Origin: Glomus cerebriforme
Taxonomy: Eukaryota > Glomeromycota > Glomeromycetes > Glomerales > Glomeraceae
NCBI GenBank assembly: GCA_003550305.1
Contig: QKYT01000104.1
Span: forward strand, 136,978 to 200,977
Direction: 5' to 3'
Length of the DNA: 64,000 nt
Shown: one piece after another, positions 1 to 64,000 of the stretch
Numbering within the stretch: the stretch's first letter is position 1
Layout of the letters: the number at the start of each line of letters is the position of its first letter
The notes under the pieces: model-generated
Database searches by the model: none
The model's input: only the letters and a program-made list of their open reading frames with translations
Told to the model about the DNA's origin: nothing
Made by a program: the position numbers and the translations under genes

Positions 1-50
1 AAAATACAACTATTCTAAAAGAAGCATTTCTTTTCTTTAAGTGTGTATGA

Positions 51-247
51 TTATGTTCGAACACAGATTTCAGGCCAAAGGAAAAGTACGATCTTTGAGT
101 TTTCAATCGTATCTTCTAACTGAATGATTCTATTATCCTGAACGACTAAAACCTCTTCAGCAGAATGCACTAATGCACTTCCGTAAATGTTTTGCCACGA
201 AAGGCAATAAGTTCTAATGGTGAATAGTGCTCTACAACCAATTCCGT
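51..247 (-). pseudogene. 3' terminal exon or remnant of an unidentified gene
   Basis: On the minus strand a good acceptor (T-rich tract then ATACAG) at 248-251 is followed by 63 codons open to a TAA at 51-53 (frame starting at 245). The end of this frame looks like protein (HSAEEVLVVQDNRIIQLED). A second frame starting at 247 is also protein-like for 25 codons (ELVVEHYSPLELIAFRGK) and then stops. Two plausible half-frames in one stretch suggest a frameshifted gene end rather than an intact exon. No family was recognised, and no upstream exon could be placed. Confidence 0.3.
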
Positions 248-251
248 CTGT

Positions 252-636
252 ATTTTTTTTTTGTAGTGCTCGCAGACCCTCAAAAATACAAAAAAAAAAT
301 TATTCAGCATAAGTCAACGTATCCTCACTCAGCCTCAAGAACAGGATGTTTGTTGAATTTTTTTATGTCATTATAGATTGAACCATTGATTTAAGTTGAA
401 CATTGGATTACTCACAATATTAAATAACTAAGAGAATAATATAAATTCTTTATAATTATATTGTTGCTATTATTATGTACGTAATCCATTAATCTACAAA
501 ATAAAAAGTGATTGATTATGTTTGTTGCAGCAGATCCAGAATCTTAACTAAAATTTTTTTGCATGTAAAATATTTCTTTTCTTGCTTTGCTAATATATAT
601 ATATATTTTTACGAAAGTTAATATACATATTATAAA
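252..636. other. AT-rich upstream region of the 637 gene
   Basis: No coding frame is supported here. It contains T and A runs and a (TA)n stretch just before the ATG at 637, so it presumably holds the promoter and 5' leader of the following gene. Confidence 0.4.
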
Positions 637-2913
637 ATGACTGATATCAAACCTCAAATCTTTGCTGATGATCTTTTCAAAATATTGTATATTTTAATAA
701 ATATCGTCAAGAATGAAGGAAATCCTCCTGTTGTTGTGGATGAGCCTAATTTTTCCACTGTACGATATCCTGTGCTAATCGGCTCTCGTGCTGCAAAATG
801 GCATGTTCCTTCTTTCCGTGAACCAAATGACTGGGATTTAGTGGCAACTGCTTCACAATCAATTTTATTTATTCATAATATCATGACTATTTCATTTATT
901 AATTATATAAAATTATTCCATTATAAAGGAGTTGGATTAAAAATAATTTGTGAATGTGTTGAATTTCACGCAGATAAGAACATTATTAACTTTGAAATTG
1001 AACTTGCTTCTGATAAAGTGGATCTCAAAGAAATGAAGCTAAATGATAAAATTGAAATTGATTTTGGTGAAAATGTTAGAGAATTGCAAAGTATGCAGAA
1101 AAAATTTACTACATTGCATAATGATAATATATCTGGATATTCCAATTTGCGAAAAAGAGTTGGAGAATTGGTTAATAACACAGCTGAAATCATCATAAAG
1201 TTTGATAATAACATCAATATTATTAACAACGATCAAGAAAGTGATCAATCAAAGACGAGTGCGCAGATGATTTTGGAATACTGTCATGACGTAAAAGATG
1301 TATTATTATTTCCATTGACAAGCTTTCCTTGTATTGTTGCTCCACTAAAAGTTCTTGAAGTTTTGAAAGCATCGCACATTTATTGGCCAGCCGATTTTCA
1401 TAAGAATATTGCAGACTTACATTCATTAAGATTTATATTGGGTTATAACCAAGTACCAATTACTCAACGATTGTACAGTCCAACACGTGATGAACCAATA
1501 GAACTTATATTAAAGACTCGTATTAAGGAAACTGAAATGATGCGAGGTGTACCAGCTGCTCATATCAACTTGAATAAGACCAATCAAGAATTTTTGGATC
1601 GTGAAGATGACTTATTTGTACAAAGATTTGTTTCTCATGATAAATTACATGAATATGTTAAGTATGGTGATTGTCCAATTCATGAAACTTTAAAGAAAGA
1701 TAAGGTACAAAAATTTGTAGATAATTTGTGAAATTTTTCTTATAAAACCTTTTATGTTAATATTTTATCATTATTTAAATTATCATTTATAGTCTAAGGC
1801 ATGGATTAAACAATCTCTTTTTGAACAAATTGATTATCAAACACAACTTAATTGTGTGAAGGAGGAAGCAATGGTCATTGCACTCGAAAGATATCTTATC
1901 CCAATGATCTCCAAGAATCAAGATACCTCTTATCGTTCAGCACTTGTTAAAATTTGCACTTCTTTGACTAAAGGCTGGTTTCGTCAATTTGCAATTGATA
2001 ATTATCCCCGGCTTTCAAATCTTGAAAAAGATTTGTTGTCGATTGCTCATAAGATAATCAATGATCATCCCTTACCACAAAAAAAACAAGATGAACCATC
2101 AGCTTTGCTTAAGAAATGGATACTTGATCCAGAAACTTTATCTATTTTTGAGCCTATTTATCCTCATACTGAAATCATCTCATCTTTTGATAATGTTAGA
2201 TATAACCCTGGTCGTAACAGGGATTTCATTACCAATAGAACTGGAATTAAGATAACTTCTCCAGTAAATAGTAACATCTCAATTGTGGCTGTTATTACAA
2301 CAATGTGTATAATTGATTTTGAAGATTGTAATCCAGGTGCTAATTGGTCTGCATCTATTGTGATCTGTCCAAATGACCACTTAGAAAACTCAAGGTAATA
2401 TCATAAAATTAATTGAATTTATTTATTATCATTATCTAATGCTTGATTTATTTTATTTTAAGTGATGAGAATTACAATTCAGATGAATATTTTGATCCAT
2501 TGCAAATACATCCTTTTATTTTTAAGTATGGTTATGAATATGAGAGAAAACGTTTAGATTTAACTTCTAAACATATATTTACACTTGAAATTTGTGCAAG
2601 TTCTAATGGAAGTTGGGGCATAGGTGATGATATTTGGGAATCAAATTCACCAACCGTATTTGCTAATTCAGCTGATGATATCGCCAGTACACTTGAATTT
2701 CCTGGATTGACAGGTGATTTATTGTTTAAATATGTGCTGGCTTACCTACAACCAACCATACAAAATAATGGAAGTGTACCACTTAAGCATAATATTGATA
2801 GATTGAAAGCTGAAGAAATTATTCCAGTTAAACTACCACAACATCTTTGGTATGATGCTTGGAATTATACTTTAAACAACAGAGAAGGAAAATGGAAGTC
2901 GAACCGTTACTAA
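637..2913 (+). CDS. Three-exon protein with nucleotidyltransferase-like motif, 706 aa
   Basis: Exons are 637-1704, 1793-2394 and 2463-2913. Donors are AAG/GTACAA and AAG/GTAATA, acceptors TATAG and TTAAG, and the spliced length of 2121 nt closes exactly in frame (706 aa). Near residues 48-70 the protein reads IGSRAAKWHVPSFREPNDWD followed by L, which fits the hG[GS]-x(10-17)-Dx[DE] pattern of the nucleotidyltransferase fold; this is inference from the motif only. Around residues 230-270 a run with PLKVLEVLKASHIYWP and ADLHSLR recalls uncharacterised proteins of large DNA viruses and protists that carry the same motif. The C-terminal half is acidic and unrecognised. No signal peptide or membrane segment is seen. 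The substrate is unknown. The exon structure is certain enough; the functional call is weak. Confidence 0.8.
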
Positions 2914-3474
2914 TTTTAATTATCATGTATTAAATTAAAAGTGATACACATACAGTGACCTCTATTTCTTTTTTTTTTTTTTATTAAATAATCAGATAAT
3001 TAGAACTACATATTTTACATTTCTAAAGCTATAGAGTGCTTTAGCGTTACATGATAATAAATGTTATATGCTATTAATTTTCCATATTTTTTTTGTAAAT
3101 GTCGATTTTACTCCATTTAAAGAAATAATCAATTGAATTACACGATTTTCATATTTATGCTTTTTAATTGGCTAGATGAATAACTAATTTTCATTTACCT
3201 GTGAAGGAGGGTTATGTTAAACAAAGTTGCATTTAATGTGATAAAGTTCCATCATTTTTTTTTATTTAGTTGAAACCGGTTATTGAATTTAGAAATAATA
3301 ATTTATAGAATTTCTTGTTTTCTTTTTGCTAAATATATTAAAGAAATTTTTAGACAACAAACATATGTATTTTCGTGCCTGCCAACATTAGCGCCAAGTA
3401 ATACAAGCGAACAGATAATCGAACAGATAATACTGGTTTAAATTATATCCACCATTTAATTATCATAATTATTA
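2914..3474. other. Gene-free AT-rich stretch
   Basis: This is the 3' flank of the preceding gene. It contains poly-T runs and a short tandem of GAACAGATAATC near 3409-3430. No open frame or RNA gene was recognised. Confidence 0.4.
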
Positions 3475-3676
3475 AAGAATGTTTGTACAAAAGAATGGTA
3501 TAACGATCCATTTAAAGGTATTCATTTTGACGAAGATGCAGTAGATATAATAAAGAATAAATCAGTATCACAAATTCGGCAAAAAGTTTAGTTCTTTACT
3601 TAGAAGGAGCGTAGATAATTGTGGATTTGAATACTATTATTTCACTTTAAGAAATCCAAGTGCATTTAGGTTTTAA
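3475..3676 (+). pseudogene. Frameshifted coding remnant, family unknown
   Basis: One frame reads KEWYNDPFKGIHFDEDAVD and on to NKSVSQIR. After a one-base shift near 3570-3585 the next frame reads GKKFSSLLRRSVDNCGFEYY and ends at a TAA (3674-3676). Both halves have protein-like composition in a region otherwise full of stops, so this looks like an exon broken by one indel. No start, no flanking exons and no recognised domain are visible. Confidence 0.35.
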
Positions 3677-5164
3677 TTGATGTATTTTTCAATGTTAATT
3701 TTTTGAGACACAAAACGCGACGCATAAAAATATAACATGGCTCGTATGGTATATAAATTGAGTCATGGTTATAAATGAAACCAAATTTAAGTAACACATT
3801 GCATAATCAATAATAAAAATTTAATAATGACGCGTCGAAACGAAAACACGTTCGCTTAATGCGTTTTTGTTGATCTAAGGACTTTTTACAGTATTCTTAA
3901 GTATAATTTGATTTCTTTCCTTTTTAATGATTAGAACACCCTTTAAACCTCTACTTCCTTGTAACTATATATGAGCTCGAAGGAAAAATCAGCCTGACTG
4001 GATTGGTTTAGATTAGAATTCTCTCTTCATTCCTTTGTATATTATAATTAAATTTTATGAGCATTCTTTAGATATTAAGTACTAATGTAAATGAATACAC
4101 AGTGTGTATCTTACTAGCTTTACATATCAGATATAGATTATCCTTTACTCTTTAATTGGATAAGCAGCGAATCTTCAATAATTATACTAAAGTATATGAT
4201 ATGGAAATTATAATAATTTAAAATTACTTTTCATTAAATAAAAAATAAAATTCAAAATAGAGGTGATTCCAATCTTAAGAATTTCATGGAACACACTTAA
4301 CTTCAATATCATTTTGCTTGTATATTTTATTTTAACATCAACCTATTTACCAATTTGTTTGTATTTTTAAATCTATCGTGAGATTTACTTCTTTTGTGGC
4401 CGTTTATAATTGTAACAACTGTAAAATGGTTTTTTTTAAAAAATCTTTCTATGCTCTTTTAGAATTTTAATCTTGCGACTCGAAAAGAAATAAGTATTCG
4501 TCACACATTATCTGTCACGTGAGCGCCGCACTTCAATCAGCCGAATACCGAAATTCCGGAACGATTTATACAACACTCCCCAAAATGAGCATTAATTTTA
4601 TGCAATTTTTTTTTCCGGCCATTCTTGATACACACATTAGTTTTAACATTGCCTTTTATAAATAACATATACCGAATTAAAATTAAATGATGTCATCGAG
4701 ATTTTTGTATTTGGAAAATCGAAAATCGTTTTCAAAAAAAAAAAAAGATTTCATATGATTTACATTACTACTACCTTTTTTAGTTTTCACTTAACAAATT
4801 TAAATATTTTTAGTTTAATAGTTAAACGCCATTGACATCATTTACCCTACTTAAGAACCCCTAAATTTAACGGTCTTGATGAATTTATACGATCTTTGCT
4901 AAAATTACTATATTTTTATGTAAATTATATCCCTTTTTTACCTATTTCTAATAATATTTTTTTTTTTTTTATATTTCTTATAGTGGTTTTATACAATGCA
5001 AGATACAATGCATAAAAAGGTTGTGTTCACCCGAATTTGTGCTCCCGGCGATCTTCAATGGAAAAGTGACTCCATAATGATTAAATAGGAACTACTTCCG
5101 TTAGTTCCATAAAAGAAAGAAAAATAAATTCTCACCCTTAAATTAATATAATTAATATTCAAAC
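3677..5164. other. Intergenic region upstream of the Rho-like gene
   Basis: No coding frame is supported. It includes a GACGCGTC palindrome near 3830, a CACGTG near 4517 and several homopolymer runs. The last few hundred bases should contain the promoter of the GTPase gene at 5165. Confidence 0.4.
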
Positions 5165-6332
5165 ATGCAAAAAATAAAGTGTGTCGTCGTTGGTGATAAT
5201 AATGCTGGCAAGGTATGAATGTTTTTGTTTTTCATCTACGACGATGGAGAATATAGTATAGCATTTGAGAATATTTTATTACATATATATATAATAGGAT
5301 CATTATCGTTATTTATCGAAAAATAATTAGACGAATATTTTAACTCAGATTATATATTTGTAATTTTTTTTTTTATATATATATGCTAGACGGAACTTAT
5401 AATAACTTATTTAACCAACAAATTTCCAAGTGAATATATCCCAACAGTAAGTATTTGTTTGATAATCGATTTGCGAATAGAATTTTTTAAGTTTTAATTA
5501 AGGCATTATAGGCTTGTGATGATTACGCCGGTACAGTAATGATTGGGAATGAACCATTTCTATTTGGTTTATCTGATACATCTGGTACGTATTCGTTAAG
5601 GATGACTAAAATTTTTTTATTATTATTCATACAAGAATATTATTATTAATAAATTCCTTAAATTATATATATATATATCTGATATATATAAAATGGATTA
5701 ATAGGTCAAGAAGAATATGATCGTCTTCGTCCACTCTCATATCCTCAAACAGATGTCTTTTTGATATGTTTTTCTGTAATGTCACCAGACTCTTTTAGAA
5801 ATGTTGAAGAAAAATGGTATCCCGAGGTCCAAAAACATTGTCCAGGAGCTCCATGTTTAATTGTTGGTACTCGTATAGAATTACGAGATGATCTTCAGTC
5901 AGTTGAAAAGTTATTACGAAAACGAATGAAGCCAATAACTTCAGAGCAAGGTGAAATGCTCGTTCGAAAATTTGGAGCAGCCAAATATCTTGAATGTTCA
6001 GCCTTTACACAAAAAGGATTAAAGAATGTTTTTAGTGAAGCAATGGTTACAGCTTTAAGCAGAAAACCTTGTAAGCCTCATGAACCTCGTGTTGAAATGG
6101 CTTTTATAAATAAATTAAAAAAGTAAGCATTATAATTCAATTTTTTTTTTAATATATGAATTGATTTTAATTATTATTTATCTGTTTTTTTTTTTCTTTT
6201 AGTTTTTATAAAAGATCAACCAGTAACTCTGTCAGAAATGCAGAATCCAAAGATTTTAAATCAGGAAAATTTTTACGTCAAAAATTAAAACTTGTTTTCT
6301 CAATTTCAAAATTAAATCCAAGTAAACGATGA
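5165..6332 (+). CDS. Atypical Rho-family (Rac/Cdc42-like) small GTPase, 241 aa
   Basis: Five exons: 5165-5212, 5390-5446, 5512-5584, 5705-6122 and 6203-6332 (726 nt, in frame). The fold signature is clear: P-loop GDNNAGKT (residues 10-17), switch I YIPT with Thr35, switch [22 protein letters not shown], and ECSA near residue 158. It has the extra insert helix typical of Rho proteins. Rho GTPases switch actin and polarity pathways at membranes. Deviations: Gly12 is Asn, Ala13 is Asn, the effector loop reads ACDDY in place of VFDNY, the guanine motif TKxD reads TRIE, and the C-terminus has a basic tail of about 60 residues ending SKR with no CaaX cysteine. It could be constitutively loaded, fast-cycling or nucleotide-poor; sequence alone cannot decide. 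The 3' end converges on the F-box gene, 141 bp away. Confidence 0.88.
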
Positions 6333-6473
6333 TTGTATTATAACAATATTTAATATTTATAGATTAGATATAATTTAAAATATAATTACGATAATTATCA
6401 AATTTATTAATATTTTTTCAAAGTAAAAAAATTTTAAAAAATTGTACAAATAAAAACTTTTTTAAAAATATTT

Positions 6474-8096
6474 TTATTCATCTTTTCTAATTGTGATGAT
6501 TTTTACATTATTATTTTCAATTTTGGTTAAAATTTGTTTTCCAATATTCTTATTACCTTTAAACCAAAAAGAACCAGGTGGAGATCTAATACCTAAATAT
6601 TTTAAAGATTTTCTTTTTTCTATATAATCAAGAACTTTTTCAAGAATTTCATATCTTATATAAATATTAAAATTTAAAGTAATTAAATTCACTTTACAAT
6701 TATTTAAAAAATTTTCTAAATATTTTGGAGCAATATAATCATTATCTAATAATTTTGTATATTTTGGAACTTTTTCTTCTATTGTGAAACTATTTAAAGA
6801 TTCTGGTAAATTTAAAGATAACATTCGTAAAATATAAATATAATTATCATAAAATAATAAACTTTTTTCAAGATAAATAGTAAATTCTTCAATTTTCATA
6901 CTTTTAAGATAAGTATAAGATGAAAAAACTAAATAATTACAAACAATTTTTAAAATTCTAAGATTTAAACAATAACGAGAAATTTGTTGCATAATATATG
7001 GTGATACCTTATGAAGTGATAAATTATATAATGAATGACCAAATTTACAAATAAGAGGATTATCAAGAAAATTTGAATTAGCATTATGATGTATAATTAA
7101 TTCTTTTAAAGAAAATCTATTTAAAATTCTATTATCATTTATATTAATATTTAAACTATCACAATTAATAAATTCTAATTTTTCTAAATTTTCACAAATT
7201 GCTATTGATCCAAAAATATTATCATTAATCATATTATTATTAATAATAATATTTTTTATACATATATGAGTAATAGTATGTTTTTTTGATTTAATTATTT
7301 TTAATAAATTATTTAATAAAATTTGATTTGGATATGATAAATAAAGAATTTTAAAATATTTTTGATTCTTAATTAATATTTTAATTAATTCTTGAAAATT
7401 ATAATTATAATAATAATCTATTGTCGTAATTTTTAATTTTTTAATATTAAAACAATTATTCGTTATAATTGAAATAAAATTATGAAATAATTCTTCTTTT
7501 AAATTATTCAAATCATTAAAATTATTACATAATAAATGTAATGAAATTAAATCTGAATAATTTATTATAATTTTTTTAAAAAATTTTGAATTAAAAAGAA
7601 AATTATTAAATAAATTTGATTGAATATTTAATTCTTTACATTTTTTTACTTTTCGTAAAAATAAATGTAAAAGAATTTCTTGTAATGATAATTTATTATT
7701 ATCCAATTGAATATCATTTTCATAATTATAATTTTGGTCTTCATTTAAATCTCCAAGATGATAAATAAACCAACATTCTACTGCGTATGTTAAATCTGGA
7801 ATTATTTCCAAATATTTTGCATAATCAAAAAGTGAAATGGTTTTTTTTGTAATTTTTATTGAATTTTTATGTAAATAATCCTTTTCCTCTTCATCAATAC
7901 AAAAGAGATAAGTATTTATTAAACAATAATATTGTTTAAAATGGTTTATTTTGGAAAATGGTTTTTGATAAAGAAATGGTATAATAATTCTACATATCAA
8001 TCTATTTACAAAAAGACAATTATATAATGTTTCCATATCCTTGATATTTTTAAAAATTTCATAAAAACAATCTTCTGGTAAAGAATTTGTCGCCAT
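6474..8096 (-). CDS. F-box protein with leucine-rich C-terminal part, 540 aa
   Basis: This is a single uninterrupted frame. The N-terminus (residues 5-47, LPEDCFYEIFKNIKDMETLY followed by NCLFVNRLICRIIIPFLYQKPF) matches the F-box pattern that binds Skp1 in SCF ubiquitin ligases. The rest is rich in Leu, Ile and Asn, with irregular repeats of L-x-x-L-x-I spacing that fit degenerate leucine-rich repeats for substrate choice. Such intronless F-box genes form a large family in arbuscular mycorrhizal fungi (known of the group). The protein is unusually rich in Asn, Ile and Lys, which follows the AT-rich codons. The particular substrate cannot be read from the sequence. Confidence 0.8.
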   Translation of the reverse strand: MATNSLPEDCFYEIFKNIKDMETLYNCLFVNRLICRIIIPFLYQKPFSKINHFKQYYCLINTYLFCIDEEEKDYLHKNSIKITKKTISLFDYAKYLEIIPDLTYAVECWFIYHLGDLNEDQNYNYENDIQLDNNKLSLQEILLHLFLRKVKKCKELNIQSNLFNNFLFNSKFFKKIIINYSDLISLHLLCNNFNDLNNLKEELFHNFISIITNNCFNIKKLKITTIDYYYNYNFQELIKILIKNQKYFKILYLSYPNQILLNNLLKIIKSKKHTITHICIKNIIINNNMINDNIFGSIAICENLEKLEFINCDSLNININDNRILNRFSLKELIIHHNANSNFLDNPLICKFGHSLYNLSLHKVSPYIMQQISRYCLNLRILKIVCNYLVFSSYTYLKSMKIEEFTIYLEKSLLFYDNYIYILRMLSLNLPESLNSFTIEEKVPKYTKLLDNDYIAPKYLENFLNNCKVNLITLNFNIYIRYEILEKVLDYIEKRKSLKYLGIRSPPGSFWFKGNKNIGKQILTKIENNNVKIITIRKDE

Positions 8097-8326
8097 TTTT
8101 TAAAAATTTTAATAATGTAGAAGGAAGAAGAGAAAAAAAAAATCGGCTGGTTTTTTTTTATTATTTGTAATACGATACTAAAAATGTCTACGATTTACAA
8201 AGGATAATAGATGAATGAGTGAACATGAATTTTTGCGAATTTAGATACTAGGTTTGTGTAACACAATCTAAAATTCGCTTTAGGATTGATACTTTCTTTC
8301 AAACTTTTCCTAATTAACTTTTTTAA
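8097..8326. other. Upstream region of the F-box gene
   Basis: A/T homopolymers just 5' of the minus-strand ATG at 8096; presumably its promoter and leader. No other feature is seen. Confidence 0.3.
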
Positions 8327-8440
8327 ATGATGAATTTATATTTATTTGTTCTTATGATTTCTATTTTGATTACAATGACATCTCGTGATGTAATTGAATT
8401 AACGGAAAAGCCATTTTTATCTTTAAAAAAGCCTCCATAA
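8327..8440 (+). CDS. Possible small secreted peptide, 37 aa
   Basis: A short frame starts with two Met codons, then has a hydrophobic stretch (NLYLFVLMISILITM) and a polar tail (SRDVIELTEKPFLSLKKPP). The layout resembles a signal peptide plus a short mature peptide. There is no cleavage motif strong enough to be sure, and frames of this size occur by chance in AT-rich DNA. It is divergent from the F-box gene. Confidence 0.25.
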   Translation: MMNLYLFVLMISILITMTSRDVIELTEKPFLSLKKPP

Positions 8441-10048
8441 TAAACATGATATCATATTTACTCATATAAGTCATATTTTCTAATATTTACTACGCAGCTA
8501 CGCCATATAAAACCCTGCGAACGTTGACCAATGAAATATTTCTAAATTTGTACATAATAACGACAATAACAATAAACACGACCTTGATTTTGATTGGATG
8601 AACTCTTATTTAGGATAATGACAATTTAGTTCAATTTTGGTACTTGTCAGACTCATTCTTTTTTTTTTTTTATCGAAAAAAAAAAACCATAAATTTGGAA
8701 GTTTTTTCTTATTCCATTCAAACTCTCTTTTTTTTTCACAAGCATGTTTTACATTCATAATAAATTTAATATACTGACACTGATATTTAATAATAAATTC
8801 TATAACGTGAGTAAAAATTTTTGTAAAAAAAAAAAAAATGTATTTGTATCAAATGAACGTAACGTAATATCTAACTTTTTATATTGAAAAATAACTTTAG
8901 ACCAAAATATCCTAAATAATACTTGTAGAATGAATACTTGTGGGTTTGTATATAATCAAATTTAATGAAATAATTATTTTATACATACAGTTATGAAAAA
9001 AAAAAAATTATGAAATTTTTGGAGTTATGATTAAAAAACTCCCAAAAATTTTTAAATAATTTAATCGAAATTTTTTTTAGATATTTTATATGGATTTATG
9101 ATGTATAATCCAAACTTTAAAATTTAATCGTTTATTTGTTTTTAATTTATTTACCCATACTCTTAATGAAGGGTTATGCATTACAATTTAAAAGATTATT
9201 AATTATAATTTTTAAATTCTTGGTTTTTTTTTACTATAGATAAATATTACAAACGTAAAATTCAAATCTTTTAAAATCTCCTATTTTGATCCCGCTGAAT
9301 GAACTTTTATTCTTATATTTCTGGGAGCTGGAGACTACACTACTATTGCTTGTAATTATTCACAAGTAATGGCTTTTCTTGTTTGGAGTATTATAGGGTC
9401 TCTTTACTCTCTTATACAATAAAGTACTTATAGGTGATGATATAAATGATGATACAGATGATGTAAGCAGAAAAGCCTTGTATGCAGTTAACATAGAAAT
9501 TAATATATATTTGGTGTTATAGATTATGGAATTGTTGAAGAATTGAATTAATATTAGACTTGCTCAATTTATTTCAAATTATGATTTGTTTTATAGTTTT
9601 TGGTAACCATAAATTTTTTAATTTAGAAAATTTTTTCTTTTTTATCGTTTTAATATATCATATATAATTTTCTTATTAAATTATTATTATTATATTATAA
9701 ATTATATCCAATTTTTTAAAAAGGAATATTTTATTTAATGATAATGCTAGTGACTAAGTGACATGCATGGCATGCTAAATATTTGCTATCAAAATGTGCA
9801 TAGCAATAAATTGATATCATCTTTCAATTTTATGAATTTATGTGATATCAGTTAACTAAATTAAAAAAAAAACAGCGCTTATAAAAAATCTATTATTATT
9901 CTAAAATTCAAGTTGTAAATTAAATTTTAACAATTTTTTCTTTATCATGCATAATTAAATATAACGTTTTTTTTAACGCATCTGAAAAATAAGTCTATAT
10001 ATGATTGCATTTATGTTAATTAAATGAATAAAGTGTTTGTCTTCTTTC
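8441..10048. other. Intergenic, no supported gene
   Basis: This AT-rich stretch has many homopolymer runs. A short hydrophobic frame near 9367-9421 (QVMAFLVWSIIGSLYSLIQ) has no start or flanking exon and is not called. No RNA gene was recognised. Confidence 0.4.
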
Positions 10049-11263
10049 TTACCAATCTAAAGAGGTTCCTTTCTTATCGTCAAACATCGACCCACGATGC
10101 AATTCTTTAATGATTTTTCCTTCAATAATTGTTTTATCAATTATCATTGGGACATGACAAGGTGTAACACGACCATACCATATTCCATGACCATTTTGAT
10201 ATACAATGACATTTCCAGCAAATTGATGACCTAATTTATAAATAAAGTTGTTGAATTCACATTTTTTTTTTTTTTTAAAAAAAAAAAAAGAATTAAAAAA
10301 ATTTAAATATTTCATACCTCCAACATGACTAGAGAGATAAACTGGTACACCTTGATTTCCAATGGAACCTAAATCCATTCGTTTCTCTTTTAAAACTTTT
10401 TCAAATTCATTCTTCAAAATTGGACCAGCAATACCACATCTTATATCACGTCTTTTATGTCCACAAATTAAAATTACAGCTTTATAAGGAATTTTTTCAA
10501 CAAAAAAATTAAATTTTTCCTTATCATCCAAACTTTTATTTAATAAATATTGATCATAAAATTCTTTAACTTTTCCCGTGGAAACATTACGTACAATTAA
10601 ATTATCAGGATAAATCAAAATATCATTTCCAAAAAAAGAAAGAAATGTCAAGAAAGATAAACTAGAATTCTGTCTATTACTATTTGTAATTAATATTTTA
10701 TTATCGTCATTTCCTTTTTTTTGTTGTTGATATTTATATATTTCCGATGAAAGACTTCCAGAGTCCAATTCAATAACTTTATCCCAATCGGATTTTCCTG
10801 TTGAAATTATTATATGACGGGTATGTTGTTGTACAGTGCCATGTAAATTTGCTTCGTGATTAATTTTTAGGTTAGAAGGATAAGAAGGATGAATTGAACA
10901 TGGGGATTGACAAGCAAGGCATGGATTTTCCGACGTAATCTCCTCAATAGAAATTGTTGTTTCTGTTGATGTTTTAAAATCTTTCAAAGATGATGATGAT
11001 GATTTTGAAGAAAGATTTGTTAAAGAATTCGTTGGAGAAGGATTTAGAGAAGAGTTGTTACTTGGCGATGAGTTTGAAGATGTTGACATTTTTCTATTAT
11101 AAGTATTTTCAGTCAAAGATTTTTCTACAGACATAGGTGAGAGGGAAGATTGAACAGAGCTGCAACAATTTTCTATCATTTTATTACGAAAAAAGGCTGT
11201 AATAAAACTTTTATATCGGGTCTTTGGAAAGGTAGAAGAAAGAAAGTAATTTCTAATAAACAT
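10049..11263 (-). CDS. AIM32: AIM32-like mitochondrial thioredoxin-like ferredoxin, 375 aa
   Basis: Two exons, 10318-11263 and 10049-10230; the 87-base intron (donor GAG/GTATGA, acceptor TTAG/GTCATC) is a multiple of three and stays open, so an unspliced reading adds 29 low-complexity residues. Splicing restores SHVGGHQFAGNVIVYQNG. The sucrase/ferredoxin-like family binds a 2Fe-2S cluster through C-x8-C and H-x-G-G-H; here CGHKRRDIRC and HVGGH are both present. An earlier CLACQSPC lies before the domain. The N-terminus (MFIRNYFLSSTFPKTRYKSF) is basic and without acidic residues, as expected for mitochondrial import, and a Ser-rich linker follows. In yeast, Aim32 acts in mitochondrial thiol redox control. 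The family call is firm; the precise role is inferred from orthologues. Confidence 0.85.
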   Translation of the reverse strand: MFIRNYFLSSTFPKTRYKSFITAFFRNKMIENCCSSVQSSLSPMSVEKSLTENTYNRKMSTSSNSSPSNNSSLNPSPTNSLTNLSSKSSSSSLKDFKTSTETTISIEEITSENPCLACQSPCSIHPSYPSNLKINHEANLHGTVQQHTRHIIISTGKSDWDKVIELDSGSLSSEIYKYQQQKKGNDDNKILITNSNRQNSSLSFLTFLSFFGNDILIYPDNLIVRNVSTGKVKEFYDQYLLNKSLDDKEKFNFFVEKIPYKAVILICGHKRRDIRCGIAGPILKNEFEKVLKEKRMDLGSIGNQGVPVYLSSHVGGMKYLNFFNSFFFFKKKKKCEFNNFIYKLGHQFAGNVIVYQNGHGIWYGRVTPCHVPMIIDKTIIEGKIIKELHRGSMFDDKKGTSLDW

Positions 11264-11747
11264 GGTGAAAGAAAAAATTTACTCCTAAAAATATACATAT
11301 ATATATTTTTTTTAAATGACTAAAATAAAATATATTACGTCAGTTCGCATAAGCCATCTGCCGTTTATAGTTCCGTTCCGTACCTTTTAAAGTTAATTTT
11401 TTTGCCGATCAATAATTTTCAATGAATCACATGGTTATTGTCTAGAACATATGATTTTACTCCAGTTCCGATGAATCTTAAGATATAACAAATAACAAAT
11501 AATAATCATCGTCAAATACTGCGGATAAAACTAGCATTTACTTTTTCGCTTCTAAATAGCAAGATACTTTACCAACAAATGTGTCATTTAATTTACATTC
11601 GACTAATTAAAAGATTTTAAATTGTAAAAGATAATTTTTTCTAATAAAACTGAATGTTTTTATATCCCACCTTATATTTGAAATAACATAGTTACAGTAT
11701 TCAATAAATATCGATTCAAATTGATATATCCTTTTGATTCATGCTAT
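11264..11747. other. Upstream of the AIM32-like gene and 3' flank of the acidic-repeat gene
   Basis: No frame is supported. The segment begins with the leader of the AIM32-like gene, including a (TA)n tract, and contains TGACGTCA-like bases near 11337. Confidence 0.3.
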
Positions 11748-13248
11748 TTATTTAATGTAAACTCCTGTATGGCTTTTCATTCTTACGCGAATCTTTCCAT
11801 TACATTTAATAAATAAACGATTGTTTGTTCTAAATACTTGTTCATCATCTTCATTATGAGAACTTTTGGTTGACTCTACATCCTCCTCATCCTCACTGCT
11901 ATCTGAAGAATTATCATTTTTTGAATTATCATCACTTGGTTTATCATCATTATTACCGTTAGAGCTCTTTGTGTAAGTATTATTACTAGAGCTATCATCA
12001 TCGCTATTATCATCATCTTTCCTAACATCGGTTTCATGATCGTTATTATCATCCTCTTTCTTAACATTATCATCATCATCACTAGATGACTCATTATCAT
12101 CATCGCTATTATCATCATCTTTCTTAACATCGGTTTCATGGCCGTCATTATCATCCTCTTTCTTAACATCATCATCATTATCACTAGATGACTCATTATC
12201 ATCATCGCTATTATCTTTTTTCTTAACATCATCATCACTAGATGACTCATTATCATCATCGCTATTATCTTTTTTCTTAACATCATCATCATCACTAGAT
12301 GACTCAATGTCATCATNGCTATTATCATCTTTTTTTTTATNATCATCGTCACTAGATGACTCAATGTCATCATCGCTATTATCATCTTTTTTTTTATCAT
12401 CATCGTCACTAGANGACTCAATNNCATNATCNNNATNACTAGATGACTCGTTATCATCATCGCTACCGTCTTCATCTTTTTTCTTAACATAATCATCATC
12501 ATTAGATGACTCGTTATCATCATCGCTACTGTCACTGCTATTATTCTCACTAGATGATTCAATTTCAACATCATTAACATCATTATTAATGCCATCAATA
12601 CTAGAATCGCTACTAGAATCACTGTTAGAGTCACTACTGGAATTGATACTAAAATTGATAGAATCACTGCTAGAATCTATAGAATCACTACTGGAGTCGA
12701 TAGAATCACTGCTAGAATCTATAGAATCACTACTGGAGTCGATAGAATCACTGCTAGAATCTATAGAATCACTGCTGGAATCGATAGAATCACTGCTAGA
12801 TTCACTAATATCGCTGCTAGAATCGATAGAATCACTGCTAGAATCACTAGGATCACTGCTAGATTCACTAGGATCGCTGCTAGATTCAATAGAATCACTG
12901 CTAGAATCACTGGGATCGCTGCTAGATTCAATAGAATCACTGCTAGAATCACTGGGATCGCTGCTAGAATCGCCACTAATACTCTTCTCAGAATAGAACT
13001 ATTTAAACAAAATGAAATAAATTATTTATTTATTTATTTACTTAAAAAAATACGAAAAAACGTAAACTTTGACATAACTTACAAAATTCCCTCCAGAATC
13101 TGAAGTATCTAAATTCATTTGTTCATTTTGATCAGATACTGACGATGAATCTGAATAAAATACGTTTTAGGTTGGATAAATTTTAAAAATCTTTTTCGTT
13201 TTTATCATTTAAATAAAACCAAAATAATTTACCAGATGAAGTAGCCAT
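11748..13248 (-). CDS. Ser/Asp-repeat acidic protein, 444 aa
   Basis: Three exons: 13233-13248, 13083-13150 and 11748-12998. Splicing gives MATSSDSSSVSDQNEQMNLD and onward, then a large exon open for 416 codons to the TAA at 11748-11750. Residues from about 35 to 165 are tandem SSSDSID/SSSDPSD units; about 165-385 are DDDNESSSDDDVKKKD-like units of 15-25 residues; the last 30 residues (VFRTNNRLFIKCNGKIRVR, then MKSHTGVYIK) are basic and non-repetitive. Such sequences are typical casein-kinase-2 targets and disordered acidic chaperone or chromatin proteins, but no family is recognised. About eleven ambiguous bases (12317-12437) lie in the repeats, so copy number there may be wrong. The neighbouring Leu-Glu and Met-Ile-rich frames are shadows of this repeat. 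Confidence 0.7.
12600..12990. repeat. Short-period tandem repeat coding for Ser/Asp units
   Basis: Arrays of 12, 18 and 24 bases built from AGATTCACTGC-, TAGAATC- and ATAGAATC-like words fill this stretch. They are multiples of three, so length change keeps the minus-strand Ser/Asp frame open. A second, aspartate-rich array with a period near 60 bases runs from about 12000 to 12540. Confidence 0.8.
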
Positions 13249-14432
13249 TTTATTTTTGACAATAAAGTCGAAAAGTAAAGAAAGAAAGGAGAGCGGTATC
13301 AAAAAAATATATATATATTTATAGGAAAAATTCTATCCATAAAAGGTAAATGTAAACGATGACGATCTACGCTAAGCGATGTCCTATGTCAAAAATACGC
13401 AAGTTACACGAGAAAGTCACGTGATTATTTTAAAACAAAGAAAAGTTGCACGAAACATAGTGAGTCAGTCGCTTTTTTTGATATATATATTATATATATA
13501 CGGTATATCTGGTAATATTGGAAAACTACTTGTATTTTTTTGTATTTTTAACCAGCGCGCCGCGCGCGTGATGCCGAAAATTATTCCTCACCTGACACGT
13601 GCCTTATTTAGCGCAGTGAAATCAGCATCACGATTCGAAAATATTATCCTCACGGGGTGGAATTGTAAGGAAATTACAAAGTGAATCTTTTTATCTCCTG
13701 CTGAAATATATTCGTTCTAAACAAACCATCTTTGCGAGACTGTGGTAGAATTGGGTTAGAGCTCGATGTTTCGTTCTTTTTAAAGATGATATACTCCAAT
13801 TTTATGACTCTTTACAGCCAGTACATTGTGTATGGACCATACGTGCATTGGAAAAATGCATATACATCAAGTAAATATAAGCATTGTAAATTTCACATTT
13901 CTTATTGAAATGTAAACGTACAACTTATTGTAATTAGAATCCCAAAAATTAATAATTACTTTTTTTTTAGCTTGACCCGAAAATGACCTTTTATATAACG
14001 GAAAACAAAAATACTGGTCAAAACTCCAAATAAATCGCGCGCTTTATTAGAGGTACAGTATAATTAAGATAATATCCCAACAACAACAAGGTCTGATCCT
14101 AACTATCCTAACTACATGTCTCCAATTTTTATAAAAAAGCGACACCGTTCTGCTAATGACACGGTCATAGCTATACCGCCTAGCCACTATTTTTAGCAAC
14201 CAACAAAGGGTGACATGATAAGCATGATAAGCAGATCATCACGGCATTTAAATGTTGATCAGAATTACTGATCAAATAATCATATGATTTACCAGATGAC
14301 CAACCATTATCTGTTTATGGCTTAGATTGCTATTAAATATGGAAACAATGATATAAATAAAATAAAATCGAATTAACTTCCCCCTTTCCCCCTTTCAAAT
14401 TTTTTTTTTTTTTTCATATACTAAATGATACT
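13249..14432. other. Divergent intergenic region between the acidic-repeat gene and the BTB-TLDc gene
   Basis: It holds both promoters. A short GC-rich island (GCGCGCCGCGCGCGTG, about 13554-13569) and a CACGTGA near 13419 stand out in AT-rich DNA. A 101-codon plus-strand frame crosses this island but looks like chance sequence. A long T run sits just before the BTB gene start. Confidence 0.4.
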
Positions 14433-16164
14433 ATGTTTTTATCAACACTTTCACAAGATCTTAGTAAAATTTTAGAAAATAAACTTTGTTATGATTTTAT
14501 AATAACAGCAGGTGAAGGAGTTGATATCAAAACTTTTAAAGTTCATTCTGCGATATTATGCGCTAGATGTCCTTACTTTCAAGTGGCTTTGTCAAATAGT
14601 TGGATAAAGAAAGAAAATGATAAATTTACATTCACCAAACCGAACATTTCTCCAAAGATATTTGATGTAATATTAAAGTAAGTGAAAAAAAGTTACATAT
14701 TTAAAACTTTTCATACGCATTTTTAATTTAATACCCATTTTTTTAAAGATATTTGTACGATGGTACAATTGATTTAGATAAACAAGAATCTTCAGATTTG
14801 ATTCTTCTTCTTGAAGCTTCAGATGAATTGTGTTTGAGTGAATTGTACGAGCATATTCAAGATTTTATTATAACAAAAAGGGTATATTGGTTACGCGAAA
14901 ATTTTTCATCTATTGCAAAAACAGTTTATCAACATCCAACTTTCGCAAAACTACAAAAACTTTTTACAGAAATGATTTATGAAAATCCTGAAAGTTTATT
15001 TAAATTAGAAACTTTATCCGAGTTACCTGAAGATATTGTTTTATTTTTGTTAGGTCGTGATGATTTCTTTATGAAAGAAATTCAAATATGGGAGCAAATT
15101 ATTAAATGGGGAATATTACAAAATCCTCATTTGAATCCGGATATTACGAAATGGACGAATGAAGACTTTGAAACATTAAAAAATAGATTGCAAAAATTAA
15201 TCCCTTTAATTAGATTTTATCAAATGTCATTCAAAGAATTTAATGATAAAGTTGTACCTTATAAAGAAATTTTACCAGGTAAACTGTAAACATTTCAATT
15301 TGAAAATTTGTTGATATTCCTTTCAATTCTAATTGAATTTTTATATTAGATGATCTTTATAAATGCATATTAAATTTTCATTCAAGGTGGTTTAAATTAT
15401 CTTTTCGAGATCCTGCAAGAGTGAAACCAATTGATTCAACAATCATAAATTATAAGGATGCTGCAATTCTATCAAGTTGGATCGATGGTAAAGACAAAGT
15501 TAATGATAATATTAGGCCTATAATGTACGAGTTTTATAATAATCCTTATAACTTTAAGCTTCTTTATCGTGGTAGCCGGGATGGATTTTCTTATGGAACT
15601 TTAAAGAAACATTGTTATTATAAAGGTCCAACAATTATTGTGACAAAAATTGCAGGCAAACAAGGGTTAATTGGAGGGTATAATCCAATGTATTGGTCAA
15701 CATCAGAGTTATCATGTTTGTCACAAACAAAAAAAGGTTTTATATTCTCCACAAAAGGAGGTAAAAATAATTTTCAAGAAGGAGCAACAATTGCTAGAAT
15801 GAGGTATGATTATTATTCTCATTTTACAGCTTATAAAGGTTATCCTTATCTAAGCTTTGGATTTAATAATTTATCATTTCATGGTAGAGAATGTCATGTT
15901 AGATATTCACATAGTTTATATTTTACTCCTCAAATTAAAGAACAGAATAATTATTCTTTAGATGAATTTGAAGTTTTTGCAATAATTCCAAAATCAAGAT
16001 TTAGATATTGGAAAAATAATTTAATATTTTATAGTTTGTACATTTTTGATATGAGATTTTATGAAGAATGTTTTATTTTCCTTGAAAAATTAATGTTTTT
16101 AATTATTTTATTTTTAATTTTATTAGGTTTTTTAATTAATTTCTTAGAATCCTATTTTGATTAA
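14433..16164 (+). CDS. BTB-BACK-TLDc domain protein, 529 aa
   Basis: Three exons: 14433-14677, 14749-15278 and 15350-16164 (1590 nt, in frame). Residues about 5-110 form a BTB/POZ domain (CYDFIITAGEG, then FKVHSAILCARCPYF and SPKIFDVILKYLYDG). A BACK-like helical region with LLEASDELCL and EIQIWEQIIKWG follows. From about residue 310 a TLDc domain reads FKLLYRGSRDGFSYGTLKKH, STKGGKN and YSHSLYFTPQIKEQNN. BTB proteins usually recruit Cullin-3; TLDc domains are tied to oxidative-stress protection and V-ATPase binding. Such BTB-TLDc genes form a large family in arbuscular mycorrhizal fungi. The odd part is the C-terminus: about 40 residues beyond the TLDc core end in a strongly hydrophobic helix (MFLIILFLILLGFLINFL) that could anchor the protein in a membrane. 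Confidence 0.85.
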
Positions 16165-18438
16165 AGAATAATTAGTAACTTAATTTTTTTTTTTTTTTTT
16201 TTTACTGTTTTAAAAATACTTTATATTTATAATTTACATTAAAAACACAAATTTTTGAATATTTGAAATAATATATAATTTATTAGCTAAAAATTTTATT
16301 TAATATTACTGAAATATATACACCATTAAACTAATAAAAGTTATATATATATTTTTAATGAAGTTTTATATACCCTATAATAACCATTTCTAGATACAAT
16401 TATGATAATTTAGAAATGGACTTCAGTCCTATTTATATAAGAACAAACAATGTCAAAAATAAACTAATAACATTAACGTTAGTGCCTTTCTGATGCTAAT
16501 AAATCTCTTGGGAATTTTGAACGAAAATTGTTATTTGCAAATCCAGAGGTCTTTGTTACAATGCATATCCCCTCGAATCTGATATTTATATGCTAACTTT
16601 TATCTCAGATAATGGTACTTATGGTTAATCTCATATCACACACAACCAATGTACGAATTTTTCTGAATATTAATTACGCACTGTTACAAGAAAAAATCTG
16701 TATCGAAAATATTAGTATACACACAACATCTCATTTTTACATAATTCAATTTTTTTATTATCATATGTTTAATATATCATATTCATTATTGAGAGCATTA
16801 TACTATTGTTATATCATGATACTAGATATTTTATGAATATTAATCACATATAGGAATTTAAGAAACGTAACAATTGAGATTCTTCTTGACGAAACAGCTT
16901 CTTTTCATCAGCTTCAATTTCAATTGACATCCCGAAATCAAACACATAAATAACCTTTTTCATTAACTAAATTATTTTCAATGCCTTGAGAGCCTTATTC
17001 TTCTGCCATCTCTCTATTTTATTATGGTAACTCAACATAGTACCAATAATAGTAATACCCGTAATATGGCCCCATAATATCCATAACTTTCTTTTAATAG
17101 TTCGAATAAAATTTACTGTTTTTGTATAGATTTAAAGCCTTCAAAGTCCATGGAATTTGCATTTGTAAAGTCCCTGCAGTTTGCTCATAATCATTTGGTC
17201 TCAAACTCAAATACCGAAAAATCAAAAACCTGTTCCTTGTGTTTGTTGTCATGTTTCCTGAACACTATAGAACATGGATACATCTCTTGGGTGAGAACTA
17301 ATATTTCTGGGAATTTTGAAATTCCTAAAACTTTGCAGATTTGTTGTAAATATATAATTTTGGCATATGCTTCAGACTGGTTGACTCACATTGAAGAGGA
17401 TGTGAAATGTGAAGCTCCAAATGATTGTTTTTTGGTCAATGAAGGAACCAGTGATAATTATAGTACTCTGTATTGAATTTGTGATGACGTCATATAATTA
17501 CAAATTTGTAAAAATTTTTTCACTATTACCAATGATTTCGAATGCCATTCCCATAAATTCCATTATTAATAAGACAGAAGTACAAAAGGATCATATTAGG
17601 GTCCTCATTTGAGTCTTTCTGCTTCCAAAAATAATATTTTCATCCTTTGTTTAATATAATAAACATATTGGTTTCTATAGCAGTATAATTGTTATATCTT
17701 GTTCACGAAAATTATAATTTTGACTTCTAAGAATTCTTCTCAATGGGTTATTCTTGTAGGCCAAAGGCCACAAACATAATGTGAAAGTTAGGGATTGGAA
17801 TACAACATAGTAAATCTCCATTTTTTTTGCCGATCTGATTTCAAGTAATTTCCAATGCCGCCTAATTGCTGATCATTTTTGCTAGAATTAGAAACTGGCT
17901 CAGAGTCAGGTTGGCCATCTATAAAAAAAAATGATTTCAATCCCAATGACGGAATCAATGATTAATATTCTTCTAGCCTTAGAAGCCCTAAAAAAGGGGG
18001 GGTAAAAGTAAATAAATACTACGAAAATATAAACCGCCATGAAAGGCATCTGTTGAATAAAATGCAAGGCAAATTTTAAGCTATATGATTGAACCTACAT
18101 GTTCAAATCATTAATTAAATAAGCAATTCATCAGTTAACCTAAGAAAGGTATAACCAGTAACCATTTCATTATGAAGAGAATGAAAATCAACTTCTACAA
18201 GACTCCCTTTAAAAAAAATGATAAGTTGTTTCATATCATCGATCAGCAGACAGCAGGAGTATTTGAGGACACTTTCAAAAAAATAAAGTAGCTACAAATG
18301 TGCAATTAATAGTCATACAGTTCTGAAAACTGAAAAAAAAGAAAAAATTCATTTTAGGATGATATATAAGAAATCGAATGTCGCACATTTGCACAAATCT
18401 GTCAGACGATCCATAATTACGATAATTACGATACTTAA
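16165..18438. other. Gene-poor stretch with weak coding remnants
   Basis: Two plus-strand frames (16612-16836 and 17150-17476) lack splice context and family features. On the minus strand near 16860-16990, a frame with FDFGMSIEIEADEKKLF resembles a worn Sel1-like repeat, which is weak evidence. A G run at 17995-18002 and short A runs occur. No intact gene is called. Confidence 0.35.
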
Positions 18439-18519
18439 TGATTAAAGAATGAAGTACAAAGAGATATATTGGAAACAGTTACAACAAAAGGAAAGGTCGG
18501 ATGTGTGTTTGGTGAAGAA

Positions 18520-18975
18520 ATGGATGAAAGAAAAAAGGAAATATTGAAAGAAATATACGAAATAAGAAAACAAATTAAACGAAAAGGAGAAGAGATTGAA
18601 GAGAAAATATTCTCTTTAATAGAAGAAGAAAGTAAATTGGATTGGATGAGGAAAAGAAGGAAAGTCCTCATTAAGGAAAAGGAGAAAATAGAACAAAAGG
18701 AATGGGAAGAAATGAGTTTTATGTCATGGGAAGATTCAAGAGGAGAAAATAGAAGAAAAGAGAAAAAAAAGGAAATACAAGAAGAAATAAAAGAATTAAA
18801 AGAAGAAAGGAACGAGAGATGGAACACGAAGACACACATAAGTCACCTAAAAGAAAAATTGGTAGAAGTAGAAGGAATATTGGATGATAGGTTTATGGAA
18901 ATAGAGGAAGAAGCTAATGAAATACAGGAGGAAATAGATAGAAAATATGATGAAATAAAGAAATTGTATTTATAA
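18520..18975 (+). CDS. Coiled-coil protein or exon, about 151 aa
   Basis: From the first in-frame ATG at 18520 the frame is almost wholly charged heptads (KKEILKEIYEIRKQIKRKGE, later KEKLVEVEGILDDRFMEIEE), which predicts a long alpha-helical coiled coil. The frame is also open upstream from 18442 without a Met, so this may be an internal or 5'-truncated exon. Downstream (18989-19168) the same kind of sequence continues in another frame with stops, so the gene may be a shortened remnant. No family can be named from coiled-coil sequence alone. Confidence 0.45.
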   Translation: MDERKKEILKEIYEIRKQIKRKGEEIEEKIFSLIEEESKLDWMRKRRKVLIKEKEKIEQKEWEEMSFMSWEDSRGENRRKEKKKEIQEEIKELKEERNERWNTKTHISHLKEKLVEVEGILDDRFMEIEEEANEIQEEIDRKYDEIKKLYL

Positions 18976-18988
18976 AATAGAATTGATC

Positions 18989-19168
18989 ATGATAGGAGTC
19001 GAATTAGATGAAATAACAGAAAAATCAGAGGCAATGTTTAAGGAAAGGAAATAAGAGTTGTTTGAATAGATAAATTTAATGGATGAGTTATGGAAAGAAA
19101 GGAATGAAATTATTAAAGAGGAAATTAAATTACAGGGAGAAGTATCGAGAAATAGCGCTAAGTTATAA
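18989..19168 (+). pseudogene. Decayed coiled-coil continuation
   Basis: Shifted by one frame from the preceding ORF, this reads IGVELDEITEKSEAMFKERK, a TAA, ELFE, a TAG, then LMDELWKERNEIIKEEIKLQ. The charged heptad style matches the upstream ORF, so one indel and two nonsense changes have probably shortened a longer coiled-coil protein. Confidence 0.4.
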
Positions 19169-19812
19169 GTCACTACAGGAGTTAGTATTTTATTATAGAA
19201 TAACAAAGAAACCCCGAGATTGTGAGGATTTTCAAGCGATTTGATTATAAATATCATAGTATCAGAATTTAACAAAGAATATATTATTTATTATTTATCT
19301 GGTAGCTTACTCCCAAATAATCAGAATTGTACAAAAATATAATCCAAGATCTTGACAAACGCCAGCTAATATTATTGTTAAAGGATAAAAAATTAGGTTT
19401 AAACTTATAAATCTACGAAAAGAAATTGTATCTGTACTTTATCTGAAAGTTTATTTTTTCTATTTTAGTCAGGTACATTTACATTAATCAAATAAAATTT
19501 TTCTTATTTAAGCACGCATCGATCATATAAGTCCCACCCCGTGAGTACTATTAAAAGAACGTTTTTTTTTCGTAGAAAAGTAGTTGGATGATGATTTTTT
19601 TTTTTTGGAAAATATGATATTACATATTTTCAAGTAAAACTACTGTTCCCTGGAAGAATCAACTTCCCATAATTTAAACAATAATATATACATATACAGT
19701 ATCAATTTATTTAATTTACTTTAATAATAATTTAAATGCAGTTATAATAAAAATTTTTTTTCGTAGAAATATGAATAAATTCAAAAAAGAAAAAGAAATG
19801 ACTAAAATTTAA
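19169..19812. other. 3' flank of TRP1, no gene seen
   Basis: AT-rich DNA between the coiled-coil remnant and the end of TRP1. No frame, tRNA or structured RNA was recognised. Confidence 0.4.
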
Positions 19813-22263
19813 TTATTGAGCAATTCCAGTTTCTTCTTCTTGATAATCATCCTCTTGTGATTCACTGGATTTTTCCTTATCACCATTTTCAATAATATTA
19901 TTATTGCTTTCTAATTCACCATCAATTTCATCATCTTCATCATAAACAACAGACTTAGCTCTAGTTATAAATTCTCTAATTTTATCTAAATCTTTTTCAT
20001 TATTAGTTTCAACCCCACTAGAAACATCAACTATCCAAGGTTTAACTTTCCTTACAGCTTCTTCAACATTTTCAAGTGTTAAACCACCTGCTAATATAAT
20101 AGGAAAACTTTCTTTACCAATTAATTTATTTGAAACACTTTTCTTAATTTTCAATGCAATATCCCAATCAAATTTTTGTCCACCTTTTCCAGAAATTTTA
20201 TTATCAGTTACTTTTGAATCCAATAAACATAATTCGTTATATCCAGGTTGTGTGACTAATGTTGGATTTGAAAAATTTTCATCTATAGGAAATGCTTTAA
20301 TAACAGGGACAGGAATGAATCTTGCTAAATCTAATGGTTCATCACCATGTAATTGAACTAAATCTAATTTAAGAGTATAAACAACTTTTGTAATGTAATC
20401 CAATGATTGATTTCGAAATACACCTACAATTAAAGGTTTCCTAGCATGACTTATTCTTGTAGCATTTAATTGGAACCAATCGTGATATTTTTGTGATGTT
20501 AAAATTCCATATGGTGTTGATTCTTCATCTTTAATTCCATTCAGTTCAATTTTCTTTTCTAATTGCATTTCTCTTATAACATTAACAATTTCTAATGCTG
20601 TTTCCAATTTAACTTGTCTTTTAGCTTTTGCAAATATAAGTCCAATAAAATCAGTCCCCGCGTCAGCAGCTGCAATAGCAGCTTCAATAGAAAGAATTCC
20701 ACATATTTTAACTAAAGGACTTCTTGGTGTATCAATTTTCAATAATACTGAATTTTCATCATCTACTTTCTCCTCTTCATTTAATTCAAGTAATTCTTTA
20801 ATAAAATCTTGTTTATTTTCTGATTTCATTAAAGCTTCACCAATTAATAAAGCTTTAACTCCTTGATCAAGATAACTAATTACGTCAGCGCGACCAGTAA
20901 TTCCACTTAAAGCTGCTAATATAACATCTTCAGGAACCATTTCAGCTAATCTAGAAGTTGTATTCATATCAACATCAAATGTATGAAGATTACGATTATT
21001 AACTCCAATAACTTTTGCTCCTAATTTTAAAGCTTTTAACATTTCTTCTTCATTATTAACTTCTACCAAAGGTTCCATTCCAAGATTTTTGGAAAAATTG
21101 TATAATTCTGTAAGTTTCTCATCTGATAAAATTGAAACTATTAAAAGAATCGTATCAGCTCCAAAAAGTCTTGCTTCCATAATTTGATATGTATCCACAA
21201 TAAAATCTTTTCTTAAAACAGCAGGACGATTTGGAATTGTTGATAATGCATCACGAACTTGTCTCATATCATTTAAAGTACCTTTGAACCATTTAGTTTC
21301 AGTTAATACAGAAATAACTGAAGCTCCAGCATTAGAATAAGTAAGCGCTTGTTTTACCGCATTGACTGATAAATCAATATTTCCTTTACTTGGTGAAGCT
21401 CTTTTAATTTCAGCAAAGATAGCAGGATATTTTGGTAAAGTTTGTTTAATTCTTGCAACGAAATCGATAAGAGGGGGAGCTACGTGAAGAGATAATAATT
21501 CCTTTAAATCACGATATGAAGAACCTGGTTGATTTTTTGCCAATTCAATATCAGCTAAACGTTGTTTATGAATTTTTTCAAGAATAGTTGGAACAGATTT
21601 TGATGGAACGGAAGTTTTTGCCAATGGTTGTTTAACATCAAATTCAGGATTATCATTCCATTTACCACCTTTAAGTTTTAAAAAATTTGATAAAATAATT
21701 TTTCCATGTTCAGAAAGAATACTTTCAGGATGATATTGTACACCTTCAATTGTAAATTCACGATGTCTTATACCCATCACAACACCAGATTCTGACCAAC
21801 TAGTAACTTCCAATTCTTCAGGAACCGTTTGTGGTTGTCCAGATAATGAATGATATCTAGTAGCTATAATATCTTTTGGTACATTAAGATAACATCCTTT
21901 ACCATCATGTAATATTTTACTTACTTTACCATGTACAATTTCACCAGCATAACCAACTTTACCTCCATATACTTCAAAAATACATTGTTCTCCAAGACAT
22001 ACACCAAAAATTGGAATTTTTCCTGCAAAATGTACGATAACGTCATTAGAAATCCCTGAATCTGTTGATGGTCTTCCTGGGCCTGGTGAAATAATGATAT
22101 TTTTTGGATCAAGCGAAGTTATGTGTTCAAGAGTGGTTTTATCATTACGAAATACTTGAACTTCTGCTCCAAGTTCTGATAGATATTGATAAACATTCCA
22201 AGTGAATGAATCATAATTATCAATTAATACTGTAATATTTGATGTTTCCGGTATCGGTGACAT
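19813..22263 (-). CDS. TRP1: Trifunctional tryptophan enzyme: anthranilate synthase glutaminase, IGPS and PRAI, 816 aa
   Basis: This intronless gene joins three tryptophan-pathway activities, as in Neurospora trp-1 and Aspergillus trpC. Residues about 10-215 are a class I glutamine amidotransferase (SPGPGRP, nucleophile Cys in FGVCLGEQC, YHPES) that supplies ammonia to anthranilate synthase. Residues about 255-520 are indole-3-glycerol-phosphate synthase (EIKRASPSKG, VLRKDFIVD, GVNNRNL). Residues about 560-775 are phosphoribosylanthranilate isomerase (VKICG, LVQLHGDE, ILAGGLTLENVEEAV). The ATG at 22261-22263 was chosen because it begins just before the first conserved strand. The frame is open further upstream to 22440, but only through a Phe-rich translation of A runs containing two ambiguous bases. 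The final 40 residues (DEDDEIDGELESNNN and on) are an acidic, probably disordered tail not expected in the family. Confidence 0.95.
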   Translation of the reverse strand: MSPIPETSNITVLIDNYDSFTWNVYQYLSELGAEVQVFRNDKTTLEHITSLDPKNIIISPGPGRPSTDSGISNDVIVHFAGKIPIFGVCLGEQCIFEVYGGKVGYAGEIVHGKVSKILHDGKGCYLNVPKDIIATRYHSLSGQPQTVPEELEVTSWSESGVVMGIRHREFTIEGVQYHPESILSEHGKIILSNFLKLKGGKWNDNPEFDVKQPLAKTSVPSKSVPTILEKIHKQRLADIELAKNQPGSSYRDLKELLSLHVAPPLIDFVARIKQTLPKYPAIFAEIKRASPSKGNIDLSVNAVKQALTYSNAGASVISVLTETKWFKGTLNDMRQVRDALSTIPNRPAVLRKDFIVDTYQIMEARLFGADTILLIVSILSDEKLTELYNFSKNLGMEPLVEVNNEEEMLKALKLGAKVIGVNNRNLHTFDVDMNTTSRLAEMVPEDVILAALSGITGRADVISYLDQGVKALLIGEALMKSENKQDFIKELLELNEEEKVDDENSVLLKIDTPRSPLVKICGILSIEAAIAAADAGTDFIGLIFAKAKRQVKLETALEIVNVIREMQLEKKIELNGIKDEESTPYGILTSQKYHDWFQLNATRISHARKPLIVGVFRNQSLDYITKVVYTLKLDLVQLHGDEPLDLARFIPVPVIKAFPIDENFSNPTLVTQPGYNELCLLDSKVTDNKISGKGGQKFDWDIALKIKKSVSNKLIGKESFPIILAGGLTLENVEEAVRKVKPWIVDVSSGVETNNEKDLDKIREFITRAKSVVYDEDDEIDGELESNNNIIENGDKEKSSESQEDDYQEEETGIAQ

Positions 22264-22832
22264 ATTGATAAAAAAAAGTAAAAAAAAAAAAANAAAAAAA
22301 ATTTTTTGANAAAAAAAAAATGAACGAAAAAAAAAAAGATTTAAATAAAAATGTGGATCAAACTTGTGCGACGAATGTTGATTTAACAAGTTTATTAAAC
22401 TTATATTACACGCCGAAATTAAATTTTGTTTACTAATCATTACAAATCTGCAACATTTTAAAAAAATTCAGCACATGGTTAATCCGTGTAACGCGCATTA
22501 TAATTCGCGTCGAAATACTATAAGCCGGTTTGAGAGGCCTAAAAGTTGAAATTCGAAATGGTCGAAACTACGTCTTATCACATGATTCAAATAATTATAA
22601 AATAATATAAACTTCAAATCACAATAACTTCGTCAATGCACTTCCTTGTATTATTATTTTCTCAATAAAGCTACTCTTTGATCTTTGTCGATATGAAACA
22701 ATTTTGAAGTTTTATATTATTTATTTCATGTGATATGACGCAATTACGGCTATTTCGCCTAACCAATTACTCTTATTGAACATTACATAAAATGGTTGGT
22801 TACATTGTGGTTTAGGTTATGACAGTATTTAT
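22264..22832. other. TRP1 upstream region and 3' flank of the acyltransferase gene
   Basis: Long A runs interrupted by two ambiguous bases (22293, 22310) lie directly 5' of TRP1, followed by ordinary AT-rich sequence. It contains the TRP1 promoter. I found no convincing Gcn4-type TGACTC element by eye. Confidence 0.35.
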
Positions 22833-24011
22833 TTATTTTATTATACGATGAACACAATAAAAATGGGTTGAACGTATATAAGGTTCAATAAACCATGGTA
22901 TACTAAATATTAAAATAATATTCCAAATTAAAAAAGTAGCAAATTTTTTATCTATAATAAATTCTAAACAAATTATTTCCCATAATATTACTAATATACC
23001 TTGAAATAAAAAAAAAGTGAAATGTTCACCAGTAAATTTTCCAAATAATGAAATTATTAAATATTCATGAAATATTCCACTAAATATAAAACTAGCCATT
23101 AATCCCATTATATGACCTAATTTTTTATTATCATTAGTAAATAATGAACGAATTGGTAAATATCCTAATTCAAAAAAACATTCTCGTAACATTTGATGCC
23201 ATCTTCTTCCCCATAAATCTGATGGTGATGTAGAAAAGTAAGGTTTATTAAATAATGGTGATGTATCAAATAATAAAGAGATCAAGTAATTTTTAATCGA
23301 ATTAACTTTTGAATTGACAGAAGAGTTGTTAGAAGAGAAATTATTCTGTATAATCCATAATATTAAGGTAGCCACCAAAAGAATTTTATTATATGCGTAA
23401 TTCATGTTGTAAGCAAGGAATCCAGCATATACATAACAATAAAATAATGTATATGGAGTGGCGATAAATGTTTTTTTGTTTAATAATAAATAATCAATTA
23501 TTCTAAGTGGATATGGTCTATCAGGTATTGTATCAGGTGGAAATGTTTCTAAAAAATAAATACATGATTCATGAAATATTATCATAATAAATAATTTAAA
23601 TAATCTTTGAATTAAATAAAATTTTAATCTTTTTTTAATAATATTATTCATTATTTTTAATTTATTATTTGATAAATTATTATAATTCTTTCTCTTTCTC
23701 CAAAAGAATAATGTCCAAAAGAATGGTGGAATATCTTTAACATTTTGTTTACATTTTTTAATCCAAATCATCATCTTATAAAAACATCCAATTATTGTTA
23801 CAGGTATTGGTAAATTATATATACAAGAAATTTGTCTTCCATATTTTAACGGAATGGAAATAAATATTATTGATATTATTATCAATGTCATATAATGTAA
23901 TTTTGTTGTTGGTGTTCTTAAAGAGATTCCTAAGAATGTTAGTAAACATATTGATAATAAACTCAAATATGATAAAAATGATATTTGGGTCGGAATTTCT
24001 AACGTAAACAT
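22833..24011 (-). CDS. Wax synthase-like MBOAT acyltransferase, 392 aa
   Basis: This single-exon gene encodes a polytopic membrane protein with about eight hydrophobic segments. The wax-synthase (MBOAT type 2) signature is present: SPSDLWGRRWHQMLRECFFE near residue 265, and FIFSGIFHEYLIISLFGKF near residue 310, whose His is the expected catalytic residue. Members move a fatty acyl group from acyl-CoA to a long-chain alcohol or similar hydroxyl in the ER membrane. A basic loop (KKCKQ to WRKRKNY, about 85-112) lies between the first and second membrane blocks. Fungal homologues also act on sterols or diverse lipids, so the acceptor is not settled. The length is normal for the family. Confidence 0.82.
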   Translation of the reverse strand: MFTLEIPTQISFLSYLSLLSICLLTFLGISLRTPTTKLHYMTLIIISIIFISIPLKYGRQISCIYNLPIPVTIIGCFYKMMIWIKKCKQNVKDIPPFFWTLFFWRKRKNYNNLSNNKLKIMNNIIKKRLKFYLIQRLFKLFIMIIFHESCIYFLETFPPDTIPDRPYPLRIIDYLLLNKKTFIATPYTLFYCYVYAGFLAYNMNYAYNKILLVATLILWIIQNNFSSNNSSVNSKVNSIKNYLISLLFDTSPLFNKPYFSTSPSDLWGRRWHQMLRECFFELGYLPIRSLFTNDNKKLGHIMGLMASFIFSGIFHEYLIISLFGKFTGEHFTFFLFQGILVILWEIICLEFIIDKKFATFLIWNIILIFSIPWFIEPYIRSTHFYCVHRIIK

Positions 24012-24770
24012 TATGATTTTTTGAGAAAAAAAAAATATTATTTTTATTTGTTATATATAATTAAAAGATTTATAAGATAAGCAATTTATAGAGTTGATTT
24101 CTTTTTTAAAAAAAAAAAAGCTAAATACATGTACTTTTTATAAAAGTAATCTGCCAATTATTAAACTCACGAAAATCTTTCACGATAATCATTAAAACGA
24201 TCCCAAATCACAAATGAATTTTTTTTTATTTTTTTTTTAATGATAATCATGTGAATTATTATTCATTTATTATACGTAACAAATAAATAACAATTCTCCT
24301 TAATGTTTCGTTACGTAAATCTTATGACTATACAATGAATAAAATAAATGGTTACGTAAGGATTAATTTCATATCCACGAAAATACTCTATTTATTCTCC
24401 TAAACACGGATATTACGTAGTAATTTAAAAAACGTGATTTATATAGTATGCGACTCATTGTATTTTAAAGTGTTTGATCTTCAAATAATTATCTGTTATC
24501 GATTAGCTGTTTGAAAATTAAATAGCTGTATTAATCTTTGATCAATAAGAAATGATAATTATATGAAACTTAATAAATACTATGCATATATTAATATTAT
24601 TGAGTAATTTATTATATTTAAATAAATAAATCTATGTTCAAACAATTGGTATAATTACAATAATTTAATCTTAATTTTCATTTTAATAATTATATGTAGT
24701 ATAATATATATAGTAAAGAAAATATTTTACAATTTTATTTTTTTTTCGTATTATGCAGTAAATTATAATA
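24012..24770. other. Intergenic, AT-rich
   Basis: Contains the promoter of the acyltransferase gene and the 3' flank of WDR59. TACGTAA words recur near 24270-24420. No coding frame is supported. Confidence 0.35.
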
Positions 24771-27700
24771 TCAAAAACCGCCATTATGTATTTTACAATG
24801 ACATCCACAACCTGCTGGACATTCATTATTTTCTTCAAACCATTCACGAATATGGTTTGTATGACCTCCATGTGAACAAATCATACAAAAATTTGACAAC
24901 CCTATTATAATATAAAATAATGTTATTTTAAGCTAATGACCAATTTTAGAGGAAATCAACGCGATATAGCAAATAAAGAAATACCTCGAACAGTTCGGCT
25001 ACAAATAGAACATTTTATTCCAACTCTCTGAATAAAACAAGTACTACACTCTCTAGTACTCCTTAATTCAGAGCCGCATTGGAAGCAATGTATGTCAATT
25101 TCTAAAGTAATAAATAATTAATAATAAGGTAAAATATAAATTGATCTTTTTCAAATACATAACATTATATACCTAAAGGATCTTGTCGTTCTCCGAGAGG
25201 GCTACCAACTGTTGTCTTCACAAATTTCATAAATTTTAAAAGCTCTGCCCTTGCTTCAATTAATCCCCAATGGTATAATAATTCTGCATAAGCAAGACGT
25301 AATTGATCATGTCTTACATTTGTTTCTATTTTATCATCTAATAAATTAACTCGAACTGGCCTTTGAAATAATATTAAAATTAAAATTTTATGGTAATCAA
25401 AAAGTTAAATTCTCTAAATGAACTTCTTACCTTCTTTCATCGTCTATCTCTTCCAGATTATCTGATATAAAGATCAAATCACAAGACTTTTTGTCTGAAG
25501 TTTCGATAAATTTTTCATTTCCATGATGTCCTACCGATCCATCCAATTTATTGTTAAAACCACCCGTGGCTGGACTACCTTTCTTTGGAGTTCTTGGTGG
25601 TGATGCTGTAGTACTCACACTTGAGGGAAAAAAGTTTGATTCCTTCGAGGTACCACCAAAAGTTGATCTCCTTTGATGATGTGGTGTATGACCAGAGGGA
25701 ACCATAATACCAACCCCTTCCGATTGTCCATATGTATAACCGGATGGAGTCGGAGGAGTAGCTCCATTAGCATTATACCCACTTGCGACAGTATTATATA
25801 TATCTGTATATGAACTTTTTGATGAACTAAATGATTCACCAAATGTTATTCCAGAAATTGAAGGGAAACCGTATTGAGGGGGATTTCGTTTTTCTGGATG
25901 ACGCATGTAAAAATTGAAATAGTCCGTATTACTGGACATATTAACTAAATCTGATGTCTAAATATAAAGCAATTTGATAAACTTTAATCGTAAGTTAAGC
26001 AATATTTTGAATTCACAATATAACACCTACTAAAGGTTGGAAGATTGTTGTTCTAACATTCTTTCGATGTGGAGGGAAAGGCTGTCTAAAAACACACGAT
26101 AGCATTGCTGCTGTTTGTATATCACCTATTGATGAAAAATGGTTAAGCCTATATCAAGGTAAAATTTAATAATGAGCTACATTATGATAAATTTATTAAA
26201 ATAGCATGTAAAAAAATATTTAACATACAGGTCTTTTGCAAGAATTCTTCCAAATGGATGAAATCCCCAACTCAACTTTCCAAAAAATCCACGAAATGCT
26301 TCATTAATAAATGAATCAAATCCATTTCCACTTTCTCTCATTTTGCTTGTATATGTTTGATAAAGTCCTGTAGGAAAAATCTCATCACTGGCTAATGAAT
26401 TCTTAAATTTAGTGGGAACTGTTCGGCTAAGTATTAAAGAAGCAAGTAACCAAACTTGTTCCAGATCTGGTCGACAATTATCTGCTGCTACTTTAGCATT
26501 ATATTTGCAAATCTCAGCCGGATTATCTCCATGAAGACTAAATTTATGTTAAAAAGAAAAAAAAAAAAATAAGATTAAAAAAATATCAAAAAAAAAAAAA
26601 AATTTTTTTTTATACACTAACACGTATTCCTTTGCCAGTTTTTGACTGATTGGCATCCATTCTGAAAAATCGTAGATGTGAATAGCATATCCTGCTATAT
26701 CCGAATTTGTCGATTTATATAATGCAAGACTATGAGGTGAATTGGCATTATTTCGTAAATCATCCTAATAAATTATTCAAATGGTTTAGTTAATTAAAAA
26801 ACATATACAAAATGCATTACAAGAACCGCCATAAGTACCTTTATATATGGATGGAAAGGTAGTAAAGTATTAGGTTCTTCATCTAGTTCGTAATTCGAAT
26901 CATCATCATCTCCATAACGTATAATACGTCTTGGCAACCGCGAAATCAATCTGTACTGTTCCCAAGAATCATATGACCTAGGATGGGTATATGTATAACT
27001 AGTTTTCTCGTTATTCCTAGAATCACCAGCACGAGATCGTAGACTTGAAAAAAAACATACGAGTTTTCCTAAAATTAAAAAAATTTTTAACACTTGAAAA
27101 TAAAAACGTTTTAATAAATAGATTATAAATTCACCTGTAGCACAAAATTTTGTCCCGCACAATTTTGGAAAGGGAACATTATGATCATCCTTATCTGCAA
27201 GAATATAATATAAGCTTTTGTCATGAGATGTTCTTCTTGCAGCATTTACATAATTCTCATCATCTGAATCATCTCTTCCGTAACGCTCTTGACCATCATC
27301 TTGAGTCCGCACTCCAAGTAAATAACGAATACAAGCTTCGAGGCAAGGTCTTTTTTGAGACACGCGAACACGGGCTATACTATTTAACATATGTAGCATA
27401 CGTGTTCTATAAAGTATAGATATTATTCCAGTTTTCTGAATATCAAAAATAGGTGGAACCCTATCAGGATATTGCGAAGGGAATTGTATATTAATGCGTA
27501 TGAAAGCAGGTCCGCTGTCGGACCAAGGTCCACGTAAACTTATTGTGCAACTCCTGCCTTTTGTATCAAGCTATTGATAAAAATAAAAACTTAATAAAAA
27601 AAAATAATATAATATAGAAAAATTAGATCAAATGACTACCTTTTCAAATTTGACATTGAGGAATTTTTTCGAAACAGAAACCCATTCCTCTTGGATATTT

Positions 27701-29926
27701 GCTGGGATATCTTCAGTATTTCCAATCTCTCCGCTAGGTTTAACCATTTTTACATTCTGCATCCACAATAAAGGTGATGGACGTCGTTCGGCTTTAAACA
27801 CTGCTCCCATATAACCTTTGATATTTCCTCCCCCAGCTGAAGCTCCAGAAGGACGCAAAGTGTTATTTGTGTTTGTGCGACTTCCTGCAATAATACGAAG
27901 AGATGTTGACGTTGATAAGGACGGGGAGATTGAATGATTATTTATTGGTGGATTCCGAAATGTGAATGTTGATTGTCCTATTGGCTTAAACTGATCTGTT
28001 GGACGTATTGGTCTTCCTCTTTCATGACCAACTGCCTTTTTCATATAATTAATTTGATTATGTAAAAATTATATTATAACATTATTTAATAAAATTTAAT
28101 TTTTTTTTTTTTGTTTTGAATTACCTTTAATAGTTTATCATCTATTGGCCAAAATCTCAATTTTTTATCTTTGGACCATGTAATTAATTGAAATTCTCTG
28201 CTATCTATTAAATATATATATATATATTTTTAATTAGTAACTATGTTGAAAATAATTTTATGTTATTGTGAAAAAAATTTATTCTTATACCAATTGTTGG
28301 GTCACTGTCACTTTTAGTTCTCCAAACAAATTCTTTAACAACATCACTATGTCCTTCAAAAGCATGTACATGAGTTTGAAGATTTTCTTTATTCCAAAGG
28401 TATAAATTTTTTTCTGATCGTTGAGGCATTGTTAGAATACCATTACCAAATGGCTGAACATAAAAAAATTCCAATTAGTCTTGTATAATATTCATTATAA
28501 GGAATTAAGAAATTAAAATACTCACTGTATGCCTCGCACGCCAAACCGGTGAATTTGTATTAATAACACCTTGACAGGTATCGGGCTCTTGAATATTCCA
28601 GAACTATACTCGTAAGATAAATAAATTAATAGATTGCATTGATTTTTGATTAATTTACATAATAGTTAAACACAAACCTTCACTGATTTATCCAAACTAC
28701 AAGTAATTATATTGTTTGTGTCCGTTCTACTCCAGTCAATCCCGTAGATTTTGGTCGTGTGTGCACTAATTTTAGTTATAGGAAGCGATCCTTTCTTTTT
28801 GAACATTTATCCAAATAGATTTCAGTATTCAACGTATAATTTTTAAAGAAATTTTCTATAAAATATCTTTGAACATTACCCTAGTATCCCAAATATATAA
28901 ATCTTTATCATGAGCAGACGCTAATAGAAATTCATTCTTTTTATTGAACTTGACCTGTGTTGCACCCGCTTTTACATATTTTAAACAGTATTAGTAATGA
29001 TTACTATATGTTATATTGAATGCATTAGAAAACTACTACATACCTGTCCAAGCACAGAATGACCTTACTGGTTTTCTTGACATTTCCAAATCCCATAAAT
29101 GTACATAAGTGTCTACAGAACATGTGGCCAATTCATTTGGATTCATAGGATGCCAATTGATATCACTTATGGCACGGTTATGAGCGTGAAGAATTTGTTC
29201 GACAGAAAAATTTGATGCTAAATTCCATATAAGTGCTTTTTGATTAGACTATTATAATTTAATTATACAGTTGGAAATTAATATAAAAATATATATTTGA
29301 GAATAATAAATGATGTGAATTAGAATTTACCGTAGAAGCAACCCAAGTATCACGGGATTGATGAGGATTCCATTGTACATCAGCCACTTCCCATTTGGTC
29401 AAATGTGTAAGTTGTCGTGGAGGCTCGTATGGATTTTCAAGATCAATGATAAAAAGTCCTTTGCGACTGCAACGTCAAGTAGTGATAAGATGAATTAAAA
29501 ACAATAATACAATAATAATAATAATAATAATAAAAATAAAAAGAATTGATTTAATATCGAAAATACATACGTTGCTAACACGATATCACGATTTGATGGA
29601 GAAATGGACATACTACCTACAGGCGGATTTATCTTAATTTCTAATTTTTGATAAAATGATGAATCATGCCTTTTTGTTTCAGGTGAAAAATCATCATTTG
29701 AAAATGTAATTTCAGGTAGGGATCGTTTCTTTGAGGAGCTATACTGAATAGAAGAAGATTCAGTAGGTGGTGAAGGAGTACGTCGTAAAGACATTTTTCG
29801 CACATGAGAAAATGGAGAAGTAGAACGTAAAGGAAGTGACGGAATATTAATTGGACTTGAACTTTTTGGAGGAGAAAACGAAAGTGTGGGTGACTTTTCC
29901 TTATGAAATTCAATTTCGTCTTCCAT
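24771..29926 (-). CDS. WDR59: WDR59 orthologue (GATOR2/SEACAT subunit), 18 exons, 1272 aa
   Basis: Exons on the minus strand: 29571-29926, 29331-29466, 29044-29248, 28880-28968, 28678-28794, 28526-28603, 28291-28453, 28125-28204, 27640-28035, 27135-27570, 26839-27068, 26622-26764, 26229-26537, 26031-26148, 25431-25957, 25173-25360, 24985-25101 and 24771-24901. The sum, 3819 nt, closes in frame. After a Ser/Pro-rich N-terminus come WD40 blades with the WDR59 hallmarks KWEVADVQWNPH, NQKALIWNLA, HNRAISDINWHP and AGATQVKFNKKNEFLLASAH. An RWD domain lies near residues 505-625 (INIQFPSQYPDRVPPIFDI). The C-terminus is a zinc-binding region with CFQCG, CSTC, CSIC, NFCMICSHGGHTNH and CPAGCGCHC. In yeast and animals this subunit of the SEACAT/GATOR2 complex at the vacuole or lysosome relays amino-acid sufficiency to TORC1. 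Exon 15 (near 25431-25957) codes a low-complexity linker. One donor (26622, GT/GTTAGT) was chosen over a nearby GTGTTA because only it keeps the frame. Confidence 0.93.
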
Positions 29927-30869
29927 AATCGCGTCGTATCTATGAAGATCATCTATAAATATTTAAGGTCACATGAGGAGCCGGAAAATAGGTCCATGAA
30001 CCCCAAAAAATGCCTTTTTTCAAAAATAATAATGATATAAAATAGGGTATAGTAAGTAACAACCAGTTTTGTTTTGAAAGTCTAAAAAAAAAATTCACCA
30101 GCGTGATCAAATTGTTTGTACAAATAATAACTAATTAAGGAGACGATGCATAGAAGTTAGTTGTACAAGTGGAAATATAGTAAGTATTCTTATCAGAAGG
30201 GCGTTTCGCGAGGAACGCGTTTAATTTCACGTGTAATTTTGATTGTAGTTGTCTTACTAAGCTAATTTATATAATAGACTAAACATTTCAGTCTAAATAA
30301 ATCCTTTGGCAAAAAATAAATCTGTCATCTTTTTTTACATAAGAAAAAAAAGGAGGCAAGTCAGAGCAATTATAGAGCTCGGAAAGAGTGAAGGATATCT
30401 CCGTAAGTTTACCACCGGAGTTGTGATATATTTCTCCGCTATTTATCATTTAATTTTGACAGTTGAAACCTAAAAAATTACCTCTAGTCAAATAAACTTT
30501 AAGCTTAAAACGTACTACATGATACCAAAAAAGAACACTAAAAATTTCCTTTTTCGTAAACAAAAACCATTTACAAATTTTTGAGAATTATGATTTGTTA
30601 AATTTTTAATGTAACTGTATGCATCGATATGATTGGTTGATCACAGCATCAAATTGTTTGATACCAATTCAAAATTAGTCAATACAACAATAAAACTTAT
30701 TATCAAAGATTCGAATGATATAATATTACCGGATTTTTTACATAACAACGTCCGATCGTTGTACTGTATATATAACCATAGCGTTTTCTTTATGAAAATT
30801 TTTTTTTTACTAACTATTTTTTAAGATAATTTTTTTTCTTTTTTTTTTACTAACGACTTGATTTCTAGG
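29927..30869. promoter_or_regulatory. Head-to-head promoter region between WDR59 and the RNF213-like gene
   Basis: About 940 bp separate the two divergent start codons, so both promoters must lie here or within leaders. No clear core element was seen. Short T runs sit before each start. A 63-codon frame at 30633-30824 has no domain and is not called. Confidence 0.5.
30403..30868 (+). other. Possible 5'-leader intron of the RNF213-like gene
   Basis: The ATG at 30870 sits one base after a strong 3' splice site: branch-like ACTAAC (30849-30854) and TTTCTAG ending at 30868. A good donor, CC/GTAAGTTT, lies at 30403; another possible donor is GTAAGTAT at 30180. Which donor is used, and whether the upstream exon is coding, cannot be told from sequence. 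Confidence 0.4.
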
Positions 30870-33800
30870 ATGGATTCTGCGGAAGCCACCGAAAAGAAAG
30901 TAAATAAAAATGAGGGTAATGAGTATGTAAAAGTCAAAAAGACTGAATCTGCATCCGATAGCGAAGAAGAATTATCGGATAATGATTTGACTGTACAAAT
31001 TTCACATTCTGACGCATTAGAAACTAAAGTAGGAAATACGGTGCCTGATAGGGATTCTTCTAACAACAATGACGAAGGAACAACAATTAAAATAATTCAC
31101 GGTACTGCACATGAAAATAAATCTCTTAATGATAATTTATCAGTTGAAATAACTGAACAAATTGATGTCTCAAATTTAAATGAACAACAAAATGTTAACT
31201 CTACTGTGAAAGCTAAAGAAGATGAGAATACTGAAACGCTTAAACATGAAAAATCTATTGATTCCGATTTTTCAACTGCTACTCATCAAGATGAATTGCT
31301 AAATCAAACTGGAGAAGATTCAACAAGTGTGACTTCAAACGATCAAAACGGCATAACTAAGAACAAATCAGCTTTGATCATAAATAAAAACACGAAAGAT
31401 TCCATGAATGTAGCTTATAATGCTTTAAATGATCCAAAAGACGTGGATCAAGAAAATTCCAATAAAAAGGATGGCGATTTCGATCAGAAAGATAATACTA
31501 ACCTGAACAAACAGATCGGAAATAATATGGGAAAAGATAAATATAGTAAATCCGAAGAAGTATTAGAAGGAACGGATGAACCCAATGATTTAAATTCCAA
31601 TAAAAGGGATAGCGATGTCAATCAGAAAGATAATGTTGACCTGAGCGTACCGATCGGAAATAATAAGGGAAAAGACAAATATAGTGGATCTGAAGTAGTA
31701 TTAGAAGGAACGGATGAGTCTAATAATTCAATAAGCATAAAAAGTGTTGAAAAAGATGATGATTCAACTCAATCCCGGGACAATAAAGACCTTTACGGAC
31801 CTGGAGAGAACTCCAAAGAAGCATTAGAAGAAAACGATGAGCCTAATGATTCAGCAAAGAAGCAGTTGAAAGGTGTTGAAAAAGGTGATGATTCAACTCA
31901 ATATCGGAACAATAAAGACCTTCACAGATCTGGAGAGAAATCCTTCTTAGAAGAAAACGATGAACTTAATGNNNNNNNNNNNNNNNNNNNNNNNNNNNNN
32001 NNNNNNNNNNNNNNNNNNNNNNNNNNNNNNNNNNNNNNNNNNNNNNNNNNNNNNNNNNNNNNNNNNNNNNNNNNNNNNNNNNNNNNNNNNNNNNNNNNNN
32101 NNNNNNNNNNNNNNNNNNNNNNNNNNNNNNNNNNNNNNNNNNNNNNNNNNNNNNNNNNNNNNNNNNNNNNNNNNNNNNNNNNNNNNNNNNNNNNNNNNNN
32201 NNNNNNNNNNNNNNNNNNNNNNNNNNNNNNNNNNNNNNNNNNNNNNNNNNNNNNNNNNNNNNNNNNNNNNNNNNNNNNNNNNNNNNNNNNNNNNNNNNNN
32301 NNNNNNNNNNNNNNNNNNNNNNNNNNNNNNNNNNNNNNNNNNNNNNNNNNNTCGGAACAATAAAGACCTTCACAGATCTGGAGAGAAATTCTTCTTAGAA
32401 GAAAACGATGAGTCTAATGATTTAACAAAGAAGCCGTTGGAGGGTGCTGAAAAAAATGATAATTCAACTCAATCCCCGGACAATAAAGACCTTCGCAGAC
32501 CTGGAGAGAAATCCAAAGAAGCATTAGAAGAAAACGATGAGCCTAATTCAGCGAAGAAACAGTTGAAAGGTGCTGAAAAAGGTGATGATTCAATTCAATC
32601 CTCGGACAATAAAGACCTCATTCACGGGCACGAAGTGAAATCCAAAGCACTTAAAGAAACCAATAGACCTAATACAGAAAATAAGGAACGGTTAAAAGAT
32701 GCTGAAAATCGAAGTAATTTGATCAAACCTGATGATGATTTAACTCACTTTCCGGACAATAAAGATCCTCAAAGATCTGAAGGAAAATCACAAAAAGTAA
32801 CGAATGTATCTAATAAGAAAAAATCCAAAATTTCTGGACATGACAATAATCAAACATCGATAGATAAAGGAATATCATCACCTGAGCACCAACGTACTGG
32901 AAAAATTCCGCTTGGAAATGATTTACACGAATTTGGAAACGATAAGTTATCTGAATTGTTCGATACGGGAGAAACCCGCTTTCCGGACAATCGAGACCTT
33001 CATAGATCTGAAGGAAAATCCCAAAAAGAAACGAATGAACCTAATAAGGAAAAATCCAAAATTTCTGGACGTGACAATGATCAAACATTGATAGATAAAG
33101 GTACATCATCGCCCAAACATCAACGTACTGGAAAAACTCCGCTTGAAAATGATTTACACGAACTCGGAAACGATAAGTTATCTGAATTATTCAATACGGG
33201 AGGAAGATCTAATAATGATGAAAGACCTACAGATTCCAATGATACAACAAGGCCCAAATCAAAATCTGAAAGAAGCCCGGGAATGACAGATGAAGAATTT
33301 GAAAGATTTATAAGTATTCCAATTAAGAATAATTCAACCAGAAATGAGAATGATGGTAGTGACGATGACGATCATAATAGCGACAGAAATGAGAGTGATT
33401 ATGAAAGGTCGGAACACAATCGTAATAATATGCAAAATTCGGATCGAGGATTTGGATATGGTAAAGAAGATCCAAATAAACTTCGGGTAGATCCTCGTAC
33501 ATTTAGACATGATAATGGTTCCTATCAAGGACCAGCAAGTAAAATCGAACGTTATAAGAAGAATAATATTAGTATTTCCCATAACAATAAATTTGAACTA
33601 CTTTCTGACGAGACAGACGAGAACAATACAACGAATCCTTATCGTTATAGTAGTAGTAATGAAACTAGTAATAATAGAGGGAAAAATGACTCTGAATCTT
33701 CCCAATCCCAATCTTATTTTTCTTCTAAATTTAATTCCATTACCCGTCATGTGACTAGCTACATAGGAGGTAGCAGAGACGAGAATGAATTAAAATTTAC

Positions 33801-36800
33801 TTTTCACGTTCATTTGCCAGAGGGATTAGAAAAATTTGGACAGCCCGTAGTTATCGGAGAAGAGAAAGAATTGGGATCGTGGGATAGACCTATTGTTAAA
33901 CTTCGCCAAGCATTTCCTGCAAATCCAACGTATTGGCAATCCGAACCAGTTGCTATTTCGTTATTAAACATTGAAAAATATGACATTAAATATAAGTATG
34001 CTATTCATGTTGGCAAATCTTTATTTAATTTTCGTGGAAAAGAAGAAAAATTTTTATTTGAAGGAAATTATGATTCAGATAATCGCATTTTGGATACCGC
34101 GAGAAACGATCAATTTGGCATTTGGAAAACTAACTTTGAGTTAAATCAAAAATATCGAGTAAATCCAAGCATGATCAATGATTTCGCTTTTGTGGATTAT
34201 GTTTTTAATTCTATCAAATCATTTGATGACATTAAAGATAAGATCAGAGTATATCAACATCTACTAACTCATTTCAAGGATCTTACAATTCGCACATCAA
34301 GTCTCAAATTTATTTTCAGTCGTATGGATGATAAACTTCAAGTAAAACGACTGTTCTTGTGTCTTGTCCTGGGATATTTTGTTCAAAGACAACAAATAGG
34401 AAATTATGGGCATTATGAACTACCGTCATCTTTTCAATCTCAGTATTTACTCGAAGCATTTGAGGACTATAAACAAGAAACTTTACCTTCAGACACCAGA
34501 GAGCAAATGTATACTGCCATTACGGCCTTAGTTCAACATAATGCTTTTCATATGAAATTTGATTGGCTCATTGTTTTTACAATCGCGGCCGAAATTGATC
34601 CCGATTATGACTTCCTTGATCGCTTAAAAGCTTTGAAATATCCTAATGATAATTTATTAACAAAGTTTTTTAAAGAATTTGAAGCGATAAAAATTTATAC
34701 TGAAGGCGTTAAACGTAAAATTTACATTAAATTAGCTAAGGTAAAGTTAATATAATTACATTTCGAAATTTTATATTTATTTCTAAAAATTTTTTAATTT
34801 TCTTTTAATTTCCTTTTAGTGGTTAATTCAATTATGTCATAATATGGACTCCCTTTTTAAATTTTGGAGTACTGTTCCTTCACATAATGACGTAGTTGAC
34901 CAAGATATTTTCAATTATTTTATTGATCGGGTTCGAGAGAATATTTTTCATGATGATGCTATTGCCTTAGAAGGCCATTTTAAAAGACTTCCAAGAGCTT
35001 ATCAAGAAGATTTCTCCGAGGTTTTTCGGGAACATGTTTTACTTATGCTTAGGGGTCATAAATGGACGAATCCAAATATTATTGCTATACAACGACTTCT
35101 TCAAAACGAAAAACTAAAATGGTGTGATGAGGAAATCATACGATCATTAGAATTTATATCTCAATCTCAAAATTTTGGACTACTAAATATACTACCAGAA
35201 ATTTTGGATGAATGGTTCCGTAGTGGTTTTTCTGATAAAAAGAAGAAGATACAACCTATTTGTATAAATTGGTTTACACTACTTTTGACTAAACTTGGTA
35301 CAAATGAGAAAAATGCTTCAAATGAAAGTAACTTCATTTCTTTGGTATTTCAACAATTAGAACGTATATATCCTTTACTTGGTAAAAGGATTAATACTTG
35401 GCGAGATTTAACAAAAATTGCCATAGAAAGAGTAAAAGGATGTTCAGAATCTCAAATCTTTGCTGCAACCAAATTAATAGTACAAATAAAACAAGATGAT
35501 GTCAAAAAATTATTTTTAGATCTGGTAAAAGAAATATTAAACAAGGCCCTACAACCTAATGATCAGTTACTGAATAAAATATTTATAATTTGCAATTGCA
35601 AATACAAGACTTTGGAGGTTCCAAATTTGTAAGTTTTTTTTTTCATTAGCATTTAATGTCTTTCTCCTTATAACTAATTTAATATTGTTTTTTAAATATA
35701 CTAGAATGAGCGAAGATATTTTATGTTATATCATGACTAGATTACAAAGTCAGTCAACCGCATCCAGCCCTTCGGAACATCATTTAAACATTTTAAAAGC
35801 TAGTAAATTTTGGACCACTATACTACGCGCTACTGGACATGTTGCCAATCTCAATTCAAACTTATTTGTTAATCGTATTAAAGCATCTATCAACGAACTT
35901 GCTGGGTTACTCCTTGAGAAATCAATTGATATACAATTATTACAACATATTTTAGAATATTCTAACGAAAAATTATTTCAACATTTCGATGCTGCTGTTG
36001 CCAAAAAGAAATCTATTGTTGATGTAATTATTTCCCAAAGTGAAATTGCGAAACTTAGAAAACTATGTGATAATTATCAAATTCAACTCGATGTACTTTT
36101 CAAGTTTTATACTGTATTTTGTTCCGCTGGCCAAGTAACGGATGTTAATGATTATACCCAAGATGTAAATCAACATATGCAGAATTCAAGTAAAGTGAAA
36201 TTGAAACAAGCATTGTTATCAGATTATTGGGCATTCCATGAGAAAACATTGGATAGTGCAAAACGTTGCTATACATTTAATAAATCTCAAACTTTTCGAA
36301 ATATTTTTGATGCTTGTCTCCAGGAAGATGGTGCTGCAACAAAAGTAGAATACATAGCACAAAAATTGATACCAGCTGTTTTTGAAAAATATAATGTTAT
36401 GTGTAAACAGCTCAAGGATTGGGAAAAACTCAAATGTTCAGATGCATCCTTGCTTTGGAAAAATGTTAAGGATGTTAATGCAGAACTTGATTTAATGGAA
36501 GGTTTTAAATCCTATAAAAGCAAACCATTTGTTCGAGCCCTTGATAATCTTTCACAAATTCCTACTTGGGTTGTACGACTTAAGCAGTTAGAAGATGTCG
36601 TGGAAATTTTCAAAATACCACACAATGATGAAGATTGGCTAACAAAATCAATTCGTATTTTAAGAGACGACTCTTCTTCCATGAAACTTGGACAAATAAA
36701 TCATTTTTTCGATTATCTTGATAGGAATCTTTCTAATGTTAGTCAAGATTGTTGGAAATTGATAAAAGAGTTATCAGATGCTGAGGATTTTATGAATTTC

Positions 36801-39800
36801 TTGAAGAAAATTGCCGAACATGATATTAAGAATTTGATTAATGGTGTGGATGACCATTCAGATGAAAGATTGATTCAAGAGGATGCGGTTGCATCACTTA
36901 TTCAAGTCAAACAATTTTTGTTTCCTCTTATGAATAAGAATAAAATAGAATCTATTACTGGTTTTTTGGATGAGTTACTACTTGTTATTAAGAAGGACCA
37001 TACTTTAGGAGAAAAGATTGCATTATGTAATAGTAGCAATATGGCATTACAAAATATGTATAACAACATTCAAAATCGTGGAGAAGTTACTAAGGAAAAA
37101 ATTAAAAATGCCGTAATTAATGGAACTTTTACTTTTACACGTGACGAGAAGGAGGACAAATGCGTAGTTTCTTTAAAATATCCCTCTAAAACTAACGTGA
37201 AGTATAATCTGAATGAAATCTTGGATTTACGTGGACGAGCTCTTTTGATCGCAAAACCTAATAAGATAAGGGAAAATGATATAATAAATGATAAAGAAGC
37301 GGAAATGTCAAGGAATGCTATGGATCAATTTGTTGTCCAAGTTGATATTGCGCAAGAAATAATTAATACAATATCCATGTTAATGCAAATGGGGAATTTT
37401 GGTTATAGAAAGTTTGAAGAGAAGTTACAAGGAACAGACGAAATGAAGGAATATCTTGAAATTTCAAAGGGAGAACTCAAAAAATGGTGAATATGTAATT
37501 TTTGTATTGAATAAATCTGTTAATTTGTTTGTTTTATTGTTTCAGGAATTAAAAAGTTTTGATTTATAAATTATAGGCAAAATATTGTGGATCATGCGCA
37601 GCAAGGATGTTATTATTTAACATTCTTTCCTGCTCGCCATATTTTAGCATTCTATGATTATTTCACATCAGAAAAATTAGATAAGGATAATAAGGATAAT
37701 GAAGAAGAATGCAAAACATTGATTAGATTTGTAAACAGCAAAGCTCAGCTACCATTCCGTAAGGATGTTCAAGGAATTTTACGCGGATCTAAGGATTATT
37801 ATACGATTCTTTGCGAAATTGGGAACGAATTAGAAAGGATTTTTAAAAATATTCCCAAACAAGCGCGTAAACTTAAAGCTGCTGGACAACGCGTGATGTC
37901 AGATATTGTTACAAAGGGTAAATTATTCGTTGCGGCTTGTACTGACAAAACACGAGTTCCAAACATTATTATGTCGTTATATGCTAACCATGGATATTAT
38001 CCCGAACCATGGCAACTCTTGATATGTACTACTTCAACTACAATGGAAGAACTAACAATCTTCATCAAAAGAAGTTTCTTTGCATCAAAAAATGGATATG
38101 AAAATCGATTGTTTTGTATTGCGAATTTAGAATTATTGGATTTTGAACTGCAATATGATTTAGTTAATCAAATTAGATCAATGCGGGAATTACATGATCA
38201 AGAGAAAGATTATCTTTTAGCGCTTATTTGTTGCAGAGAAACTGGATTGCATCACCATATTTTAGATCAATTCTCTTCAGATGTTCATGCAACTAATGGT
38301 TTAAACACTGAAACGATGAGAGGAATTTATAGGGAATTATGTCAGAATGTTATACGTGTTTCATCCGACTTATCGGGACAAGGCAAAACTGAATGGATTA
38401 AAGAAGCTAGTTTTGCTAAAAAGAAAATTCCACGTAGCTTTTTAATAAGCGATGGTATGGAGTTTGGTAGGCTTGTACGTCAATTCAAAGAATGTAAACT
38501 ACGACCTTTAGAAAGTTTACATATCAATATTGTATCAACAGACTATCCTGGAGATGTCAACATGTTCTTATTTGAGTTATTAACATTGGGTATAGTTTCT
38601 ACTAATGTCGATATAGCTTGTCTGCCTCCATCAGAAACACCCACATATATATTTATCGAAGTAGCCTCAACTACAGAACAGCATTTGCTTAATTCTCTTC
38701 CTATGGCAGGATATCTGTTATTGAATCATTTGTCTTGGAATATTAAAAATTTGAGAGTTTCTCAAGAAATTAATAGTCCTATCCAGGTTACTTGTAATTA
38801 CCTAAATTTATTGGATCGTAATGAATTAGATACAAAAGAGGTTCTCTTCCGAACAAATAAGGCAATCAAGGATCCATTACCAGCAGAACGCTGCCAAAAT
38901 CTTATTGTGAGATATTTCTTTAATAAAAATGCCGAAGATATTTCTTCATTTAGATTTGTTGAAATATTTATTAATGTCCTTGCAGATCAATTGGTTCGAT
39001 TATCATCAAGTCAATTTTTTACAGTAGATAATTTGAAATTAATGGTAAAAGAAAATAATATTAGAACTTTAATAGTAAAAACTCTCATAGATGTTTCGAA
39101 AGATTTTGCAACTAGGTCTATTAAAACCAAAGCAGCACAACTAGAATCTTTAACTGTCGATGATGAAAATGTTCGCGAAAATGCTCGTCTTGGTACAATT
39201 GTTCAATGGGACGATTCAAATCATCTTATAGTATTTTTCAATTCCCAAACTCCTGATACAATATCAGCTTTATATCGTGACAGAACAAAGGTTCATGATA
39301 ATGTTAAGATTTTATTAAGAAGTCAAATAATTGGGGATCAAAAAAAATGGGAATTAGATGACTATAATTCAATGTCTGCAAATGCTCTATTCCTAAAGTT
39401 AGAATATTTGGCACGAAGATCGACGGAAAAATTAAAACTCCCTGAATATGCTTTATCCGGTGATAATTTGATAAAGATGGCACTGATTCTTTTAAGAGCA
39501 CGTGCAAATATTCCGGTCATAGTATGTGGTGAAGCGGGATGTGGCAAGGTAAATAAATCTATTGAATTGTTTTTAATTTATGTGTTATTAACGTTTTCTT
39601 TAAAAAATTACTTTGTTGTATAGACAAGTTTAATTGCCTATTTGGCTATGATGGTTGAGGTTCAATTTTTGGCCCTTAATCTTCATGCTGGAATTGATGA
39701 AAAAACTATTATGTTGTTTATGAATGATGCTTTGAAAGAAGCAGAGAAGGGCGAGATTTGGTTGTTCTTTGACGAAATCAACACTTGCAATCATATAGGT

Positions 39801-42800
39801 TTACTTGCAGACTTAATATCTCATCGAATGCTTAATGGCAAACCGATACATCCAAATATTCGTTTATTCTCTGCTTGCAATCCATACCGTCTTCGTACAA
39901 GAACTCAAAGTGAAGCTGGTCTGACAACTAAAGTCAAAAGATATGAAGAACAAAGTAATCTTGTTTATCAAGTTAAACCACTTCCTGATCAAATATTGGA
40001 TTATGTTTGGGATTATGGTATTTTAAAACCAAAAGATGAGCTCAAATATATTCAAATTATGGTTGATAAAGAATTAAAAAAATTAGCACATCCTGTATTT
40101 GCCGATCTCTTATTTGCTTCTCAAAAATTCATTCGAAAGGTTGAGGAACCATATAGTGTGAGCTTACGTGATGTTAAACGAGCGATAAAATTGGTGATAT
40201 TCTTCTATAATTCCCTTGAAAATCGTCCAATTTCAACTTACAACAGAAGTCGGAGACAGAAATATCCACCACCCGGGAATCCAACCACAACAATCAGATC
40301 TTATGTCTTAGCACTTAGTCTTTGTTACCATTCTCGATTATACGAACAAAAATTACGTGAACAATATCGTCGTGAAATGGGAGAAATATTACAAAATCAC
40401 AAAGCTTATATAGGAGAACACATGTTCGCTAAAATTATTCGTGAAGAACAGGAAGATTATATTAATAGAATGCAATGTCCACCTAATACAGCACATAATG
40501 AAGCTTTGTTAGAGAATGTTTTAGTTATGATTGTATGCATCTTGACACGCATCCCCCTATTCCTTATAGGGGCGCCTGGTTCTTCAAAATCTTTAGCAAT
40601 CCGTCTTATAAGTTCAAATTTACGTGGGTCTGATTCAAATGATAAGTACTTTAGATCTTTACCACAGGTTTACTTAATTCCACATCAAGGATCTTCGTCA
40701 TCAACTTCTGATGGTATAATAAAAGTTTTTGATACGGCGAATAAATATCAGGAAACAAGTTCTAAACAATTTCCTGTTATTAGTGTTGTCTTACTTGATG
40801 AAGGTAATTTAACTTCTCATCATCTTTATTTTATGTATGTATTCATCATCTGAATAATTCTATAATTTTATTATAGTCGGTTTGGCTGAAACTAGTCCTT
40901 TCAATCCGTTAAAAGTACTTCACTCCTTGCTTGAGCCAAGTTACCCGGCCACTGGCCCAACTGTTTCAGTGATAGGAATATCTAATTGGCGTCTAGACAA
41001 TAGTAAAAGCAGTCGCGCATTACTTGTTCAGAGGTACAATTTGTTAAATAATTTGTTGAAAACTAGAGTTTATTATGTATTTGTAGTTTCTTAAATTGAA
41101 ATTTTTTCTTTCTATTTCACAGACCACAATTTGATTTGGATGATTTAATTGATACAGCTGAACGTTTATTAAATACTAAAATTATTGGAATTGGTCAAAG
41201 AGGCGCTTTAGAACCTCTGGCTAAAGCATATTCGAAATATGAAAAGAACGGTCAAACTTTACCTAACTTCCATGGTCTTCGTGATTATTATGCGTTGGTC
41301 AAACGGCTCTCATTAGATGAAATGACTCCAATGAATATTCAAATGGCGTTAGCCCGCAATTTTGGTGGAACAGAAAATAATGACAAATTATGTGAAAAGT
41401 ATTTTGGTGATGTTCTCAAAACATTTAATAATCATAACCCATGGAAATACAGACCAATCCCAATCGAACACTTGATCAATTCAAATTTAGATGATCCCGA
41501 TGCACGTCATCTAATGGTTATTGGTAAAAGTGACTCGATTGTAAATTTACTAACTTATCAGTTAAGAAGCAAAAATTTGGATCCTGAGGTAATTTTAGGA
41601 TCACAGTTTCCTGATGACCAGGATGATTACTCTTACAATGTTTTGAATAGAATAATGGTAAGTAATTTATCATTTGGAAATTTGGTTTCAATTTACATAT
41701 TCATATCATTTTACTCTCTTAGATGTGTGTCGAAGCAGGCAGACCTTTGATTCTAACAGACTTGGAAATAATTTATGGTAATTTACTGGTTAATTTTATA
41801 GTTACAAATGGAAATTAAAGTAAATAAATTTTGTTTTATCTTTAATAGGGAGTCTTTATGATTTATGGAATCAAAATTATATCGTAGTGGGAAGTAAGGA
41901 AAACGCAAAGTATTTTACAAGAGTTGCTCTTGGAGCATATGCTAATCCCATGCTGTAAGTAAACTGTTGGATTTGTTAATGAGGATAAGTATAATTTGAT
42001 AATTATTAATTTATTTGTCAGGTTCGTCTCGCCGCATTTTAAATGTATCCTTGTTATGGATGAGAAGAAGTTAGCTTCGGCCGATCCTCCACTTCTTAAT
42101 CGATTTGAAAAACAAAAGATGTCAATTAATGACACGCTTGATGAGAAGCAAAATGTACTTGTGGAAAATTTAAGCGATTGGGCAAAACGAATGTCAACTT
42201 TGGTTGGAGGAAGTACTTCAATGACTCAAAGACAATCACGTAATAAATTCACTCAAAAGGATCTATTCATTGGATTTAATGAAGATGAGACTATACAAAG
42301 CTTAGTCATTGATATTGCAAAGAAAAATCCTAAAGCTGAAGAGGATGAAATCTTAGAAAAATGTAAAGAATGTTTAATTGCAATAGCATCTTCTGACGGA
42401 ATCATAAGAGCTGAACAATCGACTTTAGAACAAGATGAAGTTAACCGATGGAAGCGTGTTTATTTCCATCAACAACATCACGATAGCCTTTATGATTATT
42501 TCACCTCTTTATTTAAGCAAGAAATATCGTTGGCAACCCCTAAAGGACATTTAGTTATTGTCAACACATTCTCTAACATAAATACGGATGTCAAGTCTTG
42601 TCTACAAGGACTATTAAGGTGTCAAGTAGATAAATTATCAACCTTCAAGACTGAAGCTCAACTCTCAAATCGGGTAAGTTGAAAAATTCACTCACTACAT
42701 TCACATGTGTTTGATTAAGTGTAACTTACATATACAAATCTATGCTTGTAGGTAAAACACTTCTGGTTAGAATCAGATGATCATATGTTAATTCTTCAAT

Positions 42801-45800
42801 GTGACGTAACTACCGTTAATGCTGGATGTATTAAGCTAGCTAAATTCATTATTGAACAATTCCGAAATGAATTCATAACAAAGAAAGATCAAACTGAACA
42901 GGAAATACCTATGAAACACGCATGTATCATCCTTCATATTCATCGAGATCAAGAATCCACTCTAGTATCTTTCAATTTCATGTGTGGTTGGAAGCAAATG
43001 ACTATAGAAACATTATCTAGAAATGATATTCCAACATCAAGTCTTTTGGATGGATCATTATCTGATATTATTAATTCTACTTATCCATTTGAAAAAATTT
43101 TACAACAAGAATTGTTATGGTGTTTATTATGTATGAAATATCCATCAAATGACAAGTCAGTCAATCATATAAAGTAAGTGGCCGTGTATTTTTATTTTTT
43201 ATTTTATTTTATTTTTTTTGGCAAAAAAAAAATAATCTGCTTACCTTTTAAATCTAGGGTATTAAACGAAAAAATACCAGGATATCCTAAATTTATTGAA
43301 TCCTTGAAAGCAAAAACTCTTGAGTGGGTCGAAGAAAAATCTACAAATGATTGGCAATTTAAAGTCGCATCGAATAAACAAAACTTGTATCCATATGCAT
43401 CATTTTCTCTAGCACTTCAAGCTCATATTAAAACGTTAGTTAGGAAACCGATAGCCCAAATTCTTTGTGCTTTAGAAAGATTGTCTGCGACAAAAACATT
43501 TTTCTATGTTGATGATCTAAGCAATTCTAAAGAAAAGGATGAAGGATTACTCAAATTTTGGCAACAGATATATATGGACATTGACAAGAAGATTGTTAAA
43601 ATTGAAGATTTACCGGATCCAAAACCCGATGGATATATTATGCCAGCAGGAAGTTTATATGATCTTAAATTTCCTTTTTCATTATATTTTATGAAACAAA
43701 TTGATAATTTCAAAAGATATTATGAAGAAGAAATAGCATTATTACAACAGGATGATGATAATGTTGATAACACAACTAATGAACTTTATGATTGGGTAAT
43801 TGACGAGCATTTGATAAAATTCAAAAATAATATTCTTACATCAATCCTACAATTAAAAGATTCTCCTCTTGAATGGGTCCCTGAGTTATATTTCAATGAC
43901 TTTGTTACTGTTATTGCAGCAAACGATGGTGGAAATAAGAATACAAGAATGTTGGCAATAATCTTGAAACTACTTATTGGTGCCGATAAAGTGTATCAAC
44001 CAATTTTTCTTCACACTTATTGGTGGAAAAATGCTAACGAAGTCTTAGCCCTATTACAATTGGCTCAAATGGCCCCAACGATTATTCAAAATATTGAAAT
44101 TCAAGGTACCGCTATTGTTGGAGCAAGCTTAGAGCAATATCTCGTTAAAGAAGTAACAAAAATGATGTTCCAGCGGATTTGTGGAAATTTTGGTGGCGCA
44201 ATAAATGCTCATTTGATTGATAGATGGCAACATGATGTTACAAAAGTATTATCTCTTGGTAGTAAGATAACGCGAGCAAAGAATTTACGAGATCTCCAAC
44301 TGTTACGTATTGTAAACGATTTAGTTGCATCAAAGACGATTCCTTTAGATAATATTAAAGAGATTGTTCAACTTGGATTAAGTTCGGACAGGAAAGTGGT
44401 TCTCTCCGAGAGATTTGTCAACACTGTACTTGATAAACTAGATAATTTAGAGCAAAATGAAAAAAATTCAATTCCAAAAAGATCGTTTGTCATGAGATGT
44501 CTTACATTGATTCCGATTGGATCGGATGTACGACTAAGTCTTTATAAGAGATTATTCTCGAATGAACCTTTTCCGCTGATGGGTGTTATTATCGAAAGGA
44601 TCATTCTTAAAGAAGAAGCAGAACACGAAGATATATTCTTTACAATAATTAACAACCCCAAAGCAGCTTTAAGACAATCTGCTCGACTAAATATTATTAA
44701 TAATTGCTTGAAAGATTTAGATACAAACATGGCTACTTTATGTTGCGATACTATCGAACAAACATTCTTTATGAATGAAGAATTAGTAAATTTAGAACCT
44801 TACTTTGGACATGCTCTTGAAGCTTTATATGGACAAGGAACATTAGCATTGCAAAAAATAACTGCTATCGCTTTCCTTAAAGAATTTGTTCGGCGATTCT
44901 GGGATAGTTTTATTCAAGAAGAGAGAAATAGACCTATTGCGTATAATAATATGGAAGAAGGTGATTTCGATAGTGGTGAATTAATCAACCAAATTAATAA
45001 TTACATGAATTTCGCCCATCCTTTGATTCATTCTCTCAAAATGTACTTTTTAAGAGATTTACGCCAAAGAGATTTTTCCATGGATGATGTTAGACGATTT
45101 TGTGAAGCTCAAAAAAATACATTACCATGGCTTGGAGCTTTAAATTGGGAAGATATTAGAGAAAATCGTTTGCCTTTTAACCCATATTGTAATTTGCCTG
45201 AATATAACGAAGCAGAAAAAGGATTTATGACTTTCTATAGTATAAGCAATAGGGCACCTTTCCAAGAATTTATACAAAACATGAAGAAAAAAATCACTCT
45301 AACAGCAAAATTATCTTTAATTGGACTTTTCTTTGTACGTCTTCATGCTATAAGAGCTTCAAGAGAATGGCGACATTCAGAAACGCAATCATTCGAATTC
45401 TTGACCAAAGAACTTGCTGGAATGAATCTTCCGATATTATATAAAACAATTGCAACAAAAATCTTGTCGAATAAACAACCTTTACTTCAAATTAATAATT
45501 CAAGGATTGATAATACCGATTTGTTTTTAAAATCCGTTATTGCACATATAATCGCATTCCACGCATCAGTTGAACCGAATTCATCTCAACTAGCAATGTA
45601 TTTACACAGACTTCAAGATTGTCAAAACTTGTTTATTTTAACATGTACTTCAGATTCAGAATCAGTGGTGTTAAATGCAGTTGCTGCTGCTGAGGGAGTT
45701 ACAAGATACGCTTGTAAATGTGGTATGAAATATGTCATAGCAAATTGTGGTGGTGCTGTTACAACTAGTGTGTGTCCGAATTGTAAAAATATTATCGGTG

Positions 45801-48233
45801 GAACCTCATATAAACCGGCGGCAGGAAATACTAAAATTGATTCTGAGCCAATTGCCCAAGTATCAGCAAATGATCAAGCAGGGTATATTGGAGAACCAGT
45901 TAATCAAACTTTGAATCATTCTGTTAGATCTCTACCACCTACATCATATCGTATTTTACATTTAATTGTTCATGCTCTTATTGGAGCGTCTGCACCTCAA
46001 CCTGCCCTTGCTTTCCTTAGAAAAAATAATCAAAATGCTATTGATGCTGAAAAGTATTGTATGGATCATATTCGAAGTGATTGGGCAATTCTCAAGAATG
46101 TTCTTCATTGTTCGGATGAGGTATGTGACAAATGTTTTTTTATTATTGTTTGTTTTATCTTCTCATTAATAATAAATTCATACAATTTCATATTTTTAAT
46201 CAGAAATTGGCATTAATGTTTCACTCACTAATTTCTTCAATGACGGAAAAACCTCCATTGCCGAATCAACAAATAAAATCATCTGCTGATCGCGATAATT
46301 GGGAAACAGAATTTCATAGAAATTATATTGCACCACAAATTAGAAACATAACAGAAACAACAGCCAATTATTTAATGAAACTAAACGCAGCAGCCAAAGG
46401 ACAAAAGAATAATGTTATTGAAGGTGAAATCAATCAAACTTTAGTCATGGATAAACAGTATCGAAGTGACAATTTACCAACTTTATGGAGATCAATTGGA
46501 ATGATTAACTTTGATAGCTTCCGCGCTTATTATATGAGTGATTTGGCAACAAATAAAAACAATTATCCATTCCTCTCGGTATTTTTCAAATATGCTGGTC
46601 AATTAGAATTACTCAAACATCTTTTGCCTATTGTGAAATTTGTTCAGATTTTGAATTCTAAACTTGGTTATCATTTAACAAGACAAAAGGCAAGAGAAAT
46701 GGAATTCAGACAATTTATCGATAGAGAAGGTGGCGAAAATCGCGAAATTCTTAATGGTTTATTTGATGACTTTAGCAAAGGTTGGAATGCAATTATACCT
46801 TTTGTAAAACGTTATCAATGTCATGATCTTCCAAAAGAAAAACCAACGATGGGTTATCGACTTCCGGTTGTTTTGGGTTTAATGGAACCAAAGGATACAG
46901 GGATCTTATTATGTGCAATTTTAGATTATTTAGTTAATTTACAAAACAACTTCCTACAGGAAGTCATGAAAATCCCACCCGGAACTTGCAGATCCCTCAA
47001 GTTTTTAGATGAACCGACATTTAGTTCTGAACAAACTGTTGAATCAATTTCAAAACAACAATCAACCAAGTCAAATACTCCTAATGGATATTACCTTCAA
47101 TCTATGCGTATTGATCAAGCTCGTTCCGGAAATATTATAAATTTTGATTGGGATGAAGAAATTCTTGCATATAGTCAAAGAAATTTGGCAGTTGCAAGAG
47201 GACAACATATTGTTTATGATTTGACAAAAATTGAAGCGGAATTGGCAAATATTTTAGTTTTTGAGAAAGTTCATATAGAAACTCAGCCAGAATCTCATTT
47301 ATATTTAGAACCTTTCCCATATCATATGGAATTGTTCCAAGGATGTATGAGAATTCTTAGTGATATTAAGAATTTAATAACTCAAGAACCAATTCCAGTT
47401 GAAAAAATGAATTTATTAGGTGTTTCTGGAGTTTCTAGTTCATTTATGTTTTCACAGGAATCTACTTTTGATAACGCATCAGAAATTTTATCATCATTGG
47501 AAATTCTTCTCTGTTTTGTTAAACGTACAGCAGTTGGTGATGGAGAAAAATCTATTAAGGAATATGTTTCACGATGGATGAAATTATCTTCATTATCTGA
47601 ACATGAAGGATTCTCTAAGTTCTTAGATATAGATTTACGACTTAAACACTTAGTGGCCTTATATGAATTCGTCGAGGAACAAGTTGCCAATCTTAAAATC
47701 AAATATATTCACGAAAAATATAAGGCTCCACTTTCGGCAGAAATGAAAAACACAATAATTCAATCTGTAGATTTTGAACAACAAACTACAACAAAAGAAA
47801 TGATACCAGCGGAAGCATTTGCTTTAGCTTTAAAAAGATTCATGTTACGATTTTTAACGTTAGAAAATCAAAAAGAAATGGAGCCATTATATAATTATTT
47901 ACAAGATAGTTCATTAAATTTTTGGCCGCCAACAATCCCAGAGAGTCGTATTGATGCATTATTCCCAGACAATTTATTGGTGGCTCATACATATGATGCT
48001 TATGAATTTACAATGAAGAAGATTGAGGTGAGAGAATTTATTATATATATATTTAATTTTTTGTAAATTTAAGGAAATACATTTTTGTTAATTATATTCT
48101 TTTTTAGCATACGATGATGAATCGAGCTAATACTACTAATAATCCAATTATTAATCAACGACCGTCACCTAACAGACCTATGCAACAAAGAAGAATCAAA
48201 AAAGGGGATAGGAGTAGATTTGATGCAATGTAG
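30870..48233 (+). CDS. Giant RNF213 (mysterin)-like AAA protein, 14 exons, about 5450 aa
   Basis: Exons: 30870-34740, 34820-35628, 35705-37486, 37577-39548, 39624-40803, 40877-41033, 41123-41657, 41723-41777, 41849-41954, 42022-42673, 42752-43173, 43258-46120, 46204-48027 and 48108-48233. Exons 2-14 total 12483 nt in frame; exon 1 contains the 380-base N gap, across which the frame shifts, so the gap size is not exact. Order of domains: acidic repeat-rich N-terminus; CBM20-like domain near residues 970-1090 (FTFHVHLPEGLEKFGQPVVI, GEEKELGSWD); AAA with Walker A GEAGCGKT (split by intron 4) and Walker B WLFFDEIN; second AAA with GAPGSSKS and VVLLDEVGLAE; then an RZ-type zinc finger near residue 4665 (CKCGMKYVIANCGG, CPNC, IIGG). 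In animals RNF213 is a giant ubiquitin ligase acting on lipid droplets and microbes. I see no RING-type cysteine array between the AAA part and the RZ finger. Function here is inferred. Confidence 0.9.
31470..32620. repeat. Tandem repeats in exon 1 (about 45 and 42-43 aa units)
   Basis: Two units of about 45 residues (31459 on; NSNKKDGD and NSNKRDSD, each ending EGTDE) pass into a 129/126-base array (unit starts near 31761, 31890, 32461 and 32587) of the form DSTQSxDNKDLxxxGEKSKE, then ALEENDEPND. The assembly gap lies inside this array. Confidence 0.75.
31972..32351. other. Assembly gap of 380 N
   Basis: All bases are N. The flanks are copies of the same tandem unit, and the reading frame on the left (codons at positions 0 mod 3) does not match that on the right (1 mod 3), so the true length must differ from 380 by an amount that restores the frame. 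Confidence 0.98.
32749..33210. repeat. Two tandem copies of a 231-base (77-aa) unit
   Basis: Copies start at 32749 and 32980 (TTTCCGGACAAT in each) and code for FPDNKDPQRSEGKSQK to KLSELFDTG and FPDNRDLHRSEGKSQK to KLSELFNTG. The high identity at DNA level indicates a recent duplication within the coding exon. Confidence 0.8.
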
Positions 48234-49396
48234 AAACATTTATGACTTTTAATATTTCAAGTTTATAAAAAATTATTAGTTTTAATAGTTATAGCAGACT
48301 AGCAATTTTTATTTTTATTTTTAACTATATATAGGATATTACAATTATTCAAGTAAATAAAATTAATTCTTTGTTTTAACTTTTGATGTTATTTAAAAAA
48401 AGTTGATTACAATATAGATATCAAATAATTCTTATTTTTGAGTAATGCTAAATGTCACCGCACTAGCATTAGGATAGAATTTCGGGCAGAATTAAAAATG
48501 GAATGAAACTCTGCCCAAAATTCTGGTGCGATGATATTTACAATTTTCTTTATTTTTTTTTAAAAAATCTCACCAGCGGTGATTGTCACCGCTTAATTCT
48601 GGCCAAACATGATAATTTCGGCTAGTTAAGATACTTCAAAAAAAAAAATTTATAATTTAAAAAATTTAAATCATAGATATGTTAAATAAATATGTTTTGA
48701 TATTAATCACATCAAATTTTGAATAAAAATTTTTACTAAAAGTAAAAAAAAAAATGTAAAAATCAAAATTTTTATGTTTTTCTTAAAAACTAGTTTTTCT
48801 AAGAATATCATGTGTAGTGATAATCACTATTGGTAATATTAACAAAATCCTTTTTTTTTATTAATAAAATTAAAAGTTTAAAAATCAAAATATAATATAT
48901 ATAAAGATTAAAAATACAAATTATAATAAATGTCAAAAAATTTTTTAAAAATATTAAAGGATCCTTTTTCTATAAAATAAAAAAAAATATAATACCGAAC
49001 TTTGATATTATATATATATATATTTTTTTTAAGCTGCTAGTATTAAAATAGTAATACTGAATCTGCTTTGCAAATCAAATTCAGATTTGAATCAAATCTC
49101 AAATCAAATTCAAATTTGATTTAATTTGATTTGATTTGAATTTGATTCAGATTTGATTTGATTTAATTCAAAATTGGTTTAAAAATCAATTCAAATTCAA
49201 ATTTGGCTTATATTTAATTTGATTTGAATTTGTGGAATTCTACTTTCAGTGTTATGAAAAATGAAGTACCAATCAGTTCTATCAGCCTTTTGCTTTTTCT
49301 TGATCATATTTATATTCATTTGAAAAGAAGAAAGTTAGCAATACCTTATAATCAACTTGTGAGAAAACTTATTGCTGTATGTAAGATAATAGAAAT
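48234..49396. other. 3' flank with hairpins and a GATTTGAATT-rich block
   Basis: No gene is seen. A hairpin at 48476-48524 pairs AGAATTTCGGGCAGA with TCTGCCCAAAATTCT, and a perfect 7-base stem GCGGTGATTGTCACCGC lies at 48576-48592. From about 49070 to 49245 the DNA is built of interleaved TTTGAATT/AATTCAAA words. The 78-codon frame at 49224-49460 runs into the transposon end and is not a gene. Confidence 0.5.
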
Positions 49397-51963
49397 GGGG
49401 ACTCCCCCAGCAAAAGGGGGGCTCGGCCGATCACGTAATTTTGAGAAAATCGCAATTTAAATTATGTAACTAATTTTTCCGGAAAATTTGATATTTCTCA
49501 AAAACGGTCTTTATAACCTAGGACGAAATTTCACAGACAATTTCTTGAGGGTATTAGCTCTCTTTTATTTTTTTTTTATTTTTATCTATACCATGAAATA
49601 CATAACTATATCATCTTATGAAACTTATTAAAAAAAACAGTAAAATTTTCTATTAAAAACAATTTTATTTATTTAAAATTTCTATTGCTGAAATACAAAA
49701 AAAAAACTTCAAAATGGATTTATGCTATTTAATAGCACTATATCATTTTAAATTTACCTTAAACTTCTAACTTAATTAGTATTAAATTCGGCTGGTTTAG
49801 GACATGTAATATCACGGTAAGGTAAATCAACGTAAGGCGCAATTTCTTTATATAACTCCTCCTATCTTTTTAAAGAAAGTGGTCTAATGTTAATTTTGGA
49901 AGGTAAAATACTGGAATCATATGAAAAGGGACGAATTGTAATTTTTTTATAATCATCTTCGAGTCTATCTTTGTAACAAACTACTCCAAGTTCTTTTGAA
50001 GTAAAGTAAAAATTATGATACTTTTGAATATTAGGTATTTTTTTGAATGTTTGAAAATAATCTTTAAAATTATAATACTGAAATCCTTTCCTATCCAAAT
50101 AGTGCTGAGAAGTATTAAGGTGAACTGTAGTAGATCAGTTAACAATTGAAACTACATCATCTACAGTATTTACCTTACTTTTTTGATAAAGAATTTTAAT
50201 TAAACCAAAACAACTATCACAAATGAATTTCGTGTGTCCAAGTATCATGAAATTTAATTCAATTTCATCATACATACCATGATCAATCAACCATGAATAA
50301 AAAAATAATGAATAATTGTTTTTGTTTTGTCCTACACAATTATCACAAACAATGACTAATTTTTTCTCTCCATAATTATATTTGTGAATAGCATGCCAAA
50401 CTAAACTTAATATACAATTGACTCCCTTTCCTTGTTTACCTTCGTCAGGTAATTCAGCTTCATCAATGATATAATTTGTTTGTTCTGTATGTGGAAAATT
50501 TCCAGTATTGCAAACTCCAAATATATGCACCTTACGCGGACTTTTAAAAAATATCAATCCTATCTGTTGTGGTGAGTAAAGAACTTGTACATTTTGGGCC
50601 CAATCATATGCAATATGAATGCTACCATTAAAGGTTTTAAACATTACTTAAGATTTAGATTTAGTTCTATTCAGATTACATTTGCTATCTTCAACTGCAT
50701 GTACAATATTGGAATTGTAGTATTCATGTTCTTATTTTGCACGATTTAAGTGAGCCAGATATTTTTCTGTTATTGTTAATTTTTTTTCATGCTCTGTAAT
50801 ATACTGAATTTCCAATTTTGATTTTTCACAGGTTTCACATAAATCAGATTTTAGAGACATAAATCGAAGTGATGGTATTAATAATTTCCAAATTCTAACA
50901 AATGATGTTTCAGAAATAACATGCATTTCATTTTCATATTTATCCTTAAATGCTTGTATATAATTACGATATACAGATGAATAACTATAGTTAGTTGGAA
51001 GAAATATAATGGGAGAAGAAACTTTATTAAAATGCCATCCAGGTGAAGGAATATCATGTATATTAGAATAGTTTTTTAAAAATTCATATATTTCACATGA
51101 CATATTATAATTTATATCAACTCTATTCATATTTTTTGGTGATCTACCAGTATTACCATATATACGTTCTTCAAGACCATATTCTCTCAAATGTTTTATT
51201 ATAACATCTATATATTTATGATTAACTCTAACAAGTGCTTCATATGTAATACGACAAATTAAAATATCATCACTGTAACGATAATTGAAATGTAAAAATT
51301 TTCTATTTTCAGCAATGACTTTTCTTGTATTTTCATTCTTTTGATAAGCCAAAAGTTACCCCTTAATAATCATATCCCACATCTTCTTATTTAAACTTTC
51401 AAATTCTGCTCTATGTTCAAGAAACCACTTATAACCAATTTTTTCATAGCATTTAGAATTACATGAACATTTTTCATTTTTAAAAAACTTCTTGACTTTT
51501 GACTTTAAATCATCATAAACCTTATCTTCAATATAATTATCAGAGTTTTCTACAAACTTAAAGTTATTTAAATCTATTTCATTTAAGTTTTCAAAATTTT
51601 CATCATCAGATATAACTAACACATTTTCTTCATCTTCTGACATGTTTTTTTCACTTTCAGAACTTGAATTTTCAATAAAAAAAATATTATTAAGTTCTGC
51701 TAAAGCAGCCGATATAGTTTTATTTGCATCTTCATTCTCAAAATAAATGTCATATTCCATATTGTTTAATTAAATTTTAAAGGAAAAATGTGAAAAATTA
51801 TAAAATAATAGGTGACAAAAAAATTAAAATTATGCCAGTATTACGCCTTTTTATGAATGGAATAACATATTTCCCAAAAGGTTAGACCAATAAGAATATG
51901 ACAATCACAAAATTTCAAAATCACGTGATCCGTCCGAGCCCCCTTTTTACTGGGGGAGTCTCC
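49397..51963 (-). mobile_element. 2567-bp DNA transposon with 48-49 bp inverted ends
   Basis: The left end (49397-49444) and the reverse complement of the right end (51915-51963) align with about six mismatches and one indel; both begin GGRGACTCCCCCAG and contain GGCTCGG and GATCACGT. An AAAT duplication flanks the element (49393-49396 and 51964-51967). A single minus-strand transposase frame fills the middle. The copy has five in-frame stops but no frame change, so it is inactive yet fairly young. The superfamily is not settled from sequence alone. Confidence 0.85.
49772..51760 (-). pseudogene. Transposase with YDWAQN / CDNCVGQNKNN / GHTKF motifs, five stops
   Basis: One frame of 663 codons runs from the ATG at 51760 to a TAA at 49772-49774, interrupted by stops at 51356, 50732, 50648 (all TAA), 50135 (TGA) and 49862 (TAG). 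The N-terminus is acidic with a CSCNSKC cluster; the middle has CETCEKSK. The core carries IAYDWAQNVQ, then VIVCDNCVGQNKNNYSLFFY, then ILGHTKFICDSCFGLIK, which I recognise as a widespread uncharacterised transposase-like family in animals, oomycetes and fungi with probable acidic catalytic residues in YDxAQN and CDN. The stops would end any translation after about 134 residues. Confidence 0.75.
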
Positions 51964-51967
51964 AAAT

Positions 51968-53630
51968 ATATTTACATATAGTCTTATTACTATTTATATC
52001 AGTCCTATGTTTCTATCCTACGAAGAATATTACCAGTGCAAAGCTTATTCTGAATTACTTTTATCTATTGGGTGTGAAACTGAAAAAAATTAAGAGTTCA
52101 TTACATTTATGCTAGAATATACAAATTTTTGGCTGTTACATACCTAACTTGAACTAAAAAATGCAAATAATGATTCTTTATTTGCAACATCTCACTTCTA
52201 AGTATTTTTTTTTCTTCTATTACCATAGTAATGTAAAAATGTATGTAATAGTTTTTGTTTAAACTTTGATAAAAAAATAGTAATATTCTGATATTAATGA
52301 AACAGAATTTTATTTTTTGCTGATGAAAAATACACTAACCTATCAGAATGATCTATTATTACTTTAAATCTTCAAGGCCAGTACTAATAAATAAAAGAGA
52401 ATCTGATGTAATTTTACAAACATTTCAGTTCAATCTTACTCTTTGACTATTATAAGAAAGGCACATAACTGATTTTTCCTTTAAAATTAGTAAAACTTAT
52501 ACAGGTGAATTCAAAGAAGCTTAAAAGAAAGTCATATTTTTCAGTCATTATGGCTCTTATAATATTACATACAATGATGAATGCAACTTTCAGAATAACC
52601 AGCTTTAACAGTTACAAAAAAAAAATCAAAGATCTTTTATATATTGTATATTATATAAATCATGTGATCTACATCATATTATACTTTTGATATCTCCTAG
52701 TTTATGACTCATGATTTTAATCATCATTGTCACAAAATAAATGATTAAATAATTTCCAATTTAAATATTAGGATTAAAATCAAAATTGATTTGATTTTTG
52801 TTTTTATTATCATTATAAAAAATGAAAATTTCAAAGTGTCTAATGATGGAAGTTAAAAATATTAAAGATACTTTACAATCTACTATAAATGCGTTGCATA
52901 GCATTTGTGAATAAATTATCTATACATAGATCACTTCATGATCTTTTAGATAAAAATAAGCATTTTATGAGAAATCTGCAACTAATATTAAAGTATATGA
53001 TTGATTAACCTTTATAAATGTAGCAGAATTTAATAAATCAAGATATGATATCAGATAATACTTAGCTAGTAATAGGAGGAATACAGGAAGAATTTTCTCT
53101 AAACAAGGAGTTTTTGTAGAGAAATTTTACAATTAGTAGAAATAGAACTCTACATGTTTTTTGTTAAAATGAGAATATTATTCCTGCTAAGATCATGAAA
53201 TCCTTTGCTATAAGGCAATATATATCTTAAGGTCAATAAAGACTTTAAAAATACATATACACTCTACATGTTAAACTTTATCATCCACAATATAAAGATT
53301 TTTACAACTAAATCTGTATTCCATAGCCCATAGTATAGTAAATAAAAATATTAGGTAGAGTGATCTAGCTTTACAAAATGTTTTATTTCTAGCTTGTAAA
53401 ATTGTCAAATGCCTAAGTAAGTAGTTTATTAAATAATTTATCTCAAATGAAAACATGAAATATATTGATTTTTTTTTCATTTTGACATCAGATGATAATT
53501 ATGAATATTTATATACAGAAAGAAAAAAGTCGAATGAAGAAATCATACAGAGATTAATACAAAAAAGAAATTGTAATAATAGAAAATGCACATTAATTTT
53601 TAATGTTAGGATAATAATAAGTATTAGAAA
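51968..53630. other. AT-rich DNA with no supported gene
   Basis: Frames at 52505-52690, 53271-53480 and 53455-53649 are short and Ile/Lys/Tyr-rich, as expected by chance at this base composition. No repeats with clear ends were found apart from the element that begins at 53631. Confidence 0.4.
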
Positions 53631-54160
53631 CATCAGGAAATTTTTTTAGGGATATATAGTGATATATATCTCTTCATTATTATTTATCACATTAATTATA
53701 ATATGTGATATATATCAATAATAATCGAACTCGTCGAGTGAATTCAATGTGGATAAATAGTCAAATTTTAACCTAAACGATAAATATCAATAAATATTTA
53801 AACAATAAACATTGAATTCAATAAACACCAATAAATATGCTAACAATAAATAACCTGAACGATAAGAAATACAAATGATAAAAATTGAAATTTAACCAAT
53901 ATGATAAATATAATGTTTTATAAAGGATAAATAATCCTTTGCATTTATTTTATTATATAAAATATTATATAAAACAATATAAAACTAAACTAAACAAACT
54001 AAATGAAAAAAATGTAGTGATAAAAATAAGAAAAAAATGTTAAGCGATAAAAATAAAAAATGTAACAATAAAATAAGAAAAAAAATGTTAAGCAATAAAA
54101 ATAAAAAAAATGTCAAGCGATAAGTGATAAAAATAAGAAAAAACATAAAAATAAAAAAAA

Positions 54161-55450
54161 ATGAAGTTTCATAATGAAATGAATATTACGAAACTTATGT
54201 TTTCAATCTCAATTCACAGAAGCAAACTACAAAAAAAGAAGAAATGATCGATTAAAATATTTCTAATATAGAAAGAAAAAATGAAAAAATGAAGTTCATA
54301 ATGAAGTAATTTGTTACAAAACTTATATTTCTTTTCTGATTTTGAATTTCCAGAGCCAAATCTACAAAAAAAAAAAGAACTGTTCAGTTAAAACATTTCT
54401 TAAGGAAAAAAACTAAAAAAAATGAAGTTTCATAACAAAATGAATATTACGAAACTTACGTTTCTTTTTCAATCCTGAATTCTTAGAGCTGAATCTACAA
54501 AAAAAGAAAAAACGTTCAGTTAGAATGTTTCTTAAAAAACACCAAAAAAATGAAGTTTTATAACGAAATGAACATTACAAAACTTATATTTTTTTTCAAT
54601 CCCGAATTTCCAGAGCTGAATCTACAAAAAAAAGAAACGTTCAGTTAAAATGTTTCTTAAAAAAACCAAAAAAAAATGAAGTTTCATTATGAAACTTATG
54701 TTCTGAAAAGAAAGTTTCGAAGTTACAACTTCANAACTTACCAGATTTTTAAGCCGAAATTAAAAAAAAGTCTGATCCTACAAAAAAAAATGAAAAAAGA
54801 AATGTTAGTACCGTTTCTACTAACGATTTTTTAAGTAAATACATCAGATGAAAATTTTGCGAAGAAACTTTCATAACTGGAAATGAAATCCAAAAACCTA
54901 TAAGAAAAAAAGAAAATGTTAAAAACGTTTCTATTTAAAAGACAAAAAAAAGAACAGTAAGTTTTGTTACAAAACTTACTGTTTCTTAATTCTGTGGCTG
55001 AACTGAAGGAGAGTCTACAAAAAAAGAAAAAGAATTGTTAGAAAACATTTCTAAAAAAAAGAAAAAAAATGGCAAGTTTTGCGAAAAAACTTATTGTTCT
55101 CCAATTTCACGTATTAATCTGAAAGTCAAGAGAACCTATAAAAGAAAAGAGAAAGAAAACATTAGAAACGTTTCTAATAAAAAAAACCAAAAAAATATGG
55201 TAAGTTTCTCAAAGAAACTTGAGAAACTTATCGTTTTTCCTTCCTATTTCAGACTGAAGAGCTTGGAGAACCTACAAGAAAAAAAAGAAACATTAATAAG
55301 CGTTTCTAAAAAAAACAAAAAAAAATGATAAGTTTCACAAAGAAATTTACTGTTTTCTCTTCCCATTTCAGCTCAGAGAACCTACAAGAAAAAAAGAAAC
55401 GTTAATAAGCATTTCTAAAAAAAAACAAAAAAAAATGATAAATTTTGTGA
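54161..55450. repeat. Degenerate tandem array, about 128-base units with internal palindrome
   Basis: Unit starts (ATGAAGTT) are seen at 54161, 54289, 54422, 54550 and 54676, with more diverged copies to about 55450. Each carries an imperfect palindrome (AAGTTTCATAATG ... ATTACGAAACTT), then CTACAAAAAAAGAAA and a GTTCAGTTAAAA-like word. Short Lys-rich frames here, such as 55035-55328, are by-products of the repeat. Confidence 0.75.
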
Positions 55451-55717
55451 AAAAACTTACCGTATCTCAATTTCCAGAACTAAGTTCAAACGGTGATTAA
55501 AAGTTGCTGATTTAAGGTTTAAATGACTAAAATAAACTGTGGCTGCAGCTTAATTGATAAATGCAGCATGCAGTTATTTTTTTTTTTAAAATAAACTGCA
55601 GCTCGTATCATATGATATACTGTACATGATACAAAAAAGTATATAATAAGACTTTTTTTTATTTTTTTTTTATTTTTTTAATTTTAATTTTTTTTTAATT
55701 AATCTTATGAAAAGCTT

Positions 55718-55793
55718 CTCCTCTATGGATGGGTAGAAGTCATTAGTACCTATAGAGAAAGAGTCTTCCACCCATTCATAGTAACAAAAAGAG
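55718..55793. repeat. Hairpin with 16-base stem
   Basis: TATGGATGGGTAGAAG (55724-55739) pairs with CTTCCACCCATTCATA (55765-55780) at 14 of 16 positions; TCCTC (55718-55722) and GAGGA (55789-55793) could extend it. It lies inside the non-autonomous element. Confidence 0.55.
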
Positions 55794-56120
55794 GATGTAT
55801 CAGTAGTAAAATATTTTAAAAGAAAAAAATTTCCAAAACTAATCAGACGGGTTTGACCCGAATTATTTTTGAATTTGGCCAGAATTATGTTTAATATTAG
55901 CTAATATAATAATCCGGATCTGATTTTAATAAATTTTAATAAAATTTTAATTATAATTTATAAAATTATTTTTTAATTTAAAATGAATAAAATTATAAAA
56001 TAACTATTTATTATAACTATTTATTATATTGAAAAAATATTAAATAGTATTGATATATAGATGTTACACAACAGTATATAATGTGTTTAACAACTGTTAG
56101 TATAAAAAAACGCGTATATA

Positions 56121-56330
56121 TCATCAATTATCATTGTGATAATATTCAATAAATAATTGCATTATCAATTATTATTGTGATAATATTCAATAAATAACTG
56201 TATCGTCAATTATCATTGTGATAATATTTAATAAATAACTGCATCATCAATTATCATTGTGATAATATTTAATAAATAAATGCATCATCAATTATCGTTG
56301 TGATAATATTCAATAAATAACTGCATTGTC
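56121..56330. repeat. Five tandem copies of a 41-base unit
   Basis: Copies begin with CAATTATCATTGTGATAATA-type sequence at 56125, 56166, 56207, 56248 and 56289, a period of 41 bases. The words ATTATCA...TGATAAT make each copy partly self-complementary. It sits in the right arm of the non-autonomous element. Confidence 0.8.
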
Positions 56331-56492
56331 AACTAACTTCATGATTAATTTCAATTCAGATAAATATCATTATAATATCACAGATATTTATCAATATTTA
56401 TCTGAATACGTTAATTATCGATATTTTTATTACAATAAATAATGATAAAGAAATATATATCGTTATATATCTCCTGAAAAAATTTTCTGATG

Positions 56493-59274
56493 AACTCTAT
56501 GTTTTATATGGTCAACAAGATTTATTAGATATGCCTAATAACTTACAAGTATAAGAATATTATTTAACCAACATAAATATAAGTGGAACTCATTTAATAA
56601 ACTTTTTTTTTCCATTTAAACTTAATATTTCTTTTTTTCTATTAAATTTAAATAAAATCTTCTTGGCTTATTAATTAAATATTTTTGAGTGTTTCTAATC
56701 ATTTTGATTTTAATTATAGAGAGAATCAGTTTAAATTAATTATCTAGTTCATATTGATCATTTTTGCCTAAAAAAAAATTCACATATGCATTCTGAAATG
56801 GCACTTTTGCTGAAATGTTTGATTAATGAATTTCTTAACTTTTCATATCCTAATGATTTCTTTGAGTTTCTTAATATTCTTATACTAGCTAATATTATGA
56901 AACTAATGCTAAACCTCTTGCATTTTTAATGCAATTTGATATTTTTAAAAGAAAGCATCAAGCTTTAATCTATTTAAGAAAGGAGGATGATATTCAATCT
57001 TAGATTTTTCATTAAAAATTTTCTTAGCTATTTGCAATTTTTTTTAGATTCTTTTTCTGCCTAATCTTTCTCTAATTTTAAAATTCTAGCCTAATTCAGT
57101 AAAGTTCTATCTCAATACTTTAAGCAGATTAAACCTAGCTTTTTTATCAGTTTTCTTAGTCTCAAGCTTAGTAATAAATACTTCAAGCTAGTGTTGGGTA
57201 ATTGGATAATTTTAAATAGTTTTAAATAAGTTTTAGATAGTTTTGGATAGGTTTTGAACATTTTTTCTTATGTTCAAAACCTTGTCTAAAACATTTAAAT
57301 CAAAAAATATATCCAAAATTCATCATTGCTTCAAGCTCAGATGACATAATATATAATATTTTTATATATAAAAGAATTATTTAATATTATATAGCAAATG
57401 TAAAAACTTACTTTATTTATTATTACATGTGAAAAAATAAATACAAAGCTCAAAACTATACTCATGATATATGATAATTTTTTCTATACTAATAACTGCG
57501 AATTTATACTACCTATTTTTTCTTAATTTTTTCTTGCACATAACGCTTCTTATTTGCAAATTTAATATTAATCGATACTTTATCCTTTAATAAATTCATA
57601 ATAACCTTTAAAATTTTTTTCATATTCTTATACAATTCTGTTGGATCATTAAGAGTATTCTTAGTGAGTAAAATTTAATATTCAGTTCTGCTTGTACAGT
57701 AAATGGCCTCAGTACTATACAGAATAAAATACCAATTTATGACTATTATTACAAAATTAAGAAAGATATAGTTAATATTACATAAAAAAAAATAATATTC
57801 TCTTAGTAGTTTTACTAAAATAATTTCTTATTAGAATTTAAAACCAGTTGTAAAAAATTAGGTTAAACCTGGTTTATCAGTTGAACCTGAATTTTTATTT
57901 AGTTATAACCAATTTAATTTAACTAATAATTAGTTAAAACTTGGATTAACTTAATCCATTGGCAATTCAAATTAGGCTAAAATTTAACTAATTAATCTGT
58001 TATCCCTAATTTTATGTATTGATCACTATGATTAGTATAACCAGTTCTAAACTCTATTTCTCATCTATTGTAATAATATCATATACATATTTATATTCAG
58101 ATTCAAATACCTCATCTGCTTTCAAGTTCATTTATATTTACAGATATCTGGTTAGCTAATAAAAGCTAAATATGAAATAAAATAGTGTTACTTACTTCAT
58201 ATGAACTTTTACATTATATGAGATTTTATGTAATACCTTTGCCTAACTGGTTTTATTTCCCTTCAGTTATGCAAATTATTTCTTCGAGCAAATTTTTCAA
58301 GATTTTTTTAATTGTATAATTGACATGACTAAAACTATTACTACCAGAAACATTCATTTAATTTGTAAAAGATCTTAATCCATTCAATATTAAAAATCAG
58401 ATGATAATATACCTTGCATCTTGAACTAATTTATATAATTTTTCTATAGATTATTCAGCCAAATGACTTTATATTTAAGATACTATTTCATTAAGCTATA
58501 AATTATATTGACTCAGAAGGCATTTATATTTTTTATTATATTTGCAATTATTAGTAATATAAATATATAATATAAATTTTCTATCTGACAAACTATCCTC
58601 TTGTAATAAGATAAATTTATATTATCATCTATATCACAATATAATTTGAGATTGAGTTTTATAATAATAGCATTCAAGTAAAGTGATGCATAGATAATAC
58701 TAGTAAATTCACATCATCAAAAATAGTAAGATGTTCAAAAACATAGATTTTTCTAGTTTTTCAAGATGATTCTATATAAATATCATCTTCATTAAATAAT
58801 AGTTTTACATATCTTTTCTTATATATTTCTATTGCTATAAAAGCTTCATTATATTTAACTCAAGATGGTATTTTTATGAAAACTTTTAGGAAATTTGGGC
58901 TTTTTATCACAGATAGAATACTGTTCAATTAGATATAAATCCGATTAGTAACTTTTGAGCTAATCAGATAGCCTAATTATTACTACATAAAAAATTATGT
59001 ATATAAAAGTCAGTAATCAATAGAGAATATATTCTATAATTAACTTAATTGATTTAAAAAAATAAATACAAAGTTTAGGACTGTATCTATATTACATAAT
59101 ATCTATACTAATAACTGCAGTTATCAATTAAGTAAGTAGTTGTATTCCTCTTATTATGTGAATTTAAAATATTTTAATAAAGAACTATTTAATATAAGAT
59201 TATTTCATAGTATAAACTGTGAAATGTAAGTTATATCTCTGCTAATAATCCTATATTTTTTTAACACATTTCAT
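56493..59274. other. Gene-poor AT-rich DNA with decayed frames
   Basis: No intact gene. A minus-strand run of 51 codons at 57513-57668 (LTKNTLNDPTELYKNMKKIL and on to a TAG) has protein-like composition but no start or known domain. Near 57190-57290 GTTTTGAACATTTTTTC faces its complement in a short inverted repeat. Confidence 0.4.
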
Positions 59275-59489
59275 TCAAGTTTTGTATGAGAAGAAGAAGC
59301 TTATCTTTTTTATTATATTTCTTGTCTTCTTGGCTAGTCTCAAACCTAAATTAACATTACAAAACTTTTCTTTAGTTAAGTTAAAGAAGTTATAGCCAGT
59401 AATCTTCTTGCAAATAATTTTTTCATCTTCTTCATTAAGCCTTAAGTCTTATTTCACAAAAATGAAATAAGTTCTTCAGTATCATATTT
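59275..59489 (-). pseudogene. Remnant of a SAM-like domain protein
   Basis: Reading the minus strand from 59489 gives KYDTEELISFL, then stops and a frame change, then LNEEDEKIICKKITGYNFFN followed by LTKEKFCNVNLGLRLAKK and a C-terminal FSYKT before the TGA at 59275-59277. The pattern (T-E-E-L-I-x-F-L, I-x-K-x-x-I-T-G-x-x-F-x-x-L-T-x-E-K-F, G-L) is that of the sterile-alpha-motif-like domain common in proteins of arbuscular mycorrhizal fungi, which often continue SSYKT. The gene is broken, and no remaining partner domain is visible. Confidence 0.5.
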
Positions 59490-60364
59490 TTAACTTTAGA
59501 TTTAAATATGATGATTTTAATATTTCAGAGTAAGAAAAAAATTTTTAAAGGGTGTGGTATTATTATTTTTATATCACGTCATTACATGTGATCTGCATTC
59601 TGCATATGATTATAAAAATTATAAAATAGGATTCATTTTTTGCTTTGATTATAAATAGATTACTATATGGATATATCTCTTTCTTAATAAATCATGTGTG
59701 CATTCTGTTTTAGAATACCAATTACTTTTGCCAAGAAGAAATACTTTATTTTATATAAACATTATGATATTTCTCTAATACTATATTTAGATTTATAATA
59801 CATGATATGAAAAAATATAGATAGATATATGGAAAAGCATTAATCTACTTGCTATATTTAGATTTTATAATATATAATATGAAAGAAGTTAGTGATATGA
59901 TTTGAAATCTGATTAATTCAGATTGATCTGATAATTCGAATTAAATTCAGATATCCACATCTAATAATTTCTGGCGGATTGATCTCTAAATGCATCGGAT
60001 TAAGGATTACAGATCATCTGAATTGAAATTTGAATTATATATAAAAACTAAAAATAATTAACATTGAAAAAAATTTTATTTTCACAATTTCATAGTTTAC
60101 ATTAACACACTTACACTCATTTATTTAGGAGAATTTTCATGCCAATTTTAACTATATTTAAATATAATCATATTTCTTTTGTCTATACTCTTTTTTAAGT
60201 TTTTTTTATAATCCTAAATTTCTAATGTATAATGACCTAAATTTTCTGCAATCTTGTGTCTTTGCAAATTTTACAACTTTTTTATTCATAACAAAGTCTT
60301 TTTTCTATGATGAATTTTGATTATTATCCTGGTGAAAATATTAAATTTGATCCTACTTTATAAA
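59490..60364. other. AT-rich DNA with AATTCAGAT-type words
   Basis: No gene is seen. From about 59890 to 60040 the DNA is built from ATTCAGAT/ATCTGAAT words similar to those at 63600-63830. A 47-base stretch at 59825-59871 is a diverged direct copy of 63825-63870. Confidence 0.4.
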
Positions 60365-60895
60365 CACTGGTCAAAAACTGATCTATCTTACAGATATCTT
60401 ATAAATATTGGGTACCCAAAATGCAGAAAATCTGCTATACATCGGGTACCTAATATGTATACTATAGAATTAAAAAATACAATTTATTAATTATCTCGCT
60501 ATCCAGTGATCATAAAAAGATGAAATATAGCTCATTCGATTCACCTCACTGAGACGTATTGAATAGTACTAATTTCGCATTTCTAGGTGTGATAGATGCT
60601 GAGATATTTGATAAATCGTAAAAAAACAACCAAAAAATGCAATAACTCGATATTTATCACAACTAGAAATGCGAAATTAGTGCCATTCAATACGTCTCAG
60701 TGAGGCGAATCGAATGAGCTATATTTCATCTTTTTATGATCACTGGATAGCGAGATAATTAATAAATTGTATTTTTTAATTCTATAGTATACATATTAGG
60801 TACCCGATGTATAGCAGATTTTCTGCATTTTGGGTACCCGATATTTATAAGATATCTGTAAGATGTCTGTAAGATAGATCAGTTTTTGACCAGTG
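60365..60895. mobile_element. 531-bp foldback / MITE-like palindrome
   Basis: The left arm (60365 to about 60605) and right arm (about 60655-60895) are near-perfect inverted copies, starting CACTGGTCAAAAACTGATCT. Differences are a few single bases and an 11-base tandem insertion (ACATCTTACAG) in the right arm. About 50 bases separate the arms. There is no coding capacity. The near identity of the arms implies recent origin or arm homogenisation. No clear target duplication was found. Confidence 0.85.
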
Positions 60896-61139
60896 AAGAC
60901 CAGGCATCTGGAAGTTCAGACACTTCGTATGAAGCTTCAACCATTAGAAAGCTACCTGGTACTCAAACAATTCTTCTCCTTTCTGCAGATAATTCTTCAA
61001 AAAAAAAGGAAGAGGTGAAATTAGCAATAATAAAAATATAGTGTTAATCTATATACACTTTTATTAGTAATAATTCTCAACCTTTTTTAAAAAAAGCTGA
61101 TCAAAGTAAGAACATGTATAAATGAAAAAACCCATCATT

Positions 61140-63195
61140 TACCCAGGAATATTTTGAAAAGGGTATTAATAACAAAGGTGAAGAGATAAGAATTTGCAGA
61201 GTCTGGATGAAAATGGTAAAAGATGTGGCCAAAAATATAAGAATGTTAGAAGTTCAACAGAAAATCTCATAGTGCATCTTAGGGACAAACATGAAATTGT
61301 TGTGCATGATGATTCAGTTATTTCAAAAAAGGTATGATAAATATGATATTATATGCATTATTATAAATACTATATTAATACATTAATATTTTAGCTGTGA
61401 AATTCCAAAATTACCAACTTTACATAAAGTTGTCATTCTTATTCTAAGCATGTTTAAAAAAAACATGAAAAAGTAACTCTCAAATAGATATTACTTACAA
61501 ACTAACCTCTTTTTAAAATTATTAATAAAGCATACAAAGAAAAATAGCCGAATTTGATTCTTCTTTTGTTGTTTCAGGAGAGCAAAAGATCAAAACAATG
61601 ATCGATAAAAGTTATAACTATAATCGGCAAAATTTACAAAATCTTCTTACTGAAACTGCAAATGATATTTCTCTTACGATGGATCTCTGGTTTAGTAAAG
61701 CCAAGCATGGATATTTGGGGTTACTGCAACTTGGATCATGCTAAATTTTGAAATTAAAGATGTGATGTTAGAAATCAAGTATGCTTCTTCTTCACATTCT
61801 GGTGAAGTTATTGCCAATAAACTTTACAAATATATTAAGGATTGAAATCTTGAATATTATGTGATATCAATTACTACTGATAATGAATCTAATGTGGTTT
61901 CAATACTTCATATATTGAATCAGAAAAGTGGATGTGAAAATATCCAACATCTTTCTTGTATAGCATATACCATCCAGTTGGCAATTGGAAAGGGATTGGC
62001 ATCTGTGAAGATTTTGGTAGCATGTGTAAGGAAATTAATTTATTTTTTTCAATATCAAAAACAAGTAGAAAGACTAGAGAAGGTACAAAAAAAGCTAGGT
62101 TATTTTGATATTATGCGCTATATTCAAGATGTATCCACCCATTGGAACTTAACATTTTAGGAACGTCTTTTCTTTTTAAAAGATGCTATTACACAACTCC
62201 AAGCAGATTTATACATATTAACTGACCGAAAGAGTAAGAAAGATGGTAATAAACTGAAAAGAATTTTACTCTCTGATGAAGAATGGAATTTACTAGATCA
62301 ACTCATTGATTTATTAATGCTATTTAAGGAGGCAATATGTGAATTTTCTGGCAATACATATGTAACTTTAAGCAAAACTATTCCAACCATTAAATCAAGA
62401 ATTTTTGATTTAACTACTGAAGCATTACCAAATGAGTTTTTAAATAAGGATACTGTATTTGGTTCTAAAGGTGCAGAAATATGACCTATTGATTTTGATG
62501 ATGATGAAGTCATAAGTAATATTACAAAGAAAAGTATTTCAATTAAAAATTTATTAGATACAACAGGTGTTTTGGAAAAGTCAAGTAAGATATATACAAT
62601 GCATTGATTTATTACTGGAATATTCCAAGTGATCTTAAACTTAATGGCAGCATTACTAGATTCTTGTTATAAAAACTTGGATTTTGTAGAAATTGATACT
62701 GAAAAGGAACGAATTATTCAAAAACTCCGTGATGAAATTGGTGGAGTAAAAGTACCAAGATCTGAAATATTAGATAACCCAGCTCCATTCATAGAATTAG
62801 AATCTTCAATACGTTCACATAAAGAATATCATCAGTGATGTCAAAAGAAAATCAAAAAGGTAATTCCAAATGTGNTAATTTGTGATGAAGTTACAAATTA
62901 TTTATCATTACCATTAGCATTAGAGACAGAAGATCCTTTAGATTGGTGGAGGATGTGTTTACAGAATTTTTCAAAACTTGCTAAGTTTGCTTACAAGTAT
63001 CTTGCAATACCAGCAATCTCTATGTCAAGTAAATGGCTGTTTTCTGATACTAGTAATCTTATCAGTACTAAGAGGATAAGTTTAGATACAAAATTAGCAA
63101 GCCAAATGCTATTTTTAAAGAGAAATACCAAAACAATGAAGGTTTTTGCACCAGAATGGGATGATAATGAAATGAATTATATCAAGATTAACTAA
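61140..63195 (+). pseudogene. Decayed hAT-family transposase with BED zinc finger
   Basis: Near 61225-61300 a BED-finger fragment reads CGQKYKNVRSSTENLIVHLR then DKH. From about 61590 the body reads QKIKTMIDKSYNYNRQNLQ and LTMDLWFSKAKHGYLG, then ISITTDNESNVV and QHLSCIAYTIQLAIGKGL, as in hAT transposases (D in TxDxWxS, D in TTDN, and the C-x-x-H-x-x-x-L block here altered to SCIAYTIQL). The C-terminal hATC dimerisation part is near 62935-63130 (EDPLDWWRMC, LAIPAISMSSKWLFSDTS, ISLDTKLASQMLFLKRN). Stops at about 62158, 62482, 62604 and 62836 and several frame changes before 61860 show it is dead. One ambiguous base lies at 62875. Confidence 0.8.
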
Positions 63196-64000
63196 ATTTT
63201 ATTGAATTTTCCAATAAAATTTTGATTTATAATNGATNATTTTGTAAATTGTTTTATTATNATTTATTTCATACAAATAATTCAGTGTTTTGAAAAAATT
63301 AATACATTTATTGACTTTCTAAGTTTAATATCATTTTTTTTTCATAAATTTATTTTTTTTTTGTAAAATTGTAAATATAATATTAAATAAATAATAATTT
63401 ATCATTAAAATTCTGATGGACTTATTACAATAAATAATTTTATAATTAACATAAAATTATCACATAAAAACACAAATAAACTGATTAAATAATTATTTTA
63501 AAAATTATAATTTTATTAATTTAAATGTAACTAGTAAATGATAAAATAATTACGTTTAATTTTGAAAAAAATTAAAATTTAAAAGAAAACAAAAAAAAAT
63601 GTAATCCGAATTGGTTTGAATTACGGATGAAATCTAAATTGGGTTCAAATTTATGGATATTCGAATTAGTTTAAAATCTGAATTGATTTGAATTATGGAT
63701 GGAATCTGAATTTGAGTAATCATCTATAAGATTTTTAAATTTGAATTATAAATTGGATTCAGTAGCAGAAATTCAGATTTGATCCGAATAATCCCTGAAG
63801 AATCAGATCGAACCTCTAAAAAAAGTATATGAAAAAGTGTTAATCTACTTGTCTATTTGATTTATAATCCATTTTTTATTTACATAAAAAAAATAAAAAA
63901 ATAAATAAAAAAGGTAAAAAAGTAAAACTCAGTTAATGTATGTTAGTGTTACAGATATAAAACTTAGGGTTCCGCAAATTCAAATCAAATCGAATATAAG
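63196..64000. other. AT-rich window end, no gene
   Basis: Contains three ambiguous bases between 63234 and 63262, homopolymers, and a block at about 63601-63830 of TTGAATTA/GAATTTGA words related to the blocks at 49070-49245 and 59890-60040. This could be the subterminal region of the hAT element or a dispersed repeat. Confidence 0.4.

Follow-up and report, generated by a model that had tools for sequence, protein, structure and literature searches.

Gene organization and domain composition of the locus

The window analyzed, a 64,000-nucleotide stretch of contig QKYT01000104.1 of Glomus cerebriforme, contains a gene publicly named C1645_819410. In our splice model the locus has 14 exons and 13 GT..AG introns of 65 to 90 bp. 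Downstream of a run of 380 Ns in exon 1, this model forms a single open frame of 4,956 amino acids that is identical to the NCBI entry "C1645_819410, partial [Glomus cerebriforme]" across all 4,951 residues of the public record. The public protein begins 3' of the N run and lacks the part encoded upstream of it. The 367 codons on the 5' side are in a different frame from the post-gap part; the gap length is therefore inexact, and the 5' end and the start codon are provisional. The features of the locus, with residues numbered from the post-gap frame, are as follows.

30870..48233, + strand: whole gene, RNF213/mysterin-like giant protein without RING, C1645_819410 (splice model; identity to P0001)
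30870..31971, + strand: exon 1 upstream of the N run, 367 codons of acidic low-complexity repeats (open frame)
31972..32351, + strand: 380-N run inside exon 1 (flanking frames differ, length inexact)
33835..34008, + strand: CBM20-like segment, subthreshold (PF00686, 13.8 bits versus a cut-off of 23.3)
39528..39548, + strand: Walker A of the first active-looking AAA module, GEAGCGK, with the T following at 39624 across intron 4 (sequence)
39759..39782, + strand: Walker B of the first module, WLFFDEIN (aligned to human LFFDE)
40569..40592, + strand: Walker A of the second active-looking AAA module, GAPGSSKS (aligned to human GKPGSSKS)
40785..40802, + strand: Walker B of the second module, VVLLDE (sequence)
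43258..46120, + strand: exon 12, end of the AAA part, E3 scaffold and RZ finger (splice model)
44357..44452, + strand: approximate place equivalent to the vertebrate RING, helices and short turns without Cys or His (low-confidence hhalign gap, model helices, translation)
45695..45835, + strand: RZ finger PF20173, histidine-free variant (Pfam match)
45713..45721, + strand: CxC pair C4172/C4174, the first corresponding to mouse Zn ligand C4451 and the second lying near the missing ligand H4455 (alignment)
45746..45748, + strand: C4183 at the catalytic Cys position, mouse C4462 and human C4516 (alignment)
45773..45784, + strand: CxxC, equivalent to the second pair of Zn ligands, C4471 and C4474 in mouse (alignment)
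45809..45811, + strand: Y4204 at the dyad His position, mouse H4483 and human H4537 (alignment)
46204..48027, + strand: exon 13, remaining E3 core and C-terminal domain
48108..48233, + strand: exon 14, encoding a short basic tail, with the stop codon (splice model)

Units resembling the acidic repeats of the 5' part were seen again by eye 3' of the gap.

C1645_819410 is an RNF213/mysterin homologue by profile and by fold. At E ≤ 0.001, a profile of 11 fungal proteins retrieved only RNF213 from the PDB (nine distinct sequences, E values from 7e-208 to 7e-205). When a profile of 20 fungal rows, one of which was C1645_819410, was compared by hhalign with a profile of 14 vertebrate proteins, the two aligned over ~2,000 columns (E = 3.8e-98), the confidence being high over the RZ finger and much of the C-terminal part. 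The predicted structure matches RNF213 by fold and shows, after the AAA core, the fold of the E3 scaffold, and exon 5 aligns to human RNF213 (E = 1.6e-45). A PDB search with the sequence of exon 12 alone reached RNF213 via the RZ finger and the following part only; for the upstream scaffold, the profile and fold comparisons were needed. In both AAA modules the sequence shows an intact Walker A and an intact Walker B motif (GEAGCGKT/WLFFDE in the first, GAPGSSKS/VVLLDE in the second). The CBM20-like segment was colinear but weak in the profile search (domain i-Evalue 0.13), and PF00686 appears in the precomputed column of four listed homologues (P0036, P0049, P0062, and P0085). The RNF213 layout proposed in a first-pass annotation of this DNA thus holds for the two active-looking AAA modules and the RZ finger, and the proposed CBM20-like part stays below threshold. 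Since no RING was found, we classify the protein as a RING-less homologue and not as RNF213.

Absence of a detectable RING in C1645_819410 and its fungal homologues

The cross-braced Cys/His array of RING-type E3 ligases was not found with Pfam, with dedicated profiles, or in the structural model. No Pfam RING match was obtained in any of the nine exons searched, of which exon 12 was one. A RING profile built from 31 vertebrate RNF213 RINGs matched 36 of 120 rows retrieved with a slice of the human protein at E < 1e-3 (the best 120 of 654 matches, vertebrate where named and many of them fragments). As 31 of these 36 were the seeds of the profile itself, a held-out test is the fair control. In two-fold tests the held-out vertebrate seeds, which are mutually related and thus provide a control that is not fully independent, were all recovered (15/15 and 16/16, 31/31 in total). 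None of the 121 fungal rows matched at E < 1e-3, the best fungal domain E value being 6.4; these 121 rows, like the 78 and the 58 counted below, include one protein twice, as the protein of the window and as P0001. Non-significant matches to the RING profile occurred in seven fungal rows (domain E values of 18 to 35), and P0018 and P0050, flagged by a loose RING pattern, were not in the RING-profile match list. The precomputed Pfam column likewise lists no RING family for any of the 120 fungal homologues listed, the best of 358 matched (19 species). This column can miss a RING, since 24 of the 38 PF20173-bearing human-slice rows also list a RING family and 14 do not (hand count).

The composition and the predicted structure of the region agree with these searches. 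The density of Cys and His 5' of the RZ finger is at the shuffled level, with at most 5 per 60 residues compared with a mean of 5.1 in 1,000 shuffles. The maximum of Cys plus His per 60 residues was 3 to 8 in 78 fungal rows and 7 to 14 in 27 vertebrate rows, and these ranges overlap, so that density alone fails to separate the two sets. Alignment of the fungal with the vertebrate profile placed the RING position in a low-confidence gap; the exact place of the absent RING is therefore approximate. The region is helical in the predicted model, and no degenerate RING fold was seen in exon 12.

Taken together, profile, fold and RING searches bear out the first-pass annotation in its view of an RNF213/mysterin relative that has no RING array between the AAA part and the RZ finger. 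The absence is however not a feature of this one protein, since among the 120 listed homologues (358 matched) neither a RING family nor a RING-profile match at E < 1e-3 was found.

Two explanations would make the absence only apparent. The low hhalign confidence over the RING slot leaves the exact junction unfixed, and a RING might still be present in degenerate form or come from a hidden exon; nothing positive was found for this explanation. Outside the RZ finger, the predicted structure has non-helical stretches of at least 12 residues with lengths of 34, 20, 20, and 15, which together contain a single Cys and no His, the introns measure no more than 90 bp, the slot falls entirely within exon 12 (2,863 bp), and the fungal rows gave no RING-profile match at the threshold used. 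We consider this explanation very improbable and close to refuted. An artefact of the gene model or of the assembly, to which the N gap in exon 1 and its disagreeing flanking frames could point, is extremely unlikely: the gap lies upstream of the CBM20-like part, the 13 introns are clean, the model equals the public one, and the relatives P0003 and P0004, from two other species, are 84% identical over the searched region.

A histidine-free RZ finger

The RZ finger was recognized by PF20173 with 53 bits (cut-off of 27) and with 59.7 bits in another scan. As described for RNF213 and ZNFX1 in PMC11549300, this finger has four Cys and two His. According to PMC12075652, the nucleophile of mouse RNF213 is RZ Cys4462, zinc is bound by C4451, H4455, C4471, and C4474, and His4483 is the dyad His; activity was abolished by mutation of any one of the zinc ligands, His4455 among them, and reduced by H4483A. 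The motif of C1645_819410 contains five Cys and no His, and hence differs from the RNF213/ZNFX1-type set of zinc ligands and Cys/His dyad. Compared with human and mouse RNF213, the zinc-ligand His is replaced by a nearby Cys and the dyad His by Tyr. An RZ finger is thus present as annotated initially, but not one of the animal type.

The C-terminal domain may also differ from that of mouse RNF213, in which W5097A and E5108R each lost activity (PMC12075652). Three of five E2-docking residues appear unmatched in C1645_819410: F5093 and W5097 fall in a gap and E5108 corresponds to Gln, whereas the acidic position 5101 and Y5106 are matched. The five positions (F5093, W5097, D5101, Y5106, and E5108) were placed by a manual spacing count in the vertebrate sequence.

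Variation of the RZ finger in the fungal family

Across 78 fungal RZ rows, in which gaps and local misalignment were scored as non-matches, the zinc-ligand position is never occupied by His, and 70 rows have a nearby Cys in its stead. Each Cys of the CxxC pair is present in 77 of the 78 rows, and the catalytic-position Cys is kept in 64 rows and in 55 of 58 complete motifs; the pattern for these complete motifs demanded CxC, so that only the 78-row profile columns give a fair CxC count. The dyad position is occupied by His in 43 rows, Tyr in 26, and other residues in 9. Many other Glomeromycotina mysterins therefore keep the dyad His, unlike C1645_819410. In an alignment of 16 sequences at 42 to 55% identity all five RZ Cys, the catalytic-position Cys included, are invariant, and they are also kept in P0003 and P0004. 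An alignment of 28 sequences shows an invariant CxxC, a CxC at ≥90% identity, and a catalytic-position Cys below 90% identity.

In a tree of 56 of the 75 chosen rows (19 were dropped because they did not match the motif pattern), the dyad His changes repeatedly, with at least six changes for the Cys/Tyr group. The tree also contains a nested Rhizophagus group of 3,900-aa paralogues (two members sampled) that adjoins the likely orthologues of C1645_819410, has no RZ finger, and keeps the AAA and C-terminal parts. RZ-negative rows number 43 of 121, partial models among them, and 29 of these show a clean gap at the RZ finger (hand count, protein models). On sequence grounds, the repeated dyad changes and the nested group without RZ look like a relaxed need for ligase activity.

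Possible activity of C1645_819410

We consider the chances about even that C1645_819410 is an ATP-gated, RING-independent ubiquitin ligase of the RZ type with a rewired finger. Such a RING-less mysterin would combine a dynein-like AAA+ ring and an E3 module of the RNF213 type, and the RZ finger would be its sole recognizable ubiquitin-transfer site. By analogy with mouse and human biochemistry, ATP at the two intact AAA sites would free the E3 module, a cysteine-reactive E2 would dock on the C-terminal domain, and ubiquitin would pass to C4183 as a thioester and from there to the substrate. Zinc would be held in the fungal clade by four Cys (CxC plus CxxC) and not by three Cys and one His; in this reading the CxC pair would rescue the zinc site. 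With Tyr in place of the dyad His, we would expect slower transfer or reliance on a different base.

The published work on the mammalian protein bears on this reading. Mouse RNF213 without the RING showed wild-type-like auto-ubiquitination in PMC7311170, and PMC12075652 reports the RING as dispensable for auto-ubiquitination and ubiquitination of LPS. In cells, RING alleles left the ubiquitylation of Salmonella and Listeria unaffected and caused no more than a partial defect at the Toxoplasma vacuole, while with RZ alleles ubiquitylation failed on all three (PMC11549300); according to the same article, no bona fide RING substrate had been identified for RNF213. Conceivably, the RING function resides on a separate fungal protein that partners with the RING-less giant; some studies cited in PMC11549300 found the isolated RNF213 RING to be active in vitro. 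The dispensability of the mouse RING and the failure of the isolated RING to discharge to lysine in one test (PMC12075652) speak against such a two-component system, which we regard as improbable.

A strong rival is a catalytically weakened or dead paralogue, in which the RZ finger would be a structural relic and the protein, no longer transferring ubiquitin, would act as an AAA+ machine or as a scaffold that forms coats. The catalytic-position Cys, below 90% identity in the 28-sequence alignment where the CxxC is invariant, counts against an active ligase. By analogy with the mouse zinc-ligand and H4483A mutants, a finger without both His could be dead. The unmatched positions of Trp5097 and Glu5108, the adjoining Rhizophagus group that retains the AAA and C-terminal parts without RZ, and the coats that still form on Toxoplasma vacuoles with RZ-finger alleles (PMC11549300) are in line with this explanation, but the invariance of the five RZ Cys would be unexpected for a relic, as it includes a Cys that is not a zinc ligand. 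We judge a weakened or dead enzyme to be quite possible, if somewhat short of an even chance.

Distribution of the RING and comparison with related proteins

A RING was found in vertebrates, the named outgroup, and no significant match was obtained in the fungal rows or in P0243 and P0244. Loss of the RING and its original absence would both fit this distribution, which is compatible with either half of the first-pass suggestion of an older or derived form of mysterin. The latter two proteins (source ENA, one organism) are ~35% identical to C1645_819410 over its residues 1323 to 3623. Neither has a significant RING-profile match, and a Pfam scan of P0243 alone revealed neither a RING family nor PF20173. 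Their RZ region is degenerate and, by eye, has no Cys at the catalytic position. Other Glomeromycotina mysterins, such as P0042 and P0037 (also from G. cerebriforme), resemble C1645_819410 in having no RING found, a CxC-type RZ finger, and a catalytic-position Cys.

We tentatively propose, with less than even confidence, that Glomeromycotina possess an expanded family of RING-less RNF213-type ligases with a four-Cys RZ zinc site, that the RZ finger is a complete transfer module, and that the animal RING was a later, non-essential insertion; some paralogues would perform RZ catalysis without the dyad His, and others would be AAA-only. RNF213 has two unrelated ligase domains, and the fungal clade shows that the RZ module can persist without the RING, evidence that comes from evolution rather than from mutants. 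In this clade the RZ Cys is mostly kept and no RING was found. We agree with the first-pass annotation on the relevance to RING-independent ubiquitin transfer. C1645_819410 may provide a natural experiment on the part of RNF213 that matters; since it has neither the zinc-ligand nor the dyad His, it tests RZ catalysis less well than its sisters with the dyad His do. For finding the residues on which RZ catalysis depends, ready comparisons exist in the altered zinc site and in the sister groups with Cys/Tyr, with Cys/His, and without an RZ finger. Among the leading matches in open-licence PMC, we found no paper that joins RNF213 with Glomeromycotina or describes a RING-less RNF213 homologue. The data raise the question of why a protein deployed by animals against intracellular microbes has been expanded in mycorrhizal fungi, and a link between the fungal expansion and this antimicrobial role is speculation.

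The same genome also carries a canonical RZ finger (L001). Like the finger of C1645_819410 it has the catalytic-position Cys but, unlike the latter, keeps both His (CPNNH and IGGTQH); our guess is that it is kin to ZNFX1.

A giant RNF213-like gene in Glomus cerebriforme

The RNF213/mysterin homologue of Glomus cerebriforme, a species whose placement in the Glomeromycotina we checked, and the other features identified in the window are as follows.

5692-6126, + strand: Ras-family GTPase exon (Pfam)
19813-22467, - strand: tryptophan enzyme fusion of glutamine amidotransferase, IGPS and PRAI in one frame (Pfam)
22833-24050, - strand: MBOAT_2 acyltransferase (Pfam)
30870-48233, + strand: RNF213/mysterin-like gene, 14 exons
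31972-32351, + strand: run of 380 N, with different frames on either side
61846-63195, + strand: broken frames resembling a hAT-type transposase (by eye)

Among the four neighbouring frames scanned, the Ras-family GTPase exon and the MBOAT_2 gene are ordinary-looking neighbours. The splice model of the mysterin gene comprises 13 introns, all GT..AG and 65-90 bp long, and past the N run it forms a single open frame of 4956 residues, identical to the partial G. cerebriforme entry C1645_819410 across all 4951 residues of that public record. The 367 codons 5' of the N run encode an acidic repeat that by eye resembles the one past it; since they are in a different frame, the gap length of 380 N is not exact.

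Absence of the RING finger

The RING of mouse RNF213 is an insertion in the E3-back domain, sitting between its final two helices (excerpts of PMC7311170). The first-pass annotation described the window protein as an RNF213-like giant apparently without this finger, and Pfam, RING profiles, Cys/His density and the structure model all bear this out: the protein has no RING. A Pfam scan of 9 of the 14 exons, including exon 12, revealed none. The 807 residues preceding the RZ finger contain 24 Cys and His, with at most 5 per 60 residues, a density like that of shuffled copies (mean of 5.1). In the predicted structure, the non-helical stretches of at least 12 residues outside the RZ finger are at most 34 residues long and contain in total one Cys and no His. 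A hidden RING-coding exon was ruled out by size, because every intron is 90 bp or shorter and the RING slot falls within a single 2863-bp exon.

A profile seeded with 31 vertebrate RNF213 RINGs matched, at E<1e-3, 36 of 120 sequences in a comparison set (the best listed of 654 matches to a human RNF213 slice), 31 of these 36 being the seeds themselves. In 121 fungal sequences (the window protein plus 120 listed homologues of 358 matched, one of which is the same protein) it gave no match at that threshold. Half-seed profiles recovered all held-out seeds (15/15 and 16/16) and again none of the 121, the best fungal domain having an E value of 6.4. The 850 residues before the RZ finger contain 0 or 1 CxxC in 78 fungal sequences and at least 2 in 22 of 27 vertebrate sequences. 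Precomputed Pfam annotation lists a RING family in none of the 120 homologues listed of 358 matched, an imperfect indicator in that 14 of 38 RZ-bearing sequences of the human-slice set also list no RING. The listed homologues belong to 19 named species, which we take to be all Glomeromycotina (checked for G. cerebriforme and Geosiphon); judged by these sequences, RING absence looks clade-wide among them. Some of these homologues are already named 'RZ-type domain-containing protein' or 'E3 ubiquitin-protein ligase' in public databases; among the matches listed, no open-licence publication dealt with them or described an RNF213 homologue lacking a RING.

The RING is present in vertebrate RNF213. 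Two other RNF213-like proteins, P0243 and P0244 (ENA; 3924 and 3953 aa), both from one organism, share about 35% identity with the window protein over the AAA part and 29-32% with a primate and a shark protein. Neither gave a significant match to the RING profile, and a Pfam scan of P0243 detected no RING family and no PF20173; by eye, their RZ finger is degenerate, without the catalytic-position Cys. RING absence may thus be wider than the Glomeromycotina, although the P0243/P0244 branch is long on a tree of 56 sequences.

An altered RZ finger

According to excerpts of PMC12075652, the RZ zinc ligands of mouse RNF213 are C4451, H4455, C4471 and C4474, and C4462/H4483 form a catalytic dyad; mutating any ligand or C4462 abolishes activity, H4483A lowers it, and C4462S retains auto-ubiquitination. 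The RZ finger claimed for the window protein (CKCGMKYVIANCGGAVTTSVCPNCKNIIGGTSY) is present, and by alignment it keeps the catalytic-position Cys and the CxxC; the ligand His is replaced by Met, with a Cys two residues upstream, and the dyad His by Tyr.

An RZ match was found in 78 of the 121 fungal sequences. Read by profile column, with gaps counted as misses, the old ligand position is His in 0/78, the position two before it Cys in 70/78, the catalytic position Cys in 64/78, and the CxxC cysteines are present in 77/78 each; the dyad position is H in 43, Y in 26 and another residue in 9. Of the 58 sequences that have a complete motif by a pattern demanding CxC, 55 carry Cys at the catalytic position. 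All five RZ cysteines are strictly conserved across 16 aligned sequences; in a 28-sequence alignment the CxxC is invariant, conservation of the CxC reaches 90% or more, and that of the catalytic-position Cys stays below 90%. Another locus of the same genome, L001, on contig C501, has a short open frame whose RZ finger is canonical and retains both His (CPNNH, IGGTQH). The change is therefore not general to the RZ fingers of G. cerebriforme.

Predicted activity

In mouse RNF213, the C-terminal domain and RZ finger are required and the RING is dispensable, as stated in excerpts of PMC7311170 and PMC12075652. By analogy, the window protein might work by an RNF213-type cycle without RING, in which ATP would gate activity, the E2 would dock at the C-terminal domain and ubiquitin would pass through the RZ cysteine. 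This cycle, to which we give an even chance, is favoured by the presence of two intact ATP sites, the E3 scaffold, the C-terminal domain and the RZ cysteine. A weakened or dead enzyme is a strong rival that we consider somewhat less likely; it draws on the missing His residues of the RZ finger and on a poorly matched E2-docking site. With positions placed by counting, the fungal sequence has a gap opposite mouse Phe5093 and Trp5097 and Gln in place of Glu5108, so that only the acidic residue at 5101 and Tyr5106 are matched; W5097A and E5108R each cause loss of activity in mouse RNF213 (excerpts of PMC12075652).

RZ states and RZ-less paralogues

On the 56-sequence tree, sequences with the Cys/His and the Cys/Tyr state form clusters that interleave, and well-supported branches require at least 7 (Cys/His) and at least 6 (Cys/Tyr) changes. 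P0003 and P0004, from R. clarus and R. irregularis, are 84% identical to the window protein over the searched region and have Tyr at the dyad position.

No RZ match was obtained in 43 of the 121 fungal sequences. In 29 of these, all Rhizophagus by hand count, homology to the window protein ends at its residues 3958-4087 and restarts at residues 4306-4430. Two sampled RZ-less proteins, P0054 and P0075, group with P0003/P0004 (support of 97); nested with RZ-bearing relatives, their group has probably lost the RZ finger secondarily. A search with P0054 gave 54 matches, RZ-bearing proteins among them, and placed the RZ-less group in R. irregularis, R. clarus and R. diaphanus. P0054, P0058, P0060, P0061, P0066, P0075 and others are Rhizophagus paralogues of about 3900 aa in which the AAA core and C-terminal domain are retained, with neither RING nor RZ found. 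P0002, P0026 and P0050 are mysterin gene models that are internally duplicated or fused to other domains, presumably kinase and topoisomerase, and may be annotation errors.
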